Of a DNA stretch of 64,000 nucleotides, positions 1 through 64,000 are shown one piece after another. The DNA lies in NCBI GenBank assembly GCA_017962665.1, contig JAGCUU010000004.1, positions 18,645-82,644 on the forward strand. The letters are read 5' to 3'. The notes under the pieces were generated by a model. That model had not been told where the DNA came from and searched no databases. It saw only the letters and a program-made list of their open reading frames with translations. Position numbers and translations under genes: made by a program. Source of the DNA: Bacteroidales bacterium. GTDB lineage: Bacteria; Bacteroidota; Bacteroidia; Bacteroidales; P3. Each line of letters starts with the position of its first letter. Position 1 is the first letter of the stretch.

Positions 1-2
1 CT

Positions 3-1652
3 GGCAAAGAGACTTCCGACAACGAAGCTGCCGAACTCTTTCTTCAAGCCATAAAGCACCTGATGGCGCAGTGCGGCATGGAGACCATAGAGTCACCCGT
101 GAGATTATGCGACCACGAGGAACTTATCCCGATGATCGCCTCCGACTCTATCAACTACTCCTCTCCTGTCACTTTGTCCAACGAAGAAATAAAGCACCTG
201 CTCGACTCTGTTACAACGACAGAAACGACGGAAGCTTCGTTTAACGAAAACGAGATACACAAAATCGTAACAGAACAACGGAAATACTTCCGCACAGGAG
301 TCACCCTCCCAATACGATGGCGTATCAAGCAACTTAAAAAACTTAAAGCGGCAGTCATAGCACACAAGAAGGAGTTTGAAGAGGCACTTGCCAAAGACTT
401 GGGCAGAAGCCGTGTGGAGGCTTATCTATGCGACATCGGACCAATAGTCACCGAAATCAACGAAATGCTCCATGGCCTGCGCCGCTGGGCACGTCCTGAA
501 CGACATTTCAGCGGATTGATGTGCTTCCCCAGCATGATTACCAAAGTATACAAGATGCCCTATGGCGTTTCGTTAGTCATCAGCCCATTCAACTTCCCCA
601 TCCTTCTCACCATTGGAGTTGTGGCGGCGGCGATGGCAGGCGGCAACACGGTGGTCATCAAATCCTCCAGCAAGTCGGCTGCCAGCACCGCAGCCCTCAA
701 GCACTTTTTCGCCGAGCTCTTCCCTCCGGAATATGTCACACTCATCGACGGAGGTCATGATGTGGCCGACATGTGTTTGGCACAGCGTTTCGACAAAATC
801 TTCTACACCGGCTCGCCAGCGGTGGGCAAGCATGTCCTTACCGAAGCCGCCAAAAACCTCACCCCTGTGGCGCTGGAACTGGGTGGCGAGACAGGTAACT
901 GGTGCGTTGTGCGCAAGGACGCCGACCTGAAGGACGCCGCACGCAAGGTAGCCTTCTTCAAGCTCACCAATGCCGGACAGATATGCATCAACATCAACCA
1001 GATAGCCGTTGCCGAAGAGGTTGCGGAAACATTTATCAAGGAACTGAAAAAGGCCTTTGTAACACAGATAGGGGAACATGCCGAAGAAAATCCGGAATAC
1101 CCCAAACTCATCACTGACGGAGCATACGACAAATGTGCAAGACTTGCCGACGAATACCGCGACCGCATCGTCTTCGGTGGTGTCGGCAACAGGGATACCC
1201 GTCGCTACGCCCCCACGATGATATATCCTGTCGATATCAATGAACATATCGTCCAGCACGAACTATTCTGTCCGTTGCTTCCCATAGTGCCGTTCAAGGA
1301 CTCTGAAGTCGACTCACTGATGGAGACCATCGCCGACCGCGAGCACCCGCTGGCCATGTATCTCTTCACCAAGAATATGCGGTGGGCCAACCGTGTGATG
1401 CGCACGCAGCAATACGGTGGAGGATGCATCAACGAGGTGTGCATTCACATGATGGTGAAAGGCGTACCATTCAACGGCACCGGCCATTCCGGCATGGGTG
1501 CCTACCACGGCGAGTGGGGCTTCCGCGAGTTCACGCATCCGCAGACAGTCCTTAAAGGCAGCACCCGCTTCAACCTGCCGCTAAGGGAGCACCCTTACTC
1601 AGGAAAAAAGGGGGAAATCAAGATGAGACTGTTAAAGATATTCGAGCGATAA
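3..1652 (+). CDS. Aldehyde dehydrogenase (class 3-like), C-terminal part of a probable Fe-ADH/ALDH fusion; 5' end outside window
   Basis: The aldehyde dehydrogenase part oxidises an aldehyde to an acid or acyl product with NAD(P)+. Counting from the internal ATG at 63, the general base Glu272 sits in LELGG and the catalytic Cys308 in GQIC, the usual spacing for the family. The frame is open to the window edge without a stop, so the ATG at 63 is probably internal. The first 70 or so residues, ending in INYSSPVTLSNEEI and LLDSV, resemble the C-terminal tail of iron-dependent alcohol dehydrogenases rather than an ALDH N-terminus; the ALDH homology begins near NENEIHKIV. This suggests an ADH-ALDH fusion, the reverse order of AdhE. 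The GH78 gene follows after 7 nt, so the two may be co-transcribed. The ALDH call is firm; the fusion partner is inferred from a short tail. Confidence 0.85.
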   Translation, partial: GKETSDNEAAELFLQAIKHLMAQCGMETIESPVRLCDHEELIPMIASDSINYSSPVTLSNEEIKHLLDSVTTTETTEASFNENEIHKIVTEQRKYFRTGVTLPIRWRIKQLKKLKAAVIAHKKEFEEALAKDLGRSRVEAYLCDIGPIVTEINEMLHGLRRWARPERHFSGLMCFPSMITKVYKMPYGVSLVISPFNFPILLTIGVVAAAMAGGNTVVIKSSSKSAASTAALKHFFAELFPPEYVTLIDGGHDVADMCLAQRFDKIFYTGSPAVGKHVLTEAAKNLTPVALELGGETGNWCVVRKDADLKDAARKVAFFKLTNAGQICININQIAVAEEVAETFIKELKKAFVTQIGEHAEENPEYPKLITDGAYDKCARLADEYRDRIVFGGVGNRDTRRYAPTMIYPVDINEHIVQHELFCPLLPIVPFKDSEVDSLMETIADREHPLAMYLFTKNMRWANRVMRTQQYGGGCINEVCIHMMVKGVPFNGTGHSGMGAYHGEWGFREFTHPQTVLKGSTRFNLPLREHPYSGKKGEIKMRLLKIFER

Positions 1653-1659
1653 GCATACA

Positions 1660-3900
1660 GTGAAAAAGGCGAGTATCATATTATGGTTTTCGCTGGTTTT
1701 GGCATATATTGCCAGTGCACAGGAGTTTATCGGCTGCCGCACCGACAGCAGCTGGGCCGAGGCACCTATACTACGCAAGATATTCACGCTGAAGGAAGGC
1801 GACTTCAAACACTACGACTTCCAAACCTTAACATTCACCGTCGATGTTACCTCGCTGGGATACCACGAGGTTTATGTAAACAATGTCAGGGTTGGCGACA
1901 AGGTGTTGCAACCCGCTGTGTCGCAGCTCAACAAGCGCGCCCTCCGGGTAACCTACGATATCACCGACCTTGTACACGAAGGCAAGAACGAGATAATGCT
2001 TAGGTTAGGCCAGGGTTGGGGGCGCATCTACGGCACTCCGGCAGTGGTGAAAGCGGCAGTCATGCGCGCGGTGTCTGATGATGAATGCGGCCTGAGCGAC
2101 TATGTCGTATGGACCGACAGCACCTGGGAGGCCACCCCTTCTGGATACAGCTATACAGGCAGCTGGCAGCCACTGCAGTTCGAAGGCGAACGGTACGATG
2201 CCCGTGTAAAGCCCAACTGGCGGCCAGCCTCAGTCTTTGATGCAAAAGACATTGTTGTATCGCGTCAGGAGTTCAAGGGCAACCGTATCGTTGATACTGT
2301 CGGGATACAGGCTTTCGAGTTGCTGCCCGACAGTAGTTTGCTGCTTGATTTTGGACGGGTGGTCACGGGATGGTTCGTGGCAGTGTTCGTGCCTCAGTAC
2401 ACCGAGACGGAAGATGACGAACCCGTTGCATTGCCTGCTGGCACCGAGGTGACGATAGAGTATCTCGACCATATAAATGCCAAGCCGCCTCACACAGAAA
2501 CCGACATATACATCTCCGACGGCAAAGGTAAGGACCTCTTCTGTAACCGTTTTCACACCCACTCCTTCCGCTATGTTCGCATCAAAGGGGCAGGTATCGT
2601 TGGTGCACGTGCCCTGCAAATCTCAGCCGTCGACCCCAATAAGGGCGCTAACTTCGAATGCAACGATGAACGGATGAACACTATCCACGACATGGTGAAG
2701 TACACCCTCAGCAACCTCACCTTTAGTGGCTATATGGTCGACTGTCCGCACCTCGAGCGCATGGGTTACGGCGGCGACGGCAACTCCTCTACCATGACGC
2801 TGCAGACCATCTGGGATGTGCGCGACACCTACCGCAACTGGATGCAGGCCTGGGGCGACGCCATGGAACCTGATGGCGAACTGCCATACGTGGCACCAGC
2901 CTTCCGCACCGGCGGCGGCCCCTATTGGAGCGGCTTTATCGTCAAAGCACCGTGGCGCACCTACCTCAACTGCGGCGACCGCTACCTCATCGTCGAGTAC
3001 TACAAAAAGATGAAACGCTGGCTGGAGTTTATCGAGCGCAACAGCGATGACTATATCCTGCAGCCTTGGCCCGACAACGAGCGGCACACATGGTTCCTCG
3101 GCGACTGGCTGGCTCCCGAAGGGGTTGACATCAAGGGCGAGAGCGTGCTGCATGTGAACAGCTGCTTCATCAGCGAATGTCTGTACGATATGGAGCGGAT
3201 GGCCATCATGACCGGCCATCACGATGACGCACGGCACTTTGCCGAATGGCGGAAAAATCTCAACGCATCCATCCATCGCCACTTCTACCACCCCGAGACA
3301 CATACTTATGCCAACGGCACTCCTCTCGACCAAGCCTACGCCCTGCTGATGGGCATCCCTCCTGACAGCGCCACCACTGCCGCGGTGAAGGCGCAGCTGC
3401 TCAAAGACTGCCACGGGAAGTACCGCGACCATATCGCCGTGGGCCTTGTCGGCATACCCGTCTTCACCGAATGGTGCATCAAGGAAAGGGAAACCGACTT
3501 GATGGCCACCATCTTGCGTCAAGAGGACTATCCTGGCTATCTCCACATGATTAACAACGGTGCCACCACGACTTGGGAGTCGTGGGACGGCCACCGCAGC
3601 CATGTCCACAACTGCTACACCGGCATAGGAATCTGGTTCTACCAGGCGCTAGCCGGTATACGTCCCGACCCCGAACAGCCCGGCTATAAGCACTTCTTCC
3701 TCGACCCGCAGCCATGCGAGGGCATTGATTGGGTGAAATGCTCCAAGCCCACCCTCTACGGCGACATTCGTGTTGAGATTACAAGGGAAGAGGTAAAAAT
3801 CACAGTCCCTGAAGGAGCATCGGCCACGGTATTCCCCGGCACCTCGCACGAACAAACGGTCGATGCCGGAACCTGGGAGTTTGAAATAAAATTTAAATAG
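1660..3900 (+). CDS. Alpha-L-rhamnosidase, glycoside hydrolase family 78
   Basis: Exported exo-enzyme that removes terminal alpha-L-rhamnose from glycans or glycosides. It uses a GTG start 7 nt after the upstream gene. The N-terminus is a signal peptide (MKKASIILWFSLVLAYIASA) with likely cleavage before QEF, placing the enzyme in the periplasm or at the cell surface. Beta-sandwich regions occupy roughly residues 30-330, followed by an (alpha/alpha)6 barrel. The barrel carries VDCPHLERMGYGGD, with Asp361, Glu366 and Asp373 spaced like the three acidic residues D567/E572/D579 of Bacillus RhaB. TTTWESW places Glu640 where the general base is expected. A short beta domain ends the protein. The 746-residue length is normal. 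The next gene is a GH89 enzyme, so the pair probably trims a rhamnose- and GlcNAc-containing substrate. No SusC/SusD pair is visible in this window. Confidence 0.92.
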   Translation: MKKASIILWFSLVLAYIASAQEFIGCRTDSSWAEAPILRKIFTLKEGDFKHYDFQTLTFTVDVTSLGYHEVYVNNVRVGDKVLQPAVSQLNKRALRVTYDITDLVHEGKNEIMLRLGQGWGRIYGTPAVVKAAVMRAVSDDECGLSDYVVWTDSTWEATPSGYSYTGSWQPLQFEGERYDARVKPNWRPASVFDAKDIVVSRQEFKGNRIVDTVGIQAFELLPDSSLLLDFGRVVTGWFVAVFVPQYTETEDDEPVALPAGTEVTIEYLDHINAKPPHTETDIYISDGKGKDLFCNRFHTHSFRYVRIKGAGIVGARALQISAVDPNKGANFECNDERMNTIHDMVKYTLSNLTFSGYMVDCPHLERMGYGGDGNSSTMTLQTIWDVRDTYRNWMQAWGDAMEPDGELPYVAPAFRTGGGPYWSGFIVKAPWRTYLNCGDRYLIVEYYKKMKRWLEFIERNSDDYILQPWPDNERHTWFLGDWLAPEGVDIKGESVLHVNSCFISECLYDMERMAIMTGHHDDARHFAEWRKNLNASIHRHFYHPETHTYANGTPLDQAYALLMGIPPDSATTAAVKAQLLKDCHGKYRDHIAVGLVGIPVFTEWCIKERETDLMATILRQEDYPGYLHMINNGATTTWESWDGHRSHVHNCYTGIGIWFYQALAGIRPDPEQPGYKHFFLDPQPCEGIDWVKCSKPTLYGDIRVEITREEVKITVPEGASATVFPGTSHEQTVDAGTWEFEIKFK

Positions 3901-3954
3901 TTTGCCCCTCTGCGACTGTAACATGAATAATATTTTCTTCAACATCCGTAATAT

Positions 3955-6132
3955 ATGAATAGGCGTTATGCATTAATAATTCTGCTTTTGATGGTGTTGC
4001 CAATAGTTGGCACCGCACAGGGGGCAGCAGCATTGGCCGAGAGACTGCTGGGAAACGAGGTGCGCCACTTCGTTTTCTGTGGGATACCTGCTTCAGAGGC
4101 CTCGGGCGACACCTTCTTCGTAGCGCCGAGTGCCGACGGCAAATATATTCTTATTGGTGGTAACAACGACATCAGCATGGCCGTAGGACTGAATTATTAC
4201 CTGCGGAAATATGCCAAAGTGCATGTCTCGTGGTTCAACACCGAACCCCTACAATTGCCCGAGAAATGGCCACTGCCTCCATGCAAAGAGGGCGGCAAGG
4301 CTGCGGTACCGCAACGCTTCTTCCTCAACTACTGTACCTACGGTTACACAATGGTGTGGTGGCAGTGGCCTCAATGGGAGCGTTTCATCGACTGGATGGC
4401 GCTCAACGGCATCAATATGCCGCTGGCGCTGACGGGACAGGAGGCCGTGTGGCAGGAGGTGTGGCGAGAGATGGACATGACAGACGACGAGATACGCGCC
4501 TACTTCTCGGGGCCTGCACACCTCCCCTGGCACCGCATGGCCAACCTCGACGGCTTTGGGGGTCCCCTGCCGCAGTCGTGGATTGACGGCCAGAAAGAAT
4601 TGCAGAAGCAGATATTGGAGCGCGAGCGTGCTCTCGGTATGACGCCCGTGCTGCCCGCCTTTGCGGGGCATGTGCCGTCGCGCATCGCGGAGCTCAGCCC
4701 TAAGGCCGACATAAAGCGACTCTCGCCCTGGTGCGGATTCGAGCCCACCTGCTTTCTCAACTCCACTGACCCGCTCTTCGCCGACATCCAGCGGCGCTAC
4801 CTTGCCAAGCAGGAGGCGCTCTACGGCACCGACCATATCTACGGTGTCGACCCCTTCAACGAGATGGATCCGCCCTCGTGGGAGCCCGACTACCTGGCGG
4901 CGGTGTCGAATGGCATCTACCGCACCCTGCAACAATCCGACCCTGAGGCGCGATGGCTGCAGATGAGCTGGGTCTTCTACTACAAGCGCAAGCAGTGGAC
5001 TCCAGAGCGGCTCAAAGCCTACCTTACCGCTGTGCCGCAGGACAGCCTCGTGCTGCTCGACTATTTCTGTGAGAAGACCGAGGTGTGGCGCGAGACGGAG
5101 GGGTTTTACGGACAGCCCTTCATCTGGTGCTATCTTGGCAACTTTGGAGGCAACACCATGCTGGTGGGCGACCTTTACGCTCTGGAGAACAAGTTGAGGT
5201 CAGCCCTCAACGAGTCGAACCGCAACCTCATCGGTGTAGGCTCAACGCTCGAGGGTTTTGATTGCAGCCCTCAGACATACGAATTCCTTTTCTCGTCAGT
5301 ATGGGGTGTTTCGGCCAATAACTTCGTCGACCAATGGGCAGATATGCGCTACGGCAAGGAGAATAAGACCGTACGCAAAGCCTGGCACCTGCTTGCCGAC
5401 AGCGTCTACAAGGACTGGTCGTTCTACGGACTAGGAACGCAGATGGTGGCGCGACCCGACTTCGAGGGTCACGGCACCTACTACACAAAACCCTACTATT
5501 CCTACAACAACGACCGTCTGCTGGAGGCCATACGCTTGCTGATGAAGAAACCCGTCGACCGCTACGGATATGAGTACGACATCGTCAACCTCCTCTCCCA
5601 GTGGATGGGCAACCATTTTATGGACATCCGCAACGCCTTCACCGAGGCCTACAAGGCGGGCGACACCATGGCCATGCAGCAAGCCTACCGTGCCGCCGAG
5701 CGGCTGATGTGCGATGCAGACCTGCTGCTTTGTTCCAAGCGTGAATACAGCTTCTCCCATTGGGTCTCCGCTGCCCGCCAGTGGGGAGGCGACGACAAAG
5801 TGTTATGCGACTACTACGGCATTCAGGCCCACACCCTGCTCACCGTCTGGGGCGGTCCCGTACTCAACGACTACGCCAACCGCTTATGGGGTGGATTGCT
5901 AAAAGATTACTATTGGCAACAGCGTTGGAGACCATTCTTCGAGGGTGCGCTGCAAGCCCGCAGAGAGGGCAAGGTTTTCGATGAAGAGGTGTTCAAACAC
6001 GACCTTTCCGAACGCGAACAGGCTTTCGCTCAACGCACATGGAGCCTACTCTCTTACAAGATCCCTCCAAAAACACTACAGCAAGCTAAAGAGATACTCA
6101 AACGTATCGACCAAGGGGTGTACAACCCATAA
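3955..6132 (+). CDS. Alpha-N-acetylglucosaminidase, glycoside hydrolase family 89
   Basis: Removes terminal alpha-linked N-acetylglucosamine, for example from mucin-type or heparan-like glycans. This is the bacterial counterpart of human NAGLU. The signal peptide is MNRRYALIILLLMVLPIVGT, followed by a small N-terminal alpha/beta domain (to about residue 105) and then the catalytic barrel with the family hallmarks TYGYTMVWWQWPQWERFIDW and NGINMPLALTGQE. Glu303 in VDPFNEMDPP fits the acid/base, and Glu433 in GSTLEGFDCSP fits the nucleophile. The 725-residue length is standard, with no extra carbohydrate-binding modules. It lies 54 nt after the GH78 gene and 18 nt before an aldose-epimerase-like gene, probably in one operon. 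Host mucin glycan foraging is a reasonable inference but is not shown by the sequence. Confidence 0.93.
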   Translation: MNRRYALIILLLMVLPIVGTAQGAAALAERLLGNEVRHFVFCGIPASEASGDTFFVAPSADGKYILIGGNNDISMAVGLNYYLRKYAKVHVSWFNTEPLQLPEKWPLPPCKEGGKAAVPQRFFLNYCTYGYTMVWWQWPQWERFIDWMALNGINMPLALTGQEAVWQEVWREMDMTDDEIRAYFSGPAHLPWHRMANLDGFGGPLPQSWIDGQKELQKQILERERALGMTPVLPAFAGHVPSRIAELSPKADIKRLSPWCGFEPTCFLNSTDPLFADIQRRYLAKQEALYGTDHIYGVDPFNEMDPPSWEPDYLAAVSNGIYRTLQQSDPEARWLQMSWVFYYKRKQWTPERLKAYLTAVPQDSLVLLDYFCEKTEVWRETEGFYGQPFIWCYLGNFGGNTMLVGDLYALENKLRSALNESNRNLIGVGSTLEGFDCSPQTYEFLFSSVWGVSANNFVDQWADMRYGKENKTVRKAWHLLADSVYKDWSFYGLGTQMVARPDFEGHGTYYTKPYYSYNNDRLLEAIRLLMKKPVDRYGYEYDIVNLLSQWMGNHFMDIRNAFTEAYKAGDTMAMQQAYRAAERLMCDADLLLCSKREYSFSHWVSAARQWGGDDKVLCDYYGIQAHTLLTVWGGPVLNDYANRLWGGLLKDYYWQQRWRPFFEGALQARREGKVFDEEVFKHDLSEREQAFAQRTWSLLSYKIPPKTLQQAKEILKRIDQGVYNP

Positions 6133-6150
6133 AACGACAAATGTAATATT

Positions 6151-7011
6151 ATGAAACTTAGCAACGATATCATCACCATTGAGGTGGCTGAACATGGAGC
6201 CGAACTGGTAAGTCTCAAAAAGGGTGGCCGCGAATACCTGTGGACAGGTGATGCAGCCTTCTGGAACCGTCATGCACCGATACTTTTCCCTGCCGTCGGG
6301 AAACCCTATAACAACGAATTGCATGTAGACGGCAAGGTCTATCCTATGAAACAGCACGGCTACGCTCGCGACAGCGAGTTCAAGGTCATCGACAAGGGTC
6401 GTTTGCGCATGAAGGAGAGTTCCCTCAGTGACAGTTATCCCTATCGTCTGGGGTTGGAAGCTTATTATCGCTTGGATGGCAGTGATGTGGAGATAAAGTG
6501 GACTGTGAAGAACCTTGACGACAAAGAGGCTTTCTTCCAGATTGGCGCCCATCCCGGTTTTATATTGCCCGATTACGAACCAGGAAGAATGTTTAACGGG
6601 TCTGTTCGCTTCTACAGCAAAGAAGGGAAACGCATAAACCCCACCCTCACATCAGGACTTGAGGACGGCAACCGAGTTCCGAAAGGTGCAAATAACTTCC
6701 TGCTTCACGAGACGCCTCTTATGCCCAACACTTTTGCCCATGACGCTCTTATCATTGAGCAGGGACAAGTGGGAGCGGTGCAATTGTATGACAGACATTG
6801 TGAACCAGTCTTGGCTGTGCATTGTCCGCAGGCCGAGGCCTTCGGAATCTGGGCTCCCAATAAAGAAGGCTGCCCCTTCATCTGTATCGAGCCATGGTGT
6901 GGCATCTGCGACGCGAAAGGCTTCACCGACGACATCTCCAAGCGCCAGTACATCCATCGCTTGGCGCCCAAGGAGAGCTACGAATTCATTTACACCATCC
7001 AACTATATTGA
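6151..7011 (+). CDS. Aldose 1-epimerase family protein (LacX-like)
   Basis: Cytoplasmic beta-sandwich protein of the galactose-mutarotase superfamily, which interconverts alpha and beta anomers of aldoses or hexose-6-phosphates. Family features are the N-terminal segment AEHGAELVSLKKGGREYLW, WNRHAPILFPAVGKP, the histidine in MKQHGYARDSEF, and IGAHPGF with the second conserved histidine. The C-terminal CIEPWCGICD is typical of the LacX subgroup. There is no signal peptide, so it probably acts on sugars that have been released and imported. It begins 18 nt after the GH89 stop and ends 3 nt before the NUDIX gene. The exact sugar cannot be told from sequence. Confidence 0.85.
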   Translation: MKLSNDIITIEVAEHGAELVSLKKGGREYLWTGDAAFWNRHAPILFPAVGKPYNNELHVDGKVYPMKQHGYARDSEFKVIDKGRLRMKESSLSDSYPYRLGLEAYYRLDGSDVEIKWTVKNLDDKEAFFQIGAHPGFILPDYEPGRMFNGSVRFYSKEGKRINPTLTSGLEDGNRVPKGANNFLLHETPLMPNTFAHDALIIEQGQVGAVQLYDRHCEPVLAVHCPQAEAFGIWAPNKEGCPFICIEPWCGICDAKGFTDDISKRQYIHRLAPKESYEFIYTIQLY

Positions 7012-7014
7012 ACC

Positions 7015-7407
7015 ATGAAACAAATAGAAGTCGTTGCAGCCATAATACACGATTCTGAAGGTCGCATATTCGCCACGCAGCGTGGATATGGTGAGTGGAA
7101 AGGCTGGTGGGAGTTCCCTGGTGGCAAGGTAGAGGCCAGCGAGAGCCATGAAGAAGCCCTGCGGCGCGAAATCTGGGAAGAATTGGAGACAAGCATCGTC
7201 ATCGAGCGTCTGTTGGCGACGGTTGAATGGGATTACCCGAAGTTCCATCTCACTATGCACTGCTACTGGTGCCATGTGGAGAGCGGAACCCTTACCTTGA
7301 AAGAACACGAGGCGGCGCGGTGGCTAAAACCTGACAAATTGGAGAGTGTCAACTGGCTTCCTGCAGACAAAAGTCTTGTCAATCAACTTGCAGACAAAAC
7401 AGTATAA
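7015..7407 (+). CDS. NUDIX hydrolase, MutT-like
   Basis: Small (130 aa) cytoplasmic pyrophosphohydrolase, probably cleansing the nucleotide pool of 8-oxo-dGTP or similar. The NUDIX box is complete: Gly, five residues, Glu, seven residues, then REIWEEL, within GGKVEASESHEEALRREIW. The N-terminal VVAAIIHDSEGRIFATQRG and the WEFPGGK core are typical of MutT. The start lies 3 nt after the preceding stop, so it is translated with the sugar genes, though its role is probably housekeeping. It is convergent with the unknown gene that ends at 7427, leaving 19 nt with no recognisable hairpin. It could also be another NUDIX subfamily; MutT is favoured by length and the GYGEWKGWWEFPGG segment. Confidence 0.88.
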   Translation: MKQIEVVAAIIHDSEGRIFATQRGYGEWKGWWEFPGGKVEASESHEEALRREIWEELETSIVIERLLATVEWDYPKFHLTMHCYWCHVESGTLTLKEHEAARWLKPDKLESVNWLPADKSLVNQLADKTV

Positions 7408-7426
7408 TAATCCAAGTATTGCTTTA

Positions 7427-8995
7427 CTATTTAGTAGCGGCGATCAGCAGTGCGAGCAAGCTGCCAATAGCGACCAAAACAGATATGAGTAACAGCCAAG
7501 TATATGGCCGTGCACCACATTCATCTGGTGAAGAGCGACGCTTGATAACACTGACACCGACAGACGCATCAGCCAGCAGAAATCCACAGATGAAGATTAA
7601 TTCCGTTTTCAAGCCGGGAGTTAATTCACGCATAACATAAGGACCAGCAACAACACAACATAGTATCAAGGCAGCCAAAACAGCAAAGAGTCGAATATTG
7701 AAACTCATGGGATGCTGATGACTTTGGCCTTTTGCAGTCACCGAGAGACGCAACGAGACAAAGAAGAAAACCATGCCTAAAGCAAAATACAACGCCCCTG
7801 TTTTATGGTAGTCCAAATCCATCAATGACGCCACCACACATCCCACCAAAGCAACAGCCGCAATAATAAGGATAACCTTAATTCTAAATCTTGTCGAAGT
7901 CTCCTCTTTTATTTTTTCCTCTATGTCTATTTTTTTCACAGGCTCCTGCTTGACAGGCTGTGCTGGATTGATTATAGGTATACTCTGTCTTTGACTAATA
8001 TCGTTCGATTTTTTTTGCGGATTTGGATTAGGTTGATAGTTTTTTACCTCATGCCGAATAGATTCCTGTCGGGGTGTGTTTAGCGGGATGTCTGAAGTTA
8101 TTTCATGCTGTCGGCCATGGACATTTGGCGTGTTATGGCGTTGTATTTCCATTTCGCGCCGCCGATTGCGTTCTTTTTCAATCCTTACAATATCATCGTC
8201 TGAAAAGGGGCTATACAAACCATATCTCTTTTCACGATCATGCTCGTCGATAACCGTTCCGTAATTAAAGTCGATTTCATTGAGCACGAACATTGTCATT
8301 TTTTTCAGCTCAGACACATATCGATTCTTTATCTTGTCGATGTCGACTTGAGGAATGCCCTTATCTTTCATCCACTGCCACAAAGAAGCATGGTCGAACA
8401 ATCCCGCATTGTGAAGAATATGCAACTCGTTGGCATTACCATCGAACATTCGCTTTACCATCTGCAAACGTTCAAACCATGGAGTCTCTGTCATATTCCT
8501 GTCCTGCAAAAAAACAAGCACATCGTTCAAAGCACCAACAAAGTCATCGCCATTAAACGGAAAGCAGGGTTTGTCGTCAACAATCTGAGATACTGCATGC
8601 TGTATTTTCATGTTGGAATCGCTTCCACTCCAATAATAATACTCAGCCGGAATATATTCAAACCACAAATCTTCAGGTCTGACGCATTCGTCGTCGGGAG
8701 AAATAAAAGGTTCGCCATTTACATGTTCAATTGGAAAATATCTCTTTATTATCAAGTATTCATGCGCGAGCATTTCCTCTTCATAGCTTACTGTCAAATC
8801 CTCCTGAGGAAACACAAAATAGTAATAGAATTTTGTATCGTCCTCATTATCTTTATCACTTTGGAAAGCTTGAAAGAGATTGTTGCAAGGAATTGCTTCG
8901 ATATTTTCTTCGTATTTCAAGAAGCAACTAACCATCAAGTATAGAGGCCAGTCAACATCCGACTTTTTAATGGGAAATAAAGTGTATTCTGTCAT
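7427..8995 (-). CDS. Unknown protein with C-terminal transmembrane domain
   Basis: I do not recognise this 522-residue protein. The first 280 residues are soluble, acidic and rich in aromatic residues. Residues about 280-365 form a low-complexity Gln/Asn/Pro/Arg-rich linker that includes QPVKQEPVKKIDIEEKIKEE. The remainder contains about four hydrophobic segments (starting at VILIIAAVALVGCVVASLM, ALYFALGMVFFFVSL, LFAVLAALILCCVVAG and LLLISVLVAIGSLLALLI), and the C-terminus is near the last helix. The start lies 3 nt downstream of the stop of another unknown gene, and the two probably form a pair. The topology, a cytoplasmic domain tethered to a membrane bundle, could suit a sensor or a membrane-acting effector, but nothing in the sequence settles this. 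Confidence 0.6.
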   Translation of the reverse strand: MTEYTLFPIKKSDVDWPLYLMVSCFLKYEENIEAIPCNNLFQAFQSDKDNEDDTKFYYYFVFPQEDLTVSYEEEMLAHEYLIIKRYFPIEHVNGEPFISPDDECVRPEDLWFEYIPAEYYYWSGSDSNMKIQHAVSQIVDDKPCFPFNGDDFVGALNDVLVFLQDRNMTETPWFERLQMVKRMFDGNANELHILHNAGLFDHASLWQWMKDKGIPQVDIDKIKNRYVSELKKMTMFVLNEIDFNYGTVIDEHDREKRYGLYSPFSDDDIVRIEKERNRRREMEIQRHNTPNVHGRQHEITSDIPLNTPRQESIRHEVKNYQPNPNPQKKSNDISQRQSIPIINPAQPVKQEPVKKIDIEEKIKEETSTRFRIKVILIIAAVALVGCVVASLMDLDYHKTGALYFALGMVFFFVSLRLSVTAKGQSHQHPMSFNIRLFAVLAALILCCVVAGPYVMRELTPGLKTELIFICGFLLADASVGVSVIKRRSSPDECGARPYTWLLLISVLVAIGSLLALLIAATK

Positions 8996-8998
8996 AGG

Positions 8999-9823
8999 TC
9001 AGCAGTTGTTAATGGCATACATCAAGGCTTTACCTTGTTCGACAATCAAATTATCGGATACCGACTTAAACTCTTTAGATCCAGATATCGGAAGGTCGAA
9101 CCACGAACCCATTCCGGCACCAAGTTGTGTACTCTTGGCAGCAAGCAGGTATTTGAAATATGGCTTTGGAATGTCAAAAACATCCTCCTGGCCACTATAT
9201 TCAACATTGTCGCTCTGCATTATCGAGAGTCCCTTTTGGAATATTTTCGTCCATCCATCGAATGGAGAAAAAGCTGCTATTGCCTTTAATGCATCCTTGA
9301 ATGCTGTTGCGTTGTCAAGAAAGAACGGCTTGTTATAATACCGTTGGGACAATTTTTCCTGTTTCAACACTGGTATTGTCTTCCCATCTTTGTACTCTTG
9401 AGTAGGTATGAAGCATGCTGCATCGTCACATAAATACCAACACACAATGCAAAAATCATAAGGCTTTTTCATTGCCTTTTTCGCCTCCTCGCCACATAGG
9501 AAAGCTATATCTTTGATACTTCTCTTTTTTTGTTCCTCATACCATGAGGTACACAAAGAATGATAGAAATCGTCAGGCCATTCGAATGGAGTCGAATGGT
9601 TAAGGTCTTTCCTTATCTTAACCGTAAGTTCCATCATTACGTCATCTGCATCTCTATAGACAATAATAGGGGAAGAAGCGACCTCCTCCTTGGGTGTTGG
9701 TTTGTACTTAGGTGTTGGTTTCGGTTTGTATATCCTCACCGCCGAAATGGAACGGTTATAATAAGTCCGACCACTCCCACCTGTCTTAGGCGCGTACCAA
9801 GGTTCTAGAAAATCTTCATTCAT
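8999..9823 (-). CDS. Unknown soluble protein, partner of the adjacent membrane protein
   Basis: A 274-residue protein I cannot assign. It has no signal peptide or membrane segment. Residues 30-50 hold a Lys/Pro/Thr repeat (YKPKPTPKYKPTPKEE), probably a flexible linker. The rest looks globular and contains a cysteine-rich stretch (FLCGEEAKKAMKK, then CIVCWYLCDDAAC). Its stop is 3 nt before the start of the membrane-protein gene, so the two are almost certainly co-translated. A Bacteroidetes -7 box (TATCTTTG) lies about 44-51 nt upstream at 9867-9874, suggesting that this gene opens a two-gene unit. Function is unknown. Confidence 0.6.
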   Translation of the reverse strand: MNEDFLEPWYAPKTGGSGRTYYNRSISAVRIYKPKPTPKYKPTPKEEVASSPIIVYRDADDVMMELTVKIRKDLNHSTPFEWPDDFYHSLCTSWYEEQKKRSIKDIAFLCGEEAKKAMKKPYDFCIVCWYLCDDAACFIPTQEYKDGKTIPVLKQEKLSQRYYNKPFFLDNATAFKDALKAIAAFSPFDGWTKIFQKGLSIMQSDNVEYSGQEDVFDIPKPYFKYLLAAKSTQLGAGMGSWFDLPISGSKEFKSVSDNLIVEQGKALMYAINNC

Positions 9824-9866
9824 AGTCTTTTATCATTATAATAACCACACTTTCACAAAACAATAT

Positions 9867-9874
9867 CAAAGATA
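9867..9874 (-). promoter_or_regulatory. Candidate -7 box upstream of the unknown two-gene unit
   Basis: TATCTTTG on the minus strand matches TAnnTTTG and lies 44-51 nt upstream of the ATG at 9823. No good -33 TTTG is seen at 19-21 nt, so the call is tentative. Confidence 0.4.
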
Positions 9875-9934
9875 GTCAAGTGAATTGAAAAAGGAGCTCG
9901 TCAAGGTCGTTTTCTAAAAACTCCTCGTACTGAG

Positions 9935-10567
9935 TTAGAATGAGTAAAGATGACAGCAGACCTTGTCCCATTTTCGTTCGCGGAGGTCGCTGGGTTTGAC
10001 CAAGAAATTAACCATGCCGCAATCGTAAAAAACAAGGTGCCAACGATCTTCCTCGTCTATTTGTAGCAGCGAAATCATGTCTGGGAATTCCTCACAAACC
10101 TCTTCCAAATAAGGCTTGCCCAGTAGGCGGTTACCATCGTCGGCACGTTCACATGAGCTGAAAGTAATAGACTCTGCCGGCAGTCCAAACGGCGATCCGT
10201 CTTCAAACACTATGCTATGCGTATGCAAATTGTCGCATGTCGGGGAGTACATGACCTTGTAGTGTTTTTTCTGCCAAAGTCCCATTCCAGGACTGTCCGC
10301 CGTATCGAAGTTGCCGAAGAAATAGTCCAATGCTGCAAAGAAGTACAGCATACCCGTATGCGGTAACAGTCCTTCTGGGTCGAATGGGGCAAGTTCCTCG
10401 CAACGCAACTGACAGACAAAGGTAAGCGGGTCTTCATATTCCTCACCATCTTCGTCAACCATCGGCACTTCTGGATAAACAAAATCTTCGGGCATATCAG
10501 GTTGCCCCCACCATTTGCTTTGACCAAACAACGGGTTATCCGCAGGATGTGTCTCAATCTTTATCAT
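9935..10567 (-). CDS. DUF1963 / YwqG-like protein
   Basis: A 210-residue soluble protein resembling the DUF1963 family (Bacillus YwqG), whose biochemical role is unknown. Family-like features in order are SKWWGQPDMPEDFVYP near the N-terminus, DPLTFVCQLRCEELAPFDPEGLLP, MLYFFAALDYFFGNFD, HYKVMYSPTCDNL, and the closing segment LQIDEEDRWHLVFYDCG followed by NFLVKPSDL. No export signal or membrane segment is present. It lies between the unknown two-gene unit and a sugar transporter, all on the minus strand, with 67-111 nt gaps, so an operon is not certain. YwqG-like proteins are often found near immunity or toxin genes, but no toxin is evident here. Confidence 0.75.
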   Translation of the reverse strand: MIKIETHPADNPLFGQSKWWGQPDMPEDFVYPEVPMVDEDGEEYEDPLTFVCQLRCEELAPFDPEGLLPHTGMLYFFAALDYFFGNFDTADSPGMGLWQKKHYKVMYSPTCDNLHTHSIVFEDGSPFGLPAESITFSSCERADDGNRLLGKPYLEEVCEEFPDMISLLQIDEEDRWHLVFYDCGMVNFLVKPSDLRERKWDKVCCHLYSF

Positions 10568-10634
10568 AGTAAAAAATTAAAGGTTAAATATCTGTTGCTC
10601 ATATGCAAAGCAAACAAAATGAATTGGATTTTTT

Positions 10635-11930
10635 CTATTTTGCAGGATTATCTTTGTTGACAATCTTCGAACCAACCAAAGCATAGTAAAGGATGTAGAC
10701 GAATCCCGCAACAGCAATCCAATAGCTTGGCTGATATCCAGTGGCACCATATATGTCAACAACCCCGTTCATCAACAACGGCAATATTCCGCCTCCACAG
10801 ACCAGTGCCATAAACAATCCCGAGGCACGCTCTGTATATGCGCCAAGTCCCTCAACAGCAAGATTGAATATACCGCCCCACATCACACTGGTGCATAGGC
10901 CAACACATACCAGCAACGCTCCGCTTAGCGGAATAAGATTCATTCCAAAGCCTTTGGCACCATTAAAACCGGGGAAGTTAATCATTGTCGTTGCAGGAAT
11001 AAATATTGCAACAACGACAAGCGCAATAGCAACACTTGCTACTGTAGCTATCATAGTCCTTGGTGACACCTTGCTGCCGACAATGCCACCAATCAGACGT
11101 CCCACAAGCATCAGAAGCCAGTAGAATGCCGTCACACTACCTGCCACAGCCTCAGCGCTGACACCTTCTTGAAAGAAATGCATCTCGGGATTTTGAAGCC
11201 ATTTGTTAAGTACATTAGGAACGCCAACCTCAACACCTACATAAATGAATATGGCTATTGCACCAAGAACAAAGTGACGGAACTGGAACAGACCCTTATA
11301 AGTCAACACTGACGTATCAGCATTTTGTGTACTCTCTTTTTCTGGTATTTTGGTTAACAGAATGACAATAAAAGCCAAAGCAAAAATGGCAAGTGCCGTA
11401 TACATTAACGGGAAGGTGTCGCTGATTTTTGCATCGACGATACTCGGAATCAGGAGTCCGGTAATCACGATAACAGCTGTACCACACAATGAATTGAATG
11501 TTCCGCCGAACTGAATCAGCTGATTACCCTTGTTGCCGCCGCCACCGAGACGGTTAAGCATCGGGTTAACGACAGTGTTGAGCAGACACATCGAAAAACC
11601 GGCAACCAATGCTCCTATCAGGTAAATGCCGAAACTGCCGACAAGACCGGAGCAAAGCTGTATGGCAACTCCTAAGAATCCCACACTGACAGCCACAAGC
11701 GATGTACGCTTGTAACCACGTTTTTGGAGCATATTACCAGCAGGAATACCCATAATAGCATATGCTATGAAGTTGGCAAAAACGCCTAATGTACCCTGCC
11801 AGTTAGGTATGGTAAACTGATTCTTGAGGATATCTCCCATTGGCGAAGCCAAATTAGTCACAAACGATATCATTCCGAAGAGCAATATCATCACAATAAT
11901 GGGAATAATGTAATTCTGTTTTTTCTCCAT
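10635..11930 (-). CDS. MFS sugar transporter, FucP/GluP family
   Basis: Inner-membrane proton-coupled symporter of the major facilitator superfamily, FHS (fucose-galactose-glucose) type. At 431 residues it holds about 12 hydrophobic helices, beginning at IIPIIVMILLFGMISFVTNL. The first loop has GIPAGNMLQKRGYKRT, the family's version of the MFS loop signature, and NTVVNPMLNRLGGG is a conserved FucP-type stretch. The C-terminal half includes GGIVGSKVSPRTM and WGGIFNLAVEGLGAYTERASG, as seen in FucP relatives. The substrate (fucose, glucose, galactose or other) cannot be assigned safely. It follows atpG on the same strand after 63 nt. A separate promoter is likely, but I could not find a convincing -7 box. 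Confidence 0.85.
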   Translation of the reverse strand: MEKKQNYIIPIIVMILLFGMISFVTNLASPMGDILKNQFTIPNWQGTLGVFANFIAYAIMGIPAGNMLQKRGYKRTSLVAVSVGFLGVAIQLCSGLVGSFGIYLIGALVAGFSMCLLNTVVNPMLNRLGGGGNKGNQLIQFGGTFNSLCGTAVIVITGLLIPSIVDAKISDTFPLMYTALAIFALAFIVILLTKIPEKESTQNADTSVLTYKGLFQFRHFVLGAIAIFIYVGVEVGVPNVLNKWLQNPEMHFFQEGVSAEAVAGSVTAFYWLLMLVGRLIGGIVGSKVSPRTMIATVASVAIALVVVAIFIPATTMINFPGFNGAKGFGMNLIPLSGALLVCVGLCTSVMWGGIFNLAVEGLGAYTERASGLFMALVCGGGILPLLMNGVVDIYGATGYQPSYWIAVAGFVYILYYALVGSKIVNKDNPAK

Positions 11931-11993
11931 ATCACGGGTAAGGTTTAAGAGATTTCTTGTTTGTCAATCACTTGTCATTCATAACCAGTCACA

Positions 11994-12878
11994 CTATCCT
12001 TTCAATGCCTCACTACCACTGACAATCTCAATAATTTCGTTGGTGATGGCAGCCTGACGTGCTTTGTTGTATGAAAGGCGTAGCTCTTTGAGCAATTCGG
12101 TGGCATTATCGGTAGCTTTCTGCATGGCGGTCATACGAGCCCCATGTTCCGCGGCAAGCGAATCGAGAATAACACGATAGAACTGGGAGCGTAACGTCAT
12201 CGGTATCATGTCGCGTAATATCTGCTCCTTGCCAGGTTCATAGATATAGTCGTTGCGCGATTTACCGGCACCTTCACCGGCAGCTTTAGTCTTAACGGGT
12301 AGGAACTGTTCGGTGGAAAGAATCTGTGTGAGGGAATTTTTGAATTGATTATAAATAATTTCAATACAATCATATTCTTTATTGCAGAAAGCATTCATCA
12401 CATTGTCGCACACATCAACAACGGCATCAAAAGTGGCATTGTCGAGCAATTCATCATGATTTCCGACGACAAGACCATTTTGTTTGGAGAAAAACTCGGT
12501 TCCACGTTTCCCTATTGTGAGCATGCTGACTTTGGGACTATCGGACTGTGTCTTGACACCAGAATAGTAGGCAATGCGCGATGTAGCGGCTTTGATAACA
12601 TTTGAGTTAAATGCACCGCAGAGACCTTTGTTGGAGGTTACCACGACAAGCAACACGTTGTTTACCGCGCGTATCTCATGGTACTGGGTCTGCACTCCGT
12701 CCTCGACATCAATATCAGCAATAATTTCGCCCAGCTGTGCCGCGTAGGGACGCATTCCAAGTATGGCATTCTGCGCTCTACGGAACTTGGCAGCAGATAC
12801 CATTTTCATAGCGGAGGTAATCTGCTGTGTGCTGCTGACCGACGTTATGCGTGTGCGGACTTCCTTTAGATTTGCCAT
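11994..12878 (-). CDS. atpG: ATP synthase subunit gamma
   Basis: Central rotor shaft of the F1Fo ATP synthase, coupling proton flow through Fo to conformational change in the alpha3beta3 head. The N-terminal helix MANLKEVRTRITSVSSTQQITSAMKMVSAAKFRRAQ and the C-terminal helix RMTAMQKATDNATELLKELR, followed by YNKARQAAITNEIIEIVSG, form the antiparallel coiled coil and are diagnostic. TSNKGLCGAFNSNVIK is the conserved Rossmann-like segment. The 294-residue length is normal. It is the last gene of the atpE-F-H-A-G unit, 72 nt after atpA. No atpD or atpC follows; the next gene is an unrelated MFS transporter. Confidence 0.96.
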   Translation of the reverse strand: MANLKEVRTRITSVSSTQQITSAMKMVSAAKFRRAQNAILGMRPYAAQLGEIIADIDVEDGVQTQYHEIRAVNNVLLVVVTSNKGLCGAFNSNVIKAATSRIAYYSGVKTQSDSPKVSMLTIGKRGTEFFSKQNGLVVGNHDELLDNATFDAVVDVCDNVMNAFCNKEYDCIEIIYNQFKNSLTQILSTEQFLPVKTKAAGEGAGKSRNDYIYEPGKEQILRDMIPMTLRSQFYRVILDSLAAEHGARMTAMQKATDNATELLKELRLSYNKARQAAITNEIIEIVSGSEALKG

Positions 12879-12950
12879 TGGTGGTTTTTAGATGTTTATG
12901 ATTCGAAGAGGTGAGTAAAATGAATTACTAATCTTTTCTTTCAGTATTCT

Positions 12951-14531
12951 TTATTTTGAATATTTTACGCTCAAGTCGGCAGCAACCCTACGCATAGTAT
13001 CCAGGTCTTCGTCCAACAACTTTCCAGCCTTGAGGTTTGCCAGCAACTGCGGATGGTTTTGACGCAAGAAGAATACAAACTCAGTCTCGAAATTGCGTAC
13101 TTTGTCGACCGGTACTTTCTGAATAAGCCCATTCGTGCCACAGAAGATAATGGCCACCTGTTCCTCGACAGGCATTGGAGAGTATTGCGGTTGCTTAAGG
13201 ATTTCGACATTTCGAACACCTTTGTCAAGTACCGCCTTGGTGGCGGCATCAAGGTCGCTTCCAAACTTTGAAAAAGCCTCAAGTTCGCGGTATTGTGCCT
13301 GGTCAAGTTTCAACGTACCTGCAATCTTCTTCATCGACTTGATTTGAGCCTTTCCTCCCACTCGAGACACGGAGATACCCACATTGATGGCAGGACGAAC
13401 ACCGCTGTTGAAGAGGTTGGTCTCAAGGAAAATCTGTCCATCCGTGATGGAGATGACATTGGTTGGAATATAAGCGGAAACGTCTCCGGCCTGGGTCTCA
13501 ATAATTGGCAAAGCCGTCAACGAGCCACCGCCCTTGACCTTATCTTTTAGAGCTGCTGGCAAGTCGTTCATCTGGCGGGCAATCTCGTCGCTCTGTATGA
13601 TACGTGCTGCACGTTCTAACAGACGGCTATGGAGATAGAAGACGTCACCAGGATAAGCCTCACGTCCTGGCGGGCGACGGAGAAGAAGGGAGACCTCACG
13701 GTAAGCTACGGCCTGCTTTGAGAGATCGTCGTAAATAACGAGAGCGTTGCGGCCTGTATCACGGAAATACTCTCCGATAGCGGCACCGGCGAAAGGTGCG
13801 TAGAACTGCATGGCAGCAGGATCGGAAGCAGTGGCTGCAACAACTATTGTATAGTCCATCGCGCCTTTTTCTTCAAGGTTTTTCACCAGATTGGCGACAG
13901 TGGAGCCTTTCTGGCCGCAAGCCACATAGATGCAATAGACAGGATCGCCGGCATCATAGAAATTCTTTTGATTGATAATAGTGTCTATGGCAATGGCAGT
14001 CTTACCCGTCTGACGGTCTCCAATGATAAGCTCGCGCTGACCGCGTCCGATTGGAATCATAGAGTCGATGGCCTTGATACCAGTCTGAAGCGGCTGCTCG
14101 ACCGGTTGGCGGAAAATAACGCCAGGGGCCTTGCGCTCGATAGGCATATCAAAGAGCTCGCCTTCAATAGGTCCTTTGCCGTCAATAGGTTCCCCGATAG
14201 TGTTGATGACACGACCCACAAGTTGTTCTCCCACCTTTACAGAGGCGATACGCTTGGTGCGCTTCACAGTGTCACCCTCGTTGATGGAGTTCGACTCGGC
14301 AAGCATAACAACACCGACATTGTCCTCCTCGAGGTTTTGGACTATACCCTGTTCGCCTGTCGCAAACTCGACCAACTCGCCACTTTGGGCGTTGTTAAGG
14401 CCATAAATGCGGGCGATACCGTCGCCAACGGTAAGTACAGTGCCGACTTCTTCAAGAGCAACATCAAGGTCGACATCGGCCAGTTGTTTTTTTAGTATCG
14501 CTGATACTTCGGCAGGTTTTATTTCTGACAT
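12951..14531 (-). CDS. atpA: ATP synthase subunit alpha
   Basis: Non-catalytic nucleotide-binding subunit of the F1 head. The Walker A motif GDRQTGKT is intact, and the flanking [10 protein letters not shown] and [25 protein letters not shown] are family signatures. [47 protein letters not shown] is the highly conserved core that includes the arginine-finger neighbourhood (given here as a run of adjoining short motifs). The 526-residue length is normal. The gene follows atpH after 33 nt and precedes atpG. Catalytic beta subunits (atpD) are needed for function and must be encoded outside this window. Confidence 0.97.
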
Positions 14532-14564
14532 AATATTTTTAAATTGAGAATTGAAATCAGTTTT

Positions 14565-15122
14565 TTAAAGTTTGCTTTCGTAAACGTTTTTGCTGAACTC
14601 TTTGCGCAGCTTGTTAATAGCGGTGTTCAAACGGGCATCGTACATATTGTTGTCAAACTCAATGCTGAACCCACCCAAAATATCAGGGTCCACTTCGGTC
14701 TGCAGTTCCACCTCCTTGCCCGTATACTCGCAAACCAGTCTGCATACGGCCTGCTTGGCCTCATCATCAGCTTCTGTTGCGGTTACAAAATGGGAAAGGA
14801 CAACATTTTTGTAAGCACGGTACAATCCGATAAAAGCATCAGAAATACCTCTCAAATTCACCGCACGACGTTTCTTGACAACAAATGCGAGGAACAAAGA
14901 GGTAACCTTTGAAACATGTGCACCGAAGAGCTCGTTGAGGATTGCAACCTTTTTGCCTTCACGGATGAAAGGATTTGCAAAGACAGTATTAAGCATATGA
15001 TTCTCAATGCACACACTATTCACCAGCCTCATATCCTCCCCTACAGCATCAAGCTGTCCCATGTCAGAGGCGACAAGGAACAGAGCCTTTGCATAATTGG
15101 TATTAATTCTGTAGTCTTCCAC
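14565..15122 (-). CDS. atpH: ATP synthase subunit delta (OSCP)
   Basis: Peripheral-stalk subunit that links the b subunits to the top of the F1 head. At 185 residues it has the expected size. Family features are the N-terminal YRINTNYAKALFLVASDMGQLDAV, with the conserved A-x-A-L-F/Y pattern, the middle FIREGKKVAILNELFG, and the C-terminal ELQTEVDPDILGGFSIEFDNNMYDARL, where DP-x-x-x-GG-F is diagnostic. It is sandwiched between atpF (8 nt gap) and atpA (33 nt gap), the usual order for bacterial operons. Confidence 0.94.
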   Translation of the reverse strand: MEDYRINTNYAKALFLVASDMGQLDAVGEDMRLVNSVCIENHMLNTVFANPFIREGKKVAILNELFGAHVSKVTSLFLAFVVKKRRAVNLRGISDAFIGLYRAYKNVVLSHFVTATEADDEAKQAVCRLVCEYTGKEVELQTEVDPDILGGFSIEFDNNMYDARLNTAINKLRKEFSKNVYESKL

Positions 15123-15130
15123 TTTTCAAA

Positions 15131-15631
15131 TTAGTTCAAGTCTGCATTTTCAAGTTCTTTGGCGATAATCTCGTTCGCACGCTGCTTGTCGGAAAGTTCA
15201 TTTTTCATAAGCTTTTCGGCGATTTCAATAGACAGGTTGGCTATTTGGTTCTTGAGATCGTGAATAGCTTTGAGTTTTTCGTAGTTGATGTTCTCGCGGG
15301 CTGCTTCAACGATACGATCAGCCTCCAATGTTGCTTTCTGACGGTATTCCTCTTTAATCTGTTCGCCTGCGAGCCGTGCATTGCGCAGTATTTCGTCACG
15401 TTGAATCTTAGCCTCGGCAAGCAGTTTCTCGTTATCGGCTTTAAGCTGTGACATCTGAGCCTTGACAACCTCTGCCGCATTCAAGGAATCGCTGATTGCC
15501 TTCTCACGGTCCTTGAGCGATTTGAGTATAATCGGCCAGCCCCATTTCATCAAGATGAACGCCAGGATACCAAATGAGATAAGCATCCAGAAAATAACAC
15601 CAAGACCAGGACTTACTAAGGGATTATTCAT
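15131..15631 (-). CDS. atpF: ATP synthase subunit b
   Basis: Membrane-anchored peripheral-stalk subunit. A single N-terminal membrane helix (LGVIFWMLISFGILAFILM) is followed by WGWPIILKSLKDREKAISDSL and then a long charged coiled coil up to about residue 155, the classic layout of the b subunit. The 166-residue length is normal. It begins 123 nt after atpE, a gap that holds a strong stem-loop (15706-15744), and ends 8 nt before atpH. Confidence 0.94.
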   Translation of the reverse strand: MNNPLVSPGLGVIFWMLISFGILAFILMKWGWPIILKSLKDREKAISDSLNAAEVVKAQMSQLKADNEKLLAEAKIQRDEILRNARLAGEQIKEEYRQKATLEADRIVEAARENINYEKLKAIHDLKNQIANLSIEIAEKLMKNELSDKQRANEIIAKELENADLN

Positions 15632-15705
15632 GATATAATGGTTTGTATATTAGAGCTTATTATAGTAGTTGAGAACTTCTCATCAAAAAAGACATAATAA
15701 TAAAT

Positions 15706-15744
15706 GGTCTGTCCCCGTAAGCCCATCGCCGTCGGAGACAGACC
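15706..15744 (-). other. Stem-loop immediately downstream of atpE
   Basis: Arms 15706-15717 and 15733-15744 pair over 12 positions with one mismatch (GGTCTGTC on one side, GACAGACC on the other) around a 15-nt loop. It begins 10 nt after the atpE stop codon and is followed on the transcript by an AT-rich stretch that includes TCTTTTTT. It could be a partial terminator or a 3'-end protector that makes atpE mRNA more abundant than the rest of the operon, matching the 8-15 copies of subunit c needed per complex. The structure is read from sequence; the function is inferred. Confidence 0.7.
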
Positions 15745-15754
15745 GATTTGCCGA

Positions 15755-16388
<634 letters not shown>

Positions 16389-17954
16389 CTAAATGAGGTC
16401 GATAGAATAGTGCAAGCCGACATTCTGACGGCGAGCCATTGCCTGCTTGATGATAAGGTAGGCACAGGCAATAAGGTTGCGCAACTCTGAAAGCGGTTCA
16501 GTGAGTACGCTGCGATTGTAGAGTTCCTCCGTCTCACGGAAGATAAGATTTAGACGGTCGAAAGCTCGCTGAAGACGCAGGTCGCTGCGGACTATACCCA
16601 CATAGTTGGACATGATTTCCTGCAGCTCTTTTTTTGTCTGTGTAATAAGGACCATCTCTTCATTGAACACCATACCTTCAGCATTCCAATCGGGAATTTT
16701 GTTGTAAAGATCGCTCTGATTATTCTTGGCAAACTGGTCAATTGCATCCATAGCAGCATTATGAGCATACACCACAGCTTCGAGCAACGAATTACTTGCC
16801 AGACGATTGCCACCATGAAGACCTGTACATGAACATTCACCGGCAGCATAAAGATGAAGTATTGATGAACGTCCGTTACGGTCAACTTTAATGCCACCGC
16901 ACTGATAGTGTGCAGCAGGACGGACAGGAATCATGTCTTTGGTGATATTAATACCTAGCTCGAGACATTTGGCATATATTGTCGGGAAGCCATTAATGAG
17001 TTCATTCTTGCCTATTCCACGTGCATCGAGCCATAGATAGTCAACACCGGCAAGTTTCAACTCGTTGTCGATGGCACGTGCCACAATATCACGCGGAGCA
17101 AGAGACAGACGTTTGTCATATTTCTGCATAAACTCCTTGCCCTGGCGATCTTTCAGTATAGCACCGGCACCACGCATTGCCTCAGTGATAAGGAATGCCG
17201 GTTTTTCAGCAGGGTTATAAAGACTTGTTGGATGGAATTGCATAAATTCCAAATCTTTCAACACTCCACGCGCCCTGTGAACCATTGCCACGCCGTCACC
17301 AGTGGAAATAATGGGAGTGGTAGTGGTGGTATATACATTGCCCATACCTCCGGTGGCAAGAAGTGTAACCTTGGCAAGATAGGTATCAATCTGATTTGTT
17401 CTGCAGTCAAGGGCATAAACACCATAGCAATCAATATTTGGCGTGTGCTTAGTGACACGCTGTCCCATATGATGCTGTGTGATGATATCAATAGCAAACT
17501 GGTTCTCCTTCAATTCAATGTTTGGATGGTCGTGTATGGCTTGGAGCAGTCCGCGTTCGATCTCAGCACCGGTATTGTCCTTATGGTGAAGAATTCTAAA
17601 CTCTGAATGGCCTCCTTCGCGATGCAAGTCGAAACGTCCGCCACTCTCCTTGTCAAAATTGACACCATACTTAACCAGCTCCTGTATTCTCTGTGGGGCC
17701 TCGCGTATAGTCATTTCCACCACCTCGCGGTCACATATTCCATCGCCGGCAACAAGGGTGTCGGCTATGTGTTTGTCAAAACTGTCTGTGTCGTACATGA
17801 CAGCGGCTATGCCTCCCTGGGCATATTTTGTAGAACCCTCTGAAGCTTCACCCTTCGAAAGGATGCATACTTTGCCGTATGGGGCAACTTTTAGAGCAAA
17901 ACTAAGGCCGGCAATGCCAGAGCCAATAACTAAAAAATCTACTTCGTAACGCAT
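16389..17954 (-). CDS. nadB: L-aspartate oxidase
   Basis: FAD enzyme that oxidises L-aspartate to iminoaspartate, the first step of de novo NAD synthesis. The N-terminal dinucleotide fold is VDFLVIGSGIAGLSFALKVA (GxGxxG at residues 11-16). Further family marks are STKYAQGGIAAV, HREGGHSEFRILHHKDNTG, FMQFHPTSLYN, ITEAMRGAGAIL, PAAHYQCGGIKVD and CTGLHGGNRLASNSLLEAVVYA. The 521-residue length is standard. nadA and nadC are not in the window. It lies 48 nt downstream of the phosphodiesterase gene on the same strand; the spacer holds short GATGTAAGA-like repeats and no clear promoter. Confidence 0.96.
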   Translation of the reverse strand: MRYEVDFLVIGSGIAGLSFALKVAPYGKVCILSKGEASEGSTKYAQGGIAAVMYDTDSFDKHIADTLVAGDGICDREVVEMTIREAPQRIQELVKYGVNFDKESGGRFDLHREGGHSEFRILHHKDNTGAEIERGLLQAIHDHPNIELKENQFAIDIITQHHMGQRVTKHTPNIDCYGVYALDCRTNQIDTYLAKVTLLATGGMGNVYTTTTTPIISTGDGVAMVHRARGVLKDLEFMQFHPTSLYNPAEKPAFLITEAMRGAGAILKDRQGKEFMQKYDKRLSLAPRDIVARAIDNELKLAGVDYLWLDARGIGKNELINGFPTIYAKCLELGINITKDMIPVRPAAHYQCGGIKVDRNGRSSILHLYAAGECSCTGLHGGNRLASNSLLEAVVYAHNAAMDAIDQFAKNNQSDLYNKIPDWNAEGMVFNEEMVLITQTKKELQEIMSNYVGIVRSDLRLQRAFDRLNLIFRETEELYNRSVLTEPLSELRNLIACAYLIIKQAMARRQNVGLHYSIDLI

Positions 17955-18002
17955 TTGATGTAAGATGTTAGATGTATGATGTAAGAGGTTCTTGTTGATG
18001 TT

Positions 18003-18776
18003 TTATAAGAAAAGGTTGGGGTCGTTGGTAATGATGCCGTCGACAGGAAGTCGTGAAGCACGGCAAGGCCTCTTCACAGTCCATATCTTCACCTCCCTAC
18101 CCTGCCTGTGAATACGTTCCACATAGCGGGCCGTGACAAAATAACGACAGATATTAAACGAGCTTATAAAAGGATAGTCTTCGACATTGGAGACCTTGGT
18201 AAACGACAGCAGTTCAAGTCTCAAGTCCGGCAACAAGCGGTGCATTTCCTTCAGGACATAGTCATTGAAAGATTGGACAACAACTGTTTCCTGCATGTCA
18301 TATTTCACGATAAGATCAGCCACCTTTTGCTCTATTCCTTCATATTGATCCTTCTTCTTTTTTATTTCGAGCAAAAGGGCACAGCGTCCTTTTACGAGCT
18401 GTAGCACCTCTTCCAATGTAGGGACAGTCTCGTCCGAAGGTGTGCCGTCGCCGTTCAGCAACCTGAGACCTCGAATCTGGTTCAAAGTGAGTTTCTCTAT
18501 CTTGCCCTTTCCATTGGTGGTGCGGTCAATTGTAGCATCATGGCATACCACCACCTCACCGTCAGCTGTAAGATGTACGTCTATCTCCACCATATCGGCA
18601 CCTGCCGCGATACCCTTGGAGATGCACGACAGACTGTTTTCCATTCCCAAGTCGGCGCCACCGCGATGAGCTACGATAAGAGGCTTGTTTGGGTTTAATG
18701 TAGGAGTGTTGTTGGTGCAGGCAATAGTCATAAGCGATAGCATTAGTAGTTTTAAAAAAGCTAATGAGGTTTTCAT
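18003..18776 (-). CDS. Glycerophosphodiester phosphodiesterase family lipoprotein
   Basis: Predicted to hydrolyse glycerophosphodiesters to glycerol-3-phosphate and an alcohol. The start at 18776 is chosen because its ATG overlaps the upstream stop as ATGA, and because it begins a lipoprotein signal (MKTSLAFLKLLMLSLMTIAC) with lipobox TIAC; a longer frame to 18839 would bury this signal. The GDPD motif is complete: VAHRGGADLGMENS, then DMVEIDVHLTADGEVVVCHD, and DRTTNGKG, supplying the catalytic histidines and metal-binding acids. At 257 residues it is a compact single-domain member, expected to be anchored in the inner or outer membrane. Coupling to a very large STAND NTPase is unusual. It might be unrelated phospholipid salvage or a membrane-damaging partner; sequence alone does not decide. 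Confidence 0.88.
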   Translation of the reverse strand: MKTSLAFLKLLMLSLMTIACTNNTPTLNPNKPLIVAHRGGADLGMENSLSCISKGIAAGADMVEIDVHLTADGEVVVCHDATIDRTTNGKGKIEKLTLNQIRGLRLLNGDGTPSDETVPTLEEVLQLVKGRCALLLEIKKKKDQYEGIEQKVADLIVKYDMQETVVVQSFNDYVLKEMHRLLPDLRLELLSFTKVSNVEDYPFISSFNICRYFVTARYVERIHRQGREVKIWTVKRPCRASRLPVDGIITNDPNLFL

Positions 18777-21700
18777 GATACTTTGATGTTGATTTTTAAC
18801 AAATCCCGAAGCAACATACGCACAACAATGGCGAACCAATCGGAAAAATCCTTCGTCTTGTCAACGTATTGTGCTGCATTATAGCAGAAGTCATCGACAG
18901 GTTCCTGATGGATGAGGGCATATATCACAAAGTTACCGAAGCGATGTGTAAGCAGGTCTGACAACTTCTCTCCGCAAGGTGTGTAGTTGAGAATCTCGTC
19001 GCGATAGTTGGCAACTCCCGGAAACTGGAAATGCGGCATCTCGTTTGTGAGGAAAGTATTTATTTCAGCTGGCGCATAAGATTTGGCAGTGCTTAAAAAT
19101 GTGGCAAGCCGCGAGTTTACCACCTCTACCAGGGCATTGGAGGAGACATTGGAAAGTATATGCGACATCAGGTCGAGTGCTGTGTGAATATATCCGGAAT
19201 CTGACACGAGTTCAGAAATATTGTCCAGCATGTGTGCGAGAAGCTCACCGTCATCGTTAGCCACTGCCTCGTCAATCAACTCATAGAACAATGGTGCCGA
19301 CTGATAAGGCTGGCGACGACGGTCTCCGTTACGATATGCATATACCATCGCATACCATGTCATCACGTTACGCTTGTATTTTTGCCGAGGATTGGCGATA
19401 TGGCTGTTTGGCGCTACAAAAAGCCCCTTCAGTCTGCGGGTCCAGTCCACACACCAGCGTCCAAGCATATCGAACACCTGTTCAGGCATTTCCGGCATTT
19501 TCATTCCAAGCTGATAGAGGACGTATATAATAGACATTTGTGAATAGTCCCACCACTGCGTGTCACGGATATTTCCTCCATCGGTCTCACCGGAACAGAA
19601 CTCGGAATCAAAACGAGTGAGCAACGGTTCAACAGACTGCCATGAGCAGACGCCATTAATCACCAACAGACGTTCCAGGACAAAATAGGAAAGGCTGTCT
19701 CCTGTCCTATAGGCTGCATATATCTTATCGGCATATTTGGCAAAGTCCGGTGCGTCGGAAGCATTTGACTTGGCATAGTAGCGGGAATACTGGTAAATAT
19801 GCTGCATTATCTCCGGCAAATCGGAGCGGCACCAGTCGCCACTATCGGGTATTGCCGTCCAGAATCGCTGGTATTCAATAGCGTTGTTCACATAATCGCT
19901 TTGGAATGTCAGCTGCCTGCGCATCACGATATTGAGTGCTGGCAATATAATACGGATAAGAACGTGGTTTAGCGTAAGGTGACGCACTGTAGCACGAAGC
20001 CGGTCAAGCATCTGTGGCACTCGCTGCTGTTCGGATTGGTCGCCTGTGAGCAACACATCGATTATCAGCATTACCAACAGACGTGTTGCCGTTTCCAGGA
20101 AAGTGATGGTACGCCGACGCGAATTTCCTGTAACAAACAGTCGTGGCAATGACCGCCCGTCAAGCCAGTCGAACATACGCGACGCTATGAGTTCGGAGAG
20201 ATTTTTCTTTATCGGTGTGCCTCCGATGGTTATATGCTGATGAGTCACATAGTAAGACTGGAGACAGACAGCATCCTTCACCTCTACGAGCGGATCGTCA
20301 GTAAGCATCCATAGCAGTTCGAAAGGATCTGTTCTATAAAGTTCCTCATTGAAATAGTCGGTAAGAAATATGCCACCAAGCAGAGTCTGTATTGCCATAG
20401 TACGCATGTGTATCAGTGGCATCAGCTGCACGTGCAATCCGTTGAATCGGGAAATAACCTCTGCGGTGCCTTTATTGGTGGCTATCAATTTGGAGAGCTT
20501 GTTGAATTCAGTAATGACTGACTGGATATCACCTTTATCGGTATCGAGTTCCGGAAAACGAAGCACCAAGTCTTTTTCAATATTGAAGAGTTCCTTTTCA
20601 TAGTTTTCGCGTACAAGCACATTCATCACGTCGGTAAGGACATTCATCATGAGCAGATTGTCGCTCTGCTGTGCTATCAGTGTACGTATCGTTGTGCTGT
20701 CGCCCGACTCAACATAATCCATTATTAGCAAGTTGCGCAAAGCTCCAAGCATAACCTCGTCAGGGTTAACTCTGGAAAGGAATGACACCAGGTTGTCAAC
20801 AGAATGGCTTTCGCTCTTCCTTATGGCCAACGCCAGCATATACTCCAGGAAACGTTCATAGACAAACTGGATTTTATCCTCTTCAGCATAACGCAATACA
20901 GGACGCTCCGGGCGGTTGATAAGCTCGGCAAAAGCTATGGTAATGGCATACTTGTCGTTTTGCCGCATAAAGACAAGCTTGGCAAGACGGTGAAGCGGAT
21001 GATGTCTGTCATCGTAAGCTTTATATAATTCAGGCACCGAGACACTATTTTCCGCCTTGCCGCCAATATAGCCGTCAAGTATTGTTTCCGTAACCAAGTC
21101 AAGAATCTCCACCTGTCGGCTACCTGCATAGGCATTATGGATGTTTTCGTAGAGTTGTCCCCATAGGGCAAGCGATGTCAGGCTTGCGGTCTGATCAGGC
21201 ATTGAGGTTCCAAGATAGTTGATACAGGCTATCTTCAGCACCAATGGATCCTTGAGCCTGATGGCAAGAGTACGCGACAATGAGGAGAGTGGTGTGTGTA
21301 TGCTATAAAAATCGCTGTAGACTGCATAAGCCCTTCCGAGTTCATCATCGTTGAATCCCCGCACCACTGTAGCGTTGTCGCCTTTAGGAGTATAAAAAAA
21401 CGATTCAGGCAAATCGGAAGTGAGAGGCTTCAGTATCTGGTTCCATGTGTAGTTGCGACAAGTAAACAACAGCTTGAAACGAGTATATTTCTCTCCGACG
21501 AACAACGCCAACAAGTCTTGAAGTAACGCTGCTGCAGACCCTTCACTGGCATTTGTGTTCTCCTCCTCCCTATTCATTGAGAGATAGTTTTCGCACTCGT
21601 TCAGTGCGTCGACAAGTATCAGCATGCAGGCTCCGTCGTTTTCCGCAGCCTCATGCAGTTCATCGAGTACTTTTGTGATTTTCTTTCGAGGCGAAAGGTC

Positions 21701-22840
21701 GAAAACCTGTCGCAGATATGCTTCCAGGCTCGTCCCCGAAAGACCTGCGCCTGAAAGCAGCAGCACTCCGGTATTATCTCCTCCTGCAAAACGGGAATTT
21801 GCGACTATCTGCTCTCCCCAAAAGCACAACTGGCTTGTTTTACCTTGGCCTGCCTCGCCAGGCAACGGGAATAGCGTTGCTCCCGACGACAAAAATTCCG
21901 CAAGTCGGGATGTCAGCTCTTCGCGTTCCACAAACATCTCGCGGTTATATCTCTTCTCTCGATAAACGTTTTGCAAAAAACGGTTGCTTTCAGCATGGAG
22001 CATCCTCTTCCATTCTGTCCAGTTGCGGCGCTTTGCAATATCGAATGCCGGAACAAAAGACTGGAAAAAAGCGTCAATGTCAGGATTATAGTTAGTCGTC
22101 AGTAATGATTCTGCCTGTTCGTTGGCCGACACATAGTATGCCTTTTCATCGTTCAAGGACTGGAAAAGATAAATATAGTTGTTGCTGTCTGCGAAGACCA
22201 GCGGATACATATCCATCTTGTCTATCCCAATTCCACCTTCCATCCAGCAATGCCCCTCTTGAGTCAATGTTGTGCTTTCACACAAAGGTGCCATCGCCTC
22301 AAGCAGTTGCATCAGTCGTGGCTCCAACAATGCAACCACTTCATGGTATTTCTCATCCGTAAGCATAGTGCCATGCCCTTTGTATTGGTTGCGTAATGCC
22401 ACTATCGACATCTCATTTTTGCCTCCAATGAAGATATTTTTTTTAGAGGTTGTATAATTACACAATGAGCGCGACAAAGGTGCGTCAGGCATAGCCTCCA
22501 AAGCTGTCGCTGTAAGCGGAGGAAGGATGTCGTTACACCAATCACCAAAAGAGAGCGGCCTCTTGTTGTCTATCTTTTGTACCACATTGACCAGCTGCTG
22601 CGAGGTTACACCACCTTCACGCAACATCGCCAACAATACTATTGAGATGTATTGCGCTGACAACTCAAACAGTTCGAGGATATAGTCCTTTGCTTTCGCA
22701 TAGCTGCCCTGCTCAACAGTGACGTATAGCTGTGCAAGAGGATGTCCTATTGTGAAAGGCAGCCCCTCGACGGATTTTTCCACCAGCTCCACATACTCCC
22801 TCTCTCTCTCACTATCATATCTATTTATCAATGTTGTCAT
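18773..22840 (-). CDS. Large STAND-type NTPase with N-terminal HEPN-like helical region
   Basis: A 1355-residue protein. The start at 22840 (MTTLINRYDSER) is preferred because the promoter at 22870-22900 would start transcription near 22864, downstream of the alternative ATG at 22918. Residues 1-200 are helical and include R150-N-x4-H156 (LRNQYKGHG), which fits the Rx4-6H catalytic pattern of HEPN ribonucleases. The NTPase core follows: P-loop GEAGQGKTS with Lys334, Walker B LILVDALNE with Asp411, and a sensor-like LLFTCRNY. From about residue 550 to the end, the protein looks like a long helical repeat array. This is the architecture of NLR-like STAND immune proteins: effector, NTPase switch, sensor array. 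No membrane segment is seen. The NTPase call is good; the HEPN assignment and antiphage role are inference. Confidence 0.78.
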   Translation of the reverse strand: MTTLINRYDSEREREYVELVEKSVEGLPFTIGHPLAQLYVTVEQGSYAKAKDYILELFELSAQYISIVLLAMLREGGVTSQQLVNVVQKIDNKRPLSFGDWCNDILPPLTATALEAMPDAPLSRSLCNYTTSKKNIFIGGKNEMSIVALRNQYKGHGTMLTDEKYHEVVALLEPRLMQLLEAMAPLCESTTLTQEGHCWMEGGIGIDKMDMYPLVFADSNNYIYLFQSLNDEKAYYVSANEQAESLLTTNYNPDIDAFFQSFVPAFDIAKRRNWTEWKRMLHAESNRFLQNVYREKRYNREMFVEREELTSRLAEFLSSGATLFPLPGEAGQGKTSQLCFWGEQIVANSRFAGGDNTGVLLLSGAGLSGTSLEAYLRQVFDLSPRKKITKVLDELHEAAENDGACMLILVDALNECENYLSMNREEENTNASEGSAAALLQDLLALFVGEKYTRFKLLFTCRNYTWNQILKPLTSDLPESFFYTPKGDNATVVRGFNDDELGRAYAVYSDFYSIHTPLSSLSRTLAIRLKDPLVLKIACINYLGTSMPDQTASLTSLALWGQLYENIHNAYAGSRQVEILDLVTETILDGYIGGKAENSVSVPELYKAYDDRHHPLHRLAKLVFMRQNDKYAITIAFAELINRPERPVLRYAEEDKIQFVYERFLEYMLALAIRKSESHSVDNLVSFLSRVNPDEVMLGALRNLLIMDYVESGDSTTIRTLIAQQSDNLLMMNVLTDVMNVLVRENYEKELFNIEKDLVLRFPELDTDKGDIQSVITEFNKLSKLIATNKGTAEVISRFNGLHVQLMPLIHMRTMAIQTLLGGIFLTDYFNEELYRTDPFELLWMLTDDPLVEVKDAVCLQSYYVTHQHITIGGTPIKKNLSELIASRMFDWLDGRSLPRLFVTGNSRRRTITFLETATRLLVMLIIDVLLTGDQSEQQRVPQMLDRLRATVRHLTLNHVLIRIILPALNIVMRRQLTFQSDYVNNAIEYQRFWTAIPDSGDWCRSDLPEIMQHIYQYSRYYAKSNASDAPDFAKYADKIYAAYRTGDSLSYFVLERLLVINGVCSWQSVEPLLTRFDSEFCSGETDGGNIRDTQWWDYSQMSIIYVLYQLGMKMPEMPEQVFDMLGRWCVDWTRRLKGLFVAPNSHIANPRQKYKRNVMTWYAMVYAYRNGDRRRQPYQSAPLFYELIDEAVANDDGELLAHMLDNISELVSDSGYIHTALDLMSHILSNVSSNALVEVVNSRLATFLSTAKSYAPAEINTFLTNEMPHFQFPGVANYRDEILNYTPCGEKLSDLLTHRFGNFVIYALIHQEPVDDFCYNAAQYVDKTKDFSDWFAIVVRMLLRDLLKINIKVS

Positions 22841-22869
22841 TGGGAAGGAAGATATTGCATACTTTTTTG

Positions 22870-22900
22870 CAAAATTACGAAAATTGTATCTAACAGCAAA
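22870..22900 (-). promoter_or_regulatory. Promoter of the STAND/GDPD unit
   Basis: On the minus strand, TTTG (22897-22900) is followed after 19 nt by TAATTTTG (22870-22877), an excellent match to the Bacteroidetes consensus. Initiation near 22864 would leave a leader of about 24 nt and fixes the start codon at 22840. Confidence 0.78.
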
Positions 22901-22923
22901 ATTTATTTTCATTTTCAACGTTT

Positions 22924-24228
22924 ATGCTTATCATGAAGATTCTCAAAAACACATCGCATCTGTGCGGTCATTTCCTCATCAACGACAGAGCATCCCTTGT
23001 CACACGACTTGAGCAGCAAGGATGGGTGGCCGACAAGATAGGGAAAGAGGTGTTGGATAGTTGCAAGAACTACTACTATAGCGAATTTGTGGAATTCACT
23101 CTTCACGGTGATGGCAACATTTCCAAATTCAATACAAAGAAATCCCATAAAGACGCTCTTTCAGGACTTGTACGCTACAATAAGACCATCAATCGGAAGA
23201 TACGGGTACGTACACGTAGCGGCGACGAGGTCGCACTGCATATCGAGAAGCTGACTGTCTATATTGCCCCTTTCAATATTGTGCTATTCTCTGTCGATCT
23301 CACCATGGAGGATATCGATTATAACCATCTGGCTGCAGCTCTGCAGTTAATTCGTGACAACTGCCATTACGATGAATCTCTTGTTGGAGAATTCATTGAT
23401 GCCGCCATAACTCCAATATGCAATATTTTAAGTACAACAGAGGTCAAAGTCGGAACATCCAACTATCAAGAGCTGACAAAAAACGGCAATAAACTAAAAT
23501 TGTTCCAAATAAATGAAACAGACTCTGTTGCCGAAACCGACGGGGAGAAGTTCGATGCGATGCTATACAGCATGGGATGTCTTATGCCTATTGACGACAG
23601 CAACTGTCTTGCATGCACAGACACTGACTACTACAAAAGAGTTATGCAGAACGGGCGTATCGCTGTTTTCGACGGGTGGAGAGCATTGGCGTTGTTCGAC
23701 ACTTTTTCCATGATGACCGTCCCCCTGCCGGATTTTCGACGCGACATGTGGAACTCAGACTATTTCCGCATGATATATATTTATATCCTCTTCCGTCAAG
23801 CATTTCTCTACCAATACGAGTCTCTTTTCCGCAAAGAGGGGTGCGACATCAAAAGTCTTGAATCCGACATACTACTCTTTGAACGCCGATACTGTTTCGA
23901 CCGTTTCTCGTTCAATTTCCTTCCCATCGAGATTGGACGTGCTATGGAGAGAGCCCTTGAATTGCGCGAGAGCTCTGCCAACTTACACTCGACAGTGGCA
24001 CAAGCCAGCGCCGTATACGAAAAAGAGAGCGATGACAAGATGAACCGAGTGCTTACACTTCTGGCTGTCATAACCATCTGCTCCACAATTTGGGATTTGT
24101 TCTCAATGCTGAACGAGGCTTTCCCATTCAACAGCTCCATGTCGGTATTCCGTACCGGCACATACATTTTGATTATTATACTGCTGATAATAAGCATAAT
24201 CTATCTTCAAAGCAACCGTAAACACTAA
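22924..24228 (+). CDS. Unknown protein with CorA-like topology (two C-terminal membrane helices)
   Basis: A 434-residue protein I cannot name. A large soluble N-terminal part (about 1-340) mixes beta-rich and helical segments. A charged, probably long helix follows (around residues 325-375, with FLPIEIGRAMERALELRESS and then AVYEKESDDKMNRV). It leads into two hydrophobic helices, VLTLLAVITICSTIWDLFSM and YILIIILLIISIIYL, separated by a short periplasmic loop (NEAFPFNSSMS), with a short basic tail. This order matches CorA-type channels, but the GMN signature of CorA is absent. It is divergent from the STAND gene (83 nt apart) and 6 nt upstream of a flippase gene. ATGs at 22924 and 22933 are both possible. 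It could be a membrane effector or a transport accessory. Confidence 0.62.
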   Translation: MLIMKILKNTSHLCGHFLINDRASLVTRLEQQGWVADKIGKEVLDSCKNYYYSEFVEFTLHGDGNISKFNTKKSHKDALSGLVRYNKTINRKIRVRTRSGDEVALHIEKLTVYIAPFNIVLFSVDLTMEDIDYNHLAAALQLIRDNCHYDESLVGEFIDAAITPICNILSTTEVKVGTSNYQELTKNGNKLKLFQINETDSVAETDGEKFDAMLYSMGCLMPIDDSNCLACTDTDYYKRVMQNGRIAVFDGWRALALFDTFSMMTVPLPDFRRDMWNSDYFRMIYIYILFRQAFLYQYESLFRKEGCDIKSLESDILLFERRYCFDRFSFNFLPIEIGRAMERALELRESSANLHSTVAQASAVYEKESDDKMNRVLTLLAVITICSTIWDLFSMLNEAFPFNSSMSVFRTGTYILIIILLIISIIYLQSNRKH

Positions 24229-24234
24229 AACAAT

Positions 24235-25746
24235 ATGGGCGTTATAGCACGGCAGAGCATACGAGGAGCATTGGCAAATTATCTGGGAGTAGCAATAGGT
24301 TTTTTCACAACCTTTTTTGTGCTTACCGACTGCCTCTCACAAGAAGAAATCGGCCTTACCCGCGTAATGGTCGATGCCGCCATGCTCTTCTCCGGGCTTG
24401 CACAGTTAGGAACAAACGCATCCATAATCCGTTTCTTTCCTTTCTTTAAGTCTATCGACGGAAAGAACCACGGCATATTTGGCTGGTCAATACTTATTCC
24501 GTTTATCGGGTTCAGCCTGTTCGCCACTCTATTCTTTATCTTCAAGGAGAACATCATCACTGTCTATTCGCAAAAGTCTCCGCTTATTGCCGACTATTTC
24601 TATCTACTGTTGCCTCTGACATTCTTCGCTCTCTATCTTACCGTATTTGAGACAAATGCCAGTGTATTGCTACGCATCACCGTACCACGACTGGTACGGG
24701 AGGTTGGAATTCGCCTTTTCAACCTGATATGTTATCTGCTATACGGACACGAACTTATATCGCTCGATTGCTTCGTCCTGCTTTTCTGCCTCAGCTATGC
24801 AGTCGCAATGCTCATCAACTTTTTTTATCTGCTCTCTTTGGGGAAAATATCGTTCCGCATCGACTGGCATTTTATCGACCGCACACGCATCAAAGAAATC
24901 TTGCTCTACACCTTGTTTATGACTGCCACAATACTTGCCGGCAACATTCCATTAATCAATTCTTTGTTCTTGGGAGCAAAAGCGGGATTGGAGCTAACAG
25001 GTGTATACACCATTGCATTCTATATCGCCAATATTGTCGAAGTTCCCTACCGTTCTTTGGGAGCAATATCAAGACCGATGATTTCACAGGCCGTGCGCGA
25101 CAACAATTGGAGCGAAGTTAACCGCTTGGGGCAACAGGTATCATTGCACCAGTTCCTTGTCAGCGCTCTGATATTGTTTTTCATCTGGCTGAACCTTGGA
25201 GCCCTCTTTGCCGTCATACCTCATGGGGCGGAATACAAGGACGGCATGGGTGTAGTTGTGATTCTTGGTCTTGCGAAGATAATCAATTCATCACTCTCTA
25301 TAGGCACTGACATTCTCAACTATTCACGTAAATATCCTTTTTCATTAATCTTCATCGCCCTGCTTACGATATCGGCCATCTTGTTCAACCAATTTCTTAT
25401 CCCTATATGGGATATTGATGGAGCAGCCTGCGCAACTCTATTCTCATACATCATTTATTTTGTATTCCTGTTGGCATTCCTACGCAGTCGTCTGAATGTT
25501 GGACTGTTCTGTGTAAAGCATATTACAGTTTTCGTTTTCATCCTTGTATTGTTTGCAATTGGTCTGTTATGGAACAGTTACGTCTCGCCACTTTTTGCTG
25601 CAGGCCTTTCACCGCTGCCTGCGGCTCTATTGGATGCGACAATAAAGACCGCCATAATGCTGGTGGTATGCACTATAGCGGTCTCGAGACTTCATATATC
25701 GAAGGATATCGACGCTCTGTTGGCGAAACTGCTTCGCCGCAAATGA
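24235..25746 (+). CDS. Polysaccharide/oligosaccharide flippase (MOP superfamily, Wzx/MurJ-like)
   Basis: Integral membrane protein that would flip lipid-linked glycans across the inner membrane. At 503 residues it has about 14 hydrophobic helices, the number expected for MOP flippases. Family-like features include IRGALANYLGVAIGFFTTFF in helix 1, GLAQLGTNASIIRFFPFFK (typical of Wzx-like proteins), and VPYRSLGAISRPMISQAVRDNNW after helix 8. It starts 6 nt after the CorA-topology gene and ends 3 nt before the convergent TPR/barrel gene. No glycosyltransferase genes are nearby, so a classical O-antigen or capsule locus is not present here; its substrate is unknown. Confidence 0.82.
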   Translation: MGVIARQSIRGALANYLGVAIGFFTTFFVLTDCLSQEEIGLTRVMVDAAMLFSGLAQLGTNASIIRFFPFFKSIDGKNHGIFGWSILIPFIGFSLFATLFFIFKENIITVYSQKSPLIADYFYLLLPLTFFALYLTVFETNASVLLRITVPRLVREVGIRLFNLICYLLYGHELISLDCFVLLFCLSYAVAMLINFFYLLSLGKISFRIDWHFIDRTRIKEILLYTLFMTATILAGNIPLINSLFLGAKAGLELTGVYTIAFYIANIVEVPYRSLGAISRPMISQAVRDNNWSEVNRLGQQVSLHQFLVSALILFFIWLNLGALFAVIPHGAEYKDGMGVVVILGLAKIINSSLSIGTDILNYSRKYPFSLIFIALLTISAILFNQFLIPIWDIDGAACATLFSYIIYFVFLLAFLRSRLNVGLFCVKHITVFVFILVLFAIGLLWNSYVSPLFAAGLSPLPAALLDATIKTAIMLVVCTIAVSRLHISKDIDALLAKLLRRK

Positions 25747-25749
25747 CGA

Positions 25750-27303
25750 TTACAAATACACTCTCATACCAAGGCCAAGGAAACCTGACCTGACATGGTT
25801 GTTGTTTATTTCTTCGGCCAACGGCCTTCTCCAAGCCTGATCAGAAGAGGAGTTGTATTTCAAATTGACTGCCGTAGTCAAATCGTGATGATAATAGATA
25901 TAGAGTTGAACATTGTCGTCACCCATTCCAAACTCACCGCCCACACTGAAGGTAATATCATTCAAAGCCCTGTCGTCACCTTCGCCGAAATCGAGTAGTT
26001 TACCTGTCGATACATCTTTCCAACTGTAGCCGAAATTGTAGTTCATACGACCAAAGGCAGAGATATAGAATCCGCTGGAAGAGTGGTCTGTGGTCAAAAA
26101 CAATTTCATATTGAGATATGGCGACAATTGCCAGTAAGTGTAGCTATATTCGTAAGGTGTCGCTGAAGACGTTGAGACACCACTGTAGATGGTGCTGTCA
26201 ATGCTGAATCCTGTCAAGAAGTTGCCACGATGGGCGATACGGCCTCCGATACTGATATTGAACATTTTTTCCGCTTCGAACAGTTGCAGCTCGAGAGGCA
26301 TTGCCAATTCTCCTGTCTCGTTAATAAGTCCAGCCACTTCGAGAGAAACCCCTAATTTAGGTCCCCACGGCAGATCTGCAGGCCAAGTGAAAATTTTGAG
26401 GAAGTTGTCTCGACGGTTCATTTTGGCAATATCCTTTTTGTATTGTTTTTTTGCCGTTTCAACTTTATTTCTCTGTTCAGTAGTAAATGCATGTTTTAGA
26501 GCCTTGTCATACGAAGAAGATGTACCATCTTGCATATAAGAATCATATAAGTATTTATGTAACTCATCGCAATGTGACGACGAAGGATAGCTAGTCAAAT
26601 AACTCTCACCCTTCGTCTGTTTTTCCTGACGATTGGTAGTTTTTTTCCATTGCAGGTAATCGTATTCCATCTTGCAGACACGCCAAGCGTCAAGTTGCTG
26701 CTTGTTCCAGTTTGTAGAAGAACCGGCTTTATTGAAGCACTTCATAGCCATCTCATATTCCTTCTCGCCATACCAGTAAAGTGCCTGTTCCAGTTGTTTT
26801 GCATAGTCGTTGGTGCCGCCGGTGTTGCTATTATTGTCTTCAGCGTTACCACTTGGAGCGTTTGTGTTTGAGTCATTGTTAACCTTTTTGTTTCCCTTAT
26901 TACCGCCAGTAGTGCCGCCACTGCCGCCACTGCTATTCGTGCCCTGCATACCTTCAATGGTTGCGAGACGGGATTTGGCAGTCTTGTCTCCGCTGTTTAT
27001 CTTAAGCAACGAACGGTATTTTGTCTCTGCCGTTGAATAGTCTTTATTGTTCCATGCAACATTTCCCTGCTGCTGTAACGTATGGGCCTTGCGTGCATTG
27101 CTTGCCTTTGCCTTGAGGTTCTTTGCCTTTGAAGTCTGATTGTTGCTCTCAGCCATCTGAGCTGCAAGATCGTACAGATTGGCAGCATCATTGTATTTAC
27201 ACTGCGAAAAGGCACTCTTTGCCTGATCCTCTGTACTCTGGCCATACATTGCCAACGGCAAGGCAAGGAAAACCAATGTCAATATTCGTCTAAAAAAATT
27301 CAT
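25750..27303 (-). CDS. TPR-containing protein with C-terminal outer-membrane beta-barrel
   Basis: Exported 517-residue protein. The signal peptide is MNFFRRILTLVFLALPLAMYG. Residues 25-110 carry TPR-like helical pairs (SAFSQCKYNDAANLYDLAA; GNVAWNNKDYSTAETKYRSL). A Gly/Ser/Asn/Thr-rich linker (about 110-165) follows, then another TPR-like pair (ALYWYGEKEYEMAMKCFNKA) and a helical segment to about residue 305. The last 200 residues alternate aromatic and small residues like an outer-membrane barrel and end in LGLGMRVYL. It is last in a minus-strand set that runs from the GrpE-like gene. It could couple periplasmic protein-protein interactions to the outer membrane. Barrel and TPR calls are by pattern; function is unknown. 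Confidence 0.68.
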   Translation of the reverse strand: MNFFRRILTLVFLALPLAMYGQSTEDQAKSAFSQCKYNDAANLYDLAAQMAESNNQTSKAKNLKAKASNARKAHTLQQQGNVAWNNKDYSTAETKYRSLLKINSGDKTAKSRLATIEGMQGTNSSGGSGGTTGGNKGNKKVNNDSNTNAPSGNAEDNNSNTGGTNDYAKQLEQALYWYGEKEYEMAMKCFNKAGSSTNWNKQQLDAWRVCKMEYDYLQWKKTTNRQEKQTKGESYLTSYPSSSHCDELHKYLYDSYMQDGTSSSYDKALKHAFTTEQRNKVETAKKQYKKDIAKMNRRDNFLKIFTWPADLPWGPKLGVSLEVAGLINETGELAMPLELQLFEAEKMFNISIGGRIAHRGNFLTGFSIDSTIYSGVSTSSATPYEYSYTYWQLSPYLNMKLFLTTDHSSSGFYISAFGRMNYNFGYSWKDVSTGKLLDFGEGDDRALNDITFSVGGEFGMGDDNVQLYIYYHHDLTTAVNLKYNSSSDQAWRRPLAEEINNNHVRSGFLGLGMRVYL

Positions 27304-27330
27304 ATCGTATTAGTTAATCGATAAACCGAA

Positions 27331-28812
27331 TTAATTATAAGTTAGATTATCATAATCTATGCCATGCGCCGACAAGATATTCTCAAACTGTCTTTTGTAG
27401 TTTTCAATATCGTAGTCGTTACCATCAAGACTATACCCTTGTTCAATAAGTTTCTTGACATGGCCAAGTCCTTCGAGGGCTTTATATTTGGCTGCAGTTT
27501 CAACAATCGAAGAACCATTGTTCTTGTTAAAGTTTTTCTGTAGCTCCTCCTTGATTACTACAAGCCATTGGCTCTCGACATCGTGGCGTTTCGTCAACAG
27601 TTTCTTTCTCGATGCTCTGTTTGCGTCGGGCATATACTCGTTAATAACATTAATCTGTTCCTCATAGTTGCCACTTTCATTAAATACAGGCATCTCCATA
27701 ACCCTGTTGTAGTAATCAAGATTGCTGCCGTCGCCACATGAACGGAACAAGGCAGGCACAACACGAATGGCGATAACAATGATGATAATCCAAAGACAAC
27801 CTTTAAGCCACCTGTGCTTTTTCGGTGGAGGCGTTGTACCTGTTCCTGTTGTTCGAGTGCCTGTTCCTGTAGTCCGGGTGCCTGTTCCTGTAGTGCGCGT
27901 ACCTGTTCCCGTTGTACGGGTACCTGTACCTGTAGTACGGGTGGTTGTACCTGTTGTACGGGTGGTTGTACCTGTTGTACGGGTGGTTGTACCTGTAGTA
28001 CGGGTGCCGGTACTTGACGGGCGCTGGCCGGATTGCAGAAAATAAGCCAATAGTTGCCTAAGCTGTGCGTTGCTTTGACATTGCTGTTTATAGAAGCTGA
28101 AATGATCCGAATCCTTGGTCAAAACCGTTATTTTCCCGGCAAAAGTACCGATAGCCTCACACAGCTCCTTATGCGAAGTGGAAAAAACTTGATGACTGCG
28201 CTGTTTCCATTCAGAAGCTTTACGTTTGACATTTTCGGTATCAAGTTGCCTGTTCTGCACAGTAAGCAGAAATTTCAATGGTTCATAGTCGGTAGACTGC
28301 AGATATCCAAAATCGCGTTTAATGACATTGAGTGAACGAATAAGAGCCTGGATATGAGTGGCTGCAACACTCGGATCGATTCCCTGCTGCCTTGGAGCCG
28401 ACTGCTGGGGACGCTGCTGAGTCTGCTGGGGACGTGGCTGCTGAGGTGCAGCATCGTCTGACAAGAACTGCCGAAGAGCCGATTTCAACTGGGCGTTGCT
28501 CTGACATTGCTGTTTGTAGAATGCAAAGTGGTCGGCATCCTTGGTCATGATGGTTATCTTTCCTGCAAAGGCGCCAATAGCCTCACATAGTTCCTTATGT
28601 GCCGTAGAATATTTCTGGTGACTGGACTGCTTCCATTCTGAGGCTTTGTTTTTTGTCAACTCGCTATTAAGAGTACGGTTCTGTACTGAAAGCAGGAAGA
28701 TGAATGTCTCCATATCCTCCCTTTGCAGTGACTCGAACTCCTTGCTGATAGTGTTGAGTGCCTTTATGATGGCTTGTATGTGTGTTGCTCCAACGCTCGG
28801 ATCAATGGCCAT
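27331..28812 (-). CDS. Membrane protein with a duplicated ~115-aa domain and Thr/Arg/Gly repeat stalk
   Basis: I do not recognise the family. Residues 3-119 and about 142-258 are two copies of one helical domain. Both begin IDPSV-A-THIQA and share EWKQ-SHQ, STAHKELCEAIG (STSHKELCEAIG in the second) and FYKQQCQSNAQL. A Gln/Pro-rich linker joins them. A repeat of the unit TRTTGTG/T follows, encoded by eight 21-bp units (27838-28005). Next come one membrane helix, WLKGCLWIIIIVIAIRVVPAL, and a C-terminal domain of about 130 residues that would lie across the membrane. No signal peptide is present. It follows the Hsp70-like gene after a 124-nt gap with a strong hairpin. The order suggests that the paired domains are cytoplasmic clients or partners of the Hsp70/GrpE pair; this is inference. 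Confidence 0.7.
   Translation of the reverse strand: MAIDPSVGATHIQAIIKALNTISKEFESLQREDMETFIFLLSVQNRTLNSELTKNKASEWKQSSHQKYSTAHKELCEAIGAFAGKITIMTKDADHFAFYKQQCQSNAQLKSALRQFLSDDAAPQQPRPQQTQQRPQQSAPRQQGIDPSVAATHIQALIRSLNVIKRDFGYLQSTDYEPLKFLLTVQNRQLDTENVKRKASEWKQRSHQVFSTSHKELCEAIGTFAGKITVLTKDSDHFSFYKQQCQSNAQLRQLLAYFLQSGQRPSSTGTRTTGTTTRTTGTTTRTTGTTTRTTGTGTRTTGTGTRTTGTGTRTTGTGTRTTGTGTTPPPKKHRWLKGCLWIIIIVIAIRVVPALFRSCGDGSNLDYYNRVMEMPVFNESGNYEEQINVINEYMPDANRASRKKLLTKRHDVESQWLVVIKEELQKNFNKNNGSSIVETAAKYKALEGLGHVKKLIEQGYSLDGNDYDIENYKRQFENILSAHGIDYDNLTYN
27838..28005. repeat. 21-bp coding minisatellite, eight units
   Basis: Eight consecutive 21-bp units, for example ACCTGTACCTGTAGTACGGG plus T at 27922-27942, with two neighbouring units (27943-27963 and 27964-27984) identical. 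A degenerate partial unit follows to about 28013. The unit is a multiple of three, so copy-number changes would lengthen or shorten the Thr/Arg/Gly stalk of the encoded protein without shifting the frame. Confidence 0.92.
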
Positions 28813-28876
28813 GACAAAAAGATAGAAGTATTAGTTTTGAATAGTTTTTTAGATTATGCTTTTTTAACCTACAAAG

Positions 28877-28908
28877 GTGTCCCGAGACAAATATAGTCCT
28901 CGGGACAC
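28877..28908 (-). other. Perfect hairpin between the Hsp70-like and duplicated-domain genes
   Basis: A perfect 10-bp inverted repeat (GTGTCCCGAG at 28877-28886 with CTCGGGACAC at 28899-28908) encloses a 12-nt loop. No T-run follows on either strand, so a simple intrinsic terminator is not obvious. The loop contains, on the minus strand, TATATTTG (28888-28895), a match to the Bacteroidetes -7 box, but no good -33 element sits at the right distance. It could be an operator, an RNA processing site or a transcription boundary. Confidence 0.65.
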
Positions 28909-28936
28909 TAATTATTATGGGATGTTTCTTCGTTGA

Positions 28937-30526
28937 TTAAATAACCTCTGAGCCAAGCAGACGTTTAGTTGTCGCTGCCAGTTCCTCAGCGGAACGGACG
29001 CCTGTAACCTCAAGGTCGTAGTCAAGAATCTCTCCCTCGATTTCTGCATGCACAGAGAGCATACCGTTCTCGGCGAGGTCGAAGACCATCTTGATGGGCG
29101 TGCCCTTGGGATATTTTCCTTTAACAGGCATCATCTTGTCGGAAAGACACTTTGCGAGGTCTCTCTTAATCTTGACATCCTTTTCACGGTCATGAACATT
29201 CGATTCGAAGACCATAGCGCCGAACTGTGGCTGATTGTCCTCCATCAGAGAGAAATTGGCCTCGGCGTGTGCAGGCAACGAGTCGTTGACAAAGACCATA
29301 TTGAACACCTCGTCCGATCCCACGTCGGTACCATAGGTCTTACTTGTAACATTAACCACATGGGCACGGAGAGAGGTTGGCAGAGTCTTCGGCATAGGAG
29401 CATCACCATCCTCGTATTTCACAACCATGTCGGTGTATTTTTCATTCATAGCGTAAAGGGCGGCACCCTTGGCGACGCACTGGTCCGGGTCGTTGAGTTT
29501 GGCATCGCAGTGGAACTCACTGTCAACACGAGCCTTGATTTGCGGCATGCGAGAAGAGCCTCCAACCAACAAAACCTCGTCGATCTTCAGCGAGCCCTCT
29601 TTTTGTCTTGCTGCATCAATTGCCTGGTTGGTGATATCGATAGTCATCTGAAGTTTATCTTCAGTAAGGGCGTTGAACGTGTCACGCGACACCTCGATAC
29701 GAGAAGTCTTGCCATCCCAACTGATGGTGCGGCGCACCTGGGTCTTTGCTTCAGGAGTAAGGGCCTTCTTGGCAAGCTCGGCTTCAAGCATGAAGGTATA
29801 ATATAGTCGGCTGTCGTCATGCAGACCAAACGACGTACCATGTTCGGCGTTGAACTGGGCGAGCATGTATTCGGCCAGACATTCGTCCCAGTCGGCGCCA
29901 CCGAGGTCGTGCTTGCCATCGGTGGCAACAACACGGATATGGCCACCGTTGACACGGATAATGGTAACATCGAAGGTACCGCCTCCAAGGTCGTAAACCA
30001 TAATGGTCTGCTCACTGTCAGCCTTGATACCATAGCTGATGGCGGCAGCTGTAGGCTCGTTGATAATATCTATAACATTAAGACCTGCCATGATTCCGGC
30101 CTGACGCGTACGCTCACGCTCATTGTTTCCGAAATAAGCGGGACATGTGATAACAACATCGGTAATTGGTTCTTCACCGGGGTCGCGGTTATCATTGGCA
30201 TCCTTGACCACTTTGCGAAGGATACGTGACGAAATCTCACTGGGGTCTTCGCCAAATGGATGCTTCGTCGGTTTTTTGAAGCATTCATCGTTGCACATCT
30301 CTCGCTTGATAAAGCAAACAGTCTTCTCAGGTTCCACAGCCAACTGGTTCTTGGCTTCCTTACCTACGACGGTGGCTTTTTCACTTTCATAGTATACAAC
30401 CGAGGGCGTAGTCAAATCACCTTCGATGTTCTGAAGCACAACAGGCTGGTCGTGCTTGTCAATGCATGAAATGCATGAATAGGTTGTACCGAGGTCGATA
30501 CCGTAAACGCGTCTACTTTCGTCCAT
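28937..30526 (-). CDS. Hsp70/DnaK-family chaperone lacking the C-terminal lid
   Basis: ATP-driven Hsp70-type chaperone, 529 residues against about 640 for housekeeping DnaK. The nucleotide-binding domain is complete: phosphate-1 motif GIDLGTTYSC, VVITCPAYFGNNERERTRQA, IINEPTAAAISYG, phosphate-2 MVYDLGGGTFDV, and the adenosine motif LLVGGSSRMP. A shortened beta-type substrate domain follows, and the protein ends at RLLGSEVI without the helical lid. It is probably an accessory, not the main cellular DnaK. The adjacent upstream gene encodes a GrpE-like protein, a natural nucleotide-exchange partner; the downstream genes encode membrane and envelope proteins. No DnaJ-like gene is seen here. Confidence 0.9.
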   Translation of the reverse strand: MDESRRVYGIDLGTTYSCISCIDKHDQPVVLQNIEGDLTTPSVVYYESEKATVVGKEAKNQLAVEPEKTVCFIKREMCNDECFKKPTKHPFGEDPSEISSRILRKVVKDANDNRDPGEEPITDVVITCPAYFGNNERERTRQAGIMAGLNVIDIINEPTAAAISYGIKADSEQTIMVYDLGGGTFDVTIIRVNGGHIRVVATDGKHDLGGADWDECLAEYMLAQFNAEHGTSFGLHDDSRLYYTFMLEAELAKKALTPEAKTQVRRTISWDGKTSRIEVSRDTFNALTEDKLQMTIDITNQAIDAARQKEGSLKIDEVLLVGGSSRMPQIKARVDSEFHCDAKLNDPDQCVAKGAALYAMNEKYTDMVVKYEDGDAPMPKTLPTSLRAHVVNVTSKTYGTDVGSDEVFNMVFVNDSLPAHAEANFSLMEDNQPQFGAMVFESNVHDREKDVKIKRDLAKCLSDKMMPVKGKYPKGTPIKMVFDLAENGMLSVHAEIEGEILDYDLEVTGVRSAEELAATTKRLLGSEVI

Positions 30527-30567
30527 ATTGTTACGTGTTTTTATGTTTTTATTTCTTTAAATTTCTT

Positions 30568-31419
30568 TTATTTGTCTGTTTTAGCATAAACAATCACCTG
30601 TGGGTCACGGAACATGTGACCGGTGGCGCTGTTTTTGAATCCAGTCTTTAGTACTACGGCGATAGTCTTGTCTTGCTCGTCGGTGGGTGCAGGACGCTTG
30701 TCCATTGCTTTCTGGACTTTAGGGTCGAATGGGTCGCCAACCGAGGTCTTCACAATCTCTATATCATAGGCATACAGCAAGTCGTCGATAGAGAGCATCA
30801 CATTGTTGGCCTCCTTGCGCAAAGCCACAAAAGAGGCATCCTCGCTGGTACCTTCGGGATATTTTGCCATCAATTCGGCAAGAGCGTCATAGATAAGAAT
30901 GATGTCCTTCATCACAGGCTTCACAATCTCTTGACGCAGACCTGTCTTATATTGTTGCAGTTCATTATGGATATCTTTGATTAATCCATCCTTGTATGTG
31001 GTTTCCACAAGGTAGGTGTCGATTTTCTTCAACATCTCTGTCACCTCTTTGGGCAGCTCTGCCTTAACTGGGGCGACCGGTTGGTCTGTCTGGGACTGGG
31101 CAGAAGCAGGTGCCGAATCAGGCACTGGAGATGGCTCTGGTTTAGACTCTTCAACCGGCTTGGCACTGGAAACAATCTCGTCGGCTTTCTTTTCCAGTTG
31201 GTTTAGTTTATCTTGAAACAGATTGTTTTGGTTCTTTAATTCCTCGTTTGCTTTTTGCAAATCCTCATTTCTCTGAGCAATCTCCTCGTTTTTCTTTACA
31301 ATCTCTTCATTCTTTTTCAATAACTCTGCATTGTTTTTCTGCATTTCTTCGAGGGTTTTCTTGATTTCCTCGATATCTCTTGAATTCTGATTATTAAAAA
31401 GATTGTTCATAGCCATCAT
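30568..31419 (-). CDS. GrpE-like nucleotide exchange factor with long N-terminal coiled coil
   Basis: Probable exchange factor for the Hsp70-like protein encoded next. Residues 12-85 are a heptad-rich coiled coil (IKKTLEEMQKNNAELLKK and NEEIAQRNEDLQKANEEL). Residues 88-125 are a Pro/Ala/Ser-rich linker. The remaining 160 residues follow the GrpE plan: helical VKPVMKDIILIYDALAELM, then the beta domain with SVGDPFDPKVQKAMDKRPAP, where DPFDP-x-x-x-x-A matches GrpE's FDP..H.A region, and VVLKTGFKN. Identity to standard GrpE looks low, and at 283 residues it is longer. It is first in the unit, about 70 nt downstream of a strong promoter; ATGs at 31419, 31416 and 31410 are all possible. Confidence 0.75.
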   Translation of the reverse strand: MMAMNNLFNNQNSRDIEEIKKTLEEMQKNNAELLKKNEEIVKKNEEIAQRNEDLQKANEELKNQNNLFQDKLNQLEKKADEIVSSAKPVEESKPEPSPVPDSAPASAQSQTDQPVAPVKAELPKEVTEMLKKIDTYLVETTYKDGLIKDIHNELQQYKTGLRQEIVKPVMKDIILIYDALAELMAKYPEGTSEDASFVALRKEANNVMLSIDDLLYAYDIEIVKTSVGDPFDPKVQKAMDKRPAPTDEQDKTIAVVLKTGFKNSATGHMFRDPQVIVYAKTDK

Positions 31420-31492
31420 GTTTTAGGTGATTCTATTTTTAAATTATTGAATATGACAAAAAAGCAACTTAAATAGTTATTATTTTGCGATG

Positions 31493-31524
31493 CAAAGTTA
31501 CAACATTTTTTTTATTAGTACAAA
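31493..31524 (-). promoter_or_regulatory. Promoter of the GrpE-like/Hsp70-like unit
   Basis: On the minus strand, TTTG (31521-31524) is followed after 20 nt by TAACTTTG (31493-31500). This is a near-ideal Bacteroidetes promoter; transcription would begin near 31487. It shares the 263-bp intergenic region with the divergent prfA promoter. Confidence 0.78.
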
Positions 31525-31602
31525 TTATTAATGTTTTTTTTACCTGATTTTCAAATATACTGTCCGCTTTTTGTCTCCCTATTTGGACATTGACTCCATG
31601 AG

Positions 31603-31633
31603 TTGGATAAGAAATATTTTTTTTGTAATTTTG
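31603..31633 (+). promoter_or_regulatory. Promoter of prfA
   Basis: TTGG (31603-31606) is followed after 19 nt by TAATTTTG (31626-31633), giving a start near 31640 and a leader of about 43 nt before the prfA ATG at 31683. The -7 box is a full match and the -33 box is a partial one. Confidence 0.65.
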
Positions 31634-31682
31634 CAAATCGTATTTAACGAGAACTATTACATATAATACAATATATTACAGC

Positions 31683-32753
31683 ATGTTAGATAAACTCGAA
31701 GCCATATATTCCCGCTATTGTGAGATTGAAAAACAGATGAACGACCCGCAGGTCACTGCGGATATGAAACGCTACGTTAAACTCTCAAAAGACTACAAAG
31801 ACCTGCAGCCTGTGGTGAAAGCCTACAAGGACTACAAGGCTCTGCTCGAAACCATCGATGAATGCAAGGATTTGCTTGAAAACGAAAAGGATCCTGAACT
31901 TAAAGAGATGGCCAAGGAGGAACTCACTGCCAGCCAGGAACGCCGCGAGAAGATGGAGGAGGAAATACGCATCCTCCTTATCCCCGCCGACCCGCAGGAC
32001 TCGAAGAACGCTGTTGTCGAGATACGTGGCGGCACGGGTGGCGACGAGGCATGCATATTTGCCGGCGACCTTTTCCGCATGTACACCCGTTTTTGTGAAA
32101 AGAAGCACTGGAAAGTCGAGGTCACTGACTTCAACGAGGGTACCTCCGGCGGATATAAGGACATCACTTTCACCGTTACGGGCGAAGGCGTCTATGGCTT
32201 GTTGAAATACGAGAGCGGAGTACACCGTGTGCAGCGTGTGCCGGCAACCGAAACACAGGGACGTATCCACACCTCAGCTGCCGGAGTGGTAGTTCTGCCC
32301 GAAGCCGAGGAGTTCGACGTTGAGCTGAATATGAACGATGTGCGTATAGACACCTTCTGCGCCTCAGGTCCCGGCGGCCAATGTGTCAATACAACCTACT
32401 CGGCGGTTCGACTGACGCATATTCCCACCGGAATCGTTGTCTCGATGCAGGATCAGAAATCACAAATCAAAAACAAGGAGAAAGCCATCAGTATCCTTCG
32501 TACTCGCCTCTACGAGCGCGAGTACAACAAGTACATGGAAGAGCTCTCCTCCAAGCGCAAGACCATGGTTGCCACCGGCGACCGCAGCGAGAAGGTTCGC
32601 ACTTACAACTATCCCCAGAGCCGCGTCACCGACCACCGCATCGGCTGGTCTATGCACAACCTGCCTGCCTTTATGGATGGCGACATCGAGGAATGTATAG
32701 AAGCCCTCCAACTCGCAGAGAACGCCGAAAAACTCAAAGCCTCGGTAGGTTGA
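31683..32753 (+). CDS. prfA: Peptide chain release factor 1
   Basis: Recognises UAA and UAG stop codons and triggers peptidyl-tRNA hydrolysis. The codon-reading PxT tripeptide is present as Pro-Ala-Thr in VQRVPATETQGRIHTSAAG, which separates RF1 from RF2. The catalytic GGQ lies in CASGPGGQCVNTTYSAVRLTH, followed by GIVVSMQDQKSQIKNKEKA. The 356-residue length is normal, with the helical N-terminal domain intact. It carries GPGGQC where many family members have GAGGQH, a tolerated variation. It is convergent with mnmA (86 nt gap, no clear hairpin). Confidence 0.97.
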   Translation: MLDKLEAIYSRYCEIEKQMNDPQVTADMKRYVKLSKDYKDLQPVVKAYKDYKALLETIDECKDLLENEKDPELKEMAKEELTASQERREKMEEEIRILLIPADPQDSKNAVVEIRGGTGGDEACIFAGDLFRMYTRFCEKKHWKVEVTDFNEGTSGGYKDITFTVTGEGVYGLLKYESGVHRVQRVPATETQGRIHTSAAGVVVLPEAEEFDVELNMNDVRIDTFCASGPGGQCVNTTYSAVRLTHIPTGIVVSMQDQKSQIKNKEKAISILRTRLYEREYNKYMEELSSKRKTMVATGDRSEKVRTYNYPQSRVTDHRIGWSMHNLPAFMDGDIEECIEALQLAENAEKLKASVG

Positions 32754-32839
32754 TACCCTCCCAATCGTGGTACGAAGGCACAGCCACCAAAACGGTCAAC
32801 GTAACATTTCAGCCTGAAAAGTAGAAACAAGTCAAACAA

Positions 32840-33940
32840 TTAGATTATCATTCCAGAGGCGACGACGAGATGGGCGTCGTTGTCGTATATTGTGGCGTAT
32901 TGGCCGGCGGCGATGCCTTGAATCTTTGTGTCACTGCTGAGATGGAACAGTGTCCCATAGACGGGGTCTACAACACGGGTCAGATGGCCTTGCGCGAAAT
33001 CGGGAGTGTGGCGTATCTTGAACTTCACATCGACATTCCAGTCATCAACAGGACTTCCGTCGGACGGCGTGTTCCAAATGTCGGAACTGAGATAGTGGAA
33101 CCCTAAAAGGTTTATTGCTTTGCCGTATTGTGCCTCGGGAGTATATCCTTGCGACACATACAGCACATTCTCATTCATGTCTTTTTTCACCACAAACCAC
33201 GGCCCTCCGCTGAGGAAAAGGCCTTTGCGCTGGCCAATGGTGTGGAACCAATAGCCTTTGTGTGTGCCAAGCACCTTGCCGGTCTCCAGTTCGACAATTT
33301 TACCCTCTTTCTCGCCAAGATAGCGTCGCAAGAAGTCATTGTAGTTTATCTTGCCGAGGAAGCAAATGCCCTGGCTGTCCTTTCGGTCGGCGGAAGGGAG
33401 GTGTGCGTCGTGGGCTATCTGACGGACTTCACTTTTCATCAGATGCCCGATGGGGAACATTGCCTTCTCTATCTGCGGGTAGGTTAGCTGCGTAAGGAAG
33501 TCGGTCTGGTCTTTCAAGGGGTCTTTGGCAGTGGCAAGAAACGAGATGTTGTCAAGGACTTCCGATGTGGCGTAGTGACCAGTGGCAATGCGGTCGTAGT
33601 CCTTGCCGCATTTGTCGTTGAAGGCACCGAATTTTATCATGCGGTTGCACATCACGTCGGGATTGGGGGTAAGGCCTTTCTTGACCGAATCGATGGTATA
33701 GCTGACAACATTGTCCCAATACTCGCGATGCAGGTTTACCTCCTCGAAGCGGCATCCATATTTCTTGGCGATATAGGTGGTTATCTCGATGTCTTCCTCT
33801 GCTGGGCAGTCGATATAACCCTCCTCAGCTTCCATACCGATGCGGATATAAAAGATATCAGGCGTGTAACCCTGCTCCTTGAGCAGATGCACCACAACAG
33901 AGCTGTCGACGCCGCCAGAGACGAGTGCGGCTATATTCAT
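32840..33940 (-). CDS. mnmA: tRNA-specific 2-thiouridylase
   Basis: Inserts sulfur at position 2 of wobble U34 in tRNA-Lys, -Glu and -Gln. The ATP-binding loop is SGGVDSS (residues 8-14). The two working cysteines lie in [13 protein letters not shown] and [24 protein letters not shown] is a strong family marker. The 366-residue length is normal. Its ATG overlaps the stop of the CNNM gene by 4 nt (33937-33940), showing translational coupling. Bacteroidales often carry two mnmA copies; whether a second exists cannot be told here. Confidence 0.95.
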
Positions 33941-35031
33941 TTTTCCTCCTCCTTATTCTCGGATTCCTCTTCTTCCGGCAGGCGTATGCTCTTAAAACGA
34001 CGCTGACGCTGCTTCCATCGTTCGCGGGCGAATTGTTGCATATCGCTTACCTCGTCGTTCTCGTCAATGATTTCAAGGCCAAGAATTGTCTCTATGATAT
34101 CTTCAAGCGTGAGTATTCCCTGAAATCCACCATACTCATCAATAATAATAGCAATCTGCTCTTTGTGTTTGAGTAGCGAATCCCATATTTCGCTTACCGA
34201 CTGTTCCTCGTTGAACAATGGTATATCGCGTTTAATATCTTTCAGTCGCTTATTGAACCTGTCTTCAGCCAGATCTTCGAGGGCATCGCTTCGCAAAATG
34301 TAACCTGTGATGTACTCAGGATCGTCGGCATAGACGGGAATGCGGCTAAAGTGACTATATTCCTCAACCTTGTAGAACTCTTTTAGAGTCATAGACTCAG
34401 GGGCTACGGCAGCCACCGAGTGCGGGGTCATGACATCGTAAGCCTTAACGTCATCGAGCTTGATAACATTCTGGATAATCTTGTTCTCATCCTCGTCGAG
34501 CACTCCTTCATCCTCACCCACGTCGGCCATTGCCGCCACCTCCTCGCGACTCACCGAGGTCTCCTCATCCTTGCTGGAGAAAAGACGCGTCAGCAGACCA
34601 ATAAGAAGAACGAGAGGATACATTAATATTATCAGTACACGGATAGTACGTGCCGTGAAACCCATAAGGCGTCTCCAGTAGGTAGTTCCTATCGTTTTTG
34701 GTATTATCTCCGAAAAGACAAGAATCAGAATTGTTGTCACGGCAGAGACAAGTCCGAACCATTGGCTACCGAAGGCTTGTGTGGTCTGTGCACCGACGCC
34801 GGCGGCGCCGATGGTGTTGGCTATGGTATTGAGGGAGAGTATGGCTGCGATGGGTTTGCCATTGTCGGTCTTATATTCCTTGAAACGCTTTGCTGACTTG
34901 TATCCGGCATCCTCGCGCATAGTGATGAACGACAGAGGTGTCGACATCAACACAGACTCGAGTATTGAGCATAAAAAGGAAATGCCCATGGCTCCGAACA
35001 AAAACAACAACAATAAAGTGAGGTGGGACAT
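33937..35031 (-). CDS. CNNM/CorC-type membrane protein with CBS pair
   Basis: Inner-membrane protein of the hemolysin C/CNNM group, several of which transport or sense Mg2+. An N-terminal DUF21 domain (residues 1-150) has four hydrophobic segments. It carries [35 protein letters not shown] and [12 protein letters not shown], which are signature stretches of this domain. Two CBS motifs follow ([20 protein letters not shown] to [14 protein letters not shown], then ISEIWDSLL-type and [19 protein letters not shown]). The acidic/basic tail lacks an obvious CorC_HlyC domain, so the protein is shorter (364 aa) than many relatives. It is coupled to mnmA at its 3' end and to the EamA gene at its 5' end (1-nt overlap at 35031). 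Confidence 0.88.
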
Positions 35032-35960
35032 TATTTTTCTTCTTGACTATTGCTAATTTGTTGTACTTCTAACGTGGTTTCCTGTTTTTTATTGCTATGT
35101 AATGCTATTATTATCACTGCGGCAAAAATTAACGCGATACCTACAAGCAAACGGAAAGAGAAGAGCTCTCCGAAAAGAAAGATACCGATCATTACCGCAG
35201 TGAGGGGCTCCAGTGCTCCCATGATGGCAGTAGGAGTAGAACCTATGTATTTGGCAGCATAGACCATCATTACCAAAGCAAGGATGGCAGGAACCACTGC
35301 AAGCCATGCAACACAAAGCCAACTCTCACAGGATTGAGGGACAATTATTTTGCCAGTAGACAATACCGCCATGAGGCCATTGCCCAGCGTACAGTAAATC
35401 AAAACATAAAAGTTGATTTTGAAAGATGACATATTAAGTTTTGCCCTGTTCATCACAATTATATAAATTGCATATGTCAATGCAGATGCCAACACCAACA
35501 ACACCCCAGAGGTGGACAATGTGCCACCGCTTGGATTCCAATAAAGCAGCAGAACCCCTATGAACGAAAGCACTATGGATATTCCAGTAGCCACGGTTAT
35601 GCGCTCTTTGAAAAAGATTGCCATAATGGCGGCTGTAAGGACAGGATAAACAAAGAGTATCGTTGACGCTACACCCACATCCATCAACTTAAAACTCATA
35701 TATAGAGTCAGTGACGAAGCCAGGAAAAGAAGCCCAAGCGAAGTGAGAGAGCCAAACTCCCTGCGAGAAATCCTTATATGCTCTTTGCGAAACAGCATGA
35801 CGATAGCTATGATAATCCATGCCAATCCAAAGCGCCAGAACAGTACACTGCCAGGATCCATGCCCTCACGGTACAACTGCGCCCCCAACGGGTTTGTGCC
35901 ATAGCAAACCGCTGCGCCGATACCGCATATCGTTCCAATTATTCTTTTATTAATTTTCAA
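35031..35960 (-). CDS. EamA/DMT-family transporter
   Basis: Inner-membrane permease of the drug/metabolite transporter superfamily. At 309 residues it has ten hydrophobic helices in two EamA repeats of five: the first starts at GTICGIGAAVCYGTNPLGA and the second after GVLLVLASALTYAIYII. FWRFGLAWIIIAIVMLF and ALEPLTAVMIGIFLFGE are typical. The substrate (metabolite, amino acid or nucleotide precursor) cannot be inferred. Its stop overlaps the CNNM start by one base. A -7-like box (TACTTTTG, 36017-36024) lies about 57-64 nt upstream, just past the dcw terminator. Confidence 0.88.
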   Translation of the reverse strand: MKINKRIIGTICGIGAAVCYGTNPLGAQLYREGMDPGSVLFWRFGLAWIIIAIVMLFRKEHIRISRREFGSLTSLGLLFLASSLTLYMSFKLMDVGVASTILFVYPVLTAAIMAIFFKERITVATGISIVLSFIGVLLLYWNPSGGTLSTSGVLLVLASALTYAIYIIVMNRAKLNMSSFKINFYVLIYCTLGNGLMAVLSTGKIIVPQSCESWLCVAWLAVVPAILALVMMVYAAKYIGSTPTAIMGALEPLTAVMIGIFLFGELFSFRLLVGIALIFAAVIIIALHSNKKQETTLEVQQISNSQEEK

Positions 35961-36016
35961 TATATTCTCCTATATTTCAATCTATAAACAGAAAGAAAAC
36001 CATTCTTATCGCTTTG

Positions 36017-36024
36017 CAAAAGTA
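36017..36024 (-). promoter_or_regulatory. Candidate -7 box for the EamA-CNNM-mnmA unit
   Basis: TACTTTTG on the minus strand matches TAnnTTTG. The nearest TTTG (36041-36044) is only 16 nt upstream, shorter than the usual 19-21, so this is a weaker candidate. Its place just after the ftsZ terminator is what a new unit would need. Confidence 0.4.
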
Positions 36025-36043
36025 GGAAAAAAATTGTAACCAA

Positions 36044-36067
36044 AAGCGCCCCCTAATGGAGGCGCTT
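36044..36067 (-). terminator. Hairpin terminator after ftsZ
   Basis: Arms AAGCGCC (36044-36050) and GGCGCTT (36061-36067) form a 7-bp stem 30 nt beyond the ftsZ stop. On the minus strand the sequence continues TTGGTTACAATTTTTTTCC, a T-rich tail. It probably ends the long mraZ-ftsZ transcription unit. Confidence 0.65.
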
Positions 36068-36096
36068 CATTTATGTGTGTTTCAAAGATGTATTTT

Positions 36097-37974
36097 TCAA
36101 TCAGGGAGATCTTCAAGGAATCGGATGCCTTGTCCAAAAGAACCATCACTGCGCAGCTGAGTACGAGCCGCATCACTTTCAGAGGAGTGCGAGGATTCAA
36201 AAATAGGCTCGTCTGTAAGTTGGGCTGTAGTCATATCCTCTACCTTGCGGGGACCATCCGGATCATTGAGAAGCATATCATTCAAGCGTTTGATACGTTC
36301 GGCACGTTCCCGCACTTTCATATCAATACTTTCTTCGGTGCGAGGAGTGAACGCCCGAGCTATCTGCTGCTCAGCAGTCTGCTGTTCAGATAACTGATGC
36401 GCCTCAACAGGTGCCGGTGCCTCAAACACTTCAGTGTGCTGGATATGGAAGACAGGTTCCTGTTTGACAGGCTCTGCTGTTTGCTGGACACGAGGCTTCG
36501 AGAATACCCTGATTTCGTCCAGATGGCTGTTGGAAGCAACCTGTACAGGCTCCTCCGCTGGAAGCTCAACGGCAACAGGTTCTTCCACTTCCTCTACGGC
36601 TGGAGATTCCAAAGTTATATAACGACGGTTGCCAATCTGGTTTGTAGGCATGGTGTCAAAAGGATTCTCATATCCACCATTGGACTGAGGAACCGTTGCC
36701 TGTGGCTGTTGGGGCACCTCTGCATGAGAAGCCTCAACGGCTGCATTAGCAACTTCTGTAGCCATTGCAGTAGTAGCCTTGTGTACAATATGCATACCAC
36801 TTTCATCGACAGGCTGCTCATGGACATCGCGAGGAATTACCACGGTTTCTGCCGGACGTACATTATTTTCGGGGGCTTTGGGAGTTGCTTCATCAACTTT
36901 GTCCAGTTCATGAATCACAACACCTGGAAGAGGTTCAAAACCAGTAGCAATCAACGTGATATGCAGCTCATCATTAAGGCTGTCGTCGTCGCCTATACCC
37001 CAAATGACATTGGCACCATTATTGCCTGTAAGTTTGGTAATATAATCCGTCACCGTGCCAAGCTCGTCCATAGTAATCTGTTTCTCCGGTGAACAGGAGA
37101 AATAGAGCAGGATGTTCTTGGCGCCACGGATATCATTGTCGTTAAGGAGTACCGATGTCGTAGCGGTCTCGATGGCCTTCTGGGCACGATCCTCGCCACT
37201 GCCGAATCCAGCACCCATAAGGGCGGTACCGCTTTTCTCCATAACGGTGTTGACATCCCGGAAGTCGATGTTGACGTATGCCGACACCGTAATGATTTCA
37301 GCAATACCCTTGGCAGCAGTAAGCAACACATCGTCAGCCTTGCTGAAAGCCTGTTTCAGAGGAACATCACCGTACTTGCGCAACTTATCGTTGTTGATAA
37401 CGAGAATTGCATCTACATGTTTCTTCAATTCCTCAATGCCGGCGGCAGCTTGATTGCGGCGTATGGAACCCTCGAAGGAGAAAGGTTCGGTGACAATTGC
37501 CACAACAAGTATCCGTTTGACCATATCGTCATCAAGTTCAATGCTCTTGGCTATTTCGGCGATAACAGGAGCAGCACCTGTACCAGTGCCACCGCCCATA
37601 CCTGCGGTAATAAAGAGCATCTGAGTATCGTTGGAGATAGCCTGTTTGATTTCTTCCTTGTGTTCAAGCGCAAGCTGTTTGGCACGCTCAGGCACATTGC
37701 CTGCTCCAAGTTTGCCAAGCACAATCTTGTTGGGGACGGGACTTGCCTCCAGAGCCTTTGCATCGGTATTACAGACTATGAACTCTACACCGTGAATACC
37801 CTGACGGTACATGTGGTTCACTGCGTTACCACCGCCACCGCCAACGCCTATGACTTTTATTTTTGCAGGGCCTTCACGAAGAGGTTCAAACTGCATGGCC
37901 GGTCCTTCCTCCATAAACTGCATGCTGTTTTGCTCCTGATTGTCGGGAATAAAAGAAAATGTGCTATCTTCCAT
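36097..37974 (-). CDS. ftsZ: Cell division protein FtsZ with an unusually long C-terminal linker
   Basis: Tubulin-like GTPase that forms the Z-ring. The GTPase domain starts at about residue 37 (KIKVIGVGGGGGNAVNHMYR) and contains the tubulin signature GGGTGTGAAPVIAEIAK and RRNQAAAGIEELKKHVD. The T7-loop region (KADDVLLTAAKGIAEIITVSAYVNIDFRDV) is also clear; these are adjoining motifs given in part. The folded part ends near residue 345 (LIATGFE). About 280 residues follow, rich in Pro, Glu, Val and Gln, with the protein ending GIRFLEDLPD, probably the FtsA-binding tail. The total of 625 aa is far above the usual 380-450. It is the last gene of the dcw cluster, 143 nt after ftsA, and is followed by a terminator. 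Confidence 0.95.
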   Translation of the reverse strand: MEDSTFSFIPDNQEQNSMQFMEEGPAMQFEPLREGPAKIKVIGVGGGGGNAVNHMYRQGIHGVEFIVCNTDAKALEASPVPNKIVLGKLGAGNVPERAKQLALEHKEEIKQAISNDTQMLFITAGMGGGTGTGAAPVIAEIAKSIELDDDMVKRILVVAIVTEPFSFEGSIRRNQAAAGIEELKKHVDAILVINNDKLRKYGDVPLKQAFSKADDVLLTAAKGIAEIITVSAYVNIDFRDVNTVMEKSGTALMGAGFGSGEDRAQKAIETATTSVLLNDNDIRGAKNILLYFSCSPEKQITMDELGTVTDYITKLTGNNGANVIWGIGDDDSLNDELHITLIATGFEPLPGVVIHELDKVDEATPKAPENNVRPAETVVIPRDVHEQPVDESGMHIVHKATTAMATEVANAAVEASHAEVPQQPQATVPQSNGGYENPFDTMPTNQIGNRRYITLESPAVEEVEEPVAVELPAEEPVQVASNSHLDEIRVFSKPRVQQTAEPVKQEPVFHIQHTEVFEAPAPVEAHQLSEQQTAEQQIARAFTPRTEESIDMKVRERAERIKRLNDMLLNDPDGPRKVEDMTTAQLTDEPIFESSHSSESDAARTQLRSDGSFGQGIRFLEDLPD

Positions 37975-38117
37975 GTGTACTTATTTCTTATCAGATTATT
38001 GATTATTAATAATATACGTTATATACTCCTGCGGTATAAATTGATGTAAAAATACTCATTAATACCCGTATGCCGATATATGTCGCACGTTAGTTTTCAA
38101 CAAGTTTTTAACGCAGC

Positions 38118-39596
38118 TTAAAGATCAAGTTCATCGTTGCCTTCGTTGCGGATTGTCCCGTCATTGAAGACCTTGTTGAAATATTTTTCTATCGCTTTTG
38201 TAAGCTGGGAGCCGAAACGGCGTCCTGCACCCGTAGGTTTCGTGCTTGGTGTCGTGGTAGTTTCCGTTGGTGTAGGAGTTTCTTCTATTTCAACAGGTGC
38301 AAATATAGGATCAGCGTGGGATTCCGTCTCGGTTGCATCAGGATTTTGAGATTCATTTTCCGGAGTATCCACAACAGGCTCGTTATCCTGCACTTCCGGT
38401 TCATCCTCGACCATGTTGTTTACACCCGACTTGTCGAGTTCGTCGAATCCGTAAAGAACAAGTCCAATACCCGTAGCGTACATGGTGTTGATTATTTCCT
38501 TGTCGGTATCTTTGTCAAGATGTTCGTCGGGATAACCAATACGTGTGTCAATTCCTGTAATAAATTCGGTAAGTTCCTTGATATGGTTGAGCTGAGCACC
38601 ACCTCCTGTGAGCACAATACCAGCAAAAATATCCTTCTCGAGATGAGACTTCTTGATTTCATAGTCAACCTGTTCAAGAATAGTTTCTGTACGTGCCTTG
38701 ATTATTCCGGCAAGGGTGCGCATGCTGATCTCACGTGCAGCTTGTTTACGTATTCCAGGGATAGAGATGATATCGTTCTCATTAACATTCTGTGGCAGAC
38801 AGGAGCCGAAACGAGTTTTAAGGGCCTCAGCCTGGGTACGCATGATCTTGCAACCATCCTTGATATCGTTGGTGATGGCGTTGCCAGCCAAAGGAAGCAC
38901 TGTGGTATGTCTGATAATGCCTTCCTTAAAGATGGCGATATCTGTAGTACCACCGCCGATATCCACCAGAGCCACTCCTGCATCCTTATCCGTATTGTCA
39001 AGCACAGCATAAGCCGATGCCACCGGTTCGAGGACAACTCCTTTGATTTTAAGTCCTGCACGCTCCACACTATAGTGGATATTGAGCAGGTTCATCGTGT
39101 TTCCCGTCACGATATGGAAATTAGCTTTCAGCTGTTTTCCTGCGACTCCAACAGGCTCCACCTCCGGACTCAGCTCCTCGCCGTCAACCACATAATTCTG
39201 AGGGAAAATATGAATTATATCCTCGCCAGGGTTAAGGTTGATGTTGTGCTGTTCCTCGATAAGGCGGTCAAGGTCATGCTGCTCTATGACTTTTTGTTCT
39301 GCTGGGATGACCACCATGCCGACATTCTGGATGCTCTTGATATGCTGTCCTGCAATACCGACATACACCTCTTTCACCTCGATACCAGCCTGTTCAGAGG
39401 CCACCTCGACAGCTTTTGTGATAGAAGCCGCGGTATCTCTGATGTTCTTTACAACACCGCGCTCCACACCTTTCGACTCGGTCTTGCCGAAGCCAATAAT
39501 TTTGATTTTGTCACCTTCGCCACGGGCACCAATGAAACAGGCGATTTTCGTCGTTCCGATGTCAAGGCCAACAATAATTTCGTTTTCGTTGTTCAT
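38118..39596 (-). CDS. ftsA: Cell division protein FtsA
   Basis: Actin-like ATPase that tethers FtsZ to the membrane and recruits later division proteins. The phosphate-1 motif IIVGLDIGTTKIACFIG, the FtsA-specific 1C region IKVEDQ-like GIEVKEVYVGIAGQHI, phosphate-2 ALVDIGGGTTDIAIF, and adenosine motif GIVLTGGGAQLNHI are all present. A Pro/Thr/Glu-rich stretch (about residues 400-465) precedes a basic C-terminal helix (SQLTKAIEKYFNKVF) that would bind the membrane. The 492-residue length is somewhat longer than enterobacterial FtsA because of this linker. It lies between ftsQ (38 nt) and ftsZ. Confidence 0.95.
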   Translation of the reverse strand: MNNENEIIVGLDIGTTKIACFIGARGEGDKIKIIGFGKTESKGVERGVVKNIRDTAASITKAVEVASEQAGIEVKEVYVGIAGQHIKSIQNVGMVVIPAEQKVIEQHDLDRLIEEQHNINLNPGEDIIHIFPQNYVVDGEELSPEVEPVGVAGKQLKANFHIVTGNTMNLLNIHYSVERAGLKIKGVVLEPVASAYAVLDNTDKDAGVALVDIGGGTTDIAIFKEGIIRHTTVLPLAGNAITNDIKDGCKIMRTQAEALKTRFGSCLPQNVNENDIISIPGIRKQAAREISMRTLAGIIKARTETILEQVDYEIKKSHLEKDIFAGIVLTGGGAQLNHIKELTEFITGIDTRIGYPDEHLDKDTDKEIINTMYATGIGLVLYGFDELDKSGVNNMVEDEPEVQDNEPVVDTPENESQNPDATETESHADPIFAPVEIEETPTPTETTTTPSTKPTGAGRRFGSQLTKAIEKYFNKVFNDGTIRNEGNDELDL

Positions 39597-39634
39597 GATT
39601 GTATGATATTTAGTTTTATTATTTTATTTCATAA

Positions 39635-40414
39635 TCACTTTCTTGCACACACCACCTGATTGCGGTATTTGAGGCTTATCGTCTTGTATGTGTCCCAACC
39701 CACAACCTGACGGGCACCTTGGTCAAAATATGCCCACAAGTTCTCAAACTTCTCTTGCAGCAGCATGGTGTCGCCCACAATCACAGTTGTATTACCAAGC
39801 TTTGGTACAAGCACAAGGTCCCCATTGGAATCAATACACACCTGATCGAATATTTCACCGTATTCCGGGTTGTCGTACAGATAGGCGGCGAGAGTCCATA
39901 TCTTCATTATCGCTGACGGCTGTCGACGGATGGAGGTGTCGGTAAGGTTCAGCGCCGTCGGCCTCAACAACCTAGGCTGCTTTGTCTCACAACTTCCCAC
40001 CAGGATATTGCAATAGTTATTTCTGGACAATGGCATAAATGTACCCTGCCGCGACAAGTAGAACTCGTTGTCTTGATAGAACATACGCACCACAGGCTGC
40101 CTGAGAAGCACATCAACCGTCAACTTGCCACCCGTCGACATTCCGACCTCGACCTCCTGCACATACGGATGCTTGGCAAGAATTTTCCTAATACCTTTTT
40201 TGTCGACATCCTTAATATCTGTTTTCATAATATCAGGATAGGAGGCAACTATAATACTGTCAACATCGTCGGCCGTCATCAGAGACGAAGTGCCTGACGA
40301 CGAGACAGTGGTTTCTATACCTCGCATGGTGGCATTGCGGCGTACGATATGGAATGCAACCACGACAGCCACAAGCATTAGGAAGATGATAATATGTTTT
40401 ACTCTGATTACCAA
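39635..40414 (-). CDS. ftsQ: Cell division protein FtsQ
   Basis: Bitopic division protein that joins FtsB/FtsL at the septum. One N-terminal membrane helix (IIIFLMLVAVVVAFHIV) is followed by a POTRA-like region (SLMTADDVDSIIVASYPDIM then KHPYVQEVEVGMSTGGKLTV) and a beta domain. At 259 residues the length fits. Assignment rests on topology, the POTRA pattern and its place between murC and ftsA; FtsQ sequences are poorly conserved. It begins 19 nt after murC. Confidence 0.88.
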   Translation of the reverse strand: MVIRVKHIIIFLMLVAVVVAFHIVRRNATMRGIETTVSSSGTSSLMTADDVDSIIVASYPDIMKTDIKDVDKKGIRKILAKHPYVQEVEVGMSTGGKLTVDVLLRQPVVRMFYQDNEFYLSRQGTFMPLSRNNYCNILVGSCETKQPRLLRPTALNLTDTSIRRQPSAIMKIWTLAAYLYDNPEYGEIFDQVCIDSNGDLVLVPKLGNTTVIVGDTMLLQEKFENLWAYFDQGARQVVGWDTYKTISLKYRNQVVCARK

Positions 40415-40433
40415 AGAATAGTTTTTTTTTATA

Positions 40434-41828
40434 TTATGACTCGCTCAATCTTGATTCAAGGACAGGCACAAGGCGGTCGATATCGCCGGCACCCATTGTC
40501 AGCACCACATCGGGGCAGAGCGCTTCCACCAGATCTGGGATTTGCTCAGGAGTGCTGAGGTATTTGTTCATAGTATTTATTTTTCGCAGAATCATTCCCG
40601 ACGACACTCCTGGTATAGGCTTCTCACGGGCGGGATAGATAGGCATGAGGATTATCTCGTCAAGCCGTCCCAGAACCTCGGCAAAATCGTCTGCAAGGTC
40701 GCGGGTGCGGCTATATAGATGCGGCTGAAAAATACCAACCACACGTTTATCGGGATAGAGGTAGCGTACCGACTCGATAGTGGCCGCTATCTCTTTGGGA
40801 TGATGTGCATAGTCATCTATATAGACGACATCCTTTGTCTTAACACGCACATCGAAGCGGCGACGGATGCCGGCAAAACTCTTCAAGCCAAAACGCAGCT
40901 GGTATTCGTCAAGTCCGCACTGCAAAGCAACGGCAGCCGCAGCAACGGCATTTTCAACATTGTAAAGGCATGAGTTCTGGAGTTCGATATCATAAAGCAC
41001 CTTTTCCGGAGTACGCAGATCAAAGAACACATTGCCGTTATAGTTGCGAACATTGATTGCATAGTAGTCCGGCTCTATTGATCTGGCGGAGTATGAGTAG
41101 CATCTTATCTCCTCTCCCACATGTAACAGCAGCTTGTCGTCATCATCCCCGTCATCATGGTCGTGACCGTGGTGGTGAGCCATAAGACCTTCCTTAAGAA
41201 TCAGGGCACCCTCCGGACGAGTCTGGTTGGCATATTGCTGGAAAGCCTCAACGAGATTCTCATGAGTGCCATATATGTCAAGATGATCCGGGTCGGTGGC
41301 AGTGATGACGGAATAGAGCGGATGTAGCTGCAAGAACGAGCGGTCGTATTCATCGGCTTCAACAACGATATATTCACTCTCGTTGTTTACCAACAGATTG
41401 CTGTCAAAATTCTTGGCTATTCCTCCAAGGAAAGCAGAACATCCCATGGGAGATTTGCTAAGCAGATAGGCAATCATTGCACTCGTTGTGGTTTTGCCAT
41501 GAGATCCAGCGACAGCAATGCATTTCTTGCCTCTTGTCAATTCGCCAAGCATTTGTGAACGCTTCATAATAGGAAGACCCTTTTCCTTTACAGCCTGGAA
41601 CACCTTGGTCTCCTGAGGAACTGCCGGTGTATAGATTACCATGTCGACATTCGAGGGTATTTTGTCGGGATTGTCGTCATAATGTACAAATATACCCTCT
41701 TCCTGCAATTTACGGGTCAACGGACTCTCCGTACGGTCATAGCCACAGACCACATGCCCACCCTTGTTGAAAAAGCGGGCTATTGCGCTCATGCCAATAC
41801 CTCCTATGCCAAGAAAGTAGTATGTCAT
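40434..41828 (-). CDS. murC: UDP-N-acetylmuramate--L-alanine ligase
   Basis: Adds L-Ala to UDP-MurNAc, the first amino acid of the peptidoglycan stem. The N-terminal Rossmann domain has YFLGIGGIGMSAIARFF, with the MurC-specific GIGG-x-GMS. The ATP loop is AVAGSHGKTTTSAMIAY. The central domain has VVEADEYDRSFLQLHP, and the C-terminal domain VYIDDYAHHPKEIAATI, which includes the conserved H-H-P. A histidine/aspartate-rich insert (HHHGHDHDDGDDDD) sits in the middle of the protein. The 464-residue length is normal. It begins 1 nt after murG. Confidence 0.96.
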   Translation of the reverse strand: MTYYFLGIGGIGMSAIARFFNKGGHVVCGYDRTESPLTRKLQEEGIFVHYDDNPDKIPSNVDMVIYTPAVPQETKVFQAVKEKGLPIMKRSQMLGELTRGKKCIAVAGSHGKTTTSAMIAYLLSKSPMGCSAFLGGIAKNFDSNLLVNNESEYIVVEADEYDRSFLQLHPLYSVITATDPDHLDIYGTHENLVEAFQQYANQTRPEGALILKEGLMAHHHGHDHDDGDDDDKLLLHVGEEIRCYSYSARSIEPDYYAINVRNYNGNVFFDLRTPEKVLYDIELQNSCLYNVENAVAAAAVALQCGLDEYQLRFGLKSFAGIRRRFDVRVKTKDVVYIDDYAHHPKEIAATIESVRYLYPDKRVVGIFQPHLYSRTRDLADDFAEVLGRLDEIILMPIYPAREKPIPGVSSGMILRKINTMNKYLSTPEQIPDLVEALCPDVVLTMGAGDIDRLVPVLESRLSES

Positions 41829-41829
41829 A

Positions 41830-42933
41830 TCAGTTTCCAGTGTTTATCAGTTTATCTATTTCATCCACGATTCGTTCAGCGGCCTGAGGACGTGCCATCT
41901 GTTTGATGTTTCTGCTCATCTGTTCGCGAGCCGTCGGATTGGCGATAAGGTCGAGCATGGTCTGCACACCCGTTTCGTGGCATTCGTTGTCACGGACAAG
42001 AATAGCCGCACCTTTGCTTGACAATGCCATGGCGTTCTTAGTCTGATGGTCTTCTGCAACATTCGGAGACGGAATCAGTATAACCGGTTTTCCGACAATA
42101 CACAGCTCCGAGATTGCTATGGCTCCTGCACGTGAAATGACAATATCGGCTGCGGCATAAGCCAACTCCATCTGGCTGATGAACGGATGGACCTTGACCC
42201 ACTCCCCTACCTCCAATGATTCCACTTTACGCTGCGCCTCCTCGAACATGGACTTACCCGTCTGCCATATCAACTGAACATTATTCTCCTTGAACATCTG
42301 CAAATGGTCAAGAATCATCTGGTTAATCATGCGGGCTCCAAGGCTGCCTCCCACCGAAAGCACCGTGGGTCTGTCGTTGCGGAGACCAAAATGACTGATG
42401 CCATCGGCACGCGAGCAATCCATTTTTTCTATAACCTCACGAACAGGATTGCCTGTGACGACTATCTTTTCGGCAGGAAAAAAATGTTGTAAGCCGTCGT
42501 ATGCAACGCAGATGACATCCGCGTTTTTTGAAAGCATCTTGTTGGTAAGCCCGGGATACGAATTCTGTTCCTGCAAGAGTGTCTTGAATCCCATCTTGGC
42601 GGCAACCTTAAGTGTGGGGGCACTTGCGTAACCTCCGACACCGACAACAATATCAGGAGCGAAGTCACGCAACACCTTCCTGACCAAATGCTGACTTTTG
42701 ATTATCTTAAACGGCAACAGAAGGTTTTTCAAAGAGAGACTCCTGACAAGGCCTGCAATAGGAAGCCCGATAATTTTATAGCCTGCGGCAGGCACTTTCT
42801 CCAGTTCCATACGTCCCTCTGCTCCCACAAAAAGAATCTCCGATTCGGGATAACGTGCTTTGATAGCGTTGGCTATCGCTATGGCAGGGAAAATATGTCC
42901 GCCTGTTCCTCCTCCACTAATTATTGCTTTCAT
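41830..42933 (-). CDS. murG: Lipid II synthase (UDP-GlcNAc transferase) MurG
   Basis: Transfers GlcNAc to lipid I on the cytoplasmic face to make lipid II. The start at 42933 (MKAIISGGGTGGH) puts the GGGTGGHIFPA donor/membrane loop at the N-terminus, as in other MurG proteins; a longer frame to 42981 would add 16 basic residues of unlikely value. Other marks are GVGGYASAPTLKVAA, LLQEQNSYPGLTNKML, TVLSVGGSLGARMINQMI and VISRAGAIAISEL. The resulting 367 residues are standard. The start overlaps the 3' end of ftsW by 17 nt. Confidence 0.95.
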   Translation of the reverse strand: MKAIISGGGTGGHIFPAIAIANAIKARYPESEILFVGAEGRMELEKVPAAGYKIIGLPIAGLVRSLSLKNLLLPFKIIKSQHLVRKVLRDFAPDIVVGVGGYASAPTLKVAAKMGFKTLLQEQNSYPGLTNKMLSKNADVICVAYDGLQHFFPAEKIVVTGNPVREVIEKMDCSRADGISHFGLRNDRPTVLSVGGSLGARMINQMILDHLQMFKENNVQLIWQTGKSMFEEAQRKVESLEVGEWVKVHPFISQMELAYAAADIVISRAGAIAISELCIVGKPVILIPSPNVAEDHQTKNAMALSSKGAAILVRDNECHETGVQTMLDLIANPTAREQMSRNIKQMARPQAAERIVDEIDKLINTGN

Positions 42934-44119
42934 TTGTATTCTGTTCTTTTTTCGATTCATTTTTTTTGACATCGTATGCAACAGCCTGAATCACACCCAA
43001 AGCCATTGCCATACACAGATATGACGAACCTCCCGAACTGATAAACGGAAGGGTCTGTCCCGTCACCGGCAAGGCTCCCACAGAGACACACATGTGAATG
43101 CCTGCCTGGAAAAATATCAAAGTACCAAGCCCCACCACCGTCATACGGCCAAAATCTCCCTTGCACCCCCATGCTATCTTGATACATCTTATATAGAGGA
43201 ACAAATAGAGAAGAAACACAATCGTTCCTCCCAACATACCGGTCTCTTCGACAATAATGGAATATATCATATCGTTATTGGCCTGCGTCATGAGTCGAGC
43301 CTGTATCGTCGAGCCAACGCCAACGCCGAAGAACTTACCCGTGGCGACAGCCATGCGGGCCATCGATTCCTGCGTGAGCTTATCCTCGTCGAAATGGAGC
43401 CAGTTGTCAATACGCGATGTCCAGGTGCCCGAACGTTCGAGATGTGGGATATGCAACTGGTTTCCAAGGAAAATTGCAATCAAACCAAAGGCGACAAGGG
43501 CAAGGATTGTCAGTCTCCAATGATTTGCGGTGATGGGCGAAATGCGAATCATCGCGAAACATACGAAGAAGATAATCACCGCTGTCGACAGGTTCTCGGC
43601 AAAAATCAGCCCGATAATTACAAGCACCGCAATGACAATGTTACGGAAAACAGGCCATTCTTTCAGATGCTCCTTATTCTGAGCCAACAGTCTCGAAAGA
43701 TACACTATCAGAACTATCTTGGCGAACTCCGACGGTTGGAAACTGCCAAGCAACGGAAGCTCAAGCCAACGATTCATACCCGATCCGGCAGCAGTCTCTT
43801 TGTGTCCAAACACAAGCACCGCCACGAGTAAGGCTATTGACAAGAGATAGCCTATCCATGACGCCGGAGCAAAGCGTCGATAGTTGAAATTCGAGATAAA
43901 CACCACGACAAAGAAAGAGAGCAACACAAACTCAAGATGTCTCACAAAGGCTTTACCCACTGTGCGACTCGTAGTCTCCGCCTCATAGCCGATGGAGCTG
44001 AACACCGACACAAGCGATATTATGGCCAATACAATGAAGATGAACCATATCGCCTTGTCACCCTTGAAAGGGTTCAGCAACTTGCGGGCTATGTTGTTTT
44101 TCTCTTTTTCCATCGTCAC
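42917..44119 (-). CDS. ftsW: Septal peptidoglycan glycosyltransferase FtsW
   Basis: SEDS-family membrane polymerase that extends septal glycan strands together with the class B PBP FtsI. At 400 residues it has about ten membrane helices. Signature segments are WLELPLLGSFQPSEFAKIVL (with the conserved P-S-E-x-x-K), KLTQESMARMAVATGKFFG and VETGM-like IVEETGMLGGTIVF, and VTGQTLPFISSGGSSYLCM near the C-terminus. It follows the reduced murD gene after 20 nt and overlaps murG. Confidence 0.95.
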   Translation of the reverse strand: MTMEKEKNNIARKLLNPFKGDKAIWFIFIVLAIISLVSVFSSIGYEAETTSRTVGKAFVRHLEFVLLSFFVVVFISNFNYRRFAPASWIGYLLSIALLVAVLVFGHKETAAGSGMNRWLELPLLGSFQPSEFAKIVLIVYLSRLLAQNKEHLKEWPVFRNIVIAVLVIIGLIFAENLSTAVIIFFVCFAMIRISPITANHWRLTILALVAFGLIAIFLGNQLHIPHLERSGTWTSRIDNWLHFDEDKLTQESMARMAVATGKFFGVGVGSTIQARLMTQANNDMIYSIIVEETGMLGGTIVFLLYLFLYIRCIKIAWGCKGDFGRMTVVGLGTLIFFQAGIHMCVSVGALPVTGQTLPFISSGGSSYLCMAMALGVIQAVAYDVKKNESKKEQNTNESNN

Positions 44120-44139
44120 GATACTCTACATAAAACGTC

Positions 44140-44685
44140 TTACAATTCGTTTACTTCGCGTTTGAATGATTCTCCCTGTTCTTCATATGAGATGCCGTTT
44201 TCGACGGCGGGAGAGAAGAGAATCTTTATGTCTTCACGTTCGCTGTAGAATGCCTTGGTGACGGCATCGCGCATAGACTGCACCGAATAAATCTCTTTCA
44301 CCAGGTCCCCAAAGACCGACTGATACAGGGTGCTGTCTCCAAGACAGACAATCATGCAGACCTTGTTTTCGACAAGTTGACGCAGACGGCGGAAATCCGC
44401 TGCACGGGCGGAATTGGCGACAGCGCCGTTGGCAATCCACACCACTTTGCTATCGACCGTCTCAAGGGCATACCATGTAGACATCGTAGTGCGTGATGCG
44501 GCATCGTCGATGAATGAGATGCCTTTGATGCGGGCAACAAACTCCAGTTTATGCCTCATCTCATCAATCAGGCTAAAACATTCACGAAGGTGAGTGTTGC
44601 GAAGTTTCTTAAGGCGGGAGCTGTCAATCCCCGCCAGACTGGTGTGAACCTTTTCGCGTCCCTGAGTTGCTAATGCTTCATACAT
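44140..44685 (-). CDS. MurD C-terminal-domain-only protein, probably inactive as ligase
   Basis: This gene lies in the murD position of the dcw cluster but encodes only 181 residues, against about 445 for MurD. It aligns by eye with the last third of Bacteroidales MurD: LEFVARIKGISFIDDAAS, TMSTWYALETVDSKVVWIA, ENKVCMIVCLGDSTLYQSVFGD. The UDP-binding N-terminal and ATPase central domains are missing, and only 32 nt separate it from mraY. In the remaining domain the usual NDSKATN is DDAASRT, the GG-x-DKG loop is replaced by NGAVANSAR, and SPACASFD-x-F is replaced by SPAVENG. The reading frame is nonetheless clean, and the neighbours are intact. The cell must make D-Glu-adding activity elsewhere. 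It may be a decaying remnant or a retained non-catalytic division protein. Confidence 0.78.
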   Translation of the reverse strand: MYEALATQGREKVHTSLAGIDSSRLKKLRNTHLRECFSLIDEMRHKLEFVARIKGISFIDDAASRTTMSTWYALETVDSKVVWIANGAVANSARAADFRRLRQLVENKVCMIVCLGDSTLYQSVFGDLVKEIYSVQSMRDAVTKAFYSEREDIKILFSPAVENGISYEEQGESFKREVNEL

Positions 44686-44717
44686 ATTTCGTAGATGTTT
44701 TTGTTATTCTATTTATT

Positions 44718-45896
44718 TTATCTGAGTTTCAATGTGACAATACTTACTATTGCAAGAAGAATTCCGACAAGGTAGAAACGTACCACAATCTTCTGTTCCT
44801 TGGTGCCCTTCTTTTGGTAGTGGTGATGCAACGGCGTCATAAGAAAAGGCCTTTTCTCTACAGGCACCAACTGACCGGGGGCAAGCTTGTGCCGACGGCG
44901 GTACAGTTTGCATCCTGTGGTCTGTATTATCACCGACAGGCTCTCCATAAGGAAGATGCCGCATACTATCGGTATCAGCAACTCCTTACGGATAAGAAGT
45001 GCAAACACAGCAATGATACCGCCAATGGAGAGGGATCCTGTATCGCCCATAAATATCTCAGCCGGATTGGTGTTGTACCAAAGGAAACCGAGAGTGGCAC
45101 CGACAAAGGCCGTAATGAATATAGCCAGTTCGCCGATATTTGGCAGATACATTATATTTAGGTAGTTGGAAAAGATAACATTACCTGAGACCCAGGCAAG
45201 AATTGCAAACGTTGAGCCTATAATTGCCGAAGTGCCTGTAGCCAGACCGTCAATACCGTCTGTAAGATTAGCACCATTGCTTGTGGCTGTTACGACGAGG
45301 ATAACAATCAACACATACACCAGCCAAACCCAGTTGTTTGCCCAATCTCCCATCCAGGTGATAATCTTTGCATAGTCCAGTTCGTTGCTTTTCACAAAGG
45401 GGATGGTGGTTTTAGTTCCCCATGTGTTAATGTCAGGATGGTACATGATTAAAAGAGCAACCACTATGCCGAGAGCCACCTGTCCTATCACCTTGTATTT
45501 GCCACGAAGCCCTTCCTTATGCTTGCGGAACACCTTGATATAGTCATCGATGAAACCGATAAGACCCAGCCACAGCGTGGTGCCTAACATAATCAGCACA
45601 TAGATGTTGTCTAATTTGGCAAAAAGGATTGTCGGAATAACGATACCGGCCAATATCAACAGACCTCCCATTGTAGGTGTGCCCTCTTTCTCCTTCTGTC
45701 CTTCGAGTTTCAGGTCACGCACCGTCTCGCCAATCTGTTTTTTGCGCAACCATTTGATGAATGGACGTCCAAAAATCAACATGATAATCAATGAAGTGAT
45801 TACCGACATGGCTGCACGGAACGAGATATAGTGAAACACTCCCGCACCAGGGAAATCAAATGCTCTGTCAAGCCAGTCAAAAAGATAGTACAGCAT
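44718..45896 (-). CDS. mraY: Phospho-MurNAc-pentapeptide translocase
   Basis: Integral membrane enzyme that transfers phospho-MurNAc-pentapeptide to undecaprenyl phosphate, making lipid I. At 392 residues with about ten helices it is typical. Catalytic segments are [33 protein letters not shown] (Asp-Asp pair), [18 protein letters not shown] and [17 protein letters not shown]. The histidine-rich loop has [16 protein letters not shown]. It lies 15 nt after murE and 32 nt before the reduced murD. Confidence 0.96.
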
Positions 45897-45911
45897 TTTT
45901 TATTCTTTTAA

Positions 45912-47417
45912 TTATCGGTTCTCTATTTTCAATTCTCTTCTTACCTCCTCACAGTCATCAAAATGATGACGAACACCCTGCACTTCCTGGTATGTTTCGT
46001 GGCCCTTGCCTGCAATAAGTACAATGTCACCCTCGTGTGCCATCATTATTGCCGTCTTGATAGCCTGTCGGCGGTCAGAGATGCGCACAGTGTTTGATTT
46101 CTGTTCATCGTCGAGCCCCGACTCCATCGAGTCGAGGATTGCCTCCGGGTTTTCACTTCGCGGATTGTCGGATGTCAACACCAGACGGTCGCTACCCATA
46201 GCGGCGATGCGAGCCATCACAGGACGTTTCAGCGGGTCGCGGTCGCCACCGCAGCCGACCACGACAATCAGATTCTGACTACGCGAGCGGACACCGTTGA
46301 TGGTGTCAATGACATTCTGCAAGGCATCAGGGGTATGTGCATAGTCTACGATGGCGGTGATGCCGTTGCCATGCAGGTACTGGAAACGTCCGGGAGCAGC
46401 ATGGAGATTGCTCGCATAACGCAGCGTATCGTCGATATCAAAGCCGCAAAGTACCGCAGTCGCAACAATGGCAGTGATATTATAGGCATTGAAACGGCCT
46501 ACGAGAGGAGTCCAAAACTCCCTGCTTCCAGACTGTTGCCCGACAGGAATGCTGCAACTTATCTCAAGGTTTTGTCCTTGCATGCCACTCTCTATTATGC
46601 GGCAACGGAAATCAGCAACGGTCTGCAGGCTGTAGGTCTTTACTCTGGCCTTGCAGTTCTGCACCATGACAAGACCGTTTTTATCGTCGATATTGGTCAA
46701 CGCAAACGCACTCTCGTCAAGATTGTCGAAAAGAGCTTTCTTGGCAGCTATATAATTGGCCATTGTGCCATGGTAGTCGAGATGGTCGTGCGTGATGTTG
46801 CTGAAAATGGCTCCAGCGAAACGCAAACCTTCAATGCGTCGTTGCACTATGGCGTGCGAACTCACCTCCATGAAACAATATTCACATCCATGCTCAACCA
46901 TACGTGCCATAAGAGCATTAAGCTCAATGGCATCAGGAGTTGTATGTGTTGCCGGCAGCTCATCGTCGTCAATACGGTTCACAATGGTCGAAATCAGACC
47001 GGCATGGATACCCATATCGCGCATCATACGATGCAGAAGCGTTACCGTTGTCGTCTTGCCATTGGTGCCGGTGATGCCCACCAGACACAGATGCCGGGAC
47101 GGATTGCCATAGAAATTTGCAGCAGCGCGTCCCAAGGCCACATCGGAATCAGCGACCTTAACGAAAAGGACCCCTTTAGGCTGCGGCTGCGGGAGCTCCT
47201 GGCACATGACCACTTTGCAGCCTTTCTCGATTGCCATACCGATAAAATTATGTCCGTCGGTATGCACTCCCTTCTGAGCCACAAACATTGTGTCCTCCCC
47301 AGCCTTACGCGAGTCGAATGTTATCGCCTTCACATCGCATGAGGCATCCTCCTTGAGTTGTCCCTCAAGGGAAAGACTATATTCAATATTATATAATATA
47401 TCTTTCAGCTTCATCAA
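45912..47417 (-). CDS. murE: UDP-MurNAc-tripeptide synthetase (meso-DAP adding)
   Basis: Adds the third stem residue to UDP-MurNAc-L-Ala-D-Glu. The ATP loop is VGITGTNGKTTTVTLLH. The central domain shows FSNITHDHLDYHGTMANYIAAK. The specificity motif is DNPR in LTSDNPRSENP (near residue 416), which marks meso-diaminopimelate as substrate. GKGHETYQEVQGVRHHFDD closes the family pattern. The 501-residue length is normal. It is 10 nt after ftsI and 15 nt before mraY. Confidence 0.96.
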   Translation of the reverse strand: MMKLKDILYNIEYSLSLEGQLKEDASCDVKAITFDSRKAGEDTMFVAQKGVHTDGHNFIGMAIEKGCKVVMCQELPQPQPKGVLFVKVADSDVALGRAAANFYGNPSRHLCLVGITGTNGKTTTVTLLHRMMRDMGIHAGLISTIVNRIDDDELPATHTTPDAIELNALMARMVEHGCEYCFMEVSSHAIVQRRIEGLRFAGAIFSNITHDHLDYHGTMANYIAAKKALFDNLDESAFALTNIDDKNGLVMVQNCKARVKTYSLQTVADFRCRIIESGMQGQNLEISCSIPVGQQSGSREFWTPLVGRFNAYNITAIVATAVLCGFDIDDTLRYASNLHAAPGRFQYLHGNGITAIVDYAHTPDALQNVIDTINGVRSRSQNLIVVVGCGGDRDPLKRPVMARIAAMGSDRLVLTSDNPRSENPEAILDSMESGLDDEQKSNTVRISDRRQAIKTAIMMAHEGDIVLIAGKGHETYQEVQGVRHHFDDCEEVRRELKIENR

Positions 47418-47427
47418 AAGAGCTTTT

Positions 47428-49677
47428 TTATTTGGTTCTTAGTTTAAGATGTACTTTTTTGTTTTTCCCTATCGGAGTGCGACCTTTAGGTTCCTGCGAC
47501 ACCACCTTGCCGTGGCCTTCGAATGTAACATCCAGTCCGACGCTGCGGCACAACAGCAGTGCGTCCTTGATGGTCATTCCATAGCAGTTGGGCACTAAAT
47601 CGTTTTTTATCTGATAGGGTTCATATCCTTTTTCGGAAGCAAGGGTGTCAGCCTCGTCATAGATACACCAAGGAGTGAGCTTCGATATTTTGCCGTAGTT
47701 GATGCCGAGCAGACGATAGTCTTGACGGATATCGGCCTGAGGGGCTTTCGTTACTGTAGGCAAAGCATATACATTGTAGTTTTTGTCGTTTTTACGTTTT
47801 TCCGCAAGCTTCTGTATCGTCGGGCGGCAATCCAGCTCCTTGTCGAGCGACACCACGCAGTCGGCAATATCAAGAAATACCGGTGCAGCGTTGCGTCCAA
47901 AAAGGGTTATATCTCGCATCAGCACCAGACAGGTGTATTTCGGCTTGTCTGCAGGGAAGAAGCCCACGAAGGTTGCGTTGCTGGTATGGGCATTAGGCGA
48001 CACAACAGCAGTTCCCGTCTTGCCGGCAATGGTATAGGTATCATTCTTGATATTGTCACCAGTTCCCCCCTCGACGACGCCGACCAGCATGTCGCGTATT
48101 GTGTGTGCAATTTCCTCTGAGCAAATACGTTCGTTCAACATTTGTATCGGGAATTCCTCTAACTTGCCGTTACGAATCACACCCTTGCAGAAACGCGGTT
48201 TCACCATGCGTCCTCCATTGGCAATGGCATTATAGAATGTAGCCATGCGCAGCGGAGAGACAGAGCTGGTGTAGCCGTAGCAGAAACGCACAAAGTTGTT
48301 GTCGTAGATAAGTGTATTTGTTGTGCCTTTGTATTCAGGGCCCTTGATATCAACGCCAATAGGGTTATAAGGGAATATGGCACCTACCTGCGAAAGCAGC
48401 GTGTCACGACGTTTTTCATAGTAACGCCATGCCAGTTCGCAGAAAGCCACATTCGACGAAGTGGCCACAGCCTTCCAAAGCGGTACCATAGCATTGCCCT
48501 TGGAGTCGTGATCTACGACCACAGCGCTCTTGGTGCTGAACCTCTTGGTGCCGACAGGCAAAAGCATAGCGGTATCCAAATCGACCTTGGGGTCGTTGTA
48601 CATTGCTGTCAGCAACACGGGCTTGAATATCGACCCTGGCTCATAAAGGTCGCTTAACGGCACATTGCGGTTTGCCGACTCGCGATATCTGCCGGCGGTG
48701 TCGCGCACAAGACTCGAGCAAACCAACACGTTGCCCGTTTCAACCTCGATGAGGATAGCACATCCTGCCGTACTGCCGTAGCGCCTCAGGGAACGTTCAA
48801 GCGAATAGTGGGCAATATCCTGAAGTCTGGTGTCGATAGTCGAGACAATATCCTGACCGTTGATTACAGGATGTCCCGGAATGGAGTCAGTGCGTACACT
48901 ATCGCTCGAGGACACAGCAATATTGCTTCGGCGGCCAACAGGAATCCATGAGCCCCATGCCAGACGACGATGAAGCACCAGACCGTCTTTGCCACGAAGG
49001 ATGGAGTCGTAGTAACCTTCCAAACCGCTGTATTTTTCCACTCCCGTCTCGAAACCTATGACACTCTCGGCCATATTGCCATAAGTTTTAAAACGCTTAT
49101 AGTGAATCACTGATTTTCCACTCACATATTTCACCACCCCTTTCCTCCAGCCGGGGAACTTGCAGATACGCATCCAGTCGGAATACGGCACATGCTGCCG
49201 GATTCTCACACAGCCCTTGGGCTTCTTAGCCTTGCGGGCGGAATCTATAAAATCATGGAACCATTGAGCAGAGGTATCAGGGAAATTATTGTGTAGAATC
49301 AGACAGACAGAGTCAAGGTATTTGTTGTAGTTACTATCAACGATGGCGGTATAGAAAAGCGTATCCTTTGTTCCCTCGACATATTGGATGTTACCCCTCT
49401 TGTCAAGCAGAGGTTTGCGCATGAAGTCAAGGTAGAGGTCACACTCGGGCACAGTGGTCGCCAGGATTTTTCCATCCGAGGAATAGATGTTGCCACGTGT
49501 GGCCTTCTGCGGTTTGAAATCCCTTGTCAAATCCTCGGCACGGGAACGCCACATGTCGCCGTCCACCCAAGTCACCTTGATAGCCGACGCAAGAATGGCC
49601 GTAGCAAACCCCAATACAAGGAGTATGAATAGGATACCTATTTTAGCTCTGTCCGACATGTGTTCTTTCTGTGCCAA
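47428..49677 (-). CDS. ftsI: Septal penicillin-binding protein (FtsI/PBP3) with PASTA domain
   Basis: Class B transpeptidase that crosslinks septal peptidoglycan with FtsW. One N-terminal membrane helix (IGILFILLVLGFATAILASA) is followed by a dimerisation region starting DFKPQKATRGNIYSSDGKI. The transpeptidase domain has the SxxK motif in EPGSIFKPV (Ser349), the SxN motif in VATSSNVAFCEL, and KTGTA (Lys553). One PASTA domain ends the protein (YGMTIKDALLLCRSVGLDV and VVSQEPKGRTPIGK). The 749 residues fit Bacteroidales homologues. It lies 8 nt after ftsL and 10 nt before murE. Confidence 0.95.
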   Translation of the reverse strand: MAQKEHMSDRAKIGILFILLVLGFATAILASAIKVTWVDGDMWRSRAEDLTRDFKPQKATRGNIYSSDGKILATTVPECDLYLDFMRKPLLDKRGNIQYVEGTKDTLFYTAIVDSNYNKYLDSVCLILHNNFPDTSAQWFHDFIDSARKAKKPKGCVRIRQHVPYSDWMRICKFPGWRKGVVKYVSGKSVIHYKRFKTYGNMAESVIGFETGVEKYSGLEGYYDSILRGKDGLVLHRRLAWGSWIPVGRRSNIAVSSSDSVRTDSIPGHPVINGQDIVSTIDTRLQDIAHYSLERSLRRYGSTAGCAILIEVETGNVLVCSSLVRDTAGRYRESANRNVPLSDLYEPGSIFKPVLLTAMYNDPKVDLDTAMLLPVGTKRFSTKSAVVVDHDSKGNAMVPLWKAVATSSNVAFCELAWRYYEKRRDTLLSQVGAIFPYNPIGVDIKGPEYKGTTNTLIYDNNFVRFCYGYTSSVSPLRMATFYNAIANGGRMVKPRFCKGVIRNGKLEEFPIQMLNERICSEEIAHTIRDMLVGVVEGGTGDNIKNDTYTIAGKTGTAVVSPNAHTSNATFVGFFPADKPKYTCLVLMRDITLFGRNAAPVFLDIADCVVSLDKELDCRPTIQKLAEKRKNDKNYNVYALPTVTKAPQADIRQDYRLLGINYGKISKLTPWCIYDEADTLASEKGYEPYQIKNDLVPNCYGMTIKDALLLCRSVGLDVTFEGHGKVVSQEPKGRTPIGKNKKVHLKLRTK

Positions 49678-49685
49678 CTATATTA

Positions 49686-50030
49686 TTATTGTTTATCGTT
49701 ATTTTTTATTTTTATCTCATAGGGAGGTCCTGCAACGAGGCCGATACCGATTGTGTCAAGTTCGCGGTCGATGCGGGAGATTCGGATTGAATACTGATAC
49801 TGACGCTGCATTTGCACCCGTTCTTCCTTCATGCGACTCACCTCCTGTTTCAGCCGTGCTTTCTCCTTGTTCAGGCTTTCCACACGGTACCTCACTGCAA
49901 CCATAATCAGACAGAACACCAGAATAAGCAACAGCAGCGGTATTTGTCTCAGCACAGCGCGTGATCCAAGCACGTCGCCGCCCAGAAACTCCGAGATACT
50001 TCTTCCCTTTTTATTCTTGTTTTCTGTCAT
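49686..50030 (-). CDS. ftsL: FtsL-like division protein
   Basis: Small (114 aa) bitopic protein: a cytoplasmic N-terminus of about 30 residues, one membrane helix (IPLLLLILVFCLIMVAV), then a charged coiled coil (VESLNKEKARLKQEVSRMKE). This is the FtsL plan, and the position between rsmH and ftsI is its usual slot. Sequence identity within the family is low, so the call rests on size, topology and location. Its start overlaps the rsmH stop by 4 nt (ATGA). Confidence 0.85.
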   Translation of the reverse strand: MTENKNKKGRSISEFLGGDVLGSRAVLRQIPLLLLILVFCLIMVAVRYRVESLNKEKARLKQEVSRMKEERVQMQRQYQYSIRISRIDRELDTIGIGLVAGPPYEIKIKNNDKQ

Positions 50031-50959
50031 TGTTTGTCAATCTTGTTATTCTTACACGCTATCCTTAGTTTTGCACTCCTCGCCCTATTGTTTGCCTGCA
50101 GCTCCTCTTCCGAGGCGACAATCGGCTTGCGAGTTACCATCCGTAAAGGAGCCTGTATATTTCCATAGAAATCCTTGTGCAGCTCCCCCTCAAAATTACC
50201 TGTCTTGAAGAAATTCTTCACCAGACGGTCTTCGAGCGAATGGTACGACATGACACAAATCCTTCCGCCATCGCTGAGCAGTTCCGCCGCCTGCGTCAAC
50301 ATCTGCCTCAAAGCCTCCAGCTCGCCGTTCACCTCTATACGCAATGCTTGGAAGAGCATTGCAAGCACCTTGTTTTCCCGGCCACGTGGAAGCAAGGGAC
50401 GCACCGCCTCGACAAGCTGCCCTGTGGTTGACAACGGCTCACCCTCTCGAGCCAAGACAATATTGTGTGCCAGAGCTTTTGCATTCGGCAACTCGCCATA
50501 AAGACGGAGAATCTTTTCCAGCTCGTTTTCCTCGGCAGAGTTGACAAGATCGGCAGCCGTCATACCTTCACGACGATCCATTCGCAAATCAAGGGGGCCG
50601 TCCATACGTGTCGAAAAACCGCGTTCAGCCTCATCAATCTGATGGCTTGAAATGCCAAGGTCAGCAAGCAGCCCGTCTATTTGGCGTACACCATAGAGAC
50701 GCAAGAAATTCTTGACATGCATGAAGTTTTCATGAATCAGGCAGAACCTCGGATCGTTAATGGCGTTTGCCAAGGCATCGTCATCACGGTCGAAAGCATA
50801 GAGTTTTCCTTCAGAGCCAAGACGTTCAAGTATGGCACGGGAATGGCCGCCACCTCCAAAGGTGACATCAACATATACGCCCTCCGGACGTATGTCCAAA
50901 CCCTCCATGCATTCGTGGAGCATTACAGGAATATGGTAGCTGTCAAACCCCTGGTTCAT
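50027..50959 (-). CDS. rsmH: 16S rRNA (cytosine1402-N4)-methyltransferase
   Basis: SAM-dependent methyltransferase (formerly MraW) acting on C1402 of 16S rRNA in the ribosomal P site. Diagnostic segments are YHIPVMLHECMEGLDIRPEG, VYVDVTFGGGGHSRAILE (SAM loop), DGLLADLGISSHQID, AERGFSTRMDGPLDLRMD and ICVMSYHSLEDRLVKNFF. The 310-residue length is standard. It overlaps mraZ by 17 nt and ftsL by 4 nt, so the start of the dcw cluster is translationally compact. Confidence 0.97.
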   Translation of the reverse strand: MNQGFDSYHIPVMLHECMEGLDIRPEGVYVDVTFGGGGHSRAILERLGSEGKLYAFDRDDDALANAINDPRFCLIHENFMHVKNFLRLYGVRQIDGLLADLGISSHQIDEAERGFSTRMDGPLDLRMDRREGMTAADLVNSAEENELEKILRLYGELPNAKALAHNIVLAREGEPLSTTGQLVEAVRPLLPRGRENKVLAMLFQALRIEVNGELEALRQMLTQAAELLSDGGRICVMSYHSLEDRLVKNFFKTGNFEGELHKDFYGNIQAPLRMVTRKPIVASEEELQANNRARSAKLRIACKNNKIDKQ

Positions 50960-51404
50960 TTTTGATCCTCCCTAAACGTTCGTCAACCTTTATGGCATAA
51001 TCCGCCGCTTCGCTGAAGATACGGCTGTACGTGTCACGGTCCCAGATTTCCATAAATTTGCCTGTTGACTGCAACACAAGCTCTTTCGAAGCCTTGATAC
51101 GCTCACGTTGTTCGTTAGGGATGACCAGACGGTCGTTAGTGTCCATCTCCACAATATTGCCGGCGCTGAGAACGCGCAACATCTTGCGGTCTTCGATGGA
51201 GTAGGGATTGAGTTCTTTTTGTAGATGAGCTATTTCCGCCTCGAAACTGGCGTATGTCCATAACTCCAAACAATCGGCATAGATGCTCGACCTGAAAACA
51301 AAGCGGCAGTCTTCACCCTCCAATTGCTTTTTTATCGCAATTGGGAGCTTGAAACGGCCATTGCTATCAAGCTTACAATACTCTATACCAACGATTAACG
51401 ACAT
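50943..51404 (-). CDS. mraZ: Transcriptional regulator MraZ
   Basis: First gene of the dcw cluster. MraZ proteins are AbrB/SpoVT-like DNA-binding proteins that form rings and bind phased repeats upstream of their own gene. At 153 residues there are two swapped-hairpin repeats, the first around GIEYCKLDSNGRFKLPIAIKK and the second around VEMDTNDRLVIPNEQRER. The first hairpin carries the expected D-x-x-G-R-(F/L)-x-(L/I)-P pattern. A phased TTGG array lies 40-85 nt upstream and is a candidate operator. Confidence 0.93.
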   Translation of the reverse strand: MSLIVGIEYCKLDSNGRFKLPIAIKKQLEGEDCRFVFRSSIYADCLELWTYASFEAEIAHLQKELNPYSIEDRKMLRVLSAGNIVEMDTNDRLVIPNEQRERIKASKELVLQSTGKFMEIWDRDTYSRIFSEAADYAIKVDERLGRIKNEPGV

Positions 51405-51444
51405 TTATCCTTAATATGTTTGGATTTGTAAAAATAGCAATTAT

Positions 51445-51491
51445 TTCCCAAAAAAAACCAAAAATTTCCAAAATTTGTTTAAAAAACCCAA
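51445..51491 (-). promoter_or_regulatory. Candidate MraZ operator: phased TTGG(G) repeats
   Basis: On the minus strand upstream of mraZ, TTGG or TTGGG cores recur with GG pairs ending at 51489, 51469, 51459 and 51449, that is with steps of 20, 10 and 10 bp. In Escherichia coli, MraZ binds TGGGN boxes spaced at 10 bp just upstream of mraZ, so position and period agree. The local sequence is otherwise A/T homopolymer-like, so some of the regularity could be chance. Confidence 0.5.
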
Positions 51492-51728
51492 ACAATCCCT
51501 TTTTGCCCCTATTTTACGACAAAGAAAACCAAAGGTTTCAAAACAATGAAAATAATTTGTAAAAAACATGGAACAAGTATGTTACACATCTTAAAAATCC
51601 ATTTTTGCATACCTTGTCAGGGGTTGTTTCATGCCCAAAATAGTTGTTGATAACTTTTTCCGATTTCAATAAATGACGGAAAAAAAATCAATGAAGAAAA
51701 TCAGGAATCGTTTCAAGCCAAAACAAGT

Positions 51729-51760
51729 TTATCAAATTCGTTTTTTTTTAGTATATTTGC
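51729..51760 (+). promoter_or_regulatory. Promoter of the S46 peptidase gene
   Basis: TATATTTG (51753-51760) matches the -7 consensus; TTTA about 20 nt upstream is a one-off match to the -33 TTTG. Transcription would begin near 51767, with a leader of about 60 nt before the ATG at 51830. Confidence 0.55.
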
Positions 51761-51829
51761 ATTTTGCAATAACAATTATATCAATACATAAATAATTGAA
51801 ATACAATAATTTAAATTAATATTTACACA

Positions 51830-54001
51830 ATGAAATTCAAATCTTTAGTACTTACACTGGCTCTCGCGCTCGTTTTGCCGGGCATTTCGAGAGCTGACGA
51901 AGGCATGTGGCTTCTCTCGCTGATTGGCAAGAACTATGCCGACATGCAGAAAGCCGGTTTCAAACTCACCGCCGAAGACATCTACAGCGTCAACCAAAGC
52001 TGCATCAAGGATGCCATCGTTGGACTTGGCAACGAAGGCAGCCCGTTTTGGCACTTCTGCACTGGTGAAATCATTTCCGACCAGGGTCTGATTTCCACCA
52101 ACCACCACTGTGGATATGGTAAGCTTCAGGAGCACTCCACTGTAGGGCACGACTATCTTCGTGACGGTTTCTGGGCATACAGCAAAGATCAGGAGCTTCC
52201 CAATCCTGGACTTACCGCTTCGATCCTTGTCCGCATGGAGGATGTAACCGAGCAGGTCAACGCCGCACTCAGCGATGATATGAGCGAGAACGAGCGTGCA
52301 CGTGCCATCAAAGAGGTCTCCGACCGCATCGCCAAAAAGGCCGTCGAAGGAACCATCTATGACGCACAGGTCAAACCTATGTTCAACGGCAACCAGTTCT
52401 TTCTCTTCGTACATGTAATCTACAAAGATGTCCGCCTCGTCGGAGCACCTCCTTCGTCGATGGGTAAATTCGGCGGCGACACCGACAACTGGTCATGGCC
52501 ACGTCATACCTGCGACTTCTCGATGTTCCGTATCTATACCGCTCCCGACGGCAACCCTGCCGAATACTCCGATGCAAACATTCCTCTCAGACCGAAGCAC
52601 TTCCTCCCCGTCAGCAACCGCGAGCTGAAGGATGGCGATTTCGCCATGGTTATGGGATTCCCCGGCACCACCGACCGTTTCCTGACCAGCTATGGCCTTG
52701 AGGAGACTATGAACATCACCAACAAGCTGCGCTACGAAATCCGCACCGTCAAAATCAACATCCTGCGCGAAGAGATGGCTGCCAGCCAGGAAACACGCAT
52801 TAAATATGCCTCCAAATATGCAAGCTGCTCCAACTACTGGAAATACAGCAACGAGCAGAACAAGGCCCTCAAGAACCTCAACACCATGGGTGTAAAGAAA
52901 GACATCGAGCGTCTGTACAACAGCTGGGCGAAAGACAAAGATCCCAAATATGCAGAGGCACTGCCACTCATCAAGAAAGGCTATGCCGACCGCGCACCAT
53001 ACGAGGCCGCCACAACATATCTCGCCGAAGGTCTATTGTCAGGCCCCGAAATGCTGCTCCAGGCCGTTCGCTTTTACCGCAACATTGAAGCTCTCAGCGA
53101 TCCTCGTTACGCAGACTATCATGACGAAATTGCCGATGGCATCAACAAAATGGCCGACGAGTTCTACAAAGATTACAATATGGATACCGAGAAACGCGTC
53201 TTGGCAGCCCTGTTAGAATATGTCTACAAAAACATGGACATGCAGTTTATGCCCGAGTTCCTCGTAACCGCTGACAAAAAATACAAGGGCGATTTCACCA
53301 AATATGTCGATGATATGTTTGCCAAGTCCGCATTCTCCACGGCCGAGTCGTTCAAGAAACTCATGCAGAAACCCGACTTGAAAAAACTTGCAAAAGACCC
53401 TCTCTATCTGGCCGGCCAGAGCGCATACGACAAATACGTAGAGGTTAACAGTATGGTTTCCAAAGAGTCGTCAGACGGCCTGAAACGCGGCATCCGCAAC
53501 TTCACCGATGGCATACTGCAGATCAACAAGAACAGCAAACTACTCTGCCCCGACGCCAACTCAACAATCCGCCTCACCTACGGCAACGTAAAGGCCTACG
53601 ACCCGAAGGATGCCGTCTCCTACAGCTTCTACACCACCCTCAAGGGCGTCATGGAAAAAGAGGATCCGACCAGCAGCGAGTTTGCAGTGCCCGAGCGCCT
53701 GAAGAACCTGTACGAGGCACGCGACTTCGGTCCCTATGCCAACAGCAAAGGTGAACTCGTCACCTGCTTTGTCACCAACAACGACATCACCGGCGGTAAC
53801 AGCGGCAGCCCCGTCATGGATGCCGAAGGCAACCTCATCGGTCTGGCTTTCGATGGCAACAGCGAAGCCATGTCGGGCGACATCGACTTCGAGGAGAACC
53901 TGCAGCGCTGCATCTGCCTTGACACTCGCTACATGCTTTTTGTCATCGACAAATATGCAGGTGCAACCAACCTCATCAAAGAGATGAAGATAGTCCAGTA
54001 A
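51830..54001 (+). CDS. S46-family dipeptidyl-peptidase, DPP7-like
   Basis: Periplasmic or surface serine exopeptidase that releases dipeptides from peptide N-termini, feeding amino-acid metabolism. The signal peptide is MKFKSLVLTLALALVLPGIS, cleaved near RADEG. The chymotrypsin-like catalytic parts are the histidine in STNHHCGYG (residues 92-93), GGDTDNWSWPRHTCDF with the catalytic Asp region, and GGNSGSPVMD with Ser658. Gly676 in FDGNSEAMSG takes the position that is Gly in DPP7 and Arg in DPP11 of Porphyromonas, so a hydrophobic rather than acidic P1 preference is predicted. The helical cap domain lies between the two half-barrels. The 723-residue length is standard. Confidence 0.94.
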   Translation: MKFKSLVLTLALALVLPGISRADEGMWLLSLIGKNYADMQKAGFKLTAEDIYSVNQSCIKDAIVGLGNEGSPFWHFCTGEIISDQGLISTNHHCGYGKLQEHSTVGHDYLRDGFWAYSKDQELPNPGLTASILVRMEDVTEQVNAALSDDMSENERARAIKEVSDRIAKKAVEGTIYDAQVKPMFNGNQFFLFVHVIYKDVRLVGAPPSSMGKFGGDTDNWSWPRHTCDFSMFRIYTAPDGNPAEYSDANIPLRPKHFLPVSNRELKDGDFAMVMGFPGTTDRFLTSYGLEETMNITNKLRYEIRTVKINILREEMAASQETRIKYASKYASCSNYWKYSNEQNKALKNLNTMGVKKDIERLYNSWAKDKDPKYAEALPLIKKGYADRAPYEAATTYLAEGLLSGPEMLLQAVRFYRNIEALSDPRYADYHDEIADGINKMADEFYKDYNMDTEKRVLAALLEYVYKNMDMQFMPEFLVTADKKYKGDFTKYVDDMFAKSAFSTAESFKKLMQKPDLKKLAKDPLYLAGQSAYDKYVEVNSMVSKESSDGLKRGIRNFTDGILQINKNSKLLCPDANSTIRLTYGNVKAYDPKDAVSYSFYTTLKGVMEKEDPTSSEFAVPERLKNLYEARDFGPYANSKGELVTCFVTNNDITGGNSGSPVMDAEGNLIGLAFDGNSEAMSGDIDFEENLQRCICLDTRYMLFVIDKYAGATNLIKEMKIVQ

Positions 54002-54025
54002 AGAAATCTTTACAACCACAAAAAA

Positions 54026-54061
54026 GGTAGCCGGAGACATTTCTCTGGCTATCTTTTTTTT
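54026..54061 (+). terminator. Intrinsic terminator after the S46 peptidase gene
   Basis: A 12-bp stem with G-U pairs (GGTAGCCGGAGA at 54026-54037 with TCTCTGGCTATC at 54042-54053), a 4-nt loop and a run of eight Ts. It begins 25 nt after the stop codon and isolates the following island from peptidase transcription. Confidence 0.9.
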
Positions 54062-54187
54062 GTTTACTTCCTACATTTACAGAACTAAATGCTATTCTGA
54101 TTTGATAATTACACAAACAGAGCCGTTTTTTGACACCAAGATAATATTCTATATATCCGTCTTTTAGAACATATAATAATGTTTACA

Positions 54188-54219
54188 TTTGCAAAAAAGG
54201 AAAATAATCTGTACCTTTG
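54188..54219 (+). promoter_or_regulatory. Promoter at the head of the TIR/RyR island
   Basis: TTTG (54188-54191), 20 nt, then TACCTTTG (54212-54219): a full match to the Bacteroidetes consensus. Transcription should begin near 54226, which rules out the ATG at 54189 and fixes the MscS-like start at 54258. No equally good promoter was found in the gaps downstream, so the island may be largely one transcript. Confidence 0.8.
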
Positions 54220-54257
54220 CACCTACTTTTCAAGAAAATATACAAGAATATACAAGC

Positions 54258-55391
54258 ATGTTTTTTATCACAAAACTCAGCAAGAAAAATCTTGCATCAG
54301 AAAACATTTTCCGTCAGATATTTGGAGCTTTGATACAATGGCGTACAAAGCAATTAATTGTTTTCATATTTGTATCCTTACTTCTATGGGGTGTAACCTA
54401 TGTTCTCTCACCCAAAGTCACCCAAGCAACTTATAAGTTACTGGCACTAACCGCCATCGTGTGGTTGACAGTGAAAGTATGTAGTATTTTGACCGACACC
54501 TTCAGCCTTCGAAAGAAAGAATCGAACATTACCCTCTGCCAAAGCATTATCCTCATAGCCATAGGACTATGGATTCTCGGCTTTATTGTCATCTTTGACA
54601 TCGAGAACAATCCCACATTTGCTGCGGCCTTTGGTATTGTCGGTCTCATGATTGGATGGATTTTCCAAGACAGAATAAAAGGTATCGTTGCTTTTTTCCA
54701 TCTCCGCATGAACCATCTTCTTTCTATCGACGATTGGATTATGGTTCCATCTTACGACGTTGACGGAGAAGTCAAGCACATAACACTCACTACTATAACC
54801 ATATACAATTGGGATACCACCACTTCTACAATTCCCATTTATGCGCTTCATGACGGTCATTTCAAAAACCTCCAGAATATGACGGAGAACAGGACCTATG
54901 GGCGCAGGATGAAAAAAACATTCATCTTTGATACCAGCTGGTTTCGTCCTCTCACCAATGACGAACTCAATTCCATAAAAGAAAAAATCAAAGGGAATGA
55001 GGCTATAGACAAGGGGAAAAGAGACGATATCATCCAAAACATCTTCGAAAAAGAGCTTCGGGAAGGTATGCTAAATGCAGAGCTATATCGCATGTACATA
55101 TATCATTGGCTTATGAACAATCCACACATCTCTCAACAGCCCAGTCTATTAGTACATTGGACAGATCACACGGAAGGTGGCATGATGCTTGAAGTGTACA
55201 CTTTTATCACAGATGGAGGTTTTGTCCCGTTCGAATGGCAACAATCCAAAATTATAGAACACATACTAACATCTATGGACTGGTTTGGACTTCGCTTATA
55301 CCAGAGTCCTTCGGCATACGATGCAAGCAACAGCAATATATACCTCACCCAAGAACCCGCATCATACACAAAAGAGATTAACCATGACTAA
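54258..55391 (+). CDS. MscS-family channel, YbdG/MscM-like
   Basis: Inner-membrane mechanosensitive-type channel, 377 residues from the start at 54258. Four hydrophobic segments lie in the first 165 residues (LIVFIFVSLLLWGVTYVL; LLALTAIVWLTVKVC; SIILIAIGLWILGFIVIF; AAAFGIVGLMIGWIFQDRI), the last being the pore-lining TM3. The beta domain that follows has LLSIDDWIMVPSYDVDGEV and TTITIYNWDTTTSTIPIYAL, close to the NWDKT-x-TTIPTY pattern of YbdG. The C-terminal domain is alpha/beta. It leads an island of TIR, macro, SIR2-like and RyR genes and overlaps the next gene by 8 nt, so a role as an effector pore opened by a signal, not only osmotic protection, is plausible. The MscS call is sequence-based; the effector role is inferred. 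Confidence 0.85.
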   Translation: MFFITKLSKKNLASENIFRQIFGALIQWRTKQLIVFIFVSLLLWGVTYVLSPKVTQATYKLLALTAIVWLTVKVCSILTDTFSLRKKESNITLCQSIILIAIGLWILGFIVIFDIENNPTFAAAFGIVGLMIGWIFQDRIKGIVAFFHLRMNHLLSIDDWIMVPSYDVDGEVKHITLTTITIYNWDTTTSTIPIYALHDGHFKNLQNMTENRTYGRRMKKTFIFDTSWFRPLTNDELNSIKEKIKGNEAIDKGKRDDIIQNIFEKELREGMLNAELYRMYIYHWLMNNPHISQQPSLLVHWTDHTEGGMMLEVYTFITDGGFVPFEWQQSKIIEHILTSMDWFGLRLYQSPSAYDASNSNIYLTQEPASYTKEINHD

Positions 55392-56505
55392 TTGTATTGA
55401 AAAGCCCTTTGAATTTTATAGAGGAAACGACGGCTGTGAATTCCCCAAGACGACAGTCAACAACTGGTATAAAGCCCGCGCCTACATATTGGATAGATTA
55501 AAAGGAATTGCATTCAAACCCGATGAAGACACACACCTGCATGTAATAGTCAATGGCGACAGTCCTTTAATGTTGTCCGTAGTGCGCCAATTGGCATTAT
55601 CGGCCCACTATATCAACTACGATGAAGAAAAGATGCTCAACCGAACAGTTGTAACCATTGTTAGCTCCAAAGGGGAAGAGGTTATTGCAGAATTAAAAAA
55701 AGAGGAATACCTGAACAACCTATTAGACCTTTGCAAATACACTGTCAACAACACACCTGAGCACGAAGACTCCTATATTGATATTGAGTTTGAAGTTGCG
55801 ACAGAGTTGCCGAAAATAGACGAAAAAAATCAAAACGAGATTCTGATTCAAGAAAAAGAGGTAGACTCATACTGCAATTCCAAATCCGAAGACGAAATCT
55901 ACAGTATAGACACACGAAAGGCTCAATACGCAGACAGAATGTATTATCTCGGAACACTTATAGAAAATCTTCCTGCCGAGAACATTCACGATGCAAGTCG
56001 CTATTCGTTGGCTCTTGATGTGTTTCAATTCAATAAACTTCAAGACCCATTAGGCAATTTGATAAACAGCTCGGAATGGGAAAACAACCAGGCAAGCGTA
56101 AGAAACGGACTTTCGAATCTGTTTTGTGCCGATTGTTTTGAGTCAAGAGAGGCCTCCATCGAGTTATGTCGGAAGGACAAAAAACAAAAGACCGCCGAAC
56201 TATGGACCAACTACAACGAGGCGTTGTCCAAGAGCGAACATGCCCGTTGGGTTGTCGAGAAGCTCATTATGGGATTTCGTCCCCTTACCAAGGAGGAAAG
56301 GCTTGAAGACGAAAGTATAGCATACGATAAAAAAAGAAGGAAAGAATATCGCGACAACTTGAAAAAAAGAGCAAAAGACCCTGCCCATATCGATCTTTGC
56401 TCATACAGGACCCTTCGCCGTGTCAATCCTGACGATATGAAATACGACAGCTTTCTGATGCTGGCCATACCCAAGATTCTTGAAAAAACAAAAAGAAACA
56501 AATAA
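55384..56505 (+). CDS. Soluble Rossmann (RCK-like) protein with C-terminal RyR domain
   Basis: A 373-residue protein starting at the ATG that overlaps the MscS-like stop (55384); the longer frame from 55285 would read through that gene. An N-terminal alpha/beta segment (HLHVIVNGDSPLMLSVVRQL and TVVTIVSS) looks like a TrkA/RCK-type Rossmann core. A helical middle region leads to a C-terminal ryanodine-receptor-type (RyR) domain: SEHARWVVEKLIMGFRPLTK, ending YDSFLMLAIPKIL. The same three-part order makes up the C-terminal half of the channel encoded at 61369, including EH-x-RW-x-VEKL-x-MGFR. It therefore looks like a pore-less paralogue, perhaps a ligand sensor or regulator for one of the island's channels. 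No membrane segments are present. Confidence 0.75.
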   Translation: MTNCIEKPFEFYRGNDGCEFPKTTVNNWYKARAYILDRLKGIAFKPDEDTHLHVIVNGDSPLMLSVVRQLALSAHYINYDEEKMLNRTVVTIVSSKGEEVIAELKKEEYLNNLLDLCKYTVNNTPEHEDSYIDIEFEVATELPKIDEKNQNEILIQEKEVDSYCNSKSEDEIYSIDTRKAQYADRMYYLGTLIENLPAENIHDASRYSLALDVFQFNKLQDPLGNLINSSEWENNQASVRNGLSNLFCADCFESREASIELCRKDKKQKTAELWTNYNEALSKSEHARWVVEKLIMGFRPLTKEERLEDESIAYDKKRRKEYRDNLKKRAKDPAHIDLCSYRTLRRVNPDDMKYDSFLMLAIPKILEKTKRNK

Positions 56506-56516
56506 TCGTACAAATC

Positions 56517-57608
56517 ATGAAAATGCAGAGAGATTATACATACAACAACTCGTTATTGATAGTTAAATTCGGGGACATTATCGAAACAGAAACCGACGTG
56601 CTGGTAAACTCAGACGATTACTTGCTTCCCATGAAAGACGGGCTCTCCGGCTATATTCTGGAAAAAGGAGGGCAAGAAATAATGAATGACGTGATAAAAA
56701 AAAGGGATGTTGAACTTGGTGATGTTGTCGTGTCTACCGCTGGGAAACTGCCTCACAAGTTCATCTTCCACTGTATAACAGTCCCTGAAGACCAAATGTT
56801 CAAGAATTCCGACGCCGAATCACAGGAGTCTATGCGTGAGGAGATGGAAGAGTATGTCATACGACATTCATTATCAAAATGCTTTAGATTGCTTTCCGCT
56901 ATGGATCTTGAATCCATCTCTATTCCTTGCATTGGTCTCAACCGCGCAGGTTTTTCCTTTGAAAGGGTAGGAATGATTATGTCGGAGGTCATTGCAGATT
57001 TTCTTCTAAAGACAAACAAAACATATAAAGTAGAGCTTTGTATTTGGAATGTCCCGAAGCAGTACGACATGATGGACTATATAGGTTTCTTCGAGCAGTT
57101 CGCTTTGCGTGTTCCAGCCAAGTCAGACATGACTGTATTAAACAACAAAGTCAACTCCGCAATGTCCAAATTGGAGACATCTCACATTACAAACAAAAAC
57201 AACATCAACGTATTTATCAGCTATTCTCATCAAGACAAGGAAATTGCAGAGCGAATATGCACAATACTGTCCGGATATGGAATCACCTATTGGATAGATC
57301 GTGAAGGAGTACGACATGGCGATGATTTCAAAGAGGACATCGTTGATGCCATTGTAAGGTCCGAGATTTTATTGTTCATTTCATCAGCAAACTCCAACAA
57401 TTCACGTAATACAATCAAGGAAGTCAGTATTGCCGAGAACAGCAACAAGCCAATCCTTCCTGTAAGAATTGACGATTCACCATACAACAAGAGTCTTGAA
57501 TACGACTTATGCAACAGGCATTGGATACAACTGAAAGATATGAATAGTTTCGACGAATTGGGTCAAGAACTCAACGATAACATTCGTTTCTATCTGAACC
57601 GAAAATAA
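56517..57608 (+). CDS. Macro domain-TIR domain fusion protein
   Basis: A 363-residue, two-domain protein. Residues 10-190 form a macro domain (IVKFGDIIETETDVLVNSDD, then GLSGYILEKGGQEIMNDV and LPHKFIFHCIT), a fold that binds ADP-ribose and related nucleotides. A linker (about 205-230) leads to a TIR domain: NINVFISYSHQDKEIAERIC, GITYWIDREGVRHGDDF, ILLFISSANSNNS, then IKEVSIAENSNKPILPVRI. Glu302 in KEV sits at the catalytic glutamate position of NAD-cleaving TIR enzymes. A TIR that makes an ADP-ribose-type product fused to a domain that binds such products suggests built-in sensing, feedback or product handling. It starts 11 nt after the RyR gene. Confidence 0.88.
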   Translation: MKMQRDYTYNNSLLIVKFGDIIETETDVLVNSDDYLLPMKDGLSGYILEKGGQEIMNDVIKKRDVELGDVVVSTAGKLPHKFIFHCITVPEDQMFKNSDAESQESMREEMEEYVIRHSLSKCFRLLSAMDLESISIPCIGLNRAGFSFERVGMIMSEVIADFLLKTNKTYKVELCIWNVPKQYDMMDYIGFFEQFALRVPAKSDMTVLNNKVNSAMSKLETSHITNKNNINVFISYSHQDKEIAERICTILSGYGITYWIDREGVRHGDDFKEDIVDAIVRSEILLFISSANSNNSRNTIKEVSIAENSNKPILPVRIDDSPYNKSLEYDLCNRHWIQLKDMNSFDELGQELNDNIRFYLNRK

Positions 57609-57688
57609 TATCCATAAGATATACAGCCTAACAGAAAAAAGTCCTAAAAACACAAGATCAATTCTTCGCATTCAGATAATAAATTGTA

Positions 57689-59020
57689 ATGAGCCGCAAA
57701 TTTAACACGAAGAAATTTATCAAGGATGTACTCAATGACAAGTACGCCCTTGTCATTGGCAATGAGATTATTCTTGATACCAAGATTGAGCCCACTGCTG
57801 ATATTCACCAATATTTCCTTAGAAAGGTAAACGAGAACTCAAATGTGCAGTATGAGAACTATCATGAAATTGCACTCGACAAAAACGAACGCATCAACCC
57901 TATTCGACGACTGATAGAAGATGGTGACATCACGTTTCGTGCAGAGGATGTATCTAAAGACTTGATGGCCTTGCTTGAAACACGCCTCTTTACAACGGTA
58001 CTGACTACAACTACGGATGGGTTTCTTGAAGCAGCCATGCGAAAGGTGTGGGGAAATGAACTTCGTGTGGTGAACATCTATGATAAGGAAACTGTGGATG
58101 AACTACAAAAGGCTTTGAAGGCTTGTCGCAGAGGGAAGAAATACAACCAGCCTACATTGATTTATGTATTCGGCAAATTGGATATAGACGACCTCGCCAA
58201 GAAATATATCAAAACTGATGCCGATGCCATCCTACTTATTGAGAAGTGGATGCGCATGGATGTGGAAGCCAACAACGAAATGCTCGACTTCATCCGCAGC
58301 AAGCGTCTTCTTGCCTTGGGCTGCAAATACGACAACTGGTACTTCCGTTTCTTCTGGTATGTGATGACCGGTGTGAACAAGAGTAGCGAGGAGAATGCTT
58401 ATGACGGACGTGGAGAGGTAGCCTTCTCTCTTGATAAAACAGACAAGACCGAAGGCAAGTTGCTTCAGTTCCTTGACCGCACAGACATTTGCATTCTTGG
58501 AGATGCAACGACTTTCATCACCAATATCACTAAGACACTGACCGAAGACAGTGACGATGCTCCTTTCCGTCAGCAGATTGTGGAGTGCCGTCGGCGTGGG
58601 GGTATCTTCATCTCCTATTGCAGCAAGGATGCTTTGGCTGCCAGTCAGTTGTTCTTCCAACTCTGCGAGAAAAAATATGATGTGTGGATTGACAATGCTC
58701 GGTTGTATGGTGGAGACAACTATGAGAGTGGGATTACCGATGCCATAAATGCCGCTAAGGTGGTCATCACAGTGCTTTCTGCTCATGTGGCAGATGACCT
58801 GAAGCTAGGAGACACAGACCATTATTACAACAAAGAATGGCGTATAGCCCAGCAATTTGACGATAAGACTATTATACCATTGGCTATTAATGGCTACGAC
58901 TTGCGTTCAGACTATCATCAGGTTTATGAGTCTATTATTACTCAGCAGCCTTCAGGCATAGACTTGATGGACTCTGACGGATTCTCTAAACTTATCACTT
59001 CTATTAACGAACACCTGTAA
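57689..59020 (+). CDS. Degenerate SIR2-like domain-TIR fusion protein
   Basis: A 443-residue protein. Residues 1-290 follow the plan of bacterial SIR2-like (STALD-type) domains: YALVIGNEIIL near the start, LFTTVLTTTTDGFLEAAMRK where TTNYD-x-x-x-E is usual, LIYVFGKLD where the family has LHG, and RLLALGCKYDNWYFRFFWY where GYSF-x-D is usual. The catalytic His is thus Phe, and the Gly-rich loop is degraded, so this part may bind rather than cleave NAD. Residues 305-443 are a TIR domain: GIFISYCSKDALAASQLF, YDVWIDNARLYGGDNY, VVITVLSAHV and NKEWRIAQQF with Glu383 at the catalytic position. The nSTAND gene starts 3 nt later, implying joint action. Confidence 0.8.
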   Translation: MSRKFNTKKFIKDVLNDKYALVIGNEIILDTKIEPTADIHQYFLRKVNENSNVQYENYHEIALDKNERINPIRRLIEDGDITFRAEDVSKDLMALLETRLFTTVLTTTTDGFLEAAMRKVWGNELRVVNIYDKETVDELQKALKACRRGKKYNQPTLIYVFGKLDIDDLAKKYIKTDADAILLIEKWMRMDVEANNEMLDFIRSKRLLALGCKYDNWYFRFFWYVMTGVNKSSEENAYDGRGEVAFSLDKTDKTEGKLLQFLDRTDICILGDATTFITNITKTLTEDSDDAPFRQQIVECRRRGGIFISYCSKDALAASQLFFQLCEKKYDVWIDNARLYGGDNYESGITDAINAAKVVITVLSAHVADDLKLGDTDHYYNKEWRIAQQFDDKTIIPLAINGYDLRSDYHQVYESIITQQPSGIDLMDSDGFSKLITSINEHL

Positions 59021-59023
59021 GCC

Positions 59024-61258
59024 ATGATTGATATATTCAAGCGTTGGATTTCCCATTCCAAGGAGCAAGACATAGACGACAGCCAGAACCCTTGGGCTGG
59101 TCTGGCATCATACGAAGACCCGGAAACTGCAGAGCGAAAACTGAAGTTCTGTGGACGTGATGATGACAGCTATGACCTGGCTCGTCTTATCATAGGCAAT
59201 GTTTTTGTGACGCTCTATGGCAAGAGTGGTATCGGCAAAACATCCCTTCTCAATGCAGGTGTATTCCCGGAACTCCGTGAGGAACAATACACACCTGTTA
59301 GTATCCGTCTTGGAAGGAGGGACGAGGAACAGCCCCAGAGCTATCAGACCATGATAGTTGAAGCCGTAAAACGGGTTGTCACGAGAGTAGAAACCATTAA
59401 CGTCATTGGCGAACAGCAAGACCAGCAATCCCTAGACTACCTTTGGAACTACTTTGCCCGTCATCGATTCTATGACAAATACGATGAGCCGACCACTCCT
59501 GTTATCGTCTTTGACCAGTTTGAAGAGGTGTTCCGTGGCCATCGCGATGAGGCAGGGACCTTGCTTCGCCAATTGGATTATCTCAATGACAAAGACCATA
59601 CCCTCGATATTTGCGAAGTGGACGGTCAGTCTTATCGTCATGAGCAGAACTTTCGCTTCGTCGTTTCCATCCGGGAGGATGACCTCTACCGATTAGAAGA
59701 CAGCATCGACAACTGCTACCTCCCTGCCTTAAAACGCTGCCGATACCGCCTTCGTAGCCTTTCAGAAGAGGGAGCACGGGAAGTGATTCTCATTCCAGGT
59801 AAAGGACTCTTCCGTGATGAAGAGCAAGATCAAATCGTCAATACTATTATCAATATTGTACGAAATAAGGAAGATCAAAGCATTAGTACGAACCTTTTGT
59901 CTCTCATCTGCAATCGCATATTCGTGGAGTACCAGCGCCGACAAGATCTTGATCATATTAATCAAGCTCTCGTTGACAATTTTATTAAGGACAACCCTTT
60001 TGAGCACTTTTATAACGAGGCCACCCATGGTTTTTCCAACCGCGAAAAGAACTACATAGAAGATCATTTTGTTGATAGCACCGGGCGACGCAACTCCTTG
60101 CCGGAAAGCGACTTCCTGCTTCATGTAAAGAATGGTTCTAGACTACTGGAAGGGAATGCCAGAATTCTCCAAAAAATAAGTACATCATCCGATGGAAGTA
60201 GTAACAGGATAGAACTGATTCATGATTCTTTTTGTGAGCCATTGGTACATCTTAGAGAAAAACGCGAACGGAGGAATAGAATTAAATTGATTGCTACTAT
60301 AGCGGCCATATTTATCATATTGCTTGGAATTATTGGATCAATACTTTATTTATATTCTAGAAACCAGACACATGAAGTCACCATTGCTTCTCAAAAAAAG
60401 ACCATTGCTATAGAGCGCGACTCTTTGAAAAAAGCTAATAATTTATTAGATACGATGAAATCTGCCATCAGGCAAAAAGAAGAAGAGTTGTTGTTGAAAC
60501 AGCAAGAACTAGAGAAGATAAATGAAGAGTATGGGTTGAAACAATTTGCATTAGCGCAGAAGACGGAAGAACTGTATAAATACGAAACAATGTATGAAGT
60601 AGACAATGAGAATAATATTAATGGCGCTGATATGAATATCACATACATTTATGATGGTATAAAGTATCCACGATATGGGATCTTTAAGCCATCCGATTTG
60701 GATAATTGGAAGTCATTGAACGAAGAAGTATGTCGAAAAAAAATACCTGAACTTTTAAATGACTCTTTGAAAACACTTGATATTAATGATGAAATGATTG
60801 AAAGCGATCCTGGGCTTGTATATCTCATATTAAAATCACAATCCCTGAGTACTATTCATGACAAACAGGAATGGTTTAACTTGTGGTATATTATGAATGA
60901 GGAACAAGTATTTAAGCTATACGATATACTAACTCGGGAAAGATATAAAATGTCCGTTTTACAGTATAGAGATAAAGCGGCTATGCTTAATAATGAAGCT
61001 TATAGATATGCCCGTAATGGGGATTTTGATACAGCCTTGAATACCATTGAAAAATCCATAGAAATGGCTCGTATTGCTTATGCCAGCAAGTATGATTCTA
61101 AGGGAGAAATTCTACTGATGAAAGGCGACACTCAGGAAGCGGTGAAAATGTGGAATAAAGTTCTGGAAATTGCCCCCGACTTCCTTGGCTACTATGGTAG
61201 TACTCCTTTCTATGAGCAATTGCGTAAACGTGGTTTGGTGGGAAAAAATACGAGATAA
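59024..61258 (+). CDS. nSTAND1-type NTPase with membrane anchor and C-terminal TPR-like repeats
   Basis: A 744-residue protein. Residues 22-330 are a STAND NTPase of the novel (nSTAND1) type: NPWAGLASYEDPETAE, a P-loop GKSGIGKTSLL (Lys72), and Walker B VIVFDQFEEVF (Asp164). A sensor-like FRFVVSIREDDLYRLE follows. A membrane helix (about residues 420-445, IKLIATIAAIFIILLGIIGS) follows the NTPase, then a coiled coil (IAIERDSLKKANNLLD; EEELLLKQQELEKINEEYG) and two TPR-like repeats near the end (NNEAYRYARNGDFDTALNTI; GEILLMKGDTQEAVKMW). The second half is visibly richer in A+T than the first. It lies 3 nt after the SIR2-TIR gene, a split version of the TIR-NTPase-repeat layout of NLR-like proteins. 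It probably acts as sensor or switch for that TIR. Confidence 0.85.
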   Translation: MIDIFKRWISHSKEQDIDDSQNPWAGLASYEDPETAERKLKFCGRDDDSYDLARLIIGNVFVTLYGKSGIGKTSLLNAGVFPELREEQYTPVSIRLGRRDEEQPQSYQTMIVEAVKRVVTRVETINVIGEQQDQQSLDYLWNYFARHRFYDKYDEPTTPVIVFDQFEEVFRGHRDEAGTLLRQLDYLNDKDHTLDICEVDGQSYRHEQNFRFVVSIREDDLYRLEDSIDNCYLPALKRCRYRLRSLSEEGAREVILIPGKGLFRDEEQDQIVNTIINIVRNKEDQSISTNLLSLICNRIFVEYQRRQDLDHINQALVDNFIKDNPFEHFYNEATHGFSNREKNYIEDHFVDSTGRRNSLPESDFLLHVKNGSRLLEGNARILQKISTSSDGSSNRIELIHDSFCEPLVHLREKRERRNRIKLIATIAAIFIILLGIIGSILYLYSRNQTHEVTIASQKKTIAIERDSLKKANNLLDTMKSAIRQKEEELLLKQQELEKINEEYGLKQFALAQKTEELYKYETMYEVDNENNINGADMNITYIYDGIKYPRYGIFKPSDLDNWKSLNEEVCRKKIPELLNDSLKTLDINDEMIESDPGLVYLILKSQSLSTIHDKQEWFNLWYIMNEEQVFKLYDILTRERYKMSVLQYRDKAAMLNNEAYRYARNGDFDTALNTIEKSIEMARIAYASKYDSKGEILLMKGDTQEAVKMWNKVLEIAPDFLGYYGSTPFYEQLRKRGLVGKNTR

Positions 61259-61368
61259 TTAGAAGTTGAATCATATTTTTGGGAGAATTATAAAAAGAAC
61301 ATAATTTCATCAAACATTATTAGTACCATCAAAGATGCAATATAATAATTTGCCAAATAGCATCAATT

Positions 61369-63570
61369 ATGGACAAAACAAATTCATCAATAAAACTCTG
61401 GTTCGATAGGTTATTGTCGAAGAACCTGATAGTACAGTTTGCTTTTTTGACTATCGTCTTGGTTGTACTGTTTCTGTTGTCATGGTTTTTTCTGCAGTTG
61501 TCAGGATGTGAATGGGAGCAATTTACGGATAATAACATACCCGAATACTTGTTGCCGCTCTATTTACTTATTGATTCCAATGCGTTTAACAACCTTTACA
61601 TCAATGGTGTTCATGGATGGGCATTATTCGTAAGCAGTATAATTTACGTAATTGGATTGTTCATATTCAATGGCATGATTATATCCGTCCTAACCAATGC
61701 CATTGAACGCCGTGTTCAAAACCATCGAGAAGGTCACATTCACTATTTGAAATCAGGCCACTATGTGGTGATGGGATGGGATGACATGGTTCCATCTATC
61801 ATCACTCACATTTTCGACAAAGATAAAGATGCATACGTGTTGTTGATGAGTGCCGCTGAAGCCGATAACATCCGAGAGAGACTGCGTAAAGTATTTAATG
61901 AGAAACAGATAAAGAAAATCATTATCAACTTTGGCCATCGCATGTCGAAGGATTACTATAAAGACATACATATTGAGGCAGCAGAACAAGTATATATTGT
62001 CGGAAAACGTTCTTTGCCCGCTCATGATGCCATCAATGTTGAGTGCGTCGATAGCATTTGCGCCTATCTGAATCAGCCTGAGGTGGAAGGTCACCCAAAA
62101 CGTATTGTTTGTGTGTTTGATGATTTGGACACCTACTCGGCCTTCAAGACTTCGGAAATATTTGGTAAAGTCAATAAACTTGGTATAGAATTCGTCCCCT
62201 ATAACTTTTATGCAGGATGGGCCAAGCAGGTTTTTGTCAAGGGCTTCCATAAGGACTTGGATAGACCGGGTGAAGAAATTGCATATCCTGCGGTTTATGG
62301 CAAAGGATATAGTGAGAATGACAAAACTGCTCTAACTGAGAACGATCAACGTTACGTTCATTTGGTATTTGTGGGCACCACCAATTTTGCCGTTGCTTTT
62401 GCAATGGAGGCTGCTCATGTGTTACACTTCCCAAATGGCAACAAAAAAGCCACCCGCATCACCTTCATTGATTTGAATGCCGATAAGGAGATGGGAGAGT
62501 TCATCACGCGCAACCGTCATTTCTTTGAAGTGCAGCAATATCGTTATATTGATGTGTCTGGCGAGTATAAAACTGGTTCATATTCATCATTACCTTGGCG
62601 GCAACCAACAGTGTTTAACAAAGAACAAGGATATGAAAGATACGTCGATTATGATTTCTTGGATGTGGAATTTGAATTCATAAAAGGTGATATCCTTTCT
62701 GCCTCCGTTCAGAATCTTATCTGTGAATGGGCGAGTGACAAGAAAGGACAGTATCTATCTATCTTCCTTGCTATGACCAATCAACGGCAGAACTTTGTCA
62801 TGAGCATGAATATGCCGGATGATGTTTATAACAACGAGATTCCTATATTCATTCGTCAAGACCGTTCTGATAACTTTGTAAGTGACTTGCGCGAAGCTGA
62901 TGAAGCCATCAAGAATGACCCCAAGAAGAATGTATATTCAGTTGTCAAATCAGGAAAACTTGTAGAGGAAAGGAATAAACCTGGCCGATATTCCAACATC
63001 TATCCTTTTGGAATGAACGAGACGGCATACAGTGCCGACGATAAATCACTACAACGAGCCAAGCTTATCAATTATCTTTATTGCACAATGCTTCCAACAG
63101 GTCATTTCCAGAGTATATTGGAGTTGGATACCATGTCAAAGGATGCAATAGAAACCGAGGCCAACAAACACTGGGAAGGACTCTCAGTTGCATTGAAATG
63201 GTCCAATCTCTATAATGCTTATAATTTAAGAATAAAATTAGTCATTTTAAGAGTATCGAGAGGGCTTAGACAAGATGACATTAGCCACGACACATGCTCT
63301 ATTTCTGACAACGAAGCGGAGATGTTAGCTCGTATGGAGCACAATCGTTGGAATGTAGAAAAACTATTAATGGGATTCCGTAAACCACGTCGCGAAGAAG
63401 ATAAATATGCTGATGAAAATGTTGCATTCAAAAAGGAATTAAACCGGAACAAGGGACGTTTCATCCATCACGACATAAGACCATACGATAAATTAGATGG
63501 AATCAAGAAATTGGATAAAGAGTTTGCACTATATATCCCGTGGATAATTAAAATGACTGAGAAAGAATGA
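61369..63570 (+). CDS. Two-TM ion channel (CASTOR/POLLUX-like) with RCK domains and C-terminal RyR domain
   Basis: A 733-residue membrane protein. Two helices (IVQFAFLTIVLVVLFLLSWF and WALFVSSIIYVIGLFIFNGM) flank a pore-loop-like stretch, PLYLLIDSNAFNN, where IDSN resembles the AD-(S/A)-G filter of CASTOR/POLLUX channels. The first Rossmann/RCK domain starts SGHYVVMGWDDMVPSII; a second starts VHLVFVGTTNFAVAFAMEAA. The last 80 residues are a RyR domain with MEHNRWNVEKLLMGFRKPRR and YDKLDGIKKLDKEFALYIPW. The C-terminal half parallels the pore-less protein at 55384. Such a layout suits a ligand-gated cation channel, perhaps gated by a nucleotide made by the island's TIR proteins. The preceding 110 nt hold no convincing promoter. 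Confidence 0.82.
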   Translation: MDKTNSSIKLWFDRLLSKNLIVQFAFLTIVLVVLFLLSWFFLQLSGCEWEQFTDNNIPEYLLPLYLLIDSNAFNNLYINGVHGWALFVSSIIYVIGLFIFNGMIISVLTNAIERRVQNHREGHIHYLKSGHYVVMGWDDMVPSIITHIFDKDKDAYVLLMSAAEADNIRERLRKVFNEKQIKKIIINFGHRMSKDYYKDIHIEAAEQVYIVGKRSLPAHDAINVECVDSICAYLNQPEVEGHPKRIVCVFDDLDTYSAFKTSEIFGKVNKLGIEFVPYNFYAGWAKQVFVKGFHKDLDRPGEEIAYPAVYGKGYSENDKTALTENDQRYVHLVFVGTTNFAVAFAMEAAHVLHFPNGNKKATRITFIDLNADKEMGEFITRNRHFFEVQQYRYIDVSGEYKTGSYSSLPWRQPTVFNKEQGYERYVDYDFLDVEFEFIKGDILSASVQNLICEWASDKKGQYLSIFLAMTNQRQNFVMSMNMPDDVYNNEIPIFIRQDRSDNFVSDLREADEAIKNDPKKNVYSVVKSGKLVEERNKPGRYSNIYPFGMNETAYSADDKSLQRAKLINYLYCTMLPTGHFQSILELDTMSKDAIETEANKHWEGLSVALKWSNLYNAYNLRIKLVILRVSRGLRQDDISHDTCSISDNEAEMLARMEHNRWNVEKLLMGFRKPRREEDKYADENVAFKKELNRNKGRFIHHDIRPYDKLDGIKKLDKEFALYIPWIIKMTEKE

Positions 63571-63581
63571 CTGAGAAAGAA
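63554..63581 (+). repeat. 14-bp tandem duplication at the channel gene's 3' end
   Basis: TGACTGAGAAAGAA occurs twice in direct succession (63554-63567 and 63568-63581). The second copy supplies the TGA stop of the channel gene. Without it the frame would run six or so codons further. It looks like a recent slippage event with little effect on the protein. Confidence 0.9.
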
Positions 63582-63659
63582 ATGTCGCATGTATTTAGAT
63601 GATTGAATAACTCCACAGGCTGTCTTGCTGAATTAATATAGTAAACGATTAACCACAAA

Positions 63660-64000
63660 ATGGCGGAAAACAAAGAATACTACGCATTCATAAGCTACAA
63701 GCGGGAAGATGAAAAATGGGCGAAGTGGCTGCAGGATAAGTTGGAACATTATCGGTTCCCAACAAATCTTAATGGCCGTACTGACCTGCCAAAGAATATC
63801 CGTCCCACCTTCCGCGATGTCACAGACTTGAAGCCTGGACTGTTGGCAGAGGAAATAAGCAATGCCCTACACAATTCCCAATGGCTGATCGTTGTGTGCT
63901 CTCCACGTAGTGCCAAGAGTCCCTGGGTGTGCAAGGAGGCGCAAACATTCATCGATCTTGGGCGAGAAGACCATATCATTCCTTTTGTTATCGAAGGTAA
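63660..64000 (+). CDS. TIR domain protein, 3' end outside window
   Basis: The frame opens at the ATG at 63660 and stays open for 113 codons to the window edge. It encodes a TIR domain from its first residues: EYYAFISYKREDEKWAKWLQ, a longer central loop with RPTFRDVTDLKPGLLAEEIS, WLIVVCSPRSAKSPWVCKEA with Glu93 at the catalytic position, and DHIIPFVIEG. The SYKRxDE start and FRD-x-TDL loop resemble TIR proteins of Bacteroidales that carry long C-terminal repeat regions, which would lie beyond the window. It follows the channel gene after 89 nt and is the third TIR domain in 7.5 kb. Confidence 0.85.
   Translation, partial: MAENKEYYAFISYKREDEKWAKWLQDKLEHYRFPTNLNGRTDLPKNIRPTFRDVTDLKPGLLAEEISNALHNSQWLIVVCSPRSAKSPWVCKEAQTFIDLGREDHIIPFVIEG

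What the first reader, a model, noticed from the sequence alone, without database searches (positions are those of the whole stretch)
54188..64000. Candidate new immune/signalling island: MscS, RyR, macro-TIR, SIR2-TIR, nSTAND1, RyR-channel, TIR
Seven consecutive plus-strand genes combine NAD-processing domains (three TIR domains, one SIR2-like), an ADP-ribose-binding fold (macro), an NLR-like NTPase, two RyR domains and two different membrane channels, behind one strong promoter and an isolating terminator. TIR proteins in Thoeris and related systems make NAD-derived signals that activate effectors. Here a plausible flow is: the STAND or macro partner senses, TIR makes a nucleotide, RCK-RyR and MscS-type channels open and depolarise the cell. 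I know of no described system with this exact gene set, but I cannot search. It might also be two or three adjacent systems rather than one.
Basis: partly seen in the sequence, partly recalled or inferred. Interest (0 to 1): 0.92.

Follow-up and report, generated by a model that had tools for sequence, protein, structure and literature searches.

The report
Bacterial RyR-domain channels paired with TIR enzymes
A gut-type bacterium carries, in one gene cluster, ion channels bearing the ligand-binding domain of animal ryanodine receptors next to TIR enzymes of the kind that make NAD-derived alarm signals, and relatives show this pairing again and again, suggesting a bacterial immune circuit in which such a signal opens a channel.

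Summary
The seven genes are real. They read best as three separable units: genes 1-3, MscS + soluble RCK-RyR + macro-TIR; genes 4-5, SIR2-like-TIR + nSTAND1, a two-gene NLR-like cassette that also stands alone elsewhere; genes 6-7, a 2TM-RCK-RCK-RyR channel (CASTOR/DMI1-like first RCK) + TIR, the TIR cut by the contig end.

The strong result is the pairing. Of 47 non-redundant relatives of the channel with 5 kb held on both sides, 30 have a TIR gene within 5 kb; 36 of 37 such TIRs are on the same strand. In the family sample 11 of 27 channels lie near a TIR, against 1 of 73 methyltransferase genes and 0.26 expected. A small canonical RyR gene is a second recurrent neighbour. At one chromosomal site the fused channel (L094) is replaced by MscS + RCK-RyR (L149), with homologous TerB-like, TPR and TIR genes.

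RyR residues that bind cADPR in phage RyDEP are conserved. Most likely the TIR makes an ADPR-type signal, RyR senses it and the pore opens. Signal, binding, gating and antiphage activity are inferred; no structure model was obtained.

The parts
54020..54059 (+). terminator-like hairpin after the upstream S46 peptidase gene
   Evidence: 18 pairs, T-run; upstream gene Peptidase_S46
54188..54219 (+). Bacteroidetes-type promoter-like site (TTTG-N20-TAnnTTTG), the only one in the island
   Evidence: consensus recalled
54258..55391 (+). gene 1, MscS-type channel subunit (3 TM-like stretches + beta-domain)
   Evidence: homologues next to gene 2 homologues in L060, L061, L149, L150
55384..56505 (+). 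gene 2, soluble RCK-like + RyR receptor subunit; overlaps gene 1 by 8 bp
56215..56496 (+). RyR domain of gene 2 (EH..W, H, D conserved)
56517..57608 (+). gene 3, macro-TIR
   Evidence: macro alignments; TIR glutamate
57689..59020 (+). gene 4, SIR2-like-TIR; the SIR2 part lacks the (recalled) catalytic Asn and His, the TIR Glu is kept
59024..61258 (+). gene 5, nSTAND1 NTPase with one TM-like stretch and a TPR tail; C-terminal part differs in relatives (WD40 in L064, LRR in L083)
61369..63570 (+). gene 6, 2TM-RCK-RCK-RyR channel
63301..63567 (+). RyR domain of gene 6
63660..64000 (+). gene 7, TIR protein, 3' end lost at the contig end (relative in G014: TIR-WD40, 926 aa)

Best explanation
The cluster is a composite of RyR-TIR immune units. 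The core logic, seen twice here, is a pore driven by an RCK-RyR receptor, fused in gene 6 and as a separate subunit for the MscS pore in genes 1-2, together with a TIR enzyme. On infection the TIR, alone or driven by the NLR-like nSTAND1 through the SIR2-like-TIR adaptor (genes 4-5), is predicted to turn NAD+ into an ADP-ribose-type signal. The RyR domain binds it, the RCK ring moves, and the channel opens and collapses ion gradients. The macro domain fused to the TIR in gene 3 would bind ADP-ribose products. Shown here: the genes, the recurrent same-strand RyR-TIR neighbourhoods, the pore swap, and conservation of the RyR ligand residues and of the TIR glutamate. Inferred: the signal, its binding, gating, and antiphage function.
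For: (1) TIR genes lie within 5 kb of 34 of 58 channel relatives with both flanks held, and of 30 of 47 after removal of relatives at 80% identity or more; 36 of 37 TIRs in the reduced set are on the same strand. Density is 20 per 100 kb within 1 kb and 2-3 at 1-10 kb (named set), against 0.075 TIR domains per 100 kb over 30 whole genomes. (2) Control: 11 of 27 channels but 1 of 73 N6-methyltransferase genes of the same 30 genomes lie within 5 kb of a TIR; 0.26 channels expected. (3) A canonical RyR gene is within 5 kb of 20 of those 47; PF02026 confirmed on five examples. (4) Same-site swap L149/L094/L093. (5) All 4 other loci with a full-length gene 2 homologue have MscS directly upstream. 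(6) RyR ligand positions: 102 of 105 channels keep the motif (one miss is cut by its contig end); 39 of 48 canonical RyR proteins carry all four at RyDEP spacing (RyDEP residues from PMC13232231). (7) Channel profile against PDB: CASTOR 7.6e-4, DMI1 9.7e-4, RyR1 chimera 0.037. (8) TIR glutamate in 83 of 85 domains. (9) TIR neighbourhoods occur in many branches of a FastTree channel tree, 14 changes over 71 scored loci.
Against: 17 of 47 non-redundant channel loci show no TIR within 5 kb; some channels (L035/L036, L050/L051/L055, L093) sit alone at what look like fixed chromosomal sites, so the channel may have a TIR-independent role. TIR partners are exchanged often: Mantel r is only 0.21. Soluble gene 2 RyR reaches canonical RyR only at 45.1% probability directly. 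RyDEP work is on phage proteins, a preprint; I know of no bacterial RyR channel shown to bind cADPR. No structure could be computed. Genes 4-5 are an independent cassette, and no fetched relative has the full gene set. A TIR density of 3.1 per 100 kb at 5-10 kb from channels shows that some channels lie in TIR-rich islands.
Confidence: 0.5

Rival explanations
1. Defence-island juxtaposition: the three units in this window are independent systems that happen to lie together; only gene groups 1-2(-3), 4-5 and 6-7 work together.
For: Genes 4-5 stand alone in L064, L066 and, at 83% identity for gene 4, in L151; genes 1-2 occur without 4-7 as a set in L060, L061, L149, L150; no fetched relative has all seven; gaps of 80 and 110 bp separate genes 3/4 and 5/6, while gaps inside 1-3 and 4-5 are -8, 11 and 3 bp.
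Against: All seven are co-directional with one promoter-like site. SIR2-TIR/nSTAND lies directly beside a gene 6-type channel in L091 and one 137-aa ORF away in L083, in the same order as here; directly beside a second RyR channel family in L062 and L063; and one ORF from a RyR channel-like gene in L157.
Confidence: 0.35
2. RyR domains here end the signal (hydrolyse or sequester it, as phage RyDEP and its homologues do) and so protect the host from its own TIRs; the channels are regulated by something else.
For: 39 of 48 canonical small RyR proteins keep all four RyDEP positions, including the catalytic H and D; RyDEP cleaves and its homologues sequester cADPR isomers (PMC13232231, text parts 1-2).
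Against: In genes 2 and 6 the RyR domain is joined to an RCK module and a pore, an architecture that suggests gating; six of eight tested RyDEP homologues bind and none of the eight cleaves.
Confidence: 0.2
3. The channel is a housekeeping ion or osmotic channel and the TIRs are guards that sense its disturbance by phage, the channel being upstream of the TIR.
For: Channels without TIR neighbours at what look like fixed chromosomal sites; frequent exchange of the TIR partner.
Against: The conserved RyR ligand residues would have no role; canonical RyR genes recur beside the channels.
Confidence: 0.15

Closest known systems
Thoeris (types I and VI as in PMC13232231; SIR2-SLOG and TM-macro ThsA as in PMC11204291, passages)
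   Same: TIR protein encoded beside an effector that is expected to sense an ADPR-type nucleotide; TIR glutamate kept; one Thoeris form uses a macro domain
   Different: No ThsA found; sensor would be RyR and effector a channel; here macro is fused to the TIR, not to a membrane segment. NCBIfam ThcB4 hits the TIR parts of genes 3 and 4 far below its cut-off (33.2 and 23.9 bits, cut-off 220); PADLOC ThsB models hit the TIR part of gene 3 only, and no Thoeris model hits genes 1, 2 or 6
Phage RyDEP (RyR-domain defence evasion protein, PMC13232231)
   Same: RyR family; same four ligand residues at the same spacing in most small RyR partners, same residue types in the channels
   Different: Phage counter-defence protein, not a host channel subunit
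CASTOR/DMI1 plant channels
   Same: first RCK domain of the gene 6 family, E 7.6e-4 to 1.4e-3 by profile
   Different: gene 6 ends in a RyR domain and is bacterial; the match covers about 110 residues only
Animal ryanodine receptors
   Same: RyR (R12) domain and an ion pore in one protein; cADPR long implicated (PMC13232231 text)
   Different: no similarity found outside the RyR domain
bacterial NLR-like systems (nSTAND1, passage in PMC8195603; Avs and TIR-NLR recalled)
   Same: STAND NTPase with varying C-terminal repeats (TPR, WD40, LRR) beside an NAD-active domain
   Different: effector is a separate SIR2-like-TIR protein

Membership tests
Thoeris | ThsB-type TIR protein | tested here: inconclusive
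   ThsB_TIR PF08937 hits genes 3 and 7 above the Pfam cut-off, PADLOC ThsB models hit gene 3 down to 1.6e-6; TIR alone is not diagnostic
Thoeris | ThsA effector with SIR2-SLOG or TM-macro | tested here: not met
   no ThsA model among the hits; macro is fused to TIR without a TM-like stretch
Thoeris | signal activates the neighbouring effector | not testable with these tools
   needs biochemistry
RyR domain family PF02026 | Pfam RyR match | tested here: inconclusive
   window proteins: none; five small RyR neighbours in relatives: 1e-33 to 1e-35; channel profile against canonical RyR 89.9-96.1%; gene 2 profile 5.8-45.1%
RyR domain family PF02026 | ligand residues H, W, H, D | tested here: met
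CASTOR/DMI1 channels | TM pore + tandem RCK homologous to CASTOR | tested here: inconclusive
   profile match in the first RCK only, E about 1e-3; 2 TM-like stretches
SIR2 NADase effectors | catalytic Asn and His (recalled) | tested here: not met
   absent in 9 of 9 aligned SIR2-TIR proteins, read by eye from the alignment
TIR NADases | conserved glutamate | tested here: met
   all three window TIRs, 83 of 85 domains
antiphage defence system | protects against phage | not testable with these tools
   needs phage challenge

The most novel reading that the evidence does not exclude
Bacteria possess a widespread immune system in which a TIR-made cyclic ADP-ribose-type nucleotide opens a RyR-domain ion channel. 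It comes in two interchangeable pore forms (CASTOR-like fusion, MscS plus separate receptor), with a small RyR protein as modulator and optional NLR-like triggers. It would be the prokaryotic counterpart of the disputed cADPR-ryanodine receptor link in animals.
Probability: 0.35. Interest if true: 0.94.

Novelty: new variant of a known kind. Interest (0 to 1): 0.82.

Why it matters
If true, it adds a new effector class (RyR-gated channels) to TIR immunity, gives host RyR domains a function, offers a reason why phages carry RyR proteins that destroy or sequester cADPR isomers, and makes the old question whether cADPR acts directly on RyR domains testable in a small bacterial channel.

Tried and rejected
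One seven-gene system: rejected, because no fetched relative has the set and genes 4-5 stand alone. 'SIR2 as a second NADase': lowered, since the recalled catalytic residues are missing in 9 of 9. 'Strong sigma-70 promoter': the tool finds 30 sites against 26.5 by chance; the Bacteroidetes-type site is the better candidate. 'General defence-island clustering explains RyR-TIR adjacency': tested with N6-methyltransferases, 1 of 73. Phylum-wide PF02026 search: 21 of 316 genomes, own included; the matches outside the order lie in ORFs of other lengths (many 880-918 aa), not looked into. Single-protein PDB searches with genes 2, 4 and 6 gave nothing useful. Co-divergence of channel and TIR: weak, Mantel r 0.209, 11 of 5000 permutations reach it, 37 of 41 pairs used after dropping near-identical channels; shared ancestry of the genomes was not controlled. 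Paper searches that led nowhere. The 2015 paper on nucleotide-centred conflict systems that I recalled is not held, so I cannot say whether it mentions RyR-TIR neighbourhoods.

Rows dropped before counts: L126, L127 and L136 (no channel ORF of 560 aa or more). In the flank counts 45 of 103 loci lack 5 kb on one or both sides. Three loci occur in both sets with identical channels (L034/L109, L035/L112, L036/L113); they are still double in the 103 and 58 and removed in the 47. In the tree count loci with short flanks were scored only if a TIR was seen, which favours TIR. TIR counts use a profile built here from window and relative TIRs; they leave out proteins that look TIR-like by eye in L042, L060 and L124. 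Searches list the best matches only (80 of 230 relatives kept), so the loci are a ranked sample.
Full report
What is there. The window is G000:C24:18645-82644 of a 1.88-Mb, 76.6% complete assembly. The contig ends with the window, so the island is open at its right end. Seven plus-strand ORFs follow an S46 peptidase gene and an 18-pair terminator-like hairpin. A single Bacteroidetes-type promoter-like site lies at 54188-54219 (the consensus is recalled). From the ATGs the gaps are: genes 1/2 overlap by 8 bp, 2/3 11 bp, 3/4 80 bp, 4/5 3 bp, 5/6 110 bp, 6/7 89 bp. Genes 1-3 and 4-5 are therefore tight groups.

Domains. Pfam finds the MscS beta-domain in gene 1, Macro and TIR in gene 3, TIR in gene 4, nSTAND1 and TPR in gene 5, TIR in gene 7, no family at E 0.1 in gene 6 and only a weak DUF (0.074, below cut-off) in gene 2. 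Genes 2 and 6 share an RCK-like part (hhalign 99.7%) and a C-terminal part (99.5%). The C-terminal part of the channel family matches canonical RyR at 96.1%, E 2.9e-9, or 89.9% with larger sets, against at most 1.7% in 20 column-shuffled controls; the gene 2 family does so at 5.8% and 45.1% in the same calls. A profile of 47 channels (A5) finds CASTOR (7.6e-4), DMI1 (9.7e-4) and, through the RyR part, a RyR1 chimera (0.037) among solved structures. Gene 6 has two TM-like stretches before the RCK part, gene 1 three, gene 5 one, gene 2 none. So gene 6 reads as a 2TM-RCK-RCK-RyR channel, and gene 2 as its RCK-RyR half without a pore; that the two RCK-like parts of gene 6 are both RCK is by position and sequence pattern, the two did not match each other (4.1%).

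Ligand residues. The preprint PMC13232231 (text parts 1 and 2 of 6 read; passages) reports that phage RyDEP, a RyR-domain protein, binds and cleaves 2'/3'cADPR through H75, W78, H100 and D117, that six of eight tested homologues bind these signals, and that sponge-type homologues defeat Thoeris. Of 48 canonical RyR proteins in my loci, 39 have H, W, H, D at exactly this spacing (+3, +25, +42); 102 of 105 channels keep EHxRW...H...D with a longer loop. The glutamate column of TIR domains is Glu in 83 of 85, including all three window TIRs.

RyR-TIR neighbourhoods. The channel occurs in 25 of 149 sampled genomes of the family, own included, and a scan of genome contigs gave 79 loci (best of 230 relatives), by their titles Bacteroidales or groups within it where the title says so, 76 of them with a channel ORF of usable length. 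TIR genes lie within 5 kb in 34 of the 58 loci with both flanks held, and in 30 of 47 after removing channels at 80% identity or more; 36 of 37 of these TIR genes are on the channel's strand. In the named set the density is 20 TIR genes per 100 kb within 1 kb of the channel (29 of 29 on its strand) and 2-3 farther out to 10 kb, against 0.075 TIR domains per 100 kb in 30 whole genomes. As a defence-island control, N6-methyltransferase genes of the same 30 genomes lie within 5 kb of a TIR in 1 of 73 cases, channels in 11 of 27 (Fisher P 9e-7; 0.26 expected by random placement). Canonical small RyR genes lie within 5 kb in 20 of the same 47, both in 17. On a FastTree tree of 104 channels the TIR neighbourhood appears in many branches, with 14 changes between present and absent over 71 scored loci. 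Clustering of same-strand neighbours of 91 anchors gives, after the channel, small RyR (37 loci), two TIR groups (24 and 17 loci) and a group of TPR-type proteins (22 loci; Pfam checked on L149, L057, L045 and L061, the last a CHAT-TPR) as the most frequent.

Pore swap. Full-length gene 2 homologues were found in two other genomes of the family sample (a third match is the RyR part of a channel) and two of 393 of the order sample (three counting the own genome). All four have MscS directly upstream; three of four have a canonical RyR gene beside them (L060, L149, L150). TIR genes follow in L061 (TIR-FGE, TIR below the Pfam cut-off) and L149; L150 is cut by its contig end; L060 instead has a PARP-like gene and a protein without a Pfam hit that looks TIR-like by eye. 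L149 shares its chromosomal site with L094 and L093: flanking genes are 78-93% identical on both sides. L094 reads TerB-like, fused channel, TPR, TIR; L149 reads TerB-like (68%), MscS, RCK-RyR, small RyR, two TPR, TIR (68%); L093 has the channel alone. The simplest reading is that MscS + gene 2 and gene 6 are interchangeable outputs of one TIR pathway.

Genes 4-5. They occur in the same 6 of 149 family genomes, adjacent or within 2 kb, and gene 4 in 12 of 324 order genomes, own included; in 9 of the 11 others nSTAND lies next to it, not in L159 and L160. L151 (SIR2-TIR 83%, nSTAND 70% over its N-terminal part), L064 and L066 are pairs without RyR, MscS or macro hits nearby, so this is a separate two-gene cassette whose nSTAND tails vary (TPR here, WD40 in L064, LRR in L083), as expected of an NLR-like sensor. 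RyR genes lie beside or near it in L062 and L063 (a second TM-RCK-RyR family), L083 and L091 (gene 6 family), and L153, L156, L157, with an edge fragment of the RCK family in L155; not, in the stretches held, in L064, L065, L066, L151, L152, L154, L158, L159, L160 or L161. L076 has the pair 4 kb from a channel. L076, L083 and L091 were fetched through the channel, so they do not count towards a rate: in the gene 4-anchored sets, window left out, RyR-bearing genes are near in 2 of 5 and 3 of 11, plus the L155 edge. The SIR2-like part lacks the recalled catalytic Asn and His in 9 of 9, so it is more likely an adaptor than a second NADase.

Gene 3. Its matches at E 1e-8 in the family sample lie in the TIR part. 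Macro proteins 39-40% identical to its N-terminal part stand near channels in L073 and L084.

Mechanism, likelihood and novelty. I put about 0.5 on a TIR-made ADPR-type signal acting through RyR on the pore, and 0.35 on the full bold version (the section on the most novel reading). Shown: genes, neighbourhoods, site swap, conserved residues. Inferred: signal, binding, gating, defence. Not Thoeris in the strict sense, since no ThsA was found. In the paper library, searches for RyR domain + TIR + bacteria + defense, Thoeris + RyR + channel, ryanodine receptor + SLOG + TIR, RyR + TrkA + TIR + MscS, RyR domain + prokaryotic + Bacteroides, ryanodine + TIR domain + operon + cADPR and MscS + TIR domain + RCK + phage listed the phage RyDEP preprint but, by titles and abstract starts, no paper on host RyR channels paired with TIRs; listings were capped and most subscription papers are not held. 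Other papers: passages of PMC11204291 and PMC8195603; term searches in PMC9503650 and PMC7159879 found no occurrence. RyR genes are common in phages: 166 of 50,697 phage records match a canonical operon RyR.

Noticed in passing
L006 (G000:C27:12000-31900), 3037-19900: A second RyR cluster in the same genome: a soluble RCK-RyR protein and two canonical RyR genes, with two proteins that look like CHAT-type TPR peptidases, a kinase-like fragment and an FHA/trypsin-like protein (these by eye).
   Followed up: partly
L149 9370-13231; L094 10780-12747; L116 13630-17660; L105 13621-15684: TPR-type proteins with a signal-peptide-like start (by eye) and a QGYVKTKGR...PG motif sit between or after the pore and the TIR; export would be odd for a cytosolic TIR circuit.
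   Followed up: partly
L149 6537-6857; L094 8331-8651; L091 9593-9940: Small TerB-like protein (weak PF05099, 0.0022, below cut-off) directly upstream of either pore type.
   Followed up: no
L062 3589-5751; L063 13293-15413; L157 11480-13819: Further, divergent TM-RCK-RyR channel-like proteins next to or near SIR2-TIR/nSTAND.
   Followed up: partly
L060 13140-14189: PARP-like protein (PF00644, 1.9e-6) with hydrophobic N-terminal part beside the MscS + RCK-RyR group.
   Followed up: no
phylum search, genomes of genus g266: Two RyR matches in tandem, mostly in ORFs of about 880-918 aa, in the matching genomes of one distant genus.
   Followed up: no
L129 12548-13417: Transposase-like ORF (by eye) just downstream of a RyR channel in a Bacteroides genome.
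   Followed up: no
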